This document shows positions 1 to 64,000 of a stretch of 64,000 nt of DNA, in pieces. A program made the translations under genes and the position numbers. The notes beneath the pieces are model-generated. The model worked only from the letters and a program-made list of their open reading frames with translations. It made no database searches and was not told where the DNA came from. How positions within the stretch are numbered: position 1 is the first letter of the stretch; every line of letters starts with the position of its first letter. This stretch comes from Sipunculus nudus. Taxonomy: Eukaryota; Annelida; Sipuncula; Golfingiida; Sipunculidae. Location of the stretch: positions 94,789,624 through 94,853,623 of the forward strand of contig CM049308.1 in assembly GCA_026874595.1 (NCBI GenBank), written 5' to 3'.

Positions 1-2440
1 GTATCTAGTGAGGCGTAACAGGCTGGGAACCCGATCTGGTAGGTGATTTTGAACTCTGTATCTTGTATGTGCTTTTAATATACTCTTGTTGTTTAAACCG
101 CTGACTTTTGATTTGTTTTGTGCCTGAGTACTGATACGTTGAGTGCGCCATCAAAACCATACATCTCTACTTTTAAACGTTGCACCAAAGGCAACCCGGT
201 CCGTCACTTGGTGAGGGCAACCTTTTCCCTAAATTGGGCACCAGAAAGGGGTAACTTTTATCGGGTGACACAAGAGCCATGTATGTTTTTACATTTGTTT
301 TGTTTGACAGCTAACCGGCCAAGTATAACCCGCCTGTTTAGGCCACGAAGATAATCCCGACATCCCGCCGGCACAGCGTCTCAGACATGACATCATGACA
401 GGATGTGGTCCACCCTGTCTAGATTAAATTCACAAAGAACTGACATCGGTAATACAACTTAATAAAATTGATTTACATCGATTTGACTGGAAAATTAACC
501 AGAGGGTAGGTAAGTGTTTCATCATTCATTATATCCCCTAAACACTCCCCGGGAAATCACCAAGTTTATACATTATAGAATTAACGAAAACAAAAACATT
601 AATTTAATTTTACCATGCAACCGGCAGTAAAACTTACAATATACCTGACACAGCATAAGATAGCCCATCCACCTTTCCATCCCTAACTGACCCGCTGTAG
701 CACCCCTATAATACATGTATAACAAATAGACTGCCCCGATGGTTCAGCCAATCATCTTCTGGTATGCCTAAATATATTCAACCTTGGTCTCAGGGTAATT
801 TATACAGACCTGCCAAAGGTAAAGGTCCGAAAAAAAGAGTACGTCCTTTGGAAAAAAAAGAGTACCGTAGACTGTTTTGATATAAATAGTGAAAAAAAAG
901 TAAAATTAGCAGCAATTCCCTATTTCTCATCATACTGAACAAAGATGAGCTTCGCATATTACAAATTATATGTATACATCGTTCCCAAAGTCAGAAACAT
1001 ACATGGTGCACATCCCCCTGAATTAAGATGGGGCATTTCCACATGTTGTGACACATGCTGCATGTACATTGTATTTTTCATGTTACCAGATAGCCCGAAT
1101 GTTTTGGCTTACCGGCTGATTCCATCAAAATGTTAACTTCGCTAAATTCAGTCACGCTTTTGAATCTAAAAATAACCTGGAGTGTACACTCCTTTAGCAG
1201 CGGGAATACATGGCCGTCGTCCCAGGTCTCCTATTATGGACAATCCTTCTTGCAGATGTAGTTCCTTAATAGAAGACATCCACCGCTATTTCCATAACTG
1301 CATATATAAACCCTCGAAACCAAAAACAATCTCTATCCTACCATCCTTTCTTCCATCCATCCATCCATACTACATTTCGTTTATTTTTTACACTCATTTC
1401 ACACGTTTTGATCAACATGTTCTTCAATGACACGCTATCATCTTTGCTCGATTGCTTGGTCATATATTTCATTGTAATTGCAACGAACCGGAAAACAAAG
1501 ATAATAATGAGCTGTGCTCGTGCTCAATCCTAATTTATTTGTACCATTGTAAAAGGGCCAAGGTTCTCATGATCACATCAACACACAAACAGCCTTGATG
1601 ACAAAGTATTTGTAATTGTTTATTTGTCCACGATACACTGAAAATTAGGATAAATATACTAACCCTCTCAGAGGGGTGCTTGGACCAGCTGAAAGTGTCT
1701 CGTCAGCTGCTTAATCATAACTGTCCCGTATCACTACAACAGGAGTATTAAAAAAATATCAAGTCAAATTTACAATCATATATTCCACGTGCTATGTAAA
1801 TATTAAAACCATTACAGATGTAAGGTATGTAAAAATACTTTTATGATCACAGAGTTAAAAACAAAAGAATTACAAGTCAGTTACTGATAAACACCTAAAC
1901 CCGCCTGATAATGTCAACCAGAACTTCAGGGATGGTCAAGTAGCATGGTATGTCATTCATAAAAAATCCATTTATATTCAATTTCATTGTGTTTAATTTT
2001 GACCAAGTCACCGGTTTGGTCATCCCAATAGGTCTTTTGGCCATCCTGCTCCTGAGAAAAATTTCAACCTATTAAACTTTCTGTCATACAGGTCCGTCAC
2101 TTCTTCAGGAATGTTCTCAGTTGTCATATTGATTGAATGGGCCTACAGTTCAGATACAAATGTACTACCTCAAGAATGTTCTCAGTTGTCACACTGATCA
2201 AATGGGCCTTCAGATCGGAAACAAATGCACTCGGGCCTTCAGTTAAAAAACACTGCATTTAGAGAAATGAAACTTCTCATCCTGGTGCATATGAATAATT
2301 TTCATTCTAACATTCAACTCTGCCTTCACAACAATTATTTTTTTTTGGTTTTTTGACAGTTTGGTTGTGTTCTTTTCAATATCACCTTCAGTTTCCCAGA
2401 TACCACCAATATTGAACACACACTAAAGCCTCTGTTTATT
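1..2440. other. Intergenic, no gene recognised
   Basis: A+T-rich sequence with short open frames only (longest about 82 codons), none with a motif, splice context or codon pattern I can support. A diverged pair of about 60-bp direct repeats (AATGTTCTCAGTTGTCA...AATGGGCC) lies at 2109-2160 and 2174-2220. Confidence 0.5.
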
Positions 2441-2700
2441 TTTAGCTCTATCCTTGGCCTCCTTAGCCAGTGATAGTCTTCTATTTTATAGCAGTCGCTG
2501 TTCAATTTTTTTTCTTGAAATCTTTGGCATATGCCTTTTCATCAGCAGCAACTGCACGTGCCTGCTTGACGGCGAGCTTTGTGCGTTCCAACTTCAAATT
2601 TTCGTCTTGCATATGAAGCCTGGCTCTTGTCTGGTGTACTTTAAACATAGCTTTTGACTCTATATGAGCGACAGAGTGGCAATTCGAGCCCGTGCTTTAA
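2441..2700 (-). pseudogene. Decayed coding fragment, charged helical tail
   Basis: On the minus strand a frame reads MFKVHQTRARLHMQDENLKL, then ERTKLAVKQARAVAADEKAY and AKDFKKK before a stop near 2510. Beyond it a shifted frame continues RRLSLAKEAKDRAK. The composition (Lys/Glu/Ala-rich, heptad-like) is that of a coiled coil. It resembles in style the C-terminal tail of the larger relic at 4132-7150, so it is probably another broken copy of the same repeated gene family. Function unknown. Confidence 0.4.
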
Positions 2701-3104
2701 GGGAATCGCATATCGCGAAATTACGTTCTCCACTTATGCAGGCCACCCAGCAGCCAGTTGAAAAAATGTAGGACATTTTTGGGAAAATAGTAGGACTTAC
2801 TAGAATTAAAAAAAAAAATAACTTATTATATACTTATATGAATGAATTCATCAATTTCAAGGATTATTATCCTAACATTTTATCTAAGTTTTATTCATCA
2901 TGATTTTGATGCACCAAAAATGATTTTTTTAATTAAAAGAAAAGTTCTGCATCTCATAAATCCTTTAGACTACATGTTGTAGAGTTCAAATATATCATGT
3001 TGAAGAGTTCTAAAAAATATGATTGTCTGTTAAAGTATACAAATGCTAGTATCTAACTTAATGTTGCTGAGTGTTATTTAGTAACAAAAGTCATCCTAGA
3101 CAGT

Positions 3105-3132
3105 TAGTGCTTTTTTTTCTTTGAGTCATTTG
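3105..3132 (+). repeat. 28-bp direct repeat, left copy (probable target-site duplication)
   Basis: TAGTGC, a T-run and CTTTGAGTCATTTG form a 28-nt block repeated at 4133-4160 with one mismatch. The two copies bracket the LINE fragment and the MITE. Read on the minus strand both copies end in NDSKKKKH-stop, the C-terminus of the decayed gene into which the insertion went. Confidence 0.65.
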
Positions 3133-3799
3133 CCAGACATGCATAAAGAATGAAATTTGCTTGCCACCTTGGAAACCGCCAAGAATTAATAAATTTCTTA
3201 ATAGAGAGGATTATAATTGGTCAAAGGTGTACCTGTTATCTCAAAGTGTGTTTCAAGATGTTAATACACAGGATTTTTCAGTATAAAGTTCTGCAGAATA
3301 TTTTGGTTACTAATTATTGGCTAGAGAAGTGGAAATTTGTAAATGATAACAAATGTACTTTTTGTAAATCTGACGGAGAAAATATAGTGCACTTATTTGG
3401 GATTGTGAATTGATTAAAGAATTTTGGTTAGCAATAGAAATTAGGTGTAATAATAGGTTGAAAGTAGATAATTTTCACCTTGATAAAGCAGGAGTTTTTC
3501 TTGGAGTGTTAGGTGAAGATATATGGAAGAATTACATTTTTTCATTGGTAAAAGCTATATTTATAGATGCAGGTGTAACGATATTAATGTAACGATAACA
3601 GGACTCGAACAATATTTCAAGCATTACATGAAGATTGAATTAATTATTGCAAAGAATAACAACAAGACACAACATCTATTGGAGAAGTGGTCAGTATTAA
3701 AGTGTTTAATTGACTGAGATATGATATGCTTTGTTAGAGAAACGGTTTTATTTTTGTACTGTATATTTTGATTGTGGAATAAAGTTTGTTAAAAAAAAG
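3133..3799 (+). mobile_element. 5'-truncated non-LTR retrotransposon (LINE) 3' end
   Basis: The sequence encodes the C-terminal end of a LINE reverse-transcriptase polyprotein. It contains HRIFQYKVLQNILVTNYWLE, then KCTFCKSDGENIVHLF, the CxxC...HLF zinc-knuckle-like end typical of the zf-RVT domain. The frame breaks near 3395, where a base seems missing, and continues as LIKEFWLAIE. Other breaks follow. An AATAAA signal at 3778-3783 is followed by GTTTGTT and an eight-A tail (3791-3798), the expected LINE 3' end. It is dead and severely 5'-truncated. Confidence 0.75.
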
Positions 3800-3802
3800 A
3801 CA

Positions 3803-4131
3803 GGCCAAAATAAAAAAAGGTATGGTTCTCAGGCACTTTTTTCAGAAATCGATGCAGGCAGGCGGTTTTTTTATTTTTAATTTTTTGGTATGTTTCGATT
3901 AAAATGTCAAATGATAAGGGAAAAGCATGATAATAACAGATTTTTTTGGCTAAACAGGTAAAAGCACCAAATAACTAAGGAAATTGTACGATTTTATCTT
4001 CTTGAAAGAAATGCCCGGGCGGCTGAAGCTCAAATTTGGTAAGTTTCTATTGAAAATCAAAATAAAAATTTTTGATGCGGGGGTTTAAAATTGGTGTGGC
4101 CTGAGAACCATACCTTTTATTTTTTTGGGCC
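3803..4131. mobile_element. 329-bp MITE with ~32-bp terminal inverted repeats
   Basis: The left end 3803-3834 (GGCCAAAATAAAAAAAGGTA, then TGGTTCTCAGGC) is the imperfect reverse complement of the right end 4098-4131. It differs by small A-run length changes. The interior is non-coding and A+T-rich. It lies between the LINE A-tail and the right copy of the 28-bp duplication, so it probably inserted into the A-rich tail later. Confidence 0.7.
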
Positions 4132-7100
4132 CTAGTGCTTTTTCTTCTTTGAGTCATTTGAGAGTGATTTGTTCAAAAGTTTCATGTCTTCACTGGCCTT
4201 GGTCAGTGTTTTCTGTCCACATTATAACAAAGCTTGAGCAGCTTGGATACTATGCATGTACATGTTTTCTGCTGCAAGCTTTTGTCAATCTCTCACTGGC
4301 CTCCTTAATAAGGACATTGCTAGCATCAATCTCTTTCTGCAGTTCAGACTGCTGTTTCATCAAATCCTCTCTAAAATCTGCTTTTCTTTTCAGTCCTCTA
4401 CACTCTTGATTGTTCTTTTCGGCTTCTTTCTCTTTCCTTTGCTTTTCAAGGTCTTCCTTGTACAATTTATAGGCATTCCTAAAAGCATGGGCTGTCTTAG
4501 GATGTTCTGGCACCTTACTAGGCTCTCCACACAGCCAGTAACTGATCCTTGCCACTGTTTAGTAGTCAACTGTCTTATGGCAAAGAATACATAAGGCATA
4601 GCCACATTCATTCTCAGTGCACCAATCTTTTAGACTGTGTCCATTCTCATCTTTTAATTTTATTAAAATGTGTTGATCTAGGCATGGTGGAAATCAGTAC
4701 ACTTGCACCTTGTCCATAAGATTACTGCAGCATAAAACTACAAACACATTGTTACAGGACAGTCTTTCAGGTTTGGTCAAATCCATTTTATCTCAACAGG
4801 TGTATAGCATCATTGTAGTCGTCACTGCTGTATCGAGTTATCAAGTAACTAGCCCTGTGTGTTTAAGTGTACACCCCTGTGTTGCAATAATGGGTTAGCC
4901 CCTTCATGCAACAAAGTCACCAATGCAGCTGTCTGCAGGGCTGGACATGCAGTAATTAGACTGGCTGATAACATGCTGACTGGGGTGCAAGTACCAACAA
5001 AGACAACCATAACAGAGGCTCTCCTGTTATCTTAGGAAGTGCACCAGGGGGCTATGCAATGATACCATTGCTGTTTACTGCATCATAGAAGTTCCACTTG
5101 CAATTATCAATTGATATGAGAGATTTTCAAAAATAAAAAGCTTTAATCCAATTTTTTTAAGTTTTCTTTTTAAAAAGTAGGAATTAGGTCCAAAAAGTAG
5201 GAAAAGCAGGACATAGTAGGACAGGTGTTGAAAAAGTAGGAAAAGTAGGACCGCTTGGTGGCCTGCTTATGTTTGTTCGGCTACATGTCTGTGCCACATT
5301 CACTAAAACATCTGCGGCATCCAAAACTTGTCCACCTTGAAACTGATCCTGCAGGTGTCTGCGCATCACTTCCACTTCTGCTTTTCAAAATTGTTGTAAT
5401 AGGGTCACTGTTTTAGCATCATTCTGTCAACGAGGTCTAGATACCATCCACTTTTACTGGCACACCATCATACATTCTTTGACTGCAAGACAGTAGTTGG
5501 TGGGCATCTCTTTACAGGCACTCAAGTCTGTCCACTGCGCCTTGAAACTTACTCAGGTCTAAGATATTGTCTGCATTTCCAACGAGTCTCATCCATGCGC
5601 CACTCACCTGTTTGCCGAAAAGTCCCAGTGCTCAGGGTGGTCATCGGTTCTTAGCGCATTCAACAAGAAAATGTGCACTGCATTTGTTGGCATGAATATC
5701 GAGGTAAAGGAATCTGAAATGCAGTCTGACAGGCGAAAAAGAATACCACTGCTCAAGAAATAGATGTGGAATCTGTTACCGACAAACCGATAGTAGAAGG
5801 TCTTGCTTTCTTTTGAAATTCTACCTTTTATGGTGAGGTATTGGGTCAGGTCAGCTTTACACGAATAGCCTACTTTGTGCTGTGAAACAATTTAGCAGTT
5901 AACCCAACCAATGCCTGTGTGAGACTTTCACCACGGCCGGTGAAGGGAGGGTTGCTGTGTCTTTCTGTTTTTATTTCTTTGCAATTTAGTTCCTCAAAAG
6001 CCTTTACACCTTTATCACACGCCTTAGCGACAGAGTCTGGGGGATGCATATAGCACACTTGAACTGATTCAGTTTAAACCTTTAATACTATTTAATTTGG
6101 TATCAACTGCATGATTTGTGGCACACATATCAGTAAGCGTGTTTGGCACATTTTTCAAAATATCAGTTTGATCATCAGGTGTCGGTGTACTTTCAGCTTT
6201 CTGTATGCTATCATAATCAGTGGCTCTTCCATCAACCTGTCCGCGCACACCTAGCAGGTAGGTTTTCTCATCTGTAGCGACTTCAGTTACTACCAAGTGG
6301 CCTAACGGTTTTGTAGGGCCATCATACTTAATTGTAGTGTTAGACCTATAGCATGCAAGCAGTCCCTCCTTTTCCTGTTGCCTGTACAAAACCTTCATTT
6401 CATGACAAAACTGGTTCTGTGTTGCATAACACGGCAGTTTGCCATTAACATTGCAACTATTGTTACACATGCATTGTTTTTTATCGTTTAAGACACATTT
6501 CTTTTGAAGACGCCCACTTCTTGTGGGTGATAACTCGCTTCACGTATATTGTGTGGAAACATTTTGTTGTTCATCATGGTATCCGCCGAGGGTGGCCGAT
6601 TTTCTAACATTGTGACATAATCATTTTCAGTTGCAGCAAAAGTAGCTGCAAGTTCTTTGAGTGTTTTATTCTTTCATGCAAACTCCTTAACCAGTTAGTT
6701 CTTTGTTTGTGTCACCACATCTCTCATTCTTGCTTCTGCAGACTCTTTATGTTTCTTTACAGCATACTTTGCAATAACCTGGGACCTCCTTAGTTGTCGC
6801 TTCTCTTTATAAGTTGATTGCAATTTTTGTTTAAGGCTAGTCACAATTTTTTTCGCACTCTTTCTTGTCATGTCTTTGTTTCTCTTTCAGTTTAGCTATA
6901 TGGTTAGGTTTTTATGCTTTATGGATTGATTCACTCTTTTTGGATTGTACAAGATTATCTTCTTCTTCAGCTGGTCATTTTCTAATTTCAGTTTTTTAAC
7001 CTGCTCTTCTTGAATTTCTATATGTTGTTCCAGTTCCTTAACTTTACGAGTCTGAACTGTGAGTTCATTTGATAGTCTATCATTAACAACATGGAGAATT

Positions 7101-7150
7101 TCATCAGACCGCTTTAAACGTTTAGAAGGAATTTCCTCAGACGCATTGGC
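4132..7150 (-). pseudogene. Decayed repeat-type protein gene (coiled coil / GNRFH / coiled-coil tail)
   Basis: Conceptual minus-strand pieces line up in order over 3 kb. First comes a coiled coil at about 7110-6900 (VKELEQHIEIQEEQVKKLKL, ENDQLKKKI). A Cys-containing segment follows at 6470-6069 (CNNSCNVNGKLPCYATQ, then YLLGVRGQVDGRATDYDSIQ). Next are VCYMHPPDSVAKACDKGVKA (about 6058) and VGNRFHIYFLSSGILF (about 5780). A Cys-rich piece lies near 4640 (WCTENECGYALCILCHK). A Lys/Glu-rich helical tail at 4555-4250 precedes a stop after NDSKKKKH (4133). Stops and frameshifts separate the pieces. From memory, this layout resembles an uncharacterised protein family present in many copies in mollusc and cnidarian genomes. 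Function unknown. Confidence 0.5.
4133..4160 (+). repeat. 28-bp direct repeat, right copy
   Basis: Partner of the block at 3105-3132 with one mismatch, continuous on the minus strand with the decayed coding sequence (LLNKSLSNDSKKKKH-stop). Confidence 0.65.
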
Positions 7151-7625
7151 TGCAGTACCACACTTACACTATATTCAGGCGTACGGGGTCGCTTTAACCC
7201 TGAATCCCTCTGGTTGTATTTTAAAACAAATTCATCATCAAGGAAAGCTTACAGTTTTTCAGCATTACGCAATTTACGCTAGTTCTTTTGTAGCTTTTGT
7301 AGTTGTTGTTTTATTTCAGAAATATTTGGGTAAAAACGCGAATATCTATGTCACAAACAGAGCTATCCCATTTTAATCAATTTGATATTTTCAGATATAA
7401 CCTCTTTCCAAGTGATATTTCTTTTTTTGCACTGAACTGCAGCTAGGATAGCACATTCGTCCCGATTTTTTGTCAACAAGACCAAATCTGGACAAAACTG
7501 GACAGAAAATCTGCTTCCTACATAGATTCCATGTATAATGATAAGAGAAGAAAGAAAGTTTTTTAATTTTAAAATCATATGTAGTATATATATGCAATTT
7601 CAGCCTAATGCTACATTTATTAATT
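7151..7625. other. Intergenic, nothing recognised
   Basis: A+T-rich, only short frames in shifted registers. No splice or motif support. Confidence 0.4.
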
Positions 7626-8715
7626 GTATCCCCAGACAAAGTCGGGGGGGTACTATGTTTTCATGACGGTCCCGCCGCCGCATATAAATCTTGTTGGCGC
7701 GATAACTAAAAAAATATTTCACGTATCTTTACCAAACTTGGTATATGTATAGATATGGGTAAGAGGACGAGGCCTATTTAAAATGAGGTGATGACCTTTA
7801 CTAGGAGATTGTCCTTGACCTTGAATAGATCTAATTTTGGGGAAAATCACACAAATTCTTAAATATCTCAAGAAATCTTGCATGGATTGATCCAAAATTC
7901 AAAACACAGTCTGTTTACCATAACAAGGCCGCGTGACCGGAGGTCGGATTAAGAGAGGCATTACGCCGTGTTTCAGCCAGCAGAAATATGTATTACATAT
8001 TTTTGGCCAAGTCAGACCGGGCATCTCCTGATTGACACGTGCTTTGGCTCAGCGATGGACACGGCCCCGCGCTGTGTTTATGTTGACACCTTTCATCGCG
8101 CCCGGTCCACTGTTTTTAACAGTTGTTTACAGGAGAAAGCAAACGGTTTCAGGGCAATATTTTCGCAGGTGTATATATATTTTAAGGGGAAGAAACTATT
8201 TTTTTTCGTGTTAACTCAACATGCTTTATAGGTGATTGGGCCCCTTTAAATTGGGGTCATGACCTTGAATTTTCCCATATTTGGTGAAATTCACACAAAA
8301 TCTTTAATATCTCAGTAAGGGATACATTGAATGATAAATATCAAAATGACCGAAGATCTTGGATAGCTTTGTCTTTAACAGAAGACAGGTGGCGCCACCT
8401 TGTGTTGTTTTCTTGTTAAAATGATGTTAACGCAATAACTCCAATAGGAATTTGAGGTACAGTCACCAAACCCACAGGTTTGATGCATCTTTTCAACGGC
8501 TAGGTCAAGTTCGAACATGGATGACCTTGATGCATTTTTTTTCAAGGTCACAGCAGCGATTATGCTAAAATGATATTAGGGCAATAACTCAAAAAGAATT
8601 AATGGTACAGCCACTAAACCTACAGTTTAGATGCAACTTAGCAAGGGCTGGGGGGGGGGGGGGGGGGTAATTGTCTGGGGATACTATGGCACCTGCGGTG
8701 CCAAGAAATATCTAG
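7626..8715. mobile_element. Dispersed repeat, GTATCCCCAGACAA / TTGTCTGGGGATAC family
   Basis: The left end GTATCCCCAGACAA (7626-7639) is the exact reverse complement of 8671-8684. The right end continues CACCTGCGGTGCCAAGAAAT, then ATCTAG. The same right end, also preceded by a long G-run, recurs at 42396-42437. The interior has TGACCTTGA-type text and an 18-G run at 8650-8667, and no coding capacity I can recognise. I recall this family as common in bivalve genomes. Confidence 0.6.
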
Positions 8716-9049
8716 TTGAAATATATTATTAATTCTTTACGTTATAATACAATAAACAGTGTGGTACAACCTCGTGTGGAGCCAGTGGTCCGGTTACAAG
8801 GACACTGTCATGTCAGCAGTGATAATGTAATACATGCACACAGCTGTCTGTAACAATCTCATTTGCCATAGTCAGTTGAAACAGCTCGAATCATTATTTG
8901 AGAATCGTTATGTGAGAAAGCAACAAATAAATCCTTTGTGCAACATATGCAAGACCCGCAAATAGTCATCTCGGTTCAGTATCTGTTTCCTGGCATAATA
9001 ACCTCAGTTACCTCATGAATTACGGTTCGAATGAATGAGTTCGCGCTAA

Positions 9050-9163
9050 CCCAAATCATCTTGTTTATTTAGTTGACACCAGATGGCGTCACCGCGTTTG
9101 TGCGGTCTTTCTGTATCACAAGGCTGCGCATGCGTAAGCTTCCGGACAACGGGAAGTCAACAG
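9050..9163 (+). promoter_or_regulatory. Candidate CpG-rich promoter / first non-coding exon of TTLL5
   Basis: This stretch is CpG-rich in an otherwise CpG-poor neighbourhood. It carries AGATGGCGTCACC (YY1-like), TGCGCATGCG (9125-9134, NRF1 palindrome core) and CTTCCGG (9139-9145, ETS), then CGGGAAGT. A good donor CAG|GTACGC follows at 9164. Exon 1 opens with an acceptor at 17248, so a non-coding exon must exist upstream, and this is the best candidate seen. TATA-less NRF1/ETS promoters are typical of ciliary and housekeeping genes. The link to TTLL5 is inference. Confidence 0.35.
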
Positions 9164-9915
9164 GTACGCGCACGTAAACGTTTAAAAAACAAACACATAT
9201 TCAGACTTTATCTACAAATTGTCTTTCAATTAACCAATTGGTGTCTTCGCGATAGAAATACCTAGGTTTCAGACGTTTATTCTGTGAAAGTTAGTATTGA
9301 TTTTCTTGAAGTTTTGCTGTTCTCAAGGGAATGGGCGATAATTAAGGAGATCTTGGCAGCAGTTGCTAAGGCAATGGTCTTGGGATTGAACATTATTGTG
9401 GGAACTCTTGAAACTTAGGAAAAGGAATTGGCCGTTTATCATCAGGTAAAATAATGTTAGTTGAGTATTTACAGGAAACACGAGTACTTAATATTTACTG
9501 CCTAAAGCCATTGTAAAGGAAATGACTGAGACAGTGAGTTCACTAAAAATTCATTGATCATCTGGTTGCAGCTACAGACTGTACAATGTGTGCAACCCTG
9601 GTTTGCTTAAGGTAAAGAGAAATGTGTGAAATATTTAATGTGGCCAGTAAATTGGAGCGAATATAGAATACCTCAGGCACCCTGGTTATCAGAACGTCCT
9701 AAAGAGGGCGATACATTTGATGGGGATAGAGAGGAAAAATGGGGTATAGTCTTTTTGGGGTTCATTTTAAATAATAGAAGAGTTGTGATGTGACTTGTAA
9801 CATCTGAGTATCTGACTGTTAGGTATGTCTTGTACCTATCTGATGTCCGGTACTGTTTGATCTGGAAGAGACAGAGATATATGTGATTATTATACATGAC
9901 ATTCAATGAACATAT

Positions 9916-9986
9916 CCATGAGCAAGACTCGAACCAGCGACCGCATGCAGAGGAGTCCTGAGCTCTACCACTGAGCTATGAAGACT
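9916..9986 (-). repeat. tRNA-like (SINE-type) module with A and B boxes
   Basis: On the minus strand it reads CATAGCTCAGTGGTAGAGCT (A box; D-arm AGCTC/GAGCT pairs) and then GCTGGTTCGAGTCTTGC (B box GGTTCGAGTC) at tRNA-like spacing. Acceptor and anticodon stems do not close convincingly, so it is a tRNA-derived module rather than a functional tRNA gene. It could act as an internal RNA polymerase III promoter. Confidence 0.6.
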
Positions 9987-10261
9987 TGTTGAATATTTTC
10001 GGAAAATGGGGGTATTTAAGTTTAGACAAAAGATGTTTATGCGTGAATGAGCATGATCACGTGAGTTGGTCTCGTTGTCAAAGTGTTGGGGGAACCCAAG
10101 TTGTGATGACGTCATTTATAGTGGGCCAAATCATCCGTAGACCAAATCGTCAATTCATATGTTTGACATGGAAATGTGTAGTAGGCCTAGTAAGACGAGG
10201 TACTAAATAGATATGAAAGTGAAAATGGAAACAATGATGTAAAATGATGAATGATATAGAA

Positions 10262-10795
10262 TGTGAAATAATGATGGGGGGGGAGACCCCCCATAAACCC
10301 CTCTGTATTAGGTAGAATGATTATAATTAATGATAAATAATAAGGAATAATTGGAGGGAGACCCCCTAAACCCCCCTGTATAAGGTAGAATGATAGGAAT
10401 GAATGATAAATAATGAGGAATAATTGGGGGGAGACCCCCAAACCCCCCTGTATTAGATAGAATGATAATAATGAATGAGAAATAAAGTGGAATAATGATG
10501 GGGGGAGACCCCCAAAACCCCCCTGTAATAGGATAAGAATGAATGATAAATAATGAGGAATAATGATAAGAATGAATGATAAATAATGAGGAATAATGAT
10601 GGAGGGAGACCCCACAACCCCCCCCCCCCCCCCCTGTAATAGGTAGAATGATAAGAATGAATGATAAATAATGAGGAATAATGATGGGGGGAGACCCCCC
10701 AAACCCCCCCTGTAATAGGTAGAATGGTAAGAATGAATGATAAATAATGAGGAATAATTGGGGGGGAGACCCCCCCCCCCCCCTTGTGGGAGGAA
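10262..10795. repeat. ~75-bp tandem repeat with G/C-run palindromes, about 7 copies
   Basis: Units read GAATGATAAATAATGAGGAA, TAATGATGGGGGGAGACCCC and CCCTGTAATAGGTAGAATGA with small indels. The GGGGGAGACCCCC core can form hairpins, and C-runs reach 17 (10618-10634). Long frames across it in two minus-strand registers are repeat artefacts. Confidence 0.85.
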
Positions 10796-11211
10796 TGGAT
10801 GAGTGATAGATCAATGAATCAGTAGGAAAAGATCGTGGAGAAATGGCACAGGAACGAAGTGAAGTGTAGCGAGATAGTGAATGGATGAGATTGTGTGAGA
10901 TGGTGATTCCTGTTGACGTAATGGAGAAAGTAGGGGAAGCCTAAGACAACATGGCGGCGTTGGTTTAGGAAAGACAGAAGGGGGTGGAATAAAGGATCAA
11001 ATAATAGAACACTTAGAAGGAATGGACAAATAGACAGTTATTAGCGACGGTATGTGTTACTAAATACATACATCTCTTGCAATAGACAGGGTGGGCCAGC
11101 TATGTTGGCCGGTTTAGGTGCCTGAGGTATTCTATATTCGTACCAGTAAATTAACTGAACTTCAGCATAACATTTATTTCATCTGCATACCTTTCACTGA
11201 ATGTAGACCCA

Positions 11212-11680
11212 GTTGTGGCTCTGTAAACAAAGCCACAGGCCACTTTTTTATTTTATAATATTTATCCAGGGGACAGAACACAGCACTTGTTTTGAGTACA
11301 TTTGATCTTGTATGTTGGGTGCCTGTTCTAGTGTGATTGTTTCAGGCAGCAGTGTGCATGTTTTACATCATCACTGCTGTAAGTGTTCTTGTAACCTGAC
11401 CACTGGCTACACACAGGATTGTTACAAACTGGATTGTTTCAGCCATGTATTACATTTCAGTTGGGTGGGCCAGGAAGTTAGCAGTGATGATGTAACACAT
11501 GCACGCCACTCCCTGAAACATTCACTCAGGCTCAGGAGGACAGGCACACAACTCTCAGGGTCAGGTGTACTCAAAACAATTGCATCATCTGCCAAATGCA
11601 TGTGTAAAATGCATGTGATAAGTCTGCTAGATAAATGAAGGCAGTGGCCTGTAGCTCTGTGTTTACTACAGAGCCACAAC
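11212..11680. mobile_element. 469-bp fold-back element (long imperfect palindrome)
   Basis: The ends GTTGTGGCTCTGTA (11212-11225) and the complementary TACAGAGCCACAAC (11667-11680) are only the tips. Internal blocks also pair: TTTTGAGTACA with TGTACTCAAAA, and the segment around 11348-11378 with that around 11480-11510 (31 nt, about four mismatches). Each arm is roughly 170-200 nt with a loop of about 100 nt. ACTGAATGTAG flanks it at 11196-11206 and 11690-11700, probably a target-site duplication. Confidence 0.75.
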
Positions 11681-11934
11681 TCAGACTATACTGAATGTAG
11701 CTCCCCCTCTCAATCAGTTTACAAGATACAACTCACACACCATCTGAGTGGTCAGATGATCAGAGCAAGTTGGTTCAGGCTGAAAAAAGTATTGGTGTCT
11801 GTGTTTATAGTGTTCGTATCTGTTGTTTGTATGTCTGCCATGTACATCTGTGTCTCATTCTGGTGGTGAACCTGCATTAAGAGAAAAAGTCAGATATTAA
11901 TACACATAACATGCAATTGTGAAGCCCTTCACCA

Positions 11935-12000
11935 GGTCTCGACCCAGCAACTGTGTGTTAACAATTCCTATTTGCTACCATCTGCGCAATGCAAGACGAT
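11935..12000 (-). repeat. Second tRNA-like module
   Basis: On the minus strand GCGCAGATGGTAGCAAAT (A-box-like) and GCTGGGTCGAGACCTGG (B-box-like) sit at tRNA spacing. On the plus strand just beyond is AAATGGGGATATTTAAAT, matching AAATGGGGGTATTTAAGT beside the first module at 9986-10025. They are therefore two copies of one compound repeat, not tRNA genes. Confidence 0.55.
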
Positions 12001-13443
12001 TTGGGAATGAATGGTCAAATGGGGATATTTAAATCTGCTATTCTGTGAATATTCAGAAGTAACCAAATGAACTAACATGATGATTGTTTGTACGTGTGAG
12101 AAATGTTTGTAGTTGTTAAGATGAGGGTTACTTTGACACAGTTTTATGGTACCAACAGATGTTGAAGAAAAACTCACTGCAATTTATTTTCTGGATAAAT
12201 AACAAGCTGGACCTAACTCTGGACTATAACGCTCTTGGGGGGGAGGGGGTTATGCAGTTGTCTTGAACGATGTACCTTAAGCTGAGTCAAGAAAGTGCTG
12301 GCAGTATCCATCCACAGTACAGACTCAAATTAAGACTTCCAGTCAGGTTCATTGCTGTACGCACAAGGAATGTCTATTTACACTGCTCTTATACAGGGGG
12401 TGAAGTTTACCATAAAAGCCAGTCATATCTGGCAAAAATATCTACCATGGCCAGAGAGATAACACACTAGACATACCAACCTTTGGGATATTTAACAATG
12501 ACATATAAATTTTGCACAACTATAGAATAACTCACGCACCTCTCTAACACATGACCTTTGTGTGAACAGAAAACTTTTATATCCAGCTGCTTACAAGTGT
12601 CTTGATTTTGCCACTTATTTTATACCAGCCTCTTACTACTTTATTACATGAAATCTATTCATTATATCGTCCGAAGAATAGGATCATGATACATCATTAA
12701 TATATGAGTGATTTTGCATTCATCATTCCCCATTTTGGTCAAATATGGTCATTAATGTACTTGTTTATTTGAATCTGTTGGTGTACATTTATTCATTTCA
12801 AGTCCATTGTATGTGAATTTGAAGTTAATAATATAATAATGAGATATAGGGGAGCTACTGCAACAAAACTAAACAGTTATAGGTCTCAAATAATCAGTAT
12901 CATCAAAGTCATTATGTGTTTCAAATTTAAAGTAATTATATATCTTTGTGTAACATTATTGCAGTGTGTTTTTTTTATTTTTTCTTAGCTTGATAGTTTT
13001 TGAAATGTACCTCACTGAAATGGTATGAAACTTGTTGATCATGAGACATTTTAGCCAGCGCATAATTGGTACAGATAATTCAAATGAGTACTTTATGAAA
13101 TAATCTAGGGGGTCACATTTGTAGTAGTTACTGTACTGTAATACCAATGTCCTTGTGTAAGATGACTGTACAGGAACAAGCTTAGTGTTAGTATAATTCA
13201 GAAGCAGAACAGGGACCGTGTTACACCATTACTCAGACAGCTTTATATGCTTCCCTGAAGTACCACTGCCAGCACAAAATTTGGCATACATTTGATTTGG
13301 TGATTAAATTCCATCTGTGGCATATAATGATATTTACCATTTATTAAATTGCAAAGTAAGAATATTGGCTGAAGAGATAGATACAGAGAAGAAAACTGAT
13401 GAGATTTACAGAGAGTGCAAGGATTCATTTTTGGAGATGACAT
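12001..13443. other. No gene seen
   Basis: A+T-rich sequence with a short G-run at 12236-12249 and only short frames without motifs. If the promoter is at 9.1 kb, this is part of the first intron. Confidence 0.4.
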
Positions 13444-14920
13444 TTTTAGCTCAGCTGCCTCAAAGTCATCTGAGCTATAGTTATGATCCTTTGTTTGTTG
13501 TCTGGCCCTCCACCTGGCCATCCAGCCGTCCATTAACAAGGCACGTTTTGAAACTATGACCTATGGATCCAAAATTTGATGTCACTAAGTTCTCCTACCA
13601 CACGAAAAATTAGGTCACTGCTACTTCGTTCCTTTGAGAAATTAGGAAAAAAACCTTTTTCCTAGAAAAAAACAATTGTTACACTTCAAGACTGCCTACT
13701 TTGAAAACTACTTGTGTTGTTTCGTTCAAATTTGGCATATATGATCCTCTATATAATTCCTATGCACTTATCAAGAAATTAGGTCAATAATGCGTAAGTA
13801 AGTTTTAGAAGTTACGGATGCTAATATAATGTATCTTGTCAAAATATTAGGAAATATATTTACCTACTTTACATGATAAAAGTTGAAGCTAGAGAGTCTT
13901 TTTCAAGGATATAGCTATTTTTTTGTTTGATTGTATATCATATATTAGATCCGAATTTTGTAAAAAATTTAAGTCATTGGTCTAAATTTAAAATCAGTAC
14001 CTTAAGTTGTGCCCAACTTTGACCATGGCACATTTTTACCTATGAGCACTGTTACTTTTATTTTCACAGTTTGTGCACACAGTGATTAAATCTTTTACAA
14101 TCTGAAATTTGAAAGCAGTTGGTCATAAAATGTAGCTTTTATTCAAGTTTTCAACCACCATGTCAAGTATTGTTCACATCAGGCCATCCCAGTACCCTGG
14201 TACCAGTATGGAGAGAGAGCTACAAGTTTTAAATTGAATAAAAATTGTACCTTATATCCAAGTTAGTAGAATTGCACCAGGTCATAAAAATAAATGGTTT
14301 ACATCAGGCATAGCCTGTATGCCATAGAAGGTGTGACTTCCTGAGGCTGTTTATGTAACAATTGACAGGTCGAATAAACAAGATGAATCTTATAATTTCA
14401 ATGTTAAATTCAATTTTTGTTCAGGCATGAAAAGTTTTTTTTTTCAGGATTTGAATTCAAAGCTTTATGTATTGCAAATTTATTAAATTGATATATCTTT
14501 TAGATATTAAAATGTGATTATATATTAGGATCTTATATAATATAAGTGCTCATTGACATGTTTGAATATATAATAAGGTGTAAATATAAACTTTGTAGCA
14601 TTTCATTATTATCTCTGTATGTTGGCTACACCATGGTATAAGTAACACTGGAACACCAAATTTATCAGGAATATTGGGAAAACTTTTAATGGATTTAATT
14701 TTTAGCTCACATGCCATGATGGCTATATATTTAACTGTTGAGAAATATTACATTTACAAATTTCTATGCTTTTTTAATGCATACCACAAGTTTCACATGT
14801 TACACATAGCACAAGGTATTTATACCTAATTGGCTTGTTTTAAGCTATTTATATATATATATATTTTGGATTTGCTAAATATTTCAAAATTCAGCTGGGC
14901 GATGTGACCTATGTCCTTGT
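13444..14920 (+). mobile_element. TTTTAGCTCAGCTG-family dispersed element, copy 1
   Basis: It starts TTTTAGCTCAGCTGCCT and ends TCAGCTGGGCGATGTGACCT, then ATGTCCTTGT. Its first 300 bp match copy 3 closely (GTCATCTGAGCTATAGT, CCAAAATT, CAATTGTTACACTTCAAG). Start and end carry inverted AGCTCAGCTGA/TCAGCTGAGC motifs. No transposase is recognisable, so probably a non-autonomous DNA element. Confidence 0.6.
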
Positions 14921-16780
14921 TTTTAGCTCAGCTGACTGTAAGGCAACTGGGGTATAGGAATGGCGCTTTGTCCGTTGTCCGTCGCCATCCAGCTGTCCGT
15001 TAGCAGGGCACAATTCGTAACTGCTGGTTCTAGAAACTTCTAAGTGAAAATCCAAGGAGGTCAATAAAAAATCTCCTTGGAAATCTGAAATTAGGTCACT
15101 GTTACCTATATCCTCCGAGCGATGGAGCCTGAAAGTACCCCCCCCCCAGAATAATCAAAACCTCCAATATCTTGATAATTAATACATGGATCGTCATGAA
15201 TCTTGCGTTGAATATTGACCATGACTAGTTTTGTCAATTCCTGAAAAGTGGTGGCGCCACCTGTATTTTTTATTTTTTAACAAATATTTTTGTATTTTTT
15301 TTTTACTATAAAATGACAACAATCATGTCAGTTTCTCAGCTGTAATTACATCTAGTGTCCCAAACCTGGTGTGTTTATTGATCACAAGTGGATGCCATAT
15401 AGTAATCACCCTGTCTGTCTGTTTGTCTGTCTGTCTGTTCATCTGTAAATCAACACAAATTTGTTTCCAGATGATAACTCCAGGTTGTATTGACACATGG
15501 ATTTCAAACTTGACTTTTGTATGGCCCACCACTAAAGTAAGAACCTGTATGATTTTGGGTCACAAGGTCAAAGGTCAAGGTCACAGGACTCACTTATCTA
15601 AAAATATTATGGCTGCATTTTAAGCCAAGCTTTACATCCCAAACCTTCCATTTTGTGCATTTTGTTGACTTGCCAGTATGGGGAGAGCATAAATGAATTT
15701 TGGGTCACATGGTCAAAGGTCAAGGTCACAGGGGCCATCTGTTCACAAATTAGTTTCCAGATGATAACTCCAGTTTAGTTTTACATATTGATTTCAAACT
15801 TAACTTATATATGACTCACCACTAAAGGAAGAACCGTGTCGATTTTGGGGTCCAACGGTCGAAGGTCAAGGTCACAGGACTCATTTCTTTTAAAAGAATG
15901 CATATCCATTTTATGTCGAACTTTTCATCGCAAACCGTCCATTTTCAAGATGTTGCATACCTGCCAATAGTGGAAGATTCTGTTCAGTTTTGGGGTCATG
16001 AGGTCAAAGTTCAAGGTCACAGTGCCCACTTATTTAGAAAGATTGTGGATGCATTTAAAGCCAAACTTTTCATCCAAAACCTTGCATCTTGCACATATAG
16101 CTTAGCTGCCAATAGGGGAAGAACCTGATTTATTTGGGGTCACAAGGTCAAAGGTCATGGTGACAGGACCCACTTCTTTAAAAAGATTGTTGATGTATTT
16201 TTAGCCAAACTTTCTGTCACAAACCTTCTAACTTCTAGATGTTGCTCACCTGCGAATAGTAGAAGTAACTTATGGATTTTTGGTCACAAGGTCAAAGGTC
16301 AAGGTCATGGGGCCATATATCCACATATTAGTTTCCAGATGATAACACCAGTTTGGTTTGAAATATTGGTTTCAAACTTGACTTTTATATGGCCAACCAC
16401 TAAAGTAAGAACTGTTGATTCTGGGGTCACGAGATCAAAGGTCAAGGACACAGGACCCACTTATTTAAAAATATTGCATTTAGAAAGATTAAAGATGCAT
16501 TTTAAGCCAAACTTAACATCTCAATCCTTCCATCATCGACATGTGGTGCACCTGCCAATAGGGGAAGTTTCCTTTTGATTTTGGGGTCACTAGGTCAAAG
16601 GTTAAGGTCACAGGGCCCATCCATTCACAAATTAGTTTATGGATGATAACTCCAGTTTGGATAGACAGGATGGCTTCAACCTGATCAGTGATCACAGGAG
16701 CAATATTTTGGAAAACCTCATAAACATATATCATTATAGAAAAGTGCAGCTGAGTGTCGATACCCATGGGTCCCTAGTTA
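14921..16780 (+). mobile_element. TTTTAGCTCAGCTG-family element, copy 2, with internal ~145-bp repeats
   Basis: It begins immediately where copy 1 ends (TTTTAGCTCAGCTGACTGTA) and closes with CAGCTGAGTGTCGATACCCA, then TGGGTCCCTAG. The middle part (15400-16620) consists of about eight diverged ~145-bp repeats. Each has a GGTCACAAGGTCAAAGGTCA-type core and a GATGATAACTCCAGTTT-type segment in alternate units. Confidence 0.6.
15560..16615 (+). repeat. Periodic AGGTCAAAGGTCA motifs (8 cores, ~145-bp spacing)
   Basis: Cores lie near 15560, 15711, 15855, 16000, 16143, 16288, 16434 and 16591. The best ones read AGGTCAAAGGTCAAGGTCA, i.e. hexamer half-sites as direct repeats with spacing 1 and then 0. 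Several copies have one or two substitutions. This is the DR1 arrangement bound by RXR/HNF4-class nuclear receptors; whether it is used is unknown. Confidence 0.55.
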
Positions 16781-17248
16781 TGTGTATTAGGGCTTTGAGT
16801 CCAATTATTTGAGATATGCTGTTTTATACAAAATATATTACAATTATTATTGTTGTTGTTGTTACTGCTGTTAGACCATTACCACGGGTCTGCGATATTT
16901 CTGCACTGACTATGGGAAACATTGTGCACCAATACATATGTTTTTAAATGTGTGACATTGTGTTCACTCACAGAGCAATAAATTAGTGAATGAATTAGTG
17001 AATAAACTATCATTTTTTATGAAAGTTCTGACATCAGTATGCAAAATTCTCATTTTGTTAAAGCTGGACCCTCAAGTAACCATTGATGCCAAGTGTGTAT
17101 TAATATCACATTAGCAAGTATATTGTTTACCTCAAATTTAACGTGTATCTGCTAACATCTTATATTTAAAGAGGGGTATATGAATTCCGGAATTGATGGA
17201 ATGAAACGTGGAATAATTAGAGGACTAAGTATAAATGTTCTGTTTCAG

Positions 17249-17502
17249 AGGAGAGGACTTGCAGTGATCCGGTGGTAACCTGAGCTAAATAACCAGTCAC
17301 AGTGGTATGGAGCTACAAACCATCACTGTCAACAAAATACAAATCTGACCAGAAACTAACACCACACAACTATGCCTTCCATAGCATCAGATTCAGACGG
17401 AGCATCAGACCACAGCTCCACGCAGAACACAGATAACGACCAGGACGATGATGACGTAGAAGAAACCCGCTCCACCGAGTCTGAAAGTGATACAGAAACG
17501 GA
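17249..17502 (+). CDS. TTLL5: TTLL5 exon 1: 5' UTR (17249-17371) and start codon at 17372
   Basis: The acceptor TTCTGTTTCAG ends at 17248, so a non-coding exon must lie upstream. The ATG at 17372 has A at -3 and opens [10 protein letters not shown], an acidic Ser/Asp/Glu/Thr-rich leader of 43 codons plus two bases. It ends at a consensus donor GTAAGTCA (17503). The last codon GA|T joins exon 2 to give [12 protein letters not shown], continuous with the family's WTG motif. A 13-codon upstream ORF (17307-17348) sits in the UTR. The start is inferred from the reading frame. Confidence 0.82.
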
Positions 17503-20500
17503 GTAAGTCAGGCTTCCTTAAGTTAGTTTTATATATCACTTAAAGTCAATCAGCATTATCAAAAGTATGATTTACCAATACTGGTAAACTGTAGAGTTAT
17601 TGCCCAAACATCTGCCCTATCTATTGTTGCTGTGATTCCTACAAACTTTCCTCAATTTTACTCTCAAGGTAATAAAAATTACCAATTTACCCATGTAAAT
17701 ATAAATTTATGAGAAGTTGGTTTAAATGTTTATATTTGTCTACTTATATGTCCTTTTTACCAGAAATAAAGCATATGTAGTTTCCTGTTCATAGAAATGT
17801 TTCAGTCTTGCCAAAGTAAACCAAACTGAACACCTTTTAATTTCTGACCTTTTGATATGGACATTGAGTAAACACTACCTGTTAATTTTTAGCTCAGCTG
17901 ACTGTAAGTCATCTGAGCTATAGTCGTGGTCCTTTGTCCGTCCGGCCGTCTGTCTGTTAACAGGGCACGTTTTAAAACCGTTGGACCTACGAATCCAAAA
18001 TTCTGCATACCATTAGATGTCCCCAAAATCTCCTACCATACCAAAAATTGGGTCATTAGAACTTCGTTCCTTCGAGATATTAAGGAAAAACCTCCGTTTT
18101 CCATAAAAAAGCAATTGTTACACTTCAAGTCTGCCTAATATCAAAACCACTGATCTGTTTTTGATCATATTAAGTATTCATATTCTTCCATATATTTTCT
18201 GTGCACATACCAAAAATTAGGTCAGTATTGGGTATTATTTTGAAGTTATAGGCCCAAATATAATGCAATTTTTTAAAATTCAGGAAATATATTTGCTCAC
18301 TTAACATGAGAATTGCTGAAGCTGAAGACTTTTTTTCAGGAATATAACTTTATTTAATCAAGATTAAATTGTTTACCCAAAATTAGATCTGAATTTTGCA
18401 AATTTTTCAAGTTATTAGCATAAAAAAAATATTAATACCTTAAATTTTGTCCAACTTTGGCAGTGGCACGTTTTTTCCCTGTAAGCACTGTTGATTTAAT
18501 TTTCACAGCATATATACATAAGGATTTAATCTTTTAAAATCTGAAATTTCAAAGAAATTGTTTGAAAAGAGTAGCTTTTATTCAAGTTTTCATACACCAT
18601 GTCAAGTGTTGTTTATATCTGGCCCACCTAGTAGTACAGCCTTCACTTGCATTATGTAACCCACCCAGGCAGCTTGCCTTGACCCAGCTTGGCCACTACT
18701 AGCTATATAATGATTGCAACTTAGAATTCTAATATTTTAACTTATATTTTCACTTTTATATTACAAATTTATAACACTTGTAAATAAAAAAAATGAATCA
18801 GATAAAAACTATTAATGAAAAAAGTGGATATGCTAAAAAAATAGGCTTGTATATAAACTTAAATGCATTATTCCTTTGAAAGTGAAATGAAGGTATTAGT
18901 CCATTCTGTCCACTTGCCCGTCCATCTGTAAATTTTTCATATGCATCACAGTATCTCAAAACTTTTACTGTTTTTCTTCATGACAGTCTTGTCAGAGTAT
19001 TAGTTTGCAATCATATATTGAGAACTTTACTATAACCAAGTAGGAGGACCCTTTCCTCCTAGCTTCTCATATCCTTTTATAAATATAAAACATTACAATA
19101 GAATATTTTTCATATTTTGCATTTGCAAAAATTTCAAACTTTTGTCATGACCCATGGGTCCTTTGTTTATATTCTGGATTCTCCACATCATTGTTTGGCT
19201 AAAACTGAATAAATACCAGACATGGTGCAAATACTTTGCAAATGTATATGCATATGAATATGAATATGTACTCCATTATAAAATTTCTTGCATAAGAATG
19301 GGAATTCAGGTAAAAATGAAAGTATTTGAATACCAGTGCAAATACTTTCAAAATGTATTCATGAATGCATATATTCTATAATATTATTTTAATAATTAGT
19401 TCAGTTATATTTTATTAAAAAAATCATATGATTCTCTTATTATTTTTAATAAATATTATATTGGCACAACATTTGTTATTAAATTTTAATAAATAGTTGA
19501 ACTCTTTTATTTTATGTGCTGCTTATAAGTTATATGGCCAGGTCAAAAATCTGTGTGACAATAGCACTCCATTTGTTAATAAAATAAATGAAATGAATCC
19601 TCTTCCCTGTCTCCAAAAATACTATCAAAATCATACATAAGCTAAACACCAACAACTCATAATAAAGCTTATATTTATTACCACACAAAACCAGCATATG
19701 CCTCTTTCCCAAATCATATTTTTTATCATATATAACAGCTGAGCGCCGTGACCCATGGGTCCCTTGTTGATCTTGTGATATGGACATTAAGCAAACACCA
19801 CCTTTTAATTTCTGAACTTGTGATATGGTCATTGAGTAAACACTACCTGTTAATTTCTGATATTTTAATATGGACATTTAGTGAACAACACCTGTTAATT
19901 CTAATCACTGCTGTGTGTGTATGGGGGTGGGGGGGGGGGGGGGGTTGTCCATTTTGTTCGATGCTGCCAAAAGCATGTTTGCATTCACTTATTTGGCCCA
20001 TATTTCCAGGTTCATTTGTTCATAAGTGACTGTACATTTGTGAATATTCATTGATGACATTCCTGAAACCAGATCATGAACCAGATCCACACAAAAATCT
20101 TATAATCAATGCTTCATTGGACTATTCCTGGTATGCCCTGAAAATTTCATGAGATTCTGTTAATGATTGTGAGGGTTATGTTGTGAACAAACATCTCAAC
20201 ATACACACACACAGGGATGACTCATACCCTCTAAACAGGAGCAATAATACTCACTCAGGGGAAAAAAATAATACCACGCCACCTGGTGGAGGTATTGAAA
20301 AAACTAGTGGAGCCTTAAGACTGTGAATAATAAATAAAGTACATAAATATGAAGTGATTAGTGCTGATTAATATCATGTTTGTGCTTGGTGCTTTCCACT
20401 CGAGTATTAATCAGCAACACACCAGGCTCTTGTGTCTGTGTATGTGGTTAGGTTCTTTCTGTATAAAGCTGATTAAGCACTCCTTGACAACAAACCCAGT

Positions 20501-23500
20501 GTTTGTAAGAAGGGACCAGTCTAGTGTCTCCTGGTGTAGGTGCCTGACCATCAAGAAGTGTTGTAGTGCAGGGCACTTGTGTCTGACAATAATGGACCAA
20601 TCAGGCTAACATGGTCATGGTGTTGCTGGGATATTCTGTACACCTCCACGATGATCATGGTGATCAAACCCTCACAGTTAACTACAGCAAATAAACTACA
20701 TGACGGTGTGTCTCTGGCTCATGTCCTGTATACACTGTATAATGCAGCATTCCTGTTTTACCCGGAGGATTACTATATGGACAGTGTGTATCATGAAGCC
20801 ATTACAGGCCCCACCTGTTTAATATCCATAATACTCCCTAACATATAAACACATGTGTGAGACATACAGCTGGGCATGGTTTGTTTCAGGTCAAGTGTGA
20901 CTTCAGCTAAATAAAGGTTGCCTAACCTTTACCACCTTTGGTGACGTACATGTCAAACACACACAGTCATCTTCATGAGAATTATTCTTGCAGAGCCAAA
21001 TTTGATTGATTCCTCAAGTGTGAGCTTATGTCACTGTATTTTTTGTTGAAATTACATGAGGTACAAGTAATATTTTCCTTTTATTACTATTTCACAAATT
21101 TGTCTTTGCTTAACTGTAAAATGTTCCATGCGCCCCACATTTATCACTTAACAGTTGAATTTTGGGTCATACTGGCACAGATGTGTTGTCTTGATTCACT
21201 GGTAGATGACCCTTTTTAAGTATTTGCATTTAGCAAGTATTTAGCATGACCCTGGATCATGGATATCTTCATGTCATACTCAAGACTGGTGGTACCACTT
21301 ACTATCGTTTTTCTACATTTTTGTGGTGTCCATCTATTGATCTTGATGTTGGATGACCAAGTCCAGTGGCACCACCTATAATTGTTTTTGTATGGTGTCC
21401 ATCTGTGTGTCTGTTTTGGTTGAGATAAATACCACATATCTCTGTAGTGGTAAGATGTATCAGCCTGCTTGTCCAGCGATCTTGGATAGCTTTGTCATAC
21501 ACCAGACTGGTGGTGCCACCTACAATTACATTTTGATAGAATACATCCATTCAGGAGTGGTGTGACATATTGTCCTGAAACTGTCCTGGTGGCATCCCCT
21601 ACAATAATTTTATTCTGGCATTTTTGTGCTTTTGGGGTTACTTGGCATCTCTGATGCAAGTCAACAGACAACCAACCCATGGCTCAAATCATCCATGCCC
21701 CTTGATTTGGTGGACACATGTAGTCACTTATCTACTGCCCATACATGTTCTAGTTTGATAAGCTCCACAAGTATCTGAGTCATGAAGCCAGGTATCTAGA
21801 GTCATGTAAGCAGGTATCTAGAGTCTTGTAACCAGGTATCTAGTGTCATGTGACCAGATATCTAGTCTTGTGACCAGGTATATAGTCTTGTGACCAGGTA
21901 TCTAGAGTCATGTAACTAGGTATCTAGAGTCTTTTAACCAGGTATCTAGAATCATGTAACCAGGTATCTAGATTCTTGTGACCAGGTATCTAGAGTCTTG
22001 TGACCAGTTATCTCGAGACTTGTGACCAGGTATCTAGAGTCTTGTGACCAGGTATCTAGAGTCTTGTGACCAGGTATCTAGAGACTTGTGACCAGGTATC
22101 TAGAGTCTTGACACCAGGTATCTAGAGTCTTGTGACCAGGTATCTAGAGTCTTGTGACCAGGTTACAGAAGTATTTGATTCAGTGAACAAGTTTCTCAGT
22201 CTTGTGACCAGGTATCCTGAGTTTCGAACCATTTATCTGAAGAGTTAAAAGTATACTTTGTATAAAAAATACAAGCATCCAAATATTCCACTCTTTTAAC
22301 TACCACACTTGTTTGTTTTTCTGTATATGAGTTACATTTTATTCTTTTGTGTTTTTATCTCTCATTGTTTCCTTACATTTTTCTTTGGATAGAATCAGAA
22401 GTCTTTCCTAAATATCATAACAACTGACAGTAGTCACAGTACATGTACTTGTTTCTACATCTGCCTTAGTAGTCACAGTACATGTACTTGTTTCTACATC
22501 TGCCTTAGTAGTCACAGTACATGTACTTGTTTCTGCATCTGCCTTAGTAGTCACAGTACATGTACTTGTTTCTACATCTGCCTTAGTAGTCACAGTACAT
22601 GTACTTGTTTCTACATCTGCCTTAGTAGTCACAGTACATGTACTTGTTTCTACATCTGCCTTAGTAGTCAAGAACAGGATAGTTTTCTTTTGTCTTTTTT
22701 TATCATGTTGCAAATGTTGTAGATTTAAAATTGTACTGAATATCAGCCAGCCACAGTATCTGTTATTCTAAGAGATAAGGTTTCCATGATGTAATTGTTT
22801 GACATGTTTAGAAGCTCATTATATACCTAACAGCCAGTAATCATTGTGTATGAAGATGCTCATTAATTATACAGACAGGACACTCTTATAATGGATAAAC
22901 AGTTTGGAATGTACAGGAACAACCATTCTGGATGGCTGGCTTTTTATAGTGCTGCAGAAAAAAATCAATATTGGTTGATGTGCTTACCATGTATATATTA
23001 TGTGGCCTAAGTAATAGAGAGATTGCTTCCTGTGGGGAATAGGAGAACAGCACACAACATCTTGCTCATGTCTAGTGGAGGTTGTTATACAACGGAGATA
23101 ATATCGTGTCCGTTATCTAGGTCTACGGCCTGCTGCCCTGGATCCTACATCCCATAATAATTCATACCATGGCCTACACAGAAATTGCTGAAGCTAGTAT
23201 TACTATAAGTTGGTGACCTCAACCATTACCTAAGAAAACAAATAGATGAACATTCAGTTTTGACATATTTTATATAAATTTAAAACTAGGTCCTTCACTG
23301 ACAAACAGATGGTGATTCTGCTTTAAGTCCTGTGTGCTCTAGAATAATTTGCAGATTTTCCATGTTCTGTGGACTAAATGTTAAAACTACTTCAAAGGCC
23401 TCTGAATAAAAGAACTAACACATACCTCTTTATGTAAACAGATTTCTCATTCCCTGTGTACTAAATTCATGGACTACTACTATATGTCCATGTTAAAACA

Positions 23501-26500
23501 GATTTCTCATTCCCTGTATACTAAATACCTGGACTACTACTATATGTCCATGTTTAAACAAATTTCTCATTCCCTGTGTACTAAATACCTGGACTACTAC
23601 TATATGTCCATGTTTAAACAGATTTCTCATTCCCTGTGTACTAAATACCTGGACTACTACTATATGTCCATGTTTAAACAGATTTCTCGTTCCCTGTGTA
23701 CTAAATACCTAGGCTACTACTATTTGTCCATATTTAAACACATTTCTCATTCCCTGTGTACTAAATACCTGGACTACTACTATATGTCCATGTATAAACA
23801 AATCTCTCATTCCCTGTGTACTTAATAGATGGACTACTACTGTATGTCCATGTTTAAACAATTTCTCTTTCCCCGTGTACTCAATACCTGGACTACAACT
23901 ATATGTCCATGTTTAAACAAATTTCTAATTCCCTGTGTACTAAATACCTGGACTACTACTATATGTCCATGTTTAAACAGATTTCTCATTCCCTGTGTAC
24001 TAAATACCTGGACTACTACTATATGTCCATGTTTAAACAAATTTCTCAATCCCTGTGTACTAAATACCTGGACTACTACTATATGTCCATGTTTAAACAG
24101 ATTTCTCATTCCCTGTGTACTAAATACCTGGACTACTACTATATGTCCATGTTTAAACAGATTTCTCGTTCCCTGTGTACTAAATACCTAGGCTACTACT
24201 TTTTGTCCATATTTAAACAAATCTCTCATTCCCTGTGTACTTAATAGATGGACTACTACTGTATGTCCATGTTAAAACAATTTCTCTTTCCCCGTGTACT
24301 AAATACCTGGACTACAACTATATGTCCATGTTTAAACAAATTTCTAATTCCCTGTGTACTAAAAACCGGGACTACTACCAAATGTCCAGGTTTAAACAAA
24401 TTACTGTTCCCTGTATACTAAATACCTGGACTACTACTATATGTCCATGTTTAAACAAATTACTAGTTCCCTGTATACTAAATACCTGGACTTCTACTAT
24501 ATGTCCATGTTTAAACAAATTTCTCGTTCCCTGTGTACTAAAAACCGGGACTACTACTATATGTCCATGTTTAAACAAATTTCTCGTTCCCCGTGTACTA
24601 AATACCTGGACTACAACTATATGTCCATTTTTAAACAAATTTCTAATTCCACATATACTAAATACCTGGACTACTACAATATGTCCATGTTTAAACAAAT
24701 TTCTCATTCCCTGTGTACATAATACCTTGACTTCTACTATATGTCCATGTTTAAACAAATTTCGCGTTCCCTGTGTACTAAATACATGGACTTCTACTAT
24801 ATGTCCATGTTTAAACAAATTCCTAGTTCCCTGTATACTAAATACCTGGACTTCTACTATATGTCCATGTTTAAACAAATTTCTCGTTCCCTGTGTACTA
24901 AAAACCGGGACTACTACTATATGTCCATGTTTAAACAAATTCCTCATTCCCTGTATACTAAATACCTGGACTACTACTATATGTCCATGTTTAAACAAAT
25001 TTCTCGTTCCCTGTGTACTAAATACCTGGACTACTATATGTCTATGTTAAAACAAATTTCTCATTCCCTGTGTACTAAATACCAGGACTACTACTTTATA
25101 TATAAATGTCCATGTTTATAAAAATTTCTCGTTCCCCGTGTACTAAATACCTTGACTACTACTATATGTCTATGTTTAAACAAATATCTCGTTCCCTGTG
25201 TACTAAATACCTGGACTACTACTATATGTCCATGTTTAAACAAATTTCTCGTTCCCTGTGTACTAAATACCTAGACTACTACTATATGTCCATGTTTAAA
25301 CAAATTTCTCGTTTCCTGTGTACTAAATACCTGGACTACTACTATATGTCCATGTTTAAACAAATTTCGCGTTCCCTGTGTACTAAATACATGGACTACT
25401 ACTATATGTCCATGTTTAAACAAATTCCTAGTTCCCTGTATACTAAATACCTGGACTTCTACTATATGTCCATGTTTAAACAAATTTCTCGTTCCCTGTG
25501 GACTAAAAACCGGGACTACTACTATATGTCCATGTTTAAACAAATTTCTCATTCCCTGTGTACTAAATACCTGGACTACTACTATATGTCCATGTTCAAA
25601 CAGATTTCTCATTCCCTGTGTACTAAATACCTGGACTACTACTATATGTCCATGTTTAAACAGATTTCTCGTTCCCTGTGTACTAAATACCTAGGCTACT
25701 ACTTTTTGTCCATATTTAAACACATTTCTCATTCCCTGTGTACTAAATACCTGGACTACTACTTAATGTCCATGTATAAACAAATCTCTCATTCCCTGTG
25801 TACTTAATAGATGGACTACTACTGTATGTCCATGTTAAAACAATTTCTCTTTCCCCGTGTACTAAATACCTGGACTACAACTATATGTCCATGTTTAAAC
25901 AAATTTCTAATTCCCTGTGTACTAAAAACCGGGACTACTACTATATGTCCATGTTTAAACAAATTTCGCGTTCCCTGTGTACTAAATACCTGGACTACTA
26001 CTATATGTCCATGTTTAAACAAATATCTCATTCCCTGTGTACTAAATACCTGGACTACTCCTATATGTCCATGTTTAAACAAATTTCTCATTCCCTGTGT
26101 ACTAAATACATGGACTACTACTATATGTCCATGTTTAAACAAATTCCTAGTTCCCTGTATACTAAATACCTGGACTTCTACTATATGTCCATGTTTAAAC
26201 AAATTTCTTGTTCCCTGTGGACTAAAAACCGGGACTACTACTATATGTCCATGTTTAAACAAATTTCTCGTTCCCCGTGTACTAAATACCTGGACTACAA
26301 CTATATGTCCATGTTTAAACAAATTTCTAATTCCACATATACTAAATACCTGGACTACTACAATATGTCCATGTTTAAACAAATTTCTCATTCCCTGTGT
26401 ACTTAATACCTGGACTACTACTATATGTCCATGTTTAAACAAATTCCTCGTTCCCTGTATACTAAATACCTGGACTTCTACTATATGTCCATGTTTAAAC

Positions 26501-29500
26501 AAATTTCTCGTTCCCTGTGTACTATAAACCGGGACTACTACTATATGTCCATGTTTAAACAAATTCCTCATTCCCTGTATACTAAATACCTGGACTACTA
26601 CTATATGTCCATGTTTAAACAAATTTCTCGTTCCCTGTGTACTAAATACCTGGACTACTACTATATGTCTATGTTAAAACAAATTTCTCGTTCCCTGTGT
26701 ACTAAATACCAGGACTACTACTATATATATAAATGTCCATGTTTATAAAAATTTCTCCTTCCCCGTGTACTAAATACCTTGACTACTACTATATGTCTAT
26801 GTTTAAACAAATATCTCGTTCCCTGTGTACTAAATACCTGGACTACTACTATATGTCCATGTTTAAACAAATTTCTCGTTCCCTGTGTACTAAATACCTA
26901 GACTACTACTATATGTCCATGTTTAAACAAATTTCTCGTTTCCTGTGTACTAAATACCTGGACTACTACTATATGTCCATGATTAAACAAATTTCGCGTT
27001 CCCTGTGTACTTAATACCTGGACTACTACTATATGTCCATGTTTAAACAAATTTCCCGTTCCCTGTGTACTAAATACCTGGACTACTACTATATGTCCAT
27101 GTTTAAACAAATATCTCATTCCCTGTGTACTAAATACCTGAACTACTCCTATATGTCCATGTTTAAACAAATTTCTCATTCCCTGTGTACTAAATACATG
27201 GATTACTACTATATGTCCATGTTTAAACAATTTCTTTTTCCCTGTGTACTAAATACCTGGACAACTACTATATGTCCATGTTTAAACAAATTTCTTGTTC
27301 CCTGTGTACTCAATACCTGGACTACTACTATATGTCCATGTTTAAACAAATTTCTCATTCCCTGTACTGAATACCTGGACTCCTACTATATGTCCATGTT
27401 TAAACAAATATCTCATTCCCTGTGTACTAAATACCTGGACTACTACTTTATGTCCATGTTTAAACAAATTTCTTGTTCCCTGTGTACTAAATACCTGGAC
27501 TACTACTATATGTCCATGTTTAAACAGATTTCTCATTCCCTGTATACTAAAAACCTGGACTTCTACTATATGTCCATGTTTAAACAAATATCTCATTCCC
27601 TGTGTACTAAATACCTGGACTACTACTATATGTCCATGTTTAAACAATTTTCTTGTTCCCTGTGTACTAAATACCTGGACTACTACCATATGTCCATGTT
27701 TAAACAGATTTCTCATTCCCTGTGTACTAAATACCTGGACTGCCACTATACCTCCATGTTTAACTTACTTGTCAGAACCTGAGCACAAAATATTAAAACT
27801 ACTATGCCTACTTCTATGCATGAGAAAATATACAAAATATATAGCCTATGATTAAGTTTTATTCAGCATGGATGTCTTTGTATCCTTTTGTACTATTTAT
27901 ATTATAGTTTATATTTTTAATATTGAAAAAAGAACTTAATGAATGAGTGATAATAAAAAAACATGGGACATTAAAGTTTTGTAAAAATTACAATCAGAAC
28001 TTTTTATCAATTCTCAGAGGTTCATGTGACCTGACAGATAAATTATCTATACTTATCAGTAGTGTTAGAGTATGTTTGATGCATGTATTTGCATATGCAT
28101 GTGACCTGTGGACTTGAACTCTTGTGAAAAATACTGTTTATAATAACAGTTTATTTGATTTCTTTAAAAGTCGAAGGTAACTATTTTGTTCGCTTGGTGT
28201 GAGGATCATGCCACAGGTTTTCCCTGTATCCAGTATTTTAAAGAGCTTCCGTTTAAAGAAACTATGGACAAGATATTCTAATAGAGGGTGTACTTGTGTG
28301 TACTGTTGATCTTGAAAGAAATAATTCCAATCTGTTAAAGCATCCATCACCCTGGGCAAATATCACCTCCACCCCAGTGGCCTTCTGAGCCAATACCTCC
28401 ACCCCACTGGCCTCCCCAGCCAACAACTCCACCCCACTGACCAGGTATCCAAAGAAAATCACCTTCACATCAGTGGCCTTCCAGCCAACACCACCTTTAT
28501 CTTGGTGGCCTTCCCAAACCACACCATGTTCAAAATGGTAGCCTTTATATTCCTAGGAGACACCATCACCTACCTCATAGACCTTCCTAGGACATATCTC
28601 TGTCACCTCAGTGACCTTCCTGGAACACATTTCCTTCATCTCATTGACCTTCCTAGGAAATATCTCTGTCACCTGAGTGACCTTCCTAGAACACATCTCT
28701 TTCACCTCATTGACCTTCCTAGAACACATCTCCTTCACCTCATTGACCTTCCTAGAACATATCTCTTTCACCTCATTGACCTTCCTAGAACACATCTCCT
28801 TCACCTGAGTGACCTTCCTAGGACATATCTCTTTCACCTGAGTGACCTTCCTAGAACACATCTCTTTCACCTCATTGACCTTCCTGGAACACATCTCCTT
28901 CACCTCATTGACCTTCCTAGAACATATCTCTTTCACCTCATTGACCTTCCTAGAACATATCTCCTTCACCTGAGTGACCTTCCTGGAACATATCTCTTTC
29001 ACCTCATTGACCTTCCTAGAACACATCTCCTTCACCTCATTGACCTTCCTAGAACAAATCTCTTTCACCTCATTGACCTTCCTAGAACATATCTCTTTCA
29101 CCTCATTGACCTTCCTAGAACACATCTCCTTCACCTGAGTGACCTTCCTAGGACATATCTCTTTCACCTGAGTGACCTTCCTAGAACACATCTCTTTCAC
29201 CTCATTGACCTTCCTGGAACACATCTCCTTCACCGCATTGACCTTCCTAGAACATATCTTTTTCACCTCATTGACCTTCCTAGAACATATCTCCTTCACC
29301 TGAGTGACCTTCCTAGAACATATCTCTTTCACCTCAGTGACCTTCCTAGAACACATCTCTTTCACCTCATTGACCTTCCTGGAACACATCTCCTTCACCT
29401 CATTGACCTTCCTAGAACATATCTCTTTCACCTCATTGACCTTCCTAGAACATATCTCTTTCACCTCATTGACCTTCCTAGAACACATCTCTTTCACCTC

Positions 29501-32500
29501 ATTGACCTTCCTAGAACACATCTCCTTCACCTGAGTGACCTTCCTAGGACATATCTCTTTCACCTCGTTGACCTTCCTGGAACATATCTCTTTCACCTCA
29601 TTGACCTTCCTAGAACACATCTCCTTCACCTGAGTGACCTTCCTAGGACATATCTCTTTCACCTCGTTGACCTTCCTGGAACATATCTCTTTCACCTCAT
29701 TGACCTTCCTAGAACATATCTCTTTCACCTCATTGACCTTCCTAGGACATATCTCTTTCACCTCATTGACCTTCCTAGAACACATCTCTTTCACCTCATT
29801 GACCTTCCTGGAACACATCTCCTTCACCTCATTGACCTTCCAAGAACATATCTCTTTCACCTCATTGACCTTCCTGGAACACATCGCTTTCACCTCATTT
29901 ACCTTCCTAGAACACATCTCTTTCACCTCATTGACCTTCCTAGAACACATCTCTTTCACCTCATTGACCTTCCTAGAACATATCTCTTTCACCTCATTTA
30001 CCTTCCTTGAACATATCTCTTTCACCTCATTGACCTTCCTAGAACACATCTCTTTCACCTCATTGACCTTCCTAGAACATATCTCTTTCATCTCAGTGAC
30101 CTTCCTAGGACATATCTCTTTCACCTCATTGACCTTCCTAGAACACATCTCTTTCACCTCATTGACCTTCCTAGAACATATCTCTTTCACCTCATTTACC
30201 TTCCTAGAACATATCTCTTTCACCTCATTGACCTTCCTAGAACACATCTCCTTCACCTGAGTGACCTTCCTAGGACATATCTCTTTCACCTGAGTGACCT
30301 TCCTGGAACATATCTCTTTCACCTCATTGACCTTCCTAGAACACATCTCTTTCACCTCATTGACCTTCCTGGAACACATCTCCTTCACCTCATTGACCTT
30401 CCTGGAACACATCTCCTTCACCTCATTGACCTTCCTGGAACACATCTCCTTCACCTCATTGACCTTCCGAGAACATATCTTTTTCACCTCATTGACCTTC
30501 CTAGGACATATCTCTTTCACCTCATTGACCTTCCGAGAACATATCTCTTTCACCTCATTGACCTTCCTAGGACATATCTCTTTCACCTCATTGACCTTCC
30601 TAGAACATATCTCTTTCACCTCATTGACCTTCCTAGAACATATCTCTCTCACCTCATTGACCTTCCTAGAACATATCTCTTTCACCTCATTGACCTTCCT
30701 AGAACATATCTCTTTCACCTCATTGACCTTCCTGGAACATATCTCTTTCACCTCATTGGCCTTCCTAGAACATATCTCTTTCACCTCATTGACCTTCCTA
30801 GGACATATCTCTTTCACCTCATTGACCTTCCTAGAACATATCTCTTTCACCTCATTGACCTTCCTAGAACATATCTGTTTTACCTCATTGACCTTCCTGG
30901 AACACATCTCCTTCACCTCATTGACCTTCCTAGAACATATCTCTTTCACCTCATTGACCTTCCTAGAACATATCTCTTTCATCTCATTGACCTTCCTAGA
31001 ACACATCTCCTTCACCTGAGTGACCTTCCGAGGACATATCTCTTTCACCTGAGTGACCTTCCTGGGACATATCTCTTTCACCTGAGTAACCTTCCCAGGA
31101 CACATCTCCTTCACCTCATTGACCTTCCTAGAACATATCTCTTTCACCTCATTGACCTTCCTAGAACATATCTCTTTCACCTCATTGACCTTCCTAGAAC
31201 ATATCTCTTTCACCTCATTGACCTTCATAGAACATATCTCTTTCACCTCATTGACCTTCCTAGAACACATCTCCTTCACCTCATTGACCTTCCTAGGACA
31301 TATCTCTTTCACCTCAGTGACCTTCCTAGGACATATCTCTTTCACCTCATTGACCTTCCTGGAACACATCTCCTTCACCTCATTGACCTTCCCAGGACAT
31401 ATCTCTTTCACCTCAGTGACCTTCCCAGGACATATCTCTTTCACCTCATTGACCTTCCTGGAACACATCTCCTTCACCTCATTGACCTTCCCAGGACATA
31501 TCTCTTTCACCTCAGTGACCTTCCTAGAACATATCTCTTTCACCTCATTGACCTTCCTGGAACACATCTCCTTCACCTCATTGACCTTCCTGGAACACAT
31601 CTCCTTCACCTCATTGACCTTCCTAGGACATATCTCTTTCACATCAGTGACCTTCCTAGGACATATCTCTTTCACCTCATTGACCTTCCTAGGACATATC
31701 TCTTTCACCTCAGTGACTGTCCTAGGACATATCTCTTTCACCTGAGTGACCTTCCTAGAACACATCTCCTTCACCTCATTGACCTTCCAAGGACACATCT
31801 CCTTCACCTCAGTGACCTTTCTAGGAACATTTCCTTCATCTCATTGACCTTCCAGGGGAAACATCTCCTTCACCTCAGTGACCTTCCTAGGACACATTTC
31901 CTTCATCTCATTGACCTTCCTAGGACATCTCTTTCACCTTATTGACCTTCCTAGGACACACTTCCTTCACCTCATTGACCTTCTTAGGACATATCTCTTT
32001 CAACTCATTGACCTTCTTAGGACACATTTTCTTCACCTCATTTACCTTTCTAGGACATATCTCTTTCACCTCAGTGACCTTCTCAGGACACATCTCCTCA
32101 CCTCAGTGACCTTCCCAGGATACATCTTCTTCACCTCAGTGACTGTCCTAGGACATATCTCCTTCACCTAATTGACCTTCCAAGGACTCATCTCCTTCAC
32201 CTCAGTGACTGTCCTAGGACACATCTCCTTCGCCTCAGTGACTGTCCTAGGACACATCACCTTCGCCTCAGTGACTGTCCTAGGACATCTTCTCCACCTC
32301 AGTGACCAAGAATCCCTAGCAACACCACCTTCACTTCAGTGACCAGGTATCCCTAGCAAATCCTCTTTTGACCAGTGACCAGGAATCCCTAGCAACAACT
32401 CCTTCACCTCAGTGACCAGGTATCCAAAACAAAATCTCCTTCACCTCCGTGGCCTTCCAGCCTACACCACCTTTATCATGGTGGCCTTCCTAAACCACAC

Positions 32501-35500
32501 CACTTTCATAATTGTGGCCTTTATATTTCCTGGATACACCATCACCTACCTCATTGGCCTTCCTAAGACACATCCCCTTCACCTCATTGACCTTCCTAGG
32601 ACACATTTCCTTCACCTCATTGACCTTCCTTGGACATATCTCTGTCACCTCAGTGACCTTCCCAGGACACATCTCCTTCACCTTATTGACCTTCCTGGGA
32701 CATATCTCTTTCACCTCAGTGTTTCCCAGGACACATCTCCTTCCCCTAAATGACCTTCCTAGGACATATCTCTTTCACCTCAGTGACTGTCCTAGGACAC
32801 ATCTCCTTCACCTAATTGACCTTCCTAGGACACATCTCCTTCACCTCATTGACCTTCCTAGGACATATCTTTTTCACCTCAGTGACCTTCCCAGGACACA
32901 TCTCCTTCACCTTATTGATCTTTTCTTCACCACTGTGACCATTGTATCCCTAGCAACACCTCCTTCACTTCAATGACCAGGTATTCCCAGCAACTCCACC
33001 TTCACCTCAGTGACCATGTATCCCCAGCAACAACATTCTTTCACAACAATGAACAGGTATCCCTAGCAACACTTTCACTTCAATGACCAGGTTTCCCTAG
33101 CAACACCTCCTTCACCTCAGTGACCAGGTATCCCCATAGCAACAACACCTGCACTTCAGTGACAAGGATTCCCTATCAACACCTTCACTTCAATAACCAG
33201 GTATCCCTAGCAACACCTCCTTCAACTCAGTGACCAGGTATCCTAAGCAACACCAACTTCACCTCAGTGACCAGGTATCCCTAGCAAACCACCTTCACCT
33301 CAGTTTGCAGGTATCCCTAGCAACACCACCTTCACCTCAGTGACCAGGCAATACCACCATTGCCCCTCAGATCTTCTCCTCAAACATTTCATTAACCTCT
33401 ACCAGAAAAATCCAACCCATCCTAACTTCTTGTTAGTTGGTCTCCCCTTGGTACATATCTCTTGAGATTATGAAGTAGATGATTATGGTAGATAAGCTAT
33501 TACTGATCATAGTGAGTGTGATTGCTGACCATCATGGTCATCAGATTTGTCATAAGGACATATCACTCAGATATAGTGATGCAAGTTAACATTTTGGATT
33601 GGCTGGTGTTTAGATTAAAATCATCATGTGTGACCCAGATATCCAGGACCATTTATATTTTGTATTAACATGCTGCAGGTCAACCACAAACCATGGCAGG
33701 CAGGACTCACATCAGCCTGGAGTAAACCACAGTGGTGATGTTCTCTCATCTCCTGGCTCATTAGATCTGCAGTTCAGCTGTTTGTTCTCTCATCTCCTGG
33801 CCCATTAGATCTGCAGTTCAGCTGTCTGTTCTCTCATCTCCTGGCCCATTAGATCTGCAGTTCAACTGTCTGTTCTATCATCTCCTGGCCCATTAGATCT
33901 GCAGTTCAACTGTCTGTTCTCTCATCTCCTGGCCCATTAGATCTGCAGTTCAACTGTCTGTTCTCTCATCTCCTGGTCCATTAAATCTGCAGTTCAACTG
34001 TCTGTTCTCTCATCTCCTGGCCCATTTGATCTGCAGTTCAACTGTCTGTTCTCTCATCTCCTGGCCCATTAGATCTGCAGTTGAACTGTCTATTCTCTCA
34101 TCTCCTGGCCCATTAGATCTGCAGTTGAACTGTCTGTTCTCTCACCTCCTGGCCCATTAAATCTGCAGTTCAACTGTCTTAACTCTCATCTCCTGGCCCA
34201 TTAGATCTGCAGTTCAACTGTCTTAACTCTCATCTCCTGGCCCATTAGATCTGCAGTTCAGCTGTCTTATCTCTCATTTTGGAGCTGTCATTTGCTTCAC
34301 TGGATTTGTTACTCATTCTATCATATCTGTAATTTTGTTGTGATCCTTTAGCTAATTGGATCTGTAATTCATCTCATCTTATCTGTAATTCTCTTGTTAT
34401 TCTATGGGTCATTGGATCTGTAATTCATTCTCAGGTTACCCCTTTAGCTCATCTGATCTGTAAATCATCTCATCATATCTGTAATTCTCTGGTTATTCTT
34501 CACCTCATCAGATCTGTAATTCTCTGGTTATTCTTAATCTCATCAGATCTGTTATTCTCTGGTTATTCTTCACCTCATCAGATCTGTAATTATGGTTATT
34601 CTTCATCTCATCAGATCTGTAATTCTCTGGTTATTCTTCACCTCATCATATCTGTTATTCTCTGGTTATTCTTCATTTCAACAGATCTGTAATTCTCTGG
34701 TTATTCTTCACCTCATCATATCTGTTATTCTCTGGTTATTCTTCATTTCAACAGATCTGTAAATCTCTGGTTATTCTTCGTCTCATCAGATCTGTAATTC
34801 TCTGGTTATTCTTCACCTCATCATATCTGTTATTCTCTGGTTATTCTTCATTTCAACAGATCTGTAATTCTCTGGTTATTCTTCACCTCATCAGATCTGT
34901 AATTCTCTGGTTATTCTTCACCTCATCATATCTGTTATTCTCTGGTTATTCTTCATTTCAACAGATCTGTAATTCTCTGGTTATTCTTCACCTCATCAGA
35001 TCTGTAATTCTCTGGTTATTCTTCACCTCATCATATCTGTTATTCTCTGGTTATTCTTCATTTCAACAGATCTGTAATTCTCTGGTTATTCTTCATCTCA
35101 TCAGATCTGTAATTCTCTGGTTATTCTTCATCTCATCAGATCTGTAATTCTCTGGTTATTCTTCATCTCATCAGATCTGTAATTCTCTGGTTATTCTTCA
35201 TCTCATCAGATCTGTAATTCTCTGGTTATTCTTCATCTCATCAGATCTGTAATTCTCTGGTTATTCTTCACCTCATCATATCTAATATTCTCTGGTTATT
35301 CTTCATTTCAACAGATCTGTAATTGTCAGGTTATTCTTGATCCTCATCAGATCTGTAATTCTCTGGTTATTCTTCATCTCATCAGATCTGTAATTCTCTG
35401 GTTATTCTTCATCTCATCAGATCTGTAATTCTCTGGTTATTCTTCATCTCATCAGATCTGTAATTCTCTGGTTATTCTTCACCTCATCATATCTGTTATT

Positions 35501-38500
35501 CTCTGGTTATTCTTCATTTCAACAGATCTGTAATTCTCTGGTTATTCTTCGTCTCATCAGATCTGTAATTCTCTGGTTATGCTTCACCTCATCAGATCTG
35601 TAATTCTCTGGTTATTCTTCACCTCATCATATCTGTTATTCTCTGGTTATTCTTCATTTCAACAGATCTGTAATTCTCTGGTTATTCTTCGTCTCATTAG
35701 ATCTGTAATTCTCTGGTTATTCTTCATTTCAACAGATCTGTAATTCTCTGGTTATTCTTCACCTCATCAGATCTGTAATTCTCTGGTTATTCTTCATCTC
35801 ATCAGATCTGTTATTCTCTGGTTATTCTTCATTTCAACAGATCTGGAAATCTCTGGTTATTCTTCATCTCATCAGATCTGTAATTCTCTGGTTATTCTTC
35901 ATCTCATCAGATCTGTAATTCTCTGGTTATTCTTCATCTCATCAGATCTGTAATTCTCTGGTTATTCTTCACCTCATCATATCTGTTATTCTCTGGTTAT
36001 TCTTCATTTCAACAGATCTGTAATTCTCTCGTTATTCTTCACCTCATCATATCTGTTATTCTCTGGTTATTCTTCATTTCAACAGATCTGTAATTCTCTG
36101 GTTATTCTTCGTCTCATCAGATCTGTAATTCTCTGGTTATTCTTCATCTCATCATATCTGTAATTCTCTGGTTATTCTTCACCTCATCATATCTGTTATT
36201 CTCTGGTTATTCTTCATTTCAACAGATCTGTAATTCTCTGGTTATTCTTCACCTCATCAGATCTGTAATTCTCTGGTTATTCTTCGCCTCATCATATTTG
36301 TAATTCTCTTGTTATTCTTCACCCCATCAGATCTGTAATCCTCCCCATCATATTTAGAATTTTCCAGCTATTTCTTTGCAAAAATTCCCTTTCCCTGCAA
36401 GCAAGAATGGAGTTGTTTTTGTTTGTGAAGTATATATTGTGCATTATCTCATTTTTTCAGTGATGATAATGCAGCTATTGTGTGGACTGGTTATGGTAAG
36501 AGGACTCCCGTGCTCCTGTTCAGGGCGGAGAACTTAGTCAACAAACGCCATGATATCAAAGCCATAGGAGGTATGATGTGTATTTGTATGTGATTCCCCG
36601 CTTTGATTTGTATTGTCTTCATGTTAGATTAAGGGCTAATACAGCTGCTGAAAGGCCAGAATAAAGGCATGATCTAGGAAAATATGCTGTAATTCTATGA
36701 AACAGCCCTGCATATCAGCAGCCATAATTTAATAAGGTTATTAGCACAAATGGTAGTGGGCCCAAAATACACACAAGCTGGCAGCTGTATATATCCAGGA
36801 TAGTGTAGCTTGTTTATTTCATCCTGGGCTCAGCAGCATCTTTAGAGCAGGCTGATGCAGATGTACCAGGCTGATATGACCCATAAAACCAGGCTACAGT
36901 TGGCACTGGGCATTGTGCATCCTTGAATCTCTCAAAATCTGATAGCTTCATTACAGGGATCTGTATTTAGACTAATGGCAGTGAGAAATATGACATTATT
37001 TATCAGTGTTTAGAGCTGTCACAATACAAATGTGAACATTGCTGAAGAGATTTACCGTTAATGTTATTTAATTAACTTAGCAGTAGTGTTGAATTATAAG
37101 GCTGTAAACTGATGTAATCATTTGACTATTGCTGATGATTTCAGTACTCCTCAATGATTGTCAGTATATACTTGTTTTTTTTTTAAGAGCGATATCATTT
37201 GGCGTACAAGATGGTAAAGACAGAATGTAAACTTCTGCGTTCTATCTTGGGATCACATGGTTTTAGTGAGGTAAGTGATATGTATGTAAACTGCTGCAGT
37301 GTATCGTGGGATCACTTGACTTCAGTCAGATGAGAGATAAGAATGTAAACTACTGCAGGGAATTTTTTTAGATCCAATGACTTCAGTGAGTTAAGAGATA
37401 TGAAATTAAACTACTGCACTGTATTGTTGCATCACATAGCTTTAGTGAGATAAAATATATAGGTATAATATAGGTATAAACTGCTGTAGTGTATGATATT
37501 ACATGTCTGGTGACATCACTTTATGGTGTTGCCTATTGGGTTTGTGTTAGGTATGTTTTACCTGTAAGAGACAAAGTAAGTTTAGTGTTTTAGTGTACAT
37601 TAACATGACTTTTATCATTCAGGCACACCCTAACAGCCCTGATTTTAACCTGCTGTGGACTGGGTCTCACCTCAAGCCATACACATTGCGAGGTCTGCAG
37701 GAATTTCAAAAAGTCAATCATTTTCCAAGGTAAGTAACATCTGACATTGTTAATTTATCAAAACATGTTCAGAATCATTCTCAGCAAATACTTTCAGTTA
37801 CTTAGACCATGAGATATAAGCGTCCTGTTATAATTTGGTAATTAAAAAATTTTTTTTTTCTGTCATCAGGTCCTATGAAATTACTAGAAAGGATAGGTTG
37901 TTCAAAAATATTCAACGGATGCAACAGACCAAGGTTAGTGTTTATACTTACAATAATTTTAAAAAAAATCTATATAAAACAATGAAATGACTTGCTTTTT
38001 AGCGACAACTACTTATTGAAGTACTTTGTGATGACAAACATTTGAAGTGATCTTATTATTTATTGAAAAGATCATTTTAGTTCATTTATCAGATTGTTAG
38101 TTGTTCCTTTTGTACATATATGTATATATATATTTGTTTTATATTTCTATATAGCAGTATTTGTTATTTTTTATGCTTACTCTTACAAGAATTGACAGTT
38201 GTGTTAAATGTACAATTTTAAGTTTCAATACACACCACCTTCAAAGCTGTCTTTAACTTTATTAGGCATTATATTTTCTCTATTGTGCAAGTTCAGACCT
38301 CATATGTTAAGATTAATATATTACTTTGAATCAGTCTGGACTCTGATTTACCCATCAACCTTTGTTAATATTGGCCAGTCAGCCAGCATGTGGTAGCTTA
38401 CTTTCTTGGTTTCAGGGTTTCAAGCATTTTGACTTTGTACCACCAAGTTTTGTGATACCAGGAGAGTTCCAAGACTTCTGCAGTAAGTATAAACCTGGTC

Positions 38501-41500
38501 TTATGTCAGATTATTTCTATTATTTACATGTTATTTTAACATTAATGCTTATACTGACTATATTTTCAATTATCATAACAGCTGAGTAATCAGGGACACT
38601 GTATTGTGTATTTTTATCATACTTATGTATGTGATCTGACAATTGTACATGCATTTTATTATATTCAATTGCTGAACTGTGTGAAAAAATGATTTGAGAC
38701 TGCCTGCTTGTGATGATATTCCATTTCTTCAGTTAAGTCTGCTTAAGTACTTGTCTTTTAAGATTTAAGTAGTTAAATATGCAGTGATACCAAAACTGGT
38801 AAAGCAGTCACATGGCTCAGGACAGATAGATAGCATCTGACAGACTGTAGGCCAGGAGAAATCACAGACTAATAAATCTAGACAGATTTAGTTAATTCTT
38901 ATATTAATTAAGTTTTAATTCAGTAAAAAATTACTAGTAAAAAGCAAGAAATATACACATAGAGAATGTGTGGATGTGAAGACAGGTAGAACAGTTACCT
39001 AAATATTAGGAAAGAAAAGAAACCTGTGACTTCATGTCCTACCCAAGTTTGTGACTTTTTATCCGTGACTTTATTTTCTGTGACTTTTTTTCTTCCCCTC
39101 TTTGTTATTTCTGCTGTTTGCTGTATTGTATAGCAGAGTGATATATTGTTAAAATGCTGTTGAACTGACACACCTGCTGATTGTAAAACTAACTACATTT
39201 TATGTCATACAGCTAATTGTGATACAAAATTTAGTTTTATTGTTATAAATTCCATATATGATCTACAGCTGCTTACAGTGCCTGAAATCTTAAAACCTCA
39301 TTTGCTTGTGTGAACTTCTGTTGAATGTATATGTAAATTCAAAAGAAAATTTCTTGTTAGAAGCATTGTCAAGGTGAATTAGTGTAGTCAGGTAGTCATT
39401 GCAGTGTGGGCAGAACAATTTGATTAAAAAAAAAGTAGAAATGATGAAGCATTAATGACACTGATGTGGTCCATTAAACATTGTCTCGGGGTAATGACTT
39501 GTGTTAAATTAAGTGTTGCTCATTAGAAATATCTGCAAGATAGGGGTTATAATGACTTTTTTTTAGAATAGTTTAAATGCCACTCAATAATGCCTACTGG
39601 CACCCATAGGGCAAAAGGAGTTTTATGTTGCACACACTGCATCCCAATAATTATGTGTACCATATACCATAATAGTATCCATGCAGCCCCCACTGGTATA
39701 CGGGGCCAGTCTCACAAGATAATATACATGCAGAATCCCAGTCTATATCTAAAGCTGTGTTTACAAAGTCTGACCAATCAGCTTTATTTTAGTGTTATAA
39801 AGCTTGATATATGCAAATAAGTTTTCCTTTTTCAGCCTGGTTTTGTCATGATGGGTTTATCATTATCTTGTACATATTATACTGGGCCTACATTAAGAGG
39901 CCCTTGTTGAATGGACTTGTGTGCCTATGGACTTATATTACTCAAATTTCTGAATGGACGTGCTAACTCAGTTGTCTAAATATTCTACATCTGAGGGTGG
40001 TTTTGACTCTACTGTACATGGTTATATTTTACATTACTTTGTAGGTTTAATATTTTCTATGTTGTTCAATGTTCCAAAACTTTTGGAACAAATAAATCTT
40101 TATAGCCATTTGGGCCCATTCATTCATAAATAATTTTATAATTCATATGTGTTAGCATGAATGGTCAGTGTGTCATATATAATGATGTCCATCAGATATT
40201 AGGGGAAAGACATGTTTAGGATAGTTTTGTGCCAGTGGAATGGGGAAAATAAACATTAGAGAGTTCTGAAACATGTGATAGCTAATTAAAGTACTAATGT
40301 CTTGGGAATATTTATATAACCAAATCAGTATTTGTAAAATCCATTCATAGAGCAGTATTGTATACAAAAGTAATAGCAGGGACATATATCAGGGACAAAG
40401 CATTTGATATCAAATGTCAGCAAGTAAAACCTCTGAACTACCATGGAGCTGGTTTGTAAAAGTTTAGGCAGTTTCTCTGCAAAAACTTTGCAATCAGTAT
40501 CTTTCAGGGATCCTCTAGGAGATGCTATACAAGGCTCTGTTAGCTGGTACCCTTGCTGTGTATTTTAATGTACATTTAGTGAAATATAAACAGTAATGAG
40601 GCAATGTGTGGTAGCCAATGTAAACAGCATTCAGTCATAATTAATCATTGTCTGGTTGAGAGCTGCCCTGCATTAACGAGCTGGTGTAATTACAAGGGGA
40701 TGGTGGCTCTGCATGGTTTTATTTGCTGGTGATATTGATAGTGGTGTAAGCTGGCTTTGATCGTTCTGGTTTGCTTATTGATTTCTTGCTGGGGGTCGCT
40801 GTTGTGAGGCTGAACATAAAAAATGCAAAAAGGACACCAGTGAAATGTTGCTTTACCAGTGGGAAAGATGAAAGGCTGGAGGGAATAAACGAGAAGAGGT
40901 TCCTGTACATCCTGGTTGTAAACCAGCCTGTGCTGGGAACTGGCAGCATTTAAGCCAATTTTACTGCTGCATTTTGTATGTTTCCTGCTTGTATTCTCCC
41001 CATATATTCATTTTAATGTGTATACAAATACAGGTAACCTTGGTTACTCTACTCCAGTGCCAAGGTGACACAAACTTATTGCTTCAACTCTGTTTATTTA
41101 TTTGTTTATTTAACTAGCTCCACAGAATAACATTTGCATGTCTATTTAACATCTTTTACTGATGTTTGTAACATATAACCATTAAATACCCTGGTTTCAG
41201 CCTGCTATATCACATACTTCAGAGTATACATCAAGTTTATAATTTTAAGAATTGAAACTGGAAATACTCTGAAAAAATAAGTCCAAGGAATGCTTATTAC
41301 AACAATATTAACACAAATGGCATATTTCTAAATTCATTAAATTAAATGATAAAAAGTCTGTATTGCTTTTTGTATCTAATAAAACTCAGTAACTTACAAT
41401 TTAAACTTCATCTTCAGAGCCATACCTTTTCCTTAAACATGAGATGAACAAACATTCTGTAGTTTTTTAGCTCAGCTGACTGGCCAGAATGATGATCCAG

Positions 41501-44500
41501 AGAGTCAGATGGGACACAAATTGTATCCATTTGGCCTAGAATCTTCTTATGTGTTTTTAAAGGTGGTTTTTCATAAATGTCCTTGGAAACCTGAAACTAA
41601 GTAATGGTGAAAATATTCTGCAAGTGACTGGCCAAAAATATGATTATGAGCTCCCAGACAGTCAGCCAAGACACCAATTTGAAGTTAGGTCACTGTCTGT
41701 ATAATGTCTCTATAATGCTTATTACAAGAAGAAAACCTATTATTTAGCACCCAGGAATCACACAGGGCAGAAAATCTTAACTTTAGGATCTAGATATGTC
41801 TTTCTTAAAATAAAGTGAGGTCATTGTAATGTCTCTTTGGACATCCAAATAAGGTCACTGTGAGATATATTCTGTGAGCTGTGTGCAGAACATGATCTAG
41901 GTACCCTTTAAGTTAGATCGACAAAAAGCATAGCAGTTTGACATAAAATTTGCTAACTTAGGATTGGGGGAGTTCCTGTTGGACTGAAAATGTGCATATC
42001 CGTAGATCTTAGACTCCTCTATCTTTTACGTAAGACTGGTGGTGCCATCTGCTATCATTTTGCGTGGTGTCCATCTGTACATGTGCTTTTGGTGAAAATT
42101 GCTCATATCTCTGGAGTGGTTCAAGGTATTGGTCTTAAATTTGGCATGTGTATCCATCTTGGAAAATTTTCTTGAAAACCAGACAGGTGGCACAACCAAT
42201 CTTCCTGTTTCTGTAAAATAAATTAATGCTCTTTTCTCAAGAGAGATTCAACATATTTGGTGAAAAATATTGTTTCTCATGTTGATAGATGGAAGAAACC
42301 ATAGTCACTTGCTAAGTGTCAGTGTATGCTGCTGAAGATGAGGGGCCTCATCTTAAAGAGGGGTGGGGGGGGGGGGGGTGGGGGGATTTACTGTCTGGGG
42401 ATACTATCGCACCTGTGGTGTCAAGAAATATCTAGTTTATTTTTGTTTTTACCTGTTTTAGGTGCTTACCTCAAGGACAAAGGTCCATGGATTGTAAAAC
42501 CAATAGCCTCCTCCAGAGGGCGTGGCATATTCCTAGTCAATCATGTAAGTTTATAAAACAATAATGATCTGCCTACGAAGTTAATATGACTGCTAACCTA
42601 CAGTGATAAAGCCTTAAACTAAATGAATTAACTCATGGAAGTAGAACAGACCAAATCATCTGGTGAAAATTACCATATTTATCTGGATATATGTCATCAC
42701 TGTTTTGGTTGGCGTACATAAAATCATGCAAAATTGATAATTTGGAGTCATTAACTTTATTGCAATCTAAAAATCTAGAAAAGTATTTTCTTGTATAATC
42801 ATTTTCTTATGGGTTTCTCTGCCATGTTCAATTTTCTCTTGTATTTTTATCAGATGTGTTTCATTTTAACCCATAACTTTCATAATATTGTGATTAATAT
42901 GTATTTAGGTACATTGTGATATCAGTTGTGTTTCAGGTTTTGTCTTTTAACATAATTGTTCTCCTTGTCTTACAGCCAGAGCAAGTTCCACTGGATGACA
43001 CACTCATTATTTCACGATACCTCAACAATCCTCTGTTAGTTGATGGTAGGTTTTATACTCATTATTTAATGATACCTCAACAATCCTCTGTTAGTTGATG
43101 GTAGGTTTTATACTCATTATTTCACGATACCTCAACAATCCTCTGTTAGTTTATTGCAAGTTTTATACTCATTATTTCATGATACCTCAACAGTCATCTG
43201 TTAGTTGATGGTAGAATTTATACTCATTTTGTCACGATACCTGAACAATCCTCTTTTAGTTGATGGCAAATTTTATACTCATTATTTAATGATACCTCAA
43301 CAATCCTCTGTTAGTTGGTGGTAGGTTATATATTTATTATTTCACGATACCTCAACATTCCTCTTCACGATACCTGAACAATCCTCTGTAAGTTGATGGT
43401 AGGTTTTAAACTCAGTATCTCACAATACCTCAACAATCCTCTGTTAGTTGATGGTAGGTTTTATACTTATTATTTCATGATACCTCAACAATCTTCTGTT
43501 AGTTGATGGTAGGTTTTATACTTATTATTTCACAATGCATGAACAATTCTCTGTAAGTTGATGGTAGGTTTTGAACTCAGTATCTCACGATACCTCAACA
43601 ATCCTCTGTTAGTTGATGGTAGGTTTTATACTCATTATTTCACAATACCTGAACAGTCCTTTGACACTTGGATTATCTCAGACTTAGTACACACAGCAGC
43701 CTCTAGGCTGCTTAGGAATAACCTGTTATCTCTGGATGTATTGTCAACTGAAGAAACACCAGACAACTTGTATATACATCATATCAAAAGTTATTTACTG
43801 AACAGAAGATTTCTGTTGATTCATAGATCTACCCCTAGATGTCATTGTCTGTTAACCCAGGCACTGCCCAGATCAAGGTGTTTTATCCAGAGTCCATCTG
43901 TGTGTATGTCCTACAGAATTCAGTACAGAAGAAATTTAATACCTGGTAGACTTGAGTATTGATATATAATGTTCCCATGCTCACATGATGGTGTATGTAC
44001 TATGTTTCAGGCTTTAAGTTTGATTTGCGGCTGTACGTGGCAGTCACATCATATGACCCTGTCATCGTTTATCTTTATGAAGAAGGCCTCACCAGGTAGG
44101 TCTAGACTGAATTGTGATTTTTATTTCATATTGGAAACATGTAAATTCTTATTAAATTCTCATTATTGCAAATAGCAAATTTATCTTTATGATTGTGTTA
44201 AAAGCGAACTTACAGCTGTACAGAACTAATTTGTATGTTTGTTTGTTTGTATGTGTGTGTGGAGAGGGGGGGAATGAAACCTTAACTTGATGGTTTATCA
44301 GTAAAGTGATCTGGAGATGTGTAAAGTTTCCAGAAACTGCCTGATTATGTAATTTTTGTTAATTCAACTTTATCTTTTCTTTCTCCAGGTTTGCAACAGT
44401 CCAGTATGAGAAAGGAATCCGCCACATCCGCAACCAGTGCATGCACCTGACCAATTACAGTGTTAACAAGAAGAATTCTGACTATGTTAAGTAAGTCCTT

Positions 44501-47500
44501 ATGGCCTTATGCTAACACCAGTTACAGTGTTAACAAGAAGAATTATGACTATGTTAAATAAGTCCTTATGGCCTTATGCTAACACCAGTTACAGTGTTAA
44601 CAAGAAGAATTATGACTATGTTAAATAAGTCCTTATGGCCTTATGCTAACACCAGTTACAGTGTTAACAAGAAGAATTATGACTATGTTAAATAAGTCCT
44701 TATGTCCTTATGCTAACACCAGTTACAGTGTTAGCAAGAAGAATTATGACTATGTTAAATAAGTCCTTATGGCCTTATGCTAACACCAGTTACAGTGTTA
44801 ACAAGAAGAATTATGACTATGTTAAATAAGTCCTTATGGCCTTATGCTAACACCAGTTACAGTGTTAACAAGAAGAATTATGACTATGTTAAATAAGTCC
44901 TTATGGCCTTATGCTAACACCAGTTACAGTGTTAACAAGAAGAATTATGACTATGTTAAATAAGTCCTTATGGCCTTATGCTAACACCAGTTACAGTGTT
45001 AACAAGAAGAATTATGACTATGTTAAATCAGTTCTTATGGCCTTATGCTAACACCAGTTACAGCATTACCAAGAATAATGCGGACTATGTTAAGTAAGTC
45101 CTTATAAATGTCCTTATAGTAACACCAATTACAGTGTTAACAAGAATAATGCTGACTATGTAAGTCCTTATGTCCATATGGTAACATCAATGACAACATT
45201 AGAAAGAAAAATGCAATTATGTAAAGTGAGTCCTTATATCCTTATGATAACACCAATTACAGCATTAAATAGATTCAGATGAATGCTGACTATGTAAAAC
45301 TAGTCCTTCTAGCCTTAGAACTGTAACATCAGTTACAGTGACACAGTTACAAGAAAAAATACTGACTCAATTATGTAATCCCTTGTATCTTTATAAAAAC
45401 TTCATTTTAATATTAGCTTCTTGGTGTAGTTATAGAGATTTATTCAATGTGTTGTTTGAGTCATATCCATGTTCTGTCATAGGAACGATGATCCTGATGT
45501 TGAAGATTACGGCAACAAATGGTCACTCGGTGCTCTGCTCAGGTACCTCCGGTCTCAGGGCAAAGACACTACAGGTAAACCATAAAAAAATTTGTACAAA
45601 TTTTAGGCATAAACTCAGTATAAAATAGGTAAAAATAAATGAATCACAGCTACAGGGATCTGTATGCCCTTGGTCAGTTGGCTGCCAGTGTAATTACATA
45701 TTGTCTGTGTAAAATAGGATGTTCAATATAGAATTTTCTCATGTAATCTATAGCTGTGTTACTTCAGGGATTGAACAGTGACCTACAATACTTCTTGGTT
45801 CTGTATGAAATTATGTGATGCCTAGAGCTGACTGATCCCCCTTTTCTTGTGTGTTACTGGATCAGTTCTGATATTGTTTTTATCATGTTTACGATCATGG
45901 CTAAAACACAAACTTCAGTGTCCAAGTGAATCAGACAGCTAACCTTGTGCGTCCTCTGACCAGGATGCTGCTGATAAATCAAATCACATTTAAGTATTGA
46001 ATGGTACATCAGGTCTGAAGATAAACAATAATAAATAATATTTATGAAATATTTTGTAATCAGTAAATGCAAAACTGTATGTTGTAATTTATAGAAGAGA
46101 CACTGTTCTTTGTAGTTGAAAAATGAACAAAAGTTAACTCTGCCAGAGTGTGTGCCCCTCAGATGTACATGTCTGTGTGACCCTCAGCTGTACAGGTCTG
46201 TGTGACCCTCAGCTGTACAGGTCTGTGTGCCCCTCAGCTGTACAGGTCTATCTGCCCCTCAGTTGTACATGTCTGTGTGCCCCTCAGCTGTACATGTCTG
46301 TGTGTCCCTCAGTTGTACATGTCTGTGTGCCCCTCAGCTGTACATGTCTGTGTGCCCCTCAGCTGTACATGTCTGTGTGTCCCTCAGCTGTACATGTCTG
46401 TGTGCCCCTCCGCTGTACATGTCTGTGTGCCCCTCAGTTGTACATGTCTGTGTGCCCCTCAGCTGTACATGTCTGTGTGTCCCTCAGCTGTACATGTCTG
46501 TGTGCCCCTCCGCTGTACATGTCTGTGTGCCCCTCAGCTGTACATGTCTGTGTGTCCCTCAGCTGTACATGTCTGTGTGCCCCTCCGCTGTACATGTCTG
46601 TGTGCCCCTCAGCTGTACATGTCTGTGTGTCCCTCAGCTGTACATGTCTGTGTGCCCCTCAGCTGTACATGTCTGTGTGTCCCTCAGTTGTACATGTCTG
46701 TGTGCCCCTCAGCTGTACATGTCTGTGTGTCCCTCAGCTGTACATGTCTGTGTGCCCCTCCGCTGTACATGTCTGTGTGCCCCTCCGCTGTACATGTCTG
46801 TGTGCCCCTCAGCTGTACATGTCTGTGTGCCCCTCAGCTGTACATGTCTGTGTGCCCCTCAGCTGTACATGTCTGTGTCCCCCTCAGCTGTACATGTCTG
46901 TGTGCCCCTCAGCTGTACATGTCTGTGTGCCCCTCCGCTGTACATGTCTGTGTGCCCCTCCGCTGTACATGTCTGTGTGCCCCTCCGCTGTACATGTCTG
47001 TGTGCCCCTCCGCTGTACATGTCTGTGTGCCCCTCAGCTGTACATGTCTGTGTGCCCCTCAGCTGTACATGTCTGTGTGTCCCTCAGCTGTACATGTCTG
47101 TGTCCCCCTCAGCTGTACATGTCTGTGTGCCCCTCCGCTGTACATGTCTGTGTGCCCCTCAGCTGTACATGTCTGTGTGCCCCTCAGCTGTACATGTCTG
47201 TGTGTCCCTCAGCTGTACATGTCTGTGTCCCCCTCAGCTGTACATGTCTGTGTGCCCCTCCGCTGTACATGTCTGTGTGCCCCTCAGCTGTACATGTCTG
47301 TTTTAAGTGTTGATCACAAGATTTGTAGATTTCTGTTGTTTGCCTGTGGCAGCTCTTATGATGAGGATTGAAGATGTCATCATTAAAACCCTACTGTCAG
47401 CTGAACTTCCCATCGCCACAGCATGCAAGATGTTCATGCCATTCAGAGGAAATTGCTTTGGTGGGTGGTCTGCTATCATAGCCCTGAAATTAATTATTAC

Positions 47501-50500
47501 ATTAAACTATTACCATTACCCCAGCACTTCATATCAGTTACTTATCTGTAATTATAGCCACTGAGTTAATTATTAAATTTAAACTACAACTACACATGTC
47601 AATTTCATGTCAGGCTCCACTTTTAACAACTATTTGTGTATTCCCAAGTTTGATCAGGAGTTCTCTCTTTTACTGGGATGTCAGTGAATTGTTTCAATGA
47701 TTTGTCTGAAATGTCCCCCAGAATGTATTTTAGTCAGTGAACCTTGAACAGTTCTATAGAAAATACATAAGACTGTGTGTATTCAGGAGTGTGTTCTAAC
47801 CATGAGGCTATTACAGTGACATCTAAGATACATTTGTTTTATTTCTTCAACAATTCTTGGTGTATCTCACTATACTAAGTACAACTTATTTTCACAATAT
47901 TATGTTTTTGATGTTCTTGTTGGCTCTGAACTTATCTTACAGAGTTGTTTGTTTTATTTTATTTTACAGAACTGTATGTTTTTGATGTTCTTGTTGGCTC
48001 TGAACTTATCTTACAGAGTTGTTTGTTTTATTTTATTTTACAGAACTGTATGGTTTTGATGTTCTTGTTGATGACAACATGCGACCCTGGGTACTGGAAG
48101 TGAACCTGTCTCCGTCCCTGGCCTGGTCAGTTTACAGAGGGTTTCTACAATCATTTGGTTTTATGCTATATGGTAGCAACCTTTATCCTTTATTATCAGA
48201 CTCATAATCATAATCCTGTTGTGGCTTACTGCTTCATTCAGTAGTGTGTCAGTACCTTGATACCTGTCTGCTGAGACTAACCCCCTGTCTGCTGAGACTA
48301 ACCCCCAGTCTGCTGAGACTAACCCCGTGTCTGCTGAGACTAACCCCGTGTCTGCTGAGACTAACCCCCTGTCTGCTGAGACTAACCCAGTGTCTGCTGA
48401 GACTAACCCTGTGTCTGCTGAGACTAACCCCCTGTTTGCTGAGACTAACCCCCTGTCTGCTGAGACTAACCCCCTGTCTGCTGAGACTAACCCCCTGTCT
48501 GCTGAGTCTAACCACCTGTCTGCTGAGACTAACCCCCTGTCTGCTGAGACTAACCCCCAGTCTGCTGAGACTAACCCCGTGTCTGCTGAGACTAACCCCG
48601 TGTCTGCTGAGACTAACCCCCTGTCTGCTGAGACTAACCCAGTGTCTGCTGAGACTAACCCTGTGTCTGCTGAGACTAACCCCCTGTTTGCTGAGACTAA
48701 CCCCCTGTCTGCTGAGACTAACCCCCTGTCTGCTGAGACTAACCCCCTGTCTGCTGAGTCTAACCACCTGTCTGCTGAGACTAACCCCCTGTCTGCTGAG
48801 ACTAACCCCCTGTCTGCTGAGACTAACCCCCTGTCTGCTGAGTCTAACCCCCTGTCTGCTGAGACTAACCCCCTGTCTGCTGAGACTAACCCCCTGCTTC
48901 TGATACAGTAATACCTGTTGCAATGGTCATTTGGTCTCGTACATCAGGTAAGTGGAATAAACAGAAGCTTCTGTTTTGACATTTACCAGATCAGCCTTGT
49001 AAGTCCTGTTATTAACCTGTTAACTTTATAATATTAAATTATTTTTTTATTGTTTAACTGGAGACCTCATGAACTTAAGAAATATTTGACCTGGGTGCTT
49101 CTCTCTTTGCAGCGACTCCCCACTGGACCTGAAGATCAAATCAAACATGATGGCTGACCTCTTCAGTGTGGCAGGTGAGATCAAGATCATCCATGTCACA
49201 TGATTTGATTTTTTATACATCAGACAGGCACATTTGGCAGTTTTTATATGACCAGTAGAAAGGTGCAAATTAAGATAGATATGTACAAATCCACCATGTC
49301 AGAATAACCCTTAATAGTAAGTCTCAAATATTAAGGATTTATCTTCTTCTGTTGAGGATTAATCTTCTTCTGTTGAGGATTAATCTTCTTCTGTTGAGGA
49401 TTAATCTTCTTATATTCAGGATTTATCTTCTTTCGTTCAGGATTTGTCTTCTTATATTCAGAATTTATCTCCTCATTCAGGATTTATTTTCTTATATTCA
49501 TGTTTTATCTTCTTTTATTCAGGATTTATCTTCAATTATTCAGGATTTATCTTCTTAAATTCAGGATTTATCTTTTCATATTCAGGATTTATCTTCTCAT
49601 ATTCAGGATTTATCATCTTGTATATAGGATTTATCTTCTTTTATTTAGAATTTATCTTCTTTTATTCAGGATTTATCTTCTCAACCAGGATTTATCTTCT
49701 TGTATTCAGGATTTATCTTCTCGTTTTCAGGATTAATCATCTTGTATTTAGGATTTATCTTCTTTAATTCAGGATTTATCTTCTCAACCAGGATTTTTCT
49801 TTTCATATTCAGGATTTATCTTCTCGTTTTCAGGATTAATCATCTCATATTTAGGATTTATTTTCTTTTATTCAGGATTTATCTTCTTGTATTTAGGATT
49901 TATCTTCTTGTATTCAGGATTTATCTTCTTGTATTCAGGATTTATCTTCTCGTTTTCAGGATTAATCATCTCGTATTTAGGATTTAACTTCTTGTATTCA
50001 GGATTTATCTTCTCGTTTTCAGGATTAATCATCTCATATTTAGGATTTATCTTATTGTATTCAGGATTTATCTTCTCGTTTTCAGGATTAATCATCTCGT
50101 ATTTAGGATTTATCTTCTTGTATTCAGGATTTATCTTCTCGTTTTCAAGATTAATCATCTCGTATTTAGGATTTATCTTCTATATTCAGGATTTATCTTC
50201 TCGTTTTCAGGATTAATCATCTCGTATTTAGGATTTATTTTCTTTTATTCAGGATTTATCTTCTTGTATTCAGGATTTATCTTCTTGTATTCAGGATTTA
50301 TCTTCTCGTTTTCAAGATTAATCATCTCGTATTTAGGAATTATCTTCTTGTATTCAGGATTTATCTTCTCGTTTTCAGGATTAATCATCTCGTATTTAGG
50401 ATTTATCTTCTTGTATTCAGGATTTATCTTCTCGTTTTCAGGATTAATCATCTCGTATTTAGGATTTATTTTCTTTTATTCAGGATTTATCTTCTTGTAT

Positions 50501-53500
50501 TCAGGATTTATCTTCTTGTTTTCAGGATTTATCTTCTCGTTTTCAGGATTAATCATCTCGTATTTAGGATTTTATCTTCTTGTATTCAGGATTTATCTTC
50601 TCGTTTTCAGGATTAATCATCTCGTATTTAGGATTTATCTTCTTGTATTCAGGATTTATCTTCTCGTTTTCAGGATTAATCACTTCGTATTTAGGATTTA
50701 TTTTCTTTTATTCAGGATTTATCTTCTCGTTTTCAGGATTTATCATCTCGTATTTAGGATTTATCTTCTTGTATTCAGGATTTATCTTCTCGTTTTCAGG
50801 ATTAATCATCTTGTATTTAGGATTTATTTTCTTTTATTCAGGATTTATCTTCTCGTTTTCAGGATTTATCATCTCGTATTTAGGATTTATCTTCTTGTAT
50901 TCAGGATTTATCTTCTCGTTTTCAGGATTAATCATCTCGTATTTAGGATTTATCTTCTTGTATTCAGGATTTATCTGCCAGGATCCCATGATGAGGAAGA
51001 TCCCTCAGGCAAGGATCACTGGCAACAGATCTAAGGTAAGATGAGGATCACCATGGCGACACCATGGTATCTGTTGAATATGATGTAGAGACCTTGCATT
51101 TTGTTTATTCACCCTGTAATGCACCCTGCACTTTGCTTGCAGTATCTCAGTGTCCACACATTTAATTGATAGTGTGCAGCTGGACCTACACTTTCTCATG
51201 TTGATGTTCATGTTACTTTCATGTGATAAACCTTCTGTACAATTTAATGTGAACTATTTATATAATGTTTATTGTGAATACCTGAAGTATAGTCAATGTT
51301 TAATTAGTGTTTCTTATAATTACAAAACTTGTCTTCTAAAAACTTAAATGTGTCTTCATTAGAAGTTTTCATTTCACTGACATCAGAGATGCAGATCAAG
51401 AAGTTATAGTAGCAAATAAATAAAAACACTTTAATGAGCTGGCCTTAAGTCCTGTTAAAACATTAGAAGTGCGCCTTCACAGTTTATGAAACTGTTAGAA
51501 ATTAAACCTGAAAGCAAAACATTAGTTCCCAGATTAAGTAAGTCATCCAGATTCAACAAGATTAAATCAGTTATAAAAGTTTCAGATCTTTACAGTATTT
51601 GTTTTGCAAAAATAATACCCCTTTAAAAGTAGCTTACATTTCTTCAAGAACCTGGGGACAAGACTTTTTTGTGGAAGAACATTTTCTGTCTTTATAAAAC
51701 TGATCATTTACAAATACTACAGTAAACTATCTGCAAGGTCCAGATGACAAGGAAGGGATCAAGTCTTATGAATTGTAACAGCTGTGAGGGCATCGAGAGT
51801 AACCCTTGTGGGAAGATGGTACACAGATGCATCCTGGGATAGTGTTTCCTGACCCTTTTAGAACTCACAACCTCAGACACCGTATTTTATCTGAATGACC
51901 TCACGCACTGTGCATGTTGATGTAAATACAATAGTTTCTTATTGAAATTGTTTAATTGACCATAATGCATCTCTGCATGTCATTGCAAGGCTCCCATAAA
52001 GCACCGGTACTACAGTTGGTCTTCACGCTTTCACTATCGTGTGCATGCATGCTACTTCACATAGAAATCATTTTCTTGTAGTCTCCTGTTTGTAGCACCT
52101 GATGTTGTAGCACTGTGTGACCTTTTGACCTTGAAGTGCTTTTGATTTTGACTTGCAGTCAGCTCTTGGTAGACCTAAGTCTTCATATGTACCACGGGTA
52201 AGTCTCAGCTTGGCCACCAGATGGCCTTCATTTTCTCAGCAGCTTGCTGCCATCACAGGCAGGTGGCGCCAGCAGGCTGCCTCCTTTATTTCTTGCATCA
52301 TCTTGTGTCCTGTACTTTAACTATAATTTGAATACTTTCCTGGTGTTGTAGCTGTTTAGTTGGGTAGATCTACCTCATAATTTCCCTGAGTTATAAGTCA
52401 GTAGGAGAACCAGCAGTAGTCCTGGATTAATCACATCTGTTTGTTTTGTTCACAGTGACCATACGTTCAAGGTTTAAATACTATTATCCCTGGTTCATGG
52501 ATGTATCATAGATCCAGTCACATTTTATGTATAATTTTGAAATAGTACTTATTTAATACTAGCACGGTTTAACTTTGGCTTGTCAAATTGTCTTTTGGTT
52601 TTCAGTATTTTATCTTCAGTATCAGTTTAACTTGAGGTGCACAAATATTGCATTATTCGAGTACTTAGAATACTGTGTCATCTGAGAGGAAACCATTGTA
52701 TTCTCTCCCATATTTCATTCTCATTTTGACATGAAATTATAAATTTCATCATTAAAAATTTAGAAATTCAGTTTTTAATTGAGAAAGGAACATGGTAGAA
52801 AAAAAACAACAAGAAAGAAACATGGATGAGAAAAATGTTTCGGATATTGTAATGGTTTTGATATTAACCTACTAAAATATACCTTTTAACTGGTGCTTTA
52901 ATAATGCTTTGTTTTTAATGAATAATGGATTGATTTGAATGAGGGGGCTTGCACAATTGAACTTACCTTGTGTAATACTGGCTCAGGGAGAAGCTTGGTG
53001 AAGTCTAACTGATGAGCCACATGTTGATGTAGTGAGCTGAGACATTACACAATGACCCTACTGGTTTTAGGTAGCCCGATAGCCATCAGGTTTTTGTACC
53101 ATACATAAAGTTCCAAGATACCATGGTCTGTGGCATGGAGAGCATGTAATAATATCTGTAGTAGTGTTATGACAGTTAGGATTTGGAGTATTCTGATTCA
53201 GCACGCTGTTATCATTTTCCAGTTAATGATTTGTTTTAGAATGCTAATATCAGTAAAGTACATAGAATGGCCATCTAATTCAAGTGGCATGTGTTTAATT
53301 AAAGTTGCAGGTAATTAACCATGTATAAGAAGGATTAACAGGATGTCACATGATGGGTAACATCAGATTCAGATTTCACAGCATAGTGACTGACTTTGTG
53401 AATGTTGACTGACAGCCTGTCACATGAAGGGTAACATCAGATTCAGATTTCACAGTATAGTGACTGACCTTGTGAATGTTGACTGACAGCCTGTCACATG

Positions 53501-56500
53501 ATGGATAACATCAGATTCAGATTTCACAGTATAGTGACTGACGTTGTGAATGTTGACTGACATCTTGTCACATGATGGATAACATCAGATTCAGATTTCA
53601 CAGTATAGTGACTGACTTTGTGAATGTTGACTGACAGACTGTCACATGATGGATAACATCAGATTCAGATTTCACAGTAGAGTGACTGACTTTGTGAATG
53701 TTGACTGACATCCTGTCACATGATGGATAACATCAGATTCAGATTTTGCAGTATAGTGACTGACTTTGTGAATGTTGACTGACAGCCTGTCACATGATGG
53801 GTAACATCAGATTCAGATTTCACAGTATAGTGACTGACTTTGTGAAAGTTGACTGACATCTTGTCACATGATGGATAACATCAAATTAAGATTTCACAGT
53901 ATAGTGACTGACTTTGTGAATGTTGACTGACAGCCTGTCACATGATGGGTAACATTAGATTCAGATTTCACAGTATAGTGACTGACTGTGAATGTTGACT
54001 GACAGCCTGTCACATGATGGGTAACATCAGATTCAGATTTCACAGTATAGTGACTGACTTTGTGAATGTTGACTGACATCCTGTCACGTGATGGATAACA
54101 TCAGATTCAGATTTCACAGTATAGTGACTGACTTTGTGAATGTTGACTGACATCCTGTCACATGATGGATAACATCAGATTAAGATTTCACAGTAGAGTG
54201 ACTGACTTTGTGAATATTGACTGACAGCCTGTCAAATGATGGATAACACCAGATTCAGATTTCACAGTAGAGTGACTGACTTTGTGAATGTTGACTGACA
54301 GCCTGTCACATGATGGATAACATCAGATTCAGATTTCACAGTAGAGTGACTGACTTTGTGAATGTTGACTGTCCTCCTGTCACATGATGGAGAACATGAG
54401 CCTGGCCAGTTATTCTGACAAGCCAATTTTTGAATTGTTGTTGTAGTTGTTATGCTTCAGGTGCCCTGGCGCCAGGTTATGGCAGTACTGTATGGGTGTT
54501 TCTATCCCTTATCACATTGGCTCTGTGACATTTAAAACATCCACAAGGAGACATCTAAGGCTGAGATATTGACATAACCTGATGTGGTTAAGGCAGGACG
54601 GATTAAAGTGAAGATGAAGCCAGTCTATTAGAATGTATTGAACACACAAATGGCTGGTGTTCACCTGTCCTCAGTGTACATTGAGAGAACTGGGTACCAG
54701 TCTACTGCTGATTTTTTACAAATATGAATCATAAAATTATGAACATTACTATATTCAAGGTCAGCTTGACTCTGGGAACCTTATGTATTTTATTGAACTT
54801 GCTAATACTATTCGGTATATGTTAACAAGAGACTTTGCAGCCTGTAAAAGCTTTTACCAGAGCATTAAAAGAGATGGCATAATTAGAAAAACAATTCATT
54901 GTGATTTAATATAGTATGGATCTGTTACAGACTAATTCATTATTTGCTGTGATTTGATGTAATTTCATCATTTTGTTACAGACTAATATATTATTTGCTG
55001 TGATTTGATATTGTGTCGTCATTCTGTTACAGAATAATGTATTATTTGCTATGATTTGATAAAGTATCATTATTCTGCTACTGACTAATGTTTTATTTGC
55101 TGCTTTAATTCAAACAGACAGGGCTTGTCCCTTTTTCTAAGGTTTGTTGCGGACTGTGTGTTGTGGCTCATTGACATTCCTAACATAAAGACAAGATGAT
55201 TGTGTTATTAACAAAGTGTTGTGTTTCTGTTGTCACCCATCTTCCAACATCATTTTTATGATCTTCAGTTATTTATATCATAAACATGATGTAATGGGAG
55301 AATTCCTGGCAGTTATTTATATCATAAACATGATGCAGTGGGAGAATTCCTGGCAGAAGCACATTTATTTTTTTCAAAATTTGTTTTTGTTTATTTCAGT
55401 TCATTGACATGTTGGTCACATTTTTGATAGAAAATATTTCTCACTTGAAATGAGTTGGTGACAGCAGTGATCTTTGTGTACATTTTTGATCACATTAATT
55501 GATTTTAATTTCTGAGCATTTATGGAGTACTGTGACATGCTAAGTATGGTCAGCACATCTTAATACTTATGCTAATTTTCATATCAAGGATTCAAACCCT
55601 ATCACTTTATTTAATGTATTTTTGAGTGGTTGTTATTTTGGTGAATATAAATAAAAAGTGTATACTGAGCATATTTGACTCACAAGTTTTTATAAACTGC
55701 TTCATAACAATTAATGGTCAGAATAAACAAACAAATACCAAGCTCTACTATTGCATGACAGGGGAAAGGAATTTGTAATGTCTACTGTTTTCATGAGTTC
55801 ATAATTTTATACTAAAGATCACTGTCATGTTAAGTAACATTGAATTACAGGAAGAAAACACTAAGACATATAATTAAAAGTTTTATTGTGTGAAATTTTT
55901 TTTTGTAATGGAGCAAATTGACAATATCGTTAGGTATTGATGTTGCAGTCTCTCCACTGTATTCAGCTGGTGTGTGTTTGGTGATTTGATGTTGTATTGT
56001 GATTCAGAAAACCCGGCCTCAGTCAGCGGGGGGCAGCAGCCTGAGCGGAGTCGGGAAGGGCAAGATGAGCGGACTGACGTCGGAGGAGATAAAGATACTC
56101 AGGAGGAGCAGAGAGGAATACAGTCGGCGCGGAGGCTGGGTCCGGATATTCCCATCACCAGACTCCTGGGAGCTGTATGGGTAAGTTAAGTCATCATAGA
56201 GGCTTGGTCTGGATATTCCCATCACTGGACTGCTGGGAACTGTATTGGTAAGTAGTCATCATAGAGGCTGGGTCCACATATTCCCGTCACTGGACTCCTG
56301 GGAGCTGTACGGGTAAGTACAGTTGTCATAGAGGCTGGGTCTGAATATTCCCGTCACTGGACTGCTGGGAACTGTATGGGTAAGTACAGTCGTCATAGAG
56401 GCTGGGTCCGGATATTCCCGTCACTGGACTGCTGGGAACTGTATGGGTAAGTACAGTCGTCATAGAGGCTGGGTCCGGATATTCCCGTCACTGGACTGCT

Positions 56501-59500
56501 GGGAACTGTATGGGTAAGTACAGTTGTCATAGAGGCTGGGTCCGGATATTCCCGTCACTGGACTGCTGGGAGCTGTATGGGTAAGTACAGCCATCATAGA
56601 GGCTGGGTCTGAATATTCCCGTCACTGGACTGCTGGGAGCTGTATGGGTAAGTACAGTCGTCATAGAGGCTAGGTCTGAATATTCCCGTCACTGGACTGC
56701 TGGGAACTGAATGGGTAAGTACAGCCATCATAGAGGCTGGGTCCGGATATTCCCGTCACTGGACTGCTGGGAGCTGTATGGGTAAGTACAGCCATCATAG
56801 AGGCTGGGTCCGGATATTCCCGTCACTGGACTGCTGGGAACTGTATGGGTAAGTACAGCCATCATAGAGGCTGGGTCTGAATATTCCTGTCACTTGACTG
56901 CTGGGAGCTGTATGGGTAAGTACAGACATCATAGAGGCTGGGTCCGGATATTCCCGTCACTGGACTGCTGGGAACTGTATGGGTAAGTACAGCCATCATA
57001 GAGGCTGGGTCCGGATATTCCCGTCACTGGACTGCTGGGAACTGTATGGGTAAGTACAGCCATCATAGAGGCTGGGTCCGGATATTCCCGTCACTGGACT
57101 GCTGGGAGCTGTATGGGTAAATACAGCCATCATAGAGGCTAGGTCCGGATATTCCCGTCACTGGACTCCTGGGAACTGTATGGGTAAGTAGTCATCATAG
57201 AGGCAGGGTCCGGATATTCCCGTCACTGGACTGCTGGGAACTGTATGGGTAAGTACAGCCATCATAGAGGCTGGGTCTGAATATTCCCGTCACTTGACTG
57301 CTGGGAGCTGTATGGGTAAGTACAGCCATCATAGAGGCTGGGTCCGGATATTCCCGTCACTGGACTGCTGGGAACTGTATGGGTAAGTACAGTCGTTATA
57401 GAGGCTGGGTCCGGATATTCCCGTCACTGGACTGCTGGGAACTGTATGGGTAAGTACAGTCGTCATAGAGGCTGGGTCCGGATATTCCCGTCACTGGACT
57501 GCTGGGAGCTGTATGGGTAAGTACAGCCATCATAGAGGCTGGGTCTGAATATTCCCGTCACTGGACTGCTGGGAACTGTATGGGTAAGTACAGTCGTCAT
57601 AGAGGCTGGGTCTGAATATTCCCGTCACTGGACTGCTGGGAGCTGTATGGTTAAGTACAGCCATCATAGAGGCTGGGTCTGAATATTCCCGTCACTGGAC
57701 TGCTGGGAACTGTATGGGTAAGTACAGCCATCATAGAGGCTGGGTCCGGATATTCCCGTCACTGGACTGCTGGGAACTGTATGGGTAAGTACAGTCGTCA
57801 TAGAGGCTGGGTCTGAATATTCCCGTCACTGGACTGCTGGGAGCTGTATGGGTAAGTACAGTCGTCATAGAGGCTGGGTCCGGATATTCCCGTCACTGGA
57901 CTCCTGGGAGCTGTATGGGTAAGTACAGCCATCATAGAGGCTGGGTCTGAAATTTCCCGTCACTGGACTGCTGGGAGCTGTATGGGTAAGTACAGTCGTC
58001 ATAGAGGCTGGGTCCGGATATTCCCGTCACTGGACTGCTGTGAGCTGTATGGGTAAGTACAGCCATCATAGAGGCTGGGTCTGAATATTCCCGTCACTGG
58101 ACTCCTGGGAGCTGTATGGGTAAGTACAGCCATCATAGAGGCTGGGTCTGAATATTCCCGTCACTGGACTCCTGGTAGCTGTATGGGTAAGTACAGCCAT
58201 CATAGAGGCTGGGTCTGAATATTCCCGTCACTGGACTGCTGGGAGCTGTATGGGTAAGTACAGTCGTCATAGAGACTGGGTCCGGATATTCCCGTCACTG
58301 GACTGCTGGGAGCTGTATGGGTAAGTACAGCCATCATAGAGGCTGGGTCTGAATATTCCCGTCACTGGACTCCTGGGAACTGTATGGGTAAGTACAGCCA
58401 TCATAGAGGCTGGGTCTGAATATTCCCGTCACTGGACTGCTGGGAGCTGTATGGGTAAGTAGCCATCATAGAGGCAGGGTCCGGATATTCCCGTCACTGG
58501 ACTGCTGGGAACTGTATGGGTAAGTACAGCCATCATAGAGGCTGGGTCTGAATATTCCCATCACTGGACTGCTGGGAACTGTATGGGTAAGTACAGCCAT
58601 CATAGAGGCTGGGTCTGAATATTCCCGTCACTGGACTGCTGGGAGCTGTATGGGTAAGTACAGCCATCATAGAGGCTGGGTCTGAATATTCCCGTCACTG
58701 GACTGCTGGGAACTGTATGGGTAAGTAGTCATCATAGAGGCTGGGTCTGAATATTCCCGTCACTGGACTCCTGGGAGCTGTATGGGTAAGTACAGCCATC
58801 ATAGAGGCTGGGTCCGGATATTCCCGTCACTGGACTCCTGGGAACTGTATGGGTAAGTAGTCATCATAGAGGCAGGGTCCGGATATTCCCGTCACTGGAC
58901 TGCTGGGAACTGTATGGGTAAGTACAGCCATCATAGAGGCTGGGTCTGAATATTCCCGTCACTGGACTGCTGGGAACTGTATGGGTAAGTACAGTCGTCA
59001 TAGAGGCTGGGTCCGGATATTCCCGTCACTGGACTGCTGGGAACTGTATGGGTAAGTACAGCCATCATAGAGGCTGGGTCTGAATATTCCCGTCACTGGA
59101 CTGCTGGGAACTGTATGGGTAAGTACAGCCATCATAGAGGCTGGGTCTGAATATTCCCGTCACTGGACTCCTGGGAACTGTATGGGTAAGTAGTCATCAT
59201 AGAGGCAGGGTCCGGATATTCCCGTCACTGGACTGCTGGGAGCTGTATGGGTAAGTACAGCCATCATAGAGGCTGGGTCTGAATATTCCCGTCACTGGAC
59301 TCCTGGGAACTGTATGGGTAAGTAGTCATCATAGAGGCAGGGTCCGGATATTCCCGTCACTGGACTGCTGGGAGCTGTATGGGTAAGTACAGCCATCATA
59401 GAGGCTGGGTCCGGATGTTCCCATCGCAGGACTCAGGGGAGCTGTTCTAAATGTTGTTTCTTGTAGCTATGTTATATTGTGTTCAGTGTATTTATATATG

Positions 59501-62500
59501 CTGATGTTTTTAAATATTTTTGATAATCAGAAGATTGACAATGGAAAGTGATTAAGGACAAGTTGTTGAGTAATAAATCTAGTCAAACCAGTGAATAAGA
59601 ATAACCCAGTCACACCAGGCTTTTAAATGGAAAATTCTGTTTTGTGTACTATGCATCCTGTCTGTTTATTGCCTCTTGCATAATTACTCTATACAAATCT
59701 GATTATTGTTTGGAAAATAAATCAACATTATCATAATTTCACTTCTCTTTTCATGCCTATTGACAGGTTTATTGTGTCAGGCTAGTTTTTTTGTCATGTT
59801 TGTGTTGAATTCAGGTAACCTGGTTAATGTCAAAATTTGTGCATTAAAAGAGAAATAAATTGAGCTTCACAATAAAGAGGAATCTTGTTCCATCTTGAGT
59901 TTGAAGATGTATTGATGTAGACTTTGGTTTACTTGCAGGTCTTACCTCCAGTTTACCACCACCCACAACTGGATGTTGTTCCAGCAGCTTTTCCCTGAAA
60001 GGTCAGTCGGCGAGATTTGTTGTAAAGTTTTATCCACGAGTTATGGATTATTTCTCCTGGTCTGTGCATAGTAAACCTGACATCCAGTAGGTTTACCAAA
60101 TTATTTGTGACTTGTATTGCATGGTTACCTTGGGCCTGAATTGATGCCGCCACCAGCTTGTCATGGATCCATTCTTTAAATTAAAATCATGTTTTTGGTG
60201 TTGTCTTGTACAAGATTCAGTGTTATAATTGGACAATACTGGATGATAATTCACACTAATGTGATAATGATAAAAATGAACTTTACCTGATGCTGTTTGA
60301 GTGTATCAGCAAGAGTCTTACGGATACAATTTGTGTCTCATATACAATAACACTGTCCTGATTTACTTGTGTATCTGTTGCTAGGGCCAAGAATTTGTCT
60401 CAGAAGCCGTCATCAGCCAGTTTCTCATCCAGCCTAAACAGGACAAAGTAAGCAAATGATAATCACAGTTATGTTGTTAATGAGTATGTTGTTAAGTGAT
60501 AGCTGTTACAGGGTGACAGTGTTACAGGTACTATAACAGCAGTAAAGTGACATTGTTAAAAGTAACAATCCTTGATTCAGTTACTGTGTAACAGGAACAA
60601 GTGTACAGTAACAGAGGGACAGCAGTGCTGCAGTAACATTAGTACTGTAACAGCATTATAAGAATAGAGTACGGTATCAACATGACATTATCAACTGGAG
60701 TACAGTAAATGTGGTACAATGAAAATGGTAAGGTAACAGTAGTACAGTAACAGTTATAGCAGGGATACAGTAAAAAGGGTCCAGTAGCGGGGTTGCAGTA
60801 ACTGTGGTGCTGTACCAGGAATACAGTCATAAGTAAAGTCACAGGGGTACAGTGCCATCATAAAGTAACAGCAGTACAGTAATAACATGTATTTTCCAGG
60901 TCCATACATCTCCACAGCACTGCCTACCCTCAGCTCCATGTCTCCTCAGAGGTACGTATCACGTTATACATACTCTGTCAAAAGTTATGAATAAAAGTAA
61001 AAATGTCTATCAAGTAATTGTTGCTGGTAATAGATTGCAGGAGTTCTCTTACCAGTTAACCAGGCAACTTTGCTAGTATTATGTTAAATCATTTTATGCA
61101 GCCTATGATAATTTTTCCTGTTATGTTAGTTTGATATATTTACTACCGTAAAAGTTGTTGCAGAAGTCGCGAATTGTACTAGGAAATCGAATTCTAAAAA
61201 CTAGAATTTTCAAGCAAAGACGGGGTGCGACTTGTAATACGTACTTATCCCGTTTCTGTCAGCTTTCCCGGTACATGGAACGACATCAGTTGAGCGATAA
61301 TCGGCAAAACCTTTAACCAGTGTTTTGTGAAACGTCTTTCCCCAATAATTTACACTTTTAACCATCTCTTATTAAAACCTGCCTTATATTTTGTGAACTG
61401 ACGGGATTTTCATTTTATTAACATTAAATGCAAATTATAAATTTGATCAGTTCAAGGCCTACCTGTTCTGACAAGTCGCAATTCAAGTGACACTTCCTCA
61501 CCTGCATTACCGTTATATCATAAGGCAATTTGACGCTGCCAGTCTGCCACTCTGATGTACATTTTCTTTCCGTTTAATCTTTATGGGTATGCATGTCATT
61601 ATGAAAAACTAGAGGTTTCATATCCATTTATACATGTAAAGTTGCGTCACATTCAAGCTTGATCCACTACAGACACGTCATGAATTCTTTTGCCTGCCCG
61701 GTTGATCGCTAAATACCTGCTGACCTTTGAAGCCGTGTAGCGGAAGTTCAAGCCCCGGGTCACCCGTGCAATGACCTTTACATCCCCAGGACAACTAAGC
61801 CTTCCGTGACTGATATCCACAGTTATAAACTCCCATATTAAGAATCAAATAAATATATATATAAATATAAATATAAACTTATTTATTTTACATGGATTGT
61901 ACAAATAGTTATTATAACTAATCGAGGCACTCTCCATGGCTCCGGTGATGGCATTCGGTAGTCTGCAGGTCACTGTCACCATCTCATGGTTTTCAAGCGT
62001 ATTGGATAACAATGTTATAACGTTTCACGTGAGCTGCATCTATACAATTTGTTTCGTGTGTTACCCGGCCGAGTCTTTTTCAGAACGATCGTTTGTCCGG
62101 TCAACAATATGGCGGCACGCATGCATTACGGTCAATCGTGTGTTGACGTATTCAATATATTTTTTAATGAAGACACTTAAATCAATACAATGAAATAACA
62201 AACACCATACAGGTATATATTTTATTTACTTAAAATGCCACATACGTAACGGGAACCCGCATCGTTTTGTGTCATGACGGATCTGGTTCAACACGGCTGA
62301 GTTAGCCATACATTCAAGCCGTTTGAATATAATCACTGATAATGATGGAAATTGGGGTTTCCAGATGTTATCAAAGGAAAAAATCATTAGTATCAGTAAA
62401 TATTATACCCGTAAATTCAATTATGTTTGAGTTACATTAACTGACCGGTCAATAAAGCGTTCATTATCCCCTTGTTGACTAACATATTTCCGTGATTTCA

Positions 62501-64000
62501 CTAATACCGTGCACGTGCCGCTCCTTGATGGTAAGTTGTAACAATTAATTCAAGGGTTACTAAATTCAGTTTTAGAGCCCATTTAAGAAATTAGGTGAAT
62601 AAATTCAAACTAAATTATTCTTTCTATCCTTCAGTTGTCTTTAGTCAGTTAAAATCATGCCCAATGCGACGGATTGGGACTCGTCACGCGTGCGCAAACT
62701 AATCATAGTCTAATGAATTGACCCTCGTTTGACGATCTTTAACAGTGTAAAGAGTTGCTCGATTGTTATAATAATTTTCCTCAGACATTTTTAGTTTATT
62801 AATTCAGTCATTTAACAAGGAATGATACTTAAAATCCATAAGTATCAGGTGGTTGGGACGCCTCTGAAGTCTGGGTGTGACCTATATTATGGACTTTTCC
62901 TGAAACTAAACTTGGACAGCTACTCCCCTGGGGGATCCTAAAAGTCAGGGTGCGACTTGTAATAAGGATGCGACTTCTGCAACGACTTTTACGGTATCAC
63001 CCTCTTACAGAAAAATCAATATTAAACTCTCACTAACATAATGGACCAAGTATTTGGTTTTCAATCCCACATTTTTTGGCTGTGGGTGGTTTTGTTTTCC
63101 TGAGGAGATTCCACCAGGTTTTACTGGTCAGGGATCATAATACTTTTAAGGTTTCATCTTTCCAATAGAAAGGCATTAATTCAGGTTTGCCTATCCCCAG
63201 AAAAAAAATTTGCGTTTCTGCTACAGATGCATCCTACCACCAAATCAAAATTATATCGGAAACAGGAAAATGTAGGAGATAAGGGACTAAATCCCAGAAA
63301 GCATAAGAAATTATAGACCATTTTTATAGCAATATATATATGAAATATGGGGAATCGATTGTAGACTATCTGTAAAATATTTTGTTTTGTGTCATGTTTA
63401 TTGTTACTTATCAGCTGCTAATGTGGTAAAAACATCAAGGTATTCACCTTTCCAGTGGATAGGTACAAAATAAGAAATGCCTTTCCGTTCACGTGTTTGC
63501 GTTAAGTCATTATTACTGCCCCTGCTGATAGTAAACTTGATGTGTAACATGAACTGACAGAGCCTCTGTTTTTCATCCTGGTTTGTGTGACTTGTGTTGT
63601 GCATTTATTTTAAACATTATGATGCTTAGACTGGGTCATTTTATATGATAAACTTTCTCCTGAGTTTTAGGTGATAATTGGCAATTAAGAATGTTTACTC
63701 TCAAATTTAAGAGCGTACATGACGCATTACATCGTCTTTTGGACAAGGTGTGTGTTAGTTGCTACAGACATGGCATAACGTAACTATTGACTTCAAAATA
63801 TGGTACTGTCAGGTGGATTTACTGGAGGTTGGCCGTGGGGAGAGGTTCTACTGAGGTTCAGTAAACTCAGTGTTCATCATTAGGAAGTACACAGTGTGTT
63901 GTAGCATCTGTAATCAAGATCACATGTTAAAGATCTATCTGTATCAAGTTTGTTTGATTTCAGCGTGTCAAATTTCTAAGGCAAATGCAGGTATTGGGTT
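17249..64000 (+). CDS. TTLL5: TTLL5-type tubulin polyglutamylase gene (partial, multi-exon; 3' part beyond window)
   Basis: This gene encodes a glutamate ligase that adds glutamate side chains to tubulin tails on microtubules, for example in cilia and centrioles. Twenty exons join without a frame break (phases checked by exon length) into 568 residues. Residues 1-44 are acidic and Ser/Asp-rich. The TTL ATP-grasp domain runs from about 48 to 418. Its landmarks are WTG at 49-51, GERYHLAYK at exon 2/3, [12 protein letters not shown] in exon 5, [13 protein letters not shown] at 197-209 (K200, ATP contact), KFDLRLYV at 241-248, [10 protein letters not shown] at 286-295, and FDVLV then LEVNLSPSL at 372-393 (E386 and N388, metal ligands). 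Residues 474-530 match the cationic microtubule-binding segment ([19 protein letters not shown]). The AGFICQDP junction after the catalytic domain and [13 protein letters not shown] favour TTLL5 over TTLL4 or TTLL7, from memory of the human proteins. Human TTLL5 is about 1,280 residues, so over half of the protein lies beyond 64,000. Confidence 0.93.
17307..17348 (+). promoter_or_regulatory. Upstream ORF in TTLL5 5' UTR
   Basis: An ATG with G at -3 and G at +4 opens a 13-codon frame ([13 protein letters not shown]) that stops at 17346-17348, 23 nt before the main start. Its start context is at least as good as that of the main ATG, so it may damp translation of TTLL5. It is the nearest upstream ATG I noticed. 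Confidence 0.4.
17887..19770 (+). mobile_element. TTTTAGCTCAGCTG-family element, copy 3, in intron 1
   Basis: It starts TTTTAGCTCAGCTGACTGTA and ends CAGCTGAGCGCCGTGACCCA, then TGGGTCCCTTG (19737-19768). A second end-like segment, ATGACCCATGGGTCCTTTG, lies at 19147-19165, so the interval may be two overlapping copies or an element with a duplicated end. It lies 385 bp after exon 1. Confidence 0.55.
19771..21240. other. Intron 1, non-repetitive part
   Basis: No exon or element recognised. Contains a short diverged repeat (GTGATATGGACATT..., three copies at 19777-19880) and a 16-G run at 19929-19944. Confidence 0.4.
21240..21670. repeat. Diverged dispersed-repeat remnant
   Basis: Three imperfect units share GACTGGTGGTACCACCTA-like text followed by TTTGTGGTGTCCATCT. 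The same text occurs at 42027-42150 in the intron 6 repeat. This marks it as TE-derived, probably from the GTCTGGGG family. Confidence 0.45.
21780..22170. repeat. 22-bp minisatellite, about 17 copies
   Basis: The unit is CCAGGTATCTAGAGTCTTGT plus GA, with substitutions. It is followed by decaying copies to about 22240. Intronic, non-coding. Confidence 0.85.
22425..22672. repeat. 39-bp minisatellite, about 6 copies
   Basis: The unit TAGTAGTCACAGTACATGTA, CTTGTTTCTACATCTGCCT contains the perfect palindrome AGTACATGTACT. Copies are nearly identical, implying recent expansion. The open minus-strand frame ([13 protein letters not shown] repeats) follows from the 39-bp length and is not called. 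Confidence 0.9.
22673..23439. other. Intron 1 spacer
   Basis: Unique-looking A+T-rich sequence between minisatellites; no exon-like segment. Confidence 0.4.
23440..27765. repeat. 60-bp minisatellite, about 72 copies, with higher-order structure
   Basis: The unit is TACTAAATACCTGGACTACT, ACTATATGTCCATGTTTAAA, CAAATTTCTCATTCCCTGTG. Variant blocks recur in order. The TTAATAGATGGACTACTACT variant occurs at about 23823, 24241 and 25804. The TATATAAATGTCCATGTTTA variant occurs at about 25099 and 26727. This implies duplication of segments of roughly 1.6 kb. The 60-bp length keeps frames open on both strands; those ORFs are not called. Confidence 0.95.
27766..28559. other. Intron 1 spacer
   Basis: No gene seen. 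The last 180 bp (28360-28550) contain degenerate CACCTCCACCCCAGTGGCCT repeats that grade into the next array. Confidence 0.4.
28560..32935. repeat. 33-bp minisatellite, about 130 copies
   Basis: The unit is TTGACCTTCCTAGAACATAT, CTCTTTCACCTCA, with C/T, G/A and AGAA/AGGA variants. Copies are most uniform between 28.7 and 31.8 kb and decay at both edges. Because 33 is a multiple of three and the unit lacks stops, it creates an unbroken 1,084-codon minus-strand frame (11-residue [11 protein letters not shown] repeats) and 500-codon plus-strand frames. Confidence 0.95.
32936..33360. repeat. Degenerate ~38-bp repeat
   Basis: The unit is CAGTGACCAGGTATCCCTAG, CAACACCTCCTTCACCT, many copies with indels. 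Scattered copies also occur at 32300-32460. It shares CACCTCAGTGACC with the 33-bp array and is probably related by descent. Confidence 0.8.
33740..34275. repeat. 44-bp minisatellite, about 12 copies
   Basis: The unit is CTGTCTGTTCTCTCATCTCC, TGGCCCATTAGATCTGCAGT, TCAA. Well conserved and non-coding. Confidence 0.9.
34300..36350. repeat. 35-bp minisatellite, about 57 copies, ending ~110 bp before exon 2
   Basis: The unit is TTCTCTGGTTATTCTTCATC, TCATCAGATCTGTAA with two alternating variants (CATCAG and TTTCAACAG). Each unit is pyrimidine-rich and has CATCAG|A or CAACAG|A, resembling a 3' splice site. No exon 2 sequence is present in the unit. Confidence 0.92.
36461..36570 (+). CDS. TTLL5: TTLL5 exon 2 (start of TTL domain)
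   Basis: Acceptor ATTTTTTCAG, donor GTATGATG. It encodes [23 protein letters not shown] and [10 protein letters not shown]. The WTG...P.L.F motif opens the TTL domain in TTLL5-like proteins. Length 110 nt, entering with one base and leaving with one. It is preceded by the 19-kb intron 1. Confidence 0.93.
37188..37270 (+). CDS. TTLL5: TTLL5 exon 3
   Basis: The acceptor is a T-tract followed by AAG; the donor is GTAAGTGA. It encodes [20 protein letters not shown] then ILGSHGFSE. The motif ERYHL.YK is highly conserved in TTLL4/5. Its 3' end and donor are repeated three more times in the following intron. Confidence 0.93.
37271..37455 (+). repeat. Tandem copies of exon 3 3' end and donor (3 extra copies, ~60 bp)
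   Basis: After the real donor at 37271, the text ATGTAAACT.CTGC, GGATCACAT and TTTAGTGAG recurs with junction-equivalent positions at 37330, 37391 and 37450 (spacing 59, 61, 59). In the copies the donor GT reads AT, TT and AT respectively, so none is usable. Confidence 0.8.
37623..37729 (+). CDS. TTLL5: TTLL5 exon 4
   Basis: Acceptor TTATCATTCAG, donor GTAAGTAA. It encodes [20 protein letters not shown] and [13 protein letters not shown]. The segments [10 protein letters not shown] and QKVNHFPRS are TTLL5-type signatures contributing to the N-terminal part of the TTL core. Confidence 0.95.
37870..37933 (+). CDS. TTLL5: TTLL5 exon 5
   Basis: Acceptor TTTCTGTCATCAG, donor GTTAGTGT. It encodes [20 protein letters not shown] plus K. 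The RKDRL.KNI.RMQ motif is conserved across the polyglutamylating TTLLs. Confidence 0.95.
38416..38482 (+). CDS. TTLL5: TTLL5 exon 6
   Basis: Acceptor CTTGGTTTCAG, donor GTAAGTAT. It encodes [20 protein letters not shown] followed by FC. This is the stretch before the ATP-binding lysine segment (P.TF.LP.E in relatives). It ends in phase 1 and joins exon 7 as A|GT. Confidence 0.94.
38483..42461. other. Intron 6
   Basis: A 3,979-bp intron. 38.5-41.4 kb shows nothing recognisable beyond A+T-rich sequence. 41467-42437 is a dispersed repeat that opens TTTTAGCTCAGCTGACTGGC and closes with a G-run plus GTCTGGGGATACTATCGCAC, then CTGTGGTGTCAAG. It therefore joins the start of one family to the end of the other, either as a chimera or as two abutting insertions. 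Confidence 0.55.
42462..42544 (+). CDS. TTLL5: TTLL5 exon 7 (ATP-binding lysine)
   Basis: Acceptor TACCTGTTTTAG, donor GTAAGTTT. It encodes [20 protein letters not shown] and [21 protein letters not shown] is the hallmark ATP-grasp element, with K200 contacting ATP. The intron before it (38483-42461) carries a dispersed repeat ending only about 25 bp upstream of the acceptor. Confidence 0.96.
42976..43045 (+). CDS. TTLL5: TTLL5 exon 8
   Basis: Acceptor CTTGTCTTACAG, donor GTAGGTTT. It encodes [20 protein letters not shown] then LVDG. The segment [11 protein letters not shown] is conserved in TTLL5. The last 55 nt-scale segment spanning this donor seeds the tandem array that follows. Confidence 0.95.
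43046..43665 (+). repeat. Tandem copies of exon 8 3' end and donor (55 bp, ~11 copies)
   Basis: The unit GTAGGTTTTATACTCATTAT, TTCACGATACCTCAACAATC, CTCTGTTAGTTGATG spans exon 8's last codons and its donor. Junction-equivalents are at 43046 (real), 43101, 43156, 43211, 43266 and 43321, then less regular. The donor GT is intact in some copies (43101, 43211, 43321) and lost in others (CA at 43156, GC at 43266). Confidence 0.88.
44011..44095 (+). CDS. TTLL5: TTLL5 exon 9 (KFDxRxYV motif)
   Basis: Acceptor TACTATGTTTCAG, donor GTAGGTCT. It encodes [20 protein letters not shown] and [14 protein letters not shown] is a core ATP-grasp motif whose Asp and Arg line the active site in TTL family structures. 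Confidence 0.96.
44389..44490 (+). CDS. TTLL5: TTLL5 exon 10 (HLTNYSVNK motif)
   Basis: Acceptor TTTCTTTCTCCAG, donor GTAAGTCC. It encodes [20 protein letters not shown] and [13 protein letters not shown]. The HLTNYS.NK motif is diagnostic of TTLL enzymes. The last ~41 nt plus donor are repeated about 12 times in the next intron. Confidence 0.96.
44491..45330 (+). repeat. Tandem copies of exon 10 3' end and donor (67 bp, ~12 copies)
   Basis: The unit AACACCAGTTACAGTGTTAA, CAAGAAGAATTATGACTATG, TTAAATAAGTCCTTATGGCC, TTATGCT repeats exon 10's end (ACCAATTACAGTGTTAACAA...) with its donor. Junction-equivalents are exactly 67 bp apart from 44491 to 45094. Copies at 44558-44960 read ATAAGT instead of GTAAGT. 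The copy at 45094 keeps GTAAGT. More decayed copies continue to about 45330. Confidence 0.92.
45483..45574 (+). CDS. TTLL5: TTLL5 exon 11
   Basis: Acceptor GTTCTGTCATAG, donor GTAAACCA. It encodes [20 protein letters not shown] and [18 protein letters not shown] is strongly conserved in TTLL4/5. Entry and exit phases fit its neighbours. Confidence 0.95.
46150..47300. repeat. 25-bp minisatellite, about 46 copies, ending ~50 bp before exon 12
   Basis: The unit is TGTACATGTCTGTGTGCCCC, TCAGC with T/C and A/C variants. It has no stop in any plus-strand frame, hence three overlapping ~1.1-kb frames that are not genes. Each unit contains a pyrimidine stretch and CCCCTCAG|CTGTACATG, which loosely resembles the exon 12 acceptor GCAG|CTCTTATG. 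Confidence 0.93.
47353..47460 (+). CDS. TTLL5: TTLL5 exon 12
   Basis: Acceptor TTGCCTGTGGCAG, donor GTGGGTGG. It encodes [20 protein letters not shown] and [15 protein letters not shown]. The helix [11 protein letters not shown]...ATACK..(V/M)P is TTLL5-like. A 25-bp minisatellite ends about 50 bp upstream. Confidence 0.95.
47887..48043 (+). repeat. 74-bp duplication of intron 12 / exon 13 junction
   Basis: 47941-48014 is repeated from 48015 into exon 13. The upstream copy has its own TTATTTTACAG acceptor (AG at 47968-47969) followed by AACTGTATGTTTTTGATGTT, which differs from the start of exon 13 by one base (GTT for GGT), then diverges. A third, older partial copy lacking the AG lies at 47887-47940. 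Confidence 0.9.
48044..48125 (+). CDS. TTLL5: TTLL5 exon 13 (metal-binding ExN motif)
   Basis: Acceptor TTATTTTACAG, donor GTCAGTTT. It encodes [20 protein letters not shown] and NLSPSLAC. D373, E386 and N388 fit the Mg-ATP ligands of the ATP-grasp fold. A 74-bp segment including the acceptor and the first exon bases is duplicated immediately upstream. Confidence 0.96.
48262..48898. repeat. 21-bp minisatellite, about 30 copies, with 252-bp higher-order period
   Basis: The unit is CTGTCTGCTGAGACTAACCC plus C. The variant order starting at 48301 repeats at 48553, i.e. a block of 12 units (252 bp) was duplicated. Frames on both strands stay open because 21 is a multiple of three; not called as coding. 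Confidence 0.93.
49113..49174 (+). CDS. TTLL5: TTLL5 exon 14
   Basis: Acceptor CTCTCTTTGCAG, donor GTGAGATC. It encodes [20 protein letters not shown] plus the first base of G. The C.(A/S)PLDLKIK segment after the ExN motif distinguishes TTLL5 from other TTLLs. Confidence 0.95.
49330..50967 (+). repeat. 21-bp array built from the exon 15 acceptor (~78 subunits)
   Basis: Subunits alternate as TTGTATTCAGGATTTATCTT, TCGTTTTCAGGATTAATCAT and TCGTATTTAGGATTTATCTT, forming a 63-bp higher-order unit in the right half. Each contains YAG|GATT(T/A)ATC, the same text as the real acceptor and the first bases of exon 15 (TTCAG|GATTTATCTGCC). The left part (49330-49800) is older and more diverged. Confidence 0.93.
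50968..51035 (+). CDS. TTLL5: TTLL5 exon 15 (acceptor embedded in 21-bp repeat array)
   Basis: The acceptor TGTATTCAG at 50967 is the last copy of the TTCAG|GATTTATC unit that fills the preceding 1.6 kb. The exon encodes [20 protein letters not shown] then SK and ends at donor GTAAGATG. GF.CQDP follows the catalytic domain in TTLL5. This start was chosen because FICQDP begins here and phase 1 entry is kept. Upstream copies of the same acceptor could be used in the same frame. Confidence 0.9.
51036..52158. other. Intron 15
   Basis: Non-repetitive A+T-rich intron; no additional exon or element recognised. Confidence 0.5.
52159..52197 (+). CDS. TTLL5: TTLL5 exon 16 (39 nt)
   Basis: Acceptor GATTTTGACTTGCAG, donor GTAAGTCT. 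It encodes [13 protein letters not shown]. It is short, symmetric (phase 0-0) and basic, in the linker between catalytic and microtubule-binding parts. Because removing it keeps frame, it could be an optional exon. Homology here is weak, so the call rests on splice sites and frame. Confidence 0.78.
52198..53337. other. Intron 16, left part
   Basis: No repeat or exon-like segment recognised in this stretch. Confidence 0.45.
53338..54392. repeat. 74-bp minisatellite, about 14 copies
   Basis: The unit is CCTGTCACATGATGGATAAC, ATCAGATTCAGATTTCACAG, TATAGTGACTGACTTTGTGA, ATGTTGACTGACAG. Copies differ by a few substitutions. It shows no similarity to exon 16 or 17. Confidence 0.93.
54393..56007. 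other. Intron 16, right part
   Basis: Contains three to four ~60-bp diverged repeats (TTACAGACTAAT...TTATTTGCTGTGATTTGAT) at 54910-55100. A two-copy ~53-bp repeat (CAGTTATTTATATCATAAAC) lies at 55267-55355. The candidate micro-exon at 55118 is the only exon-like segment. Confidence 0.5.
55118..55141 (+). CDS. Candidate 24-nt micro-exon between TTLL5 exons 16 and 17
   Basis: The acceptor TTTAATTCAAACAG and donor GTTTGTTG bound ACA GGG CTT GTC CCT TTT TCT AAG (TGLVPFSK). It is phase 0 on both sides, so it could be included between exons 16 and 17 without changing frame. The donor is only moderately good. Transcript evidence is needed to count it as real. Confidence 0.22.
56008..56180 (+). CDS. 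TTLL5: TTLL5 exon 17 (microtubule-binding segment)
   Basis: Acceptor TTGTGATTCAG, donor GTAAGTTA. It encodes a Gly/Ser/Lys-rich linker, then [20 protein letters not shown] and [16 protein letters not shown]. The (A/S)RRGG(F/W)(I/V)RIFP and W.(I/L)YG motifs belong to the cationic microtubule-binding region of TTLL5. The exon's last ~50 nt with its donor are repeated about 48 times downstream. Confidence 0.95.
56181..59440 (+). repeat. 67-bp array of exon 17 3' end plus donor, about 48 copies
   Basis: The unit is GTAAGTACAGCCATCATAGA, GGCTGGGTCCGGATATTCCC, GTCACTGGACTGCTGGGAAC, TGTATGG. It repeats the exon's GGCTGGGTCCGGATATTCCC...TGTATGG and its donor. Nearly every copy keeps GTAAGT. Read in the exon frame each copy still spells [13 protein letters not shown] before TAA. 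A shorter 63-bp variant (GTAAGTAGTCATC) is interspersed. The last copy decays at 59400-59440. Confidence 0.96.
59441..59938. other. Intron 17, right part
   Basis: Unique A+T-rich intron leading to exon 18; nothing else recognised. Confidence 0.5.
59939..60001 (+). CDS. TTLL5: TTLL5 exon 18
   Basis: Acceptor GTTTACTTGCAG, donor GTCAGTCG. It encodes [20 protein letters not shown] plus R across the junction. YGSYL...T..N.ML...LF..R is the conserved end of the microtubule-binding segment. Phases fit on both sides. Confidence 0.93.
60385..60447 (+). CDS. TTLL5: TTLL5 exon 19
   Basis: Acceptor GTATCTGTTGCTAG, donor GTAAGCAA. It encodes [20 protein letters not shown] and K, a Ser-rich low-complexity linker. 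Evidence is splice sites plus frame continuity; I recognise no motif. Confidence 0.8.
60490..60890. repeat. Degenerate GTAACAG/GTACAGT simple repeat
   Basis: Short AGTAACAG, GTACAGTAA and similar words recur irregularly through intron 19 up to the exon 20 acceptor. It is too irregular to give a unit length. Confidence 0.6.
60900..60951 (+). CDS. TTLL5: TTLL5 exon 20
   Basis: Acceptor ATGTATTTTCCAG, donor GTACGTAT. It encodes [17 protein letters not shown]. The frame is continuous from exon 19 (AA|G). It sits near where relatives have L..A.Y in the segment after the microtubule-binding region. Last firm exon in the window. Confidence 0.8.
61145..62995. mobile_element. 1.85-kb DNA element with TA-flanked inverted ends
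   Basis: The left end 61145-61170 (ACCGTAAAAGTTGTTGCAGA, AGTCGC) is the reverse complement of 62970-62995 with one mismatch, and TA abuts both sides. The word GTGCGACTTGTAATA recurs in direct orientation inside both ends (61225 and 62950 areas), a likely transposase-binding site. TA flanks suggest a Tc1/mariner- or pogo-type mobiliser. Only an 85-codon frame (61936-62193) is present, so it is non-autonomous or gutted. Confidence 0.7.
62996..63963. other. Intron 20, right part
   Basis: No recognised element or firm exon up to the candidate exon at 63964. Confidence 0.45.
63964..63990 (+). CDS. TTLL5: Candidate TTLL5 exon 21 (27 nt)
   Basis: Acceptor TTTGTTTGATTTCAG at 63963 and donor GTATTG at 63991 bound RVKFLRQMQ in phase 0, matching the phase left by exon 20. 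It is short and basic, plausible for the basic helix after the microtubule-binding region, but nothing downstream is visible to confirm it. Confidence 0.45.

Follow-up and report, generated by a model that had tools for sequence, protein, structure and literature searches.

Can the edge of an exon itself become the unit of a minisatellite, and are splice junctions preferred places for such arrays to arise? The question is raised by one gene in the window (the whole stretch of 64,000 nucleotides of Sipunculus nudus DNA that was analysed), for which an earlier note had proposed that six exon edges were tandemly amplified into the neighbouring introns. The gene was mapped on the forward strand from 36461 to 60001 as 18 exons with GT-AG edges and one open frame, the map running from downstream of the first exon(s) to 60001, past which further exons follow. 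Exons 1 to 6 lie at 36461-36570, 37188-37270, 37623-37729, 37870-37933, 38416-38482 and 42462-42544, exons 7 to 12 at 42976-43045, 44011-44095, 44389-44490, 45483-45574, 47353-47460 and 48044-48125, and exons 13 to 18 at 49113-49174, 50968-51035, 52159-52197, 55118-55141 (optional), 56008-56180 and 59939-60001. Up to exon 14, our exon numbers are those of the earlier note minus one. The spliced product matches the Pfam TTL family at 6e-91 and its closest solved relatives in the PDB are TTLL6 and TTLL7; among the TTLL family members we take the gene to be TTLL5 and call it TTLL5-like.

All six arrays were recovered by TRF, and their units, 59, 55, 67, 74, 21 and 67 bases in gene order, bear out the sizes given before. 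Each unit spans an exon edge, a donor in four cases and an acceptor in two. The donor arrays, all on the forward strand like the others, are those of exon 2 (array 1, 37223-37460, 59-base unit, 4.0 copies), exon 7 (array 2, 43002-43660, 55-base unit, ~12 copies), exon 9 (array 3, 44450-45161, 67-base unit, 10.6 copies, with further diverged copies as far as ~45340) and exon 17 (array 6, 56132-59433, 67-base unit, 49.5 copies), and they include 48, 44, 41 and 49 exonic bases, respectively. The acceptor arrays are those of exon 12 (array 4, 47901-48070, 74-base unit, 2.3 copies) and exon 14 (array 5, 49329-50976, 21-base unit, 78.8 copies), with 27 and 9 exonic bases. For comparison, TRF also found five forward-strand intronic arrays that make no contact with a mapped exon, at 46149-47301 (25-base unit), 48263-48903 (21-base unit), 53344-54397 (74-base unit), 54900-55102 (51-base unit) and 55266-55356 (44-base unit, 2.1 copies).

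The direction of copying is supported by the coding side of the junctions: as this encodes conserved TTL protein, the exon edges are the source of the arrays. The independence claimed for events in at least six introns was likewise supported, since six different exons carry six arrays whose copy identity ranges from 72% to 98%. A single search of the genome DNA with the end of exon 17 and its first units, in which very common words are skipped, returned 21 matches, all at the locus itself, and the source is therefore local. A dispersed or mobile source of this unit was set aside on the same 21 of 21 matches, which, given the skipping of common words, fall short of proof. It might be asked whether the repeats were made or inflated in assembly, as the analysis covers a single assembly. 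Nevertheless, the copies differ among themselves, the exon 17 unit matches only its own locus and similar structures occur at many places in the genome (see below), which together make an artefact barely credible.

The decoy splice sites anticipated in the earlier note are numerous. GT is kept in 8 of the 10 site-covering copies after exon 7, in 5 of 14 after exon 9 (ATAAGT in 7) and in 48 of 49 after exon 17, where the donor hexamer is retained in 47 of 49 and 46 GT sites equal or exceed the true donor in score. On the acceptor side, AG is kept in 2 of the 3 pieces found before exon 12 and in 74 of the 77 copies before exon 14, and 18 of the 68 YYAG-G decoys there lead in frame into exon 14 without a stop. 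The exon 2 array alone has no copy that retains the site (GT in 0 of 3 copies). Should the true donor be skipped, exons 9 and 17 reach a stop 2 bases past it. The stops, the retained hexamers and acceptors and the open in-frame sites would suit arrays kept for function, for instance because they act as tunable poison donors or supply hydrophobic residues that can be inserted in frame ahead of exon 14. The losses after exons 2 and 9 fit decay or homogenised variants and not one constraint, and maintenance of the decoys for function appears very improbable. Signs that outer copies escape homogenisation were mixed: such copies stood out at the distal end of array 3 (0.84 and 0.82) and on the exon side of array 6 (0.88-0.90), with no clear pattern after exon 7.

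Repeated conversion of splice junctions into minisatellites within one gene had been thought undescribed. In the accessible text of the amphioxus papers such arrays already bear a name, "mirages", and are on record for Adh3, the globins BflGb6 and BflGb9, TnC (troponin C) and PGBD5; these papers rule out the reading as a new phenomenon. According to the same text, mirages are unstable in length, and RT-PCR suggested undisturbed splicing (PMC3087553). The six arrays share four other traits with mirages: they are tandem and minisatellite-like (units of 21-74 bases, 2.3-78.8 copies), the unit spans the boundary of a real exon (here with 9-49 exonic bases, in one TTL open frame), 5′ and 3′ boundaries are both affected (four donors, two acceptors) and many but not all copies keep GT or AG, the exon 2 array by itself being an exception. 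They differ in scale, as a single gene carries six of them and copy numbers reach ~50-79, against 3 to 6 where the amphioxus text gives a number. As far as the sources consulted go, three further systems are related. The minisatellite of human IFI6 (6-16, G1P3) likewise offers several donor sites downstream of one exon (PMC4526556), and was known as such; it differs in concerning a single gene, in which downstream repeat units are used as donors and give isoforms. In intron gain by tandem duplication (the AGGT model), of which the potato RdRp case crosses an intron-exon boundary, splice signals are also copied by duplication over a boundary (PMC4974935); a new intron is made there, whereas the present arrays lie in mapped, existing introns, which grow. 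Internal tandem repeats in human segmental-duplication genes are minisatellites too, some at exon-intron boundaries, and change gene structure, but are not described as arrays grown into old introns (PMC2812944).

Whether junctions are favoured was approached first within the gene, where every test is post hoc. Random seeding in array-collapsed introns predicts 1.27 junction arrays against the 6 seen (Poisson P 0.002), or 2.19 under looser TRF settings (P 0.024). In a TRF-free probe test, 6 of 36 edges were positive as compared to 33 of 2,474 intronic windows (1.3%; P 8e-6), the control windows being kept over 300 bases away from every exon; near-exon stretches of intron thus fall outside the control. 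The probe result would favour a local mechanism that seeds arrays at splice junctions, for instance through R-loops at donors, polymerase pausing or breaks linked to transcription, with the TTLL5-like gene as its hotspot, although the gene was selected for being striking.

A wider view was obtained by sampling 122 other pieces of this genome, with 207 exons; flank was sufficient for the probe test at 412 of the 414 edges. Included were 83 of 84 DHC_N2 hits (one distant exon omitted), 28 of 32 TTL hits (three in the window and one long exon at C6:48224419 omitted), 42 of 126 kinesin hits (every even rank from 2 to 80, and two neighbours inside pieces), 20 of 75 myosin hits (even ranks 2 to 40, with 11, 13 and 15 in place of 10, 12 and 14) and 34 of 138 kinase hits (those below 300 bases with short open frames, down the list order with a few skipped). 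Three kinesin and three myosin neighbours only partly inside pieces were left out. The kinase set was added once the first result was known, but for every set the choice of hits preceded any inspection of the arrays in it. An all-against-all peptide comparison for extra exons gave 335 segments, many apparently of repeated non-gene DNA, and was set aside, because of which possible extra exons were treated as intron. As to the taxonomic affinity of the genome, a Haemocyan_bet_s search with no positive control gave no hit, and a muscle myosin exon fitted squid and scallop myosin best, with vertebrate myosin nearly as good.

The same structure occurs elsewhere in the genome, contrary to the rarity claimed for it. 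Sequence reading confirmed junction-spanning arrays at loci L004, L005, L012, L053, L055, L081, L021 and L025, and alignment did so for two edges at L016 and for L033, L093 and L006; the genes concerned are those of dynein, kinesin, myosin, kinase and TTL proteins. By the probe test, 12 of 412 edges (2.9%) had an adjacent self-copy, against 682 of 33,857 intronic windows (2.0%) that start an array. Over 18 settings, some of which take more intronic bases and thereby count L020 and L075, the ratio of edge to intron ranged from 1.1 to 1.9 with P 0.02 to 0.43, and P was below 0.05 in two. TRF counted 7 junction arrays where 4.5 were expected (P 0.17), a strict count that omits arrays beside but not across the edge (L010, L013, L015 and L020); before the kinase set was added (88 loci, 346 edges) the figures were 6 against 3.83 (P 0.19), or 11 against 6.86 (P 0.09) with looser TRF. 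The sample shows at most a weak preference for junctions. No concentration of the edge position within units was visible, its distribution being compatible with uniform in a test of little power (KS P 0.69, 13 arrays), while donors lead acceptors by 13 to 5 in the TTLL5-like gene and sample together (two-sided P 0.096).

Pairs of donor 9-mers 30-60 bases apart were also searched, with the reversed motif, not matched for dinucleotides, as control. As a few long arrays dominate the raw pair counts (605 against 240 and 518 against 342), separate places were counted by eye among the first 100 matches listed for each search. Among the matches listed, 33 places were found against 16 for the reversed motif (P 0.043), by part 20 against 9 (C1, C2, C3 to 47.3 Mb) and 13 against 7 (C1, C2, C3 to 16.4 Mb). 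One dispersed family seems to account for four of the 13 AAGGTAAGT places; with this counted once, the result among the matches listed was 30 against 16 (P 0.088). Single motifs, counted for CAGGTAAGT only, numbered 15,332 against 12,946 reversed. Taken together, the pair excess, the consistent direction of the ratios and the lead of donors lean towards a junction-favouring mechanism, while the small sample excess, with P above 0.05 in 16 of 18 settings, the TRF result, the absence of any visible clustering of edges within units and the weakened motif excess lean away, and we consider it unlikely. The local mechanism put forward in the earlier note is accordingly not established, and a sample excess of 1.1-1.9-fold comes close to the lack of enrichment in other genes that the note itself had named as refuting it; a weak preference and a hotspot in the TTLL5-like gene may still be entertained.

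The arrays are most probably mirage minisatellites, that is, near-random tandem duplications in a minisatellite-rich genome of which the junction-crossing ones survive. A short tandem duplication straddling an exon edge would place in the intron a second copy of the end or start of the exon, of its splice site and of adjoining intronic bases. As the outermost copy is continuous with the remaining exon, it would stay a working splice site, which would render the duplication nearly neutral, and the inner copies could then expand by slippage or unequal exchange. The genome forms minisatellites at a high rate and the TTLL5-like gene is especially rich in arrays; with duplications falling at almost random places, some would cross exon edges.

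The TTLL5-like gene is an outlier in junction arrays, though it was selected as striking. Its 6 of 36 edges stand far above the sample rate (Fisher 0.0016; P 0.0006 for at least 6 at that rate), which speaks against near-random placement. Its overall density of arrays is high as well, at 14 per 13 kb of collapsed intron, where the sample has 62 per 220 kb. Every point estimate leans above 1, that for the donor-motif pairs included, even though purifying selection would be expected to leave edges with fewer arrays than introns, an observation that likewise speaks against near-random placement. That minisatellites in this genome arise with a mild preference at junctions (~1.5- to 2-fold over intron), with the TTLL5-like gene as a hotspot in which 6 of 36 edges were hit independently and mirages as a general, measurable class of intron growth beyond amphioxus, is rather doubtful.

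Mirages were previously recorded gene by gene, as far as the amphioxus text consulted goes; here they amount to six in one gene and ~3% of sampled edges, and one genome should therefore provide many natural experiments on how the spliceosome chooses among up to ~46 equally scored neighbouring sites. A link between splice junctions and the birth of minisatellites should be open to test in the same genome. For this the sample provides the yardstick: a junction-directed mechanism must beat the intronic rate of array birth, ~2% per position.

Within the 64-kb slice of the 1.43-Gb assembly (G000:C3:94789624-94853623), 18 exons of a TTL-family gene were mapped between positions 36461 and 60001 on the forward strand. 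GT-AG edges were found at 18/18 exons and the spliced exons form a single open frame, the translation of which matches the Pfam TTL model at 6e-91, the solved structures matched by the product being TTLL6 and TTLL7. We call the gene TTLL5-like, a name that fits that protein, the analysis not separating TTLL5 from other TTLL proteins. A possible optional exon of 24 bases lies in frame at 55118-55141 (TGLVPFSK), and the units of a 51-base array upstream of it (54900-55102) bear an acceptor-like TTACAG.

The earlier report that six exon edges of this gene have been amplified into the introns was confirmed by TRF, which revealed arrays crossing four donors (exons 2, 7, 9, and 17) and two acceptors (exons 12 and 14). 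The arrays contain 48, 44, 41, and 49 exonic bases at the donors and 27 and 9 at the acceptors, respectively. Copy identity ranges from 72% (exon 2) through 82% (exon 14), 86% (exon 7), 92% (exon 17), and 95% (exon 9) to 98% (exon 12). Because the identities differ and each array has its own exon and unit sequence, the six are separate events, as had been claimed. For the exon 17 array, a sequence search gave 21 matches, 21/21 at its own locus, and the source is thus local to the gene. The exon edge can fall anywhere inside the unit, as suggested by Kolmogorov–Smirnov tests of little power (13 arrays together, P 0.69; the six of the gene, 0.32; seven of a genome sample, 0.31).

The phenomenon had been thought undescribed. 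Nevertheless, it is of a known kind, as the features that sequence can address fit the mirages, minisatellites of amphioxus with units spanning an exon-intron boundary, of which PGBD5 and TnC are additional cases (PMC3902484). Related to these arrays are human IFI6 with several donors (PMC4526556), duplicated human genes that carry repeats where exons meet introns (PMC2812944), and tandem duplication as a route of intron gain (PMC4974935). A limited literature search found neither six mirages in one gene nor a genome-wide mirage rate. Taken together, the observation is confirmed and its kind known, the number in one gene is unusual, and the claim on mechanism is weak. A muscle myosin exon of this genome is closest to squid and scallop myosin, with vertebrate myosin almost as good a fit, and the molluscan haemocyanin model, applied with no positive control, gave no hit. 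Should the animal lie outside the cephalochordates, mirages extend beyond the range given in the mirage papers.

Junction arrays are not confined to the TTLL5-like gene and are present in many genes of the same genome. The sample comprised 122 pieces surrounding 207 exons that Pfam models had located (dynein DHC_N2 83, TTL 28, kinesin 42, myosin 20, and kinase 34), and the places fetched include 17 scaffolds longer than 60 Mb; individual edges may be misplaced, because a simple splice-site score was used to assign them. Sequence reading confirmed arrays at the acceptors of pieces L004, L053, and L055 and the donors of L005, L012, and L081, with more diverged ones at the donors of L025 and L021. 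Alignment added L016 (two donors), L006 (short), L033, and L093, while the copy in L115 consists of exon sequence only, starting at the first exonic bases. In L021 (~5430-5560), a TTL exon apparently has a GC donor (CAG|GCAAGT), with several diverged end copies in the following intron. A 53-base array at G000:C2:37218027-37223264, with dozens of CAGGTAAGT copies, may be another large donor mirage. Four consecutive myosin exons at G000:C2:44849337-44852248 match almost one and the same part of the profile (~109-153), an arrangement resembling that of mutually exclusive exons.

The earlier note also proposed a mechanism favouring splice junctions. Inside the gene, a null was used in which every array, collapsed to one unit, starts as one unit at a random intron place; it predicts 1.27 junction arrays against the six observed (P 0.002, strict TRF) or 2.19 with looser TRF (P 0.024). 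A TRF-free probe of 30 exonic and 10 intronic bases of an edge, its copy sought in the following 300 intronic bases, was positive at 6/36 edges, whereas 33/2,474 intronic windows, all more than 300 bases from exons, start an array (P 8e-6). These in-gene P values are post hoc, the gene having been reported for its striking appearance. In the sample (414 edges), strict TRF found 62 arrays, 7 of them at junctions where 4.53 were expected (P 0.17); among arrays scoring at least 150, 7 stood against 3.89 (P 0.10), and looser TRF gave 12 against 8.11 (P 0.12). Before the kinase pieces were added, strict TRF had given 6 where 3.83 were expected (P 0.19) and looser TRF 11 where 6.86 were expected (P 0.09). 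The probe was positive at 12/412 sample edges (2.9%), whereas 682/33,857 intronic windows (2.0%) start an array, as do 251/11,438 under a stricter choice of control windows (P 0.20). In 18 settings, which combined three probe shapes with two thresholds and three levels of complexity filter, the edge/intron ratio was 1.13 to 1.89 with P 0.023 to 0.43. Pairs of CAGGTAAGT or AAGGTAAGT lying 30-60 bases apart occurred, among the matches listed, at 33 distinct sites, compared with 16 when the motifs were reversed (P 0.043), at 30 against 16 with one dispersed family counted once (P 0.088), and at 20 against 9 for clear arrays judged by eye (P 0.078), the exposure measured for CAGGTAAGT being taken as equal for AAGGTAAGT. 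Four alike AAGGTAAGT pairs (G000; C1:55617399, C1:58942402, C2:5340726, and C2:19896931) look like one dispersed repeat family. All the estimates exceed 1 but none is strong, P falling below 0.05 in only 2/18 probe settings, and a junction preference is at most weak. A real mutational excess could exceed the observed one, because purifying selection should lower edges below introns.

The gene exceeds the genome rate, with 6/36 edges against 12/412 in the sample (Fisher 0.0016; P 0.0006 for at least 6/36 at the sample rate). The gene is also rich in arrays generally, with 14 in 13.1 kb of collapsed intron, compared with 62 in 219.9 kb for the sample, and part of the excess is explained by a local hotspot where minisatellites form. 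Besides the junction arrays, the strict total of 14 includes five sizeable ones without contact with a mapped exon and three small ones. Very long arrays at 23435-27763 (60 bases x 72) and 34465-36343 (35 bases x 54) shortly precede the first mapped exon and make up a minisatellite field to which the gene's own arrays may belong. A 33-base array of 131 copies (28572-32922) leaves the minus strand open for 1,095 codons (28553-31840), probably only from a unit length divisible by three. All three forward frames are open in a 25-base array of 46 copies at 46149-47301, and 73-76-base units with long C and G runs occupy 10278-10775.

Tolerance of decoy splice sites was the other explanation offered, and decoys are abundant. 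GT is retained in 48/49 copies after exon 17 (GTAAGT in 47/49), 8/10 after exon 7, 5/14 after exon 9, and 0/3 after exon 2, and AG in 74/77 copies before exon 14. The ATAAGT common to 7 copies after exon 9 suggests that a single mutated copy was later amplified. In the introns following exons 17, 7, 9, and 2, respectively, 46, 6, 2, and 0 GT sites score at least as high as the true donor; splicing of exon 17 should therefore choose the first among ~47 similar donors. If the true donor is skipped, an in-frame stop follows after 2 bases for exons 9 and 17, after 51 for exon 7, and after 61 for exon 2. We infer that donor decoys are tolerated because the outermost copy is transcribed first and yields the shortest exon. 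Tolerance is harder to explain before exon 14, as the true acceptor is transcribed last; there, an open in-frame path leads on from 18/68 decoy acceptors, the use of which would insert hydrophobic 7-residue units.

These arrays probably began as small tandem duplications at near-random places, which would then have grown by slippage or unequal exchange and would survive because the outer copy preserves the function of the gene. Outer copies were in part seen to have diverged.
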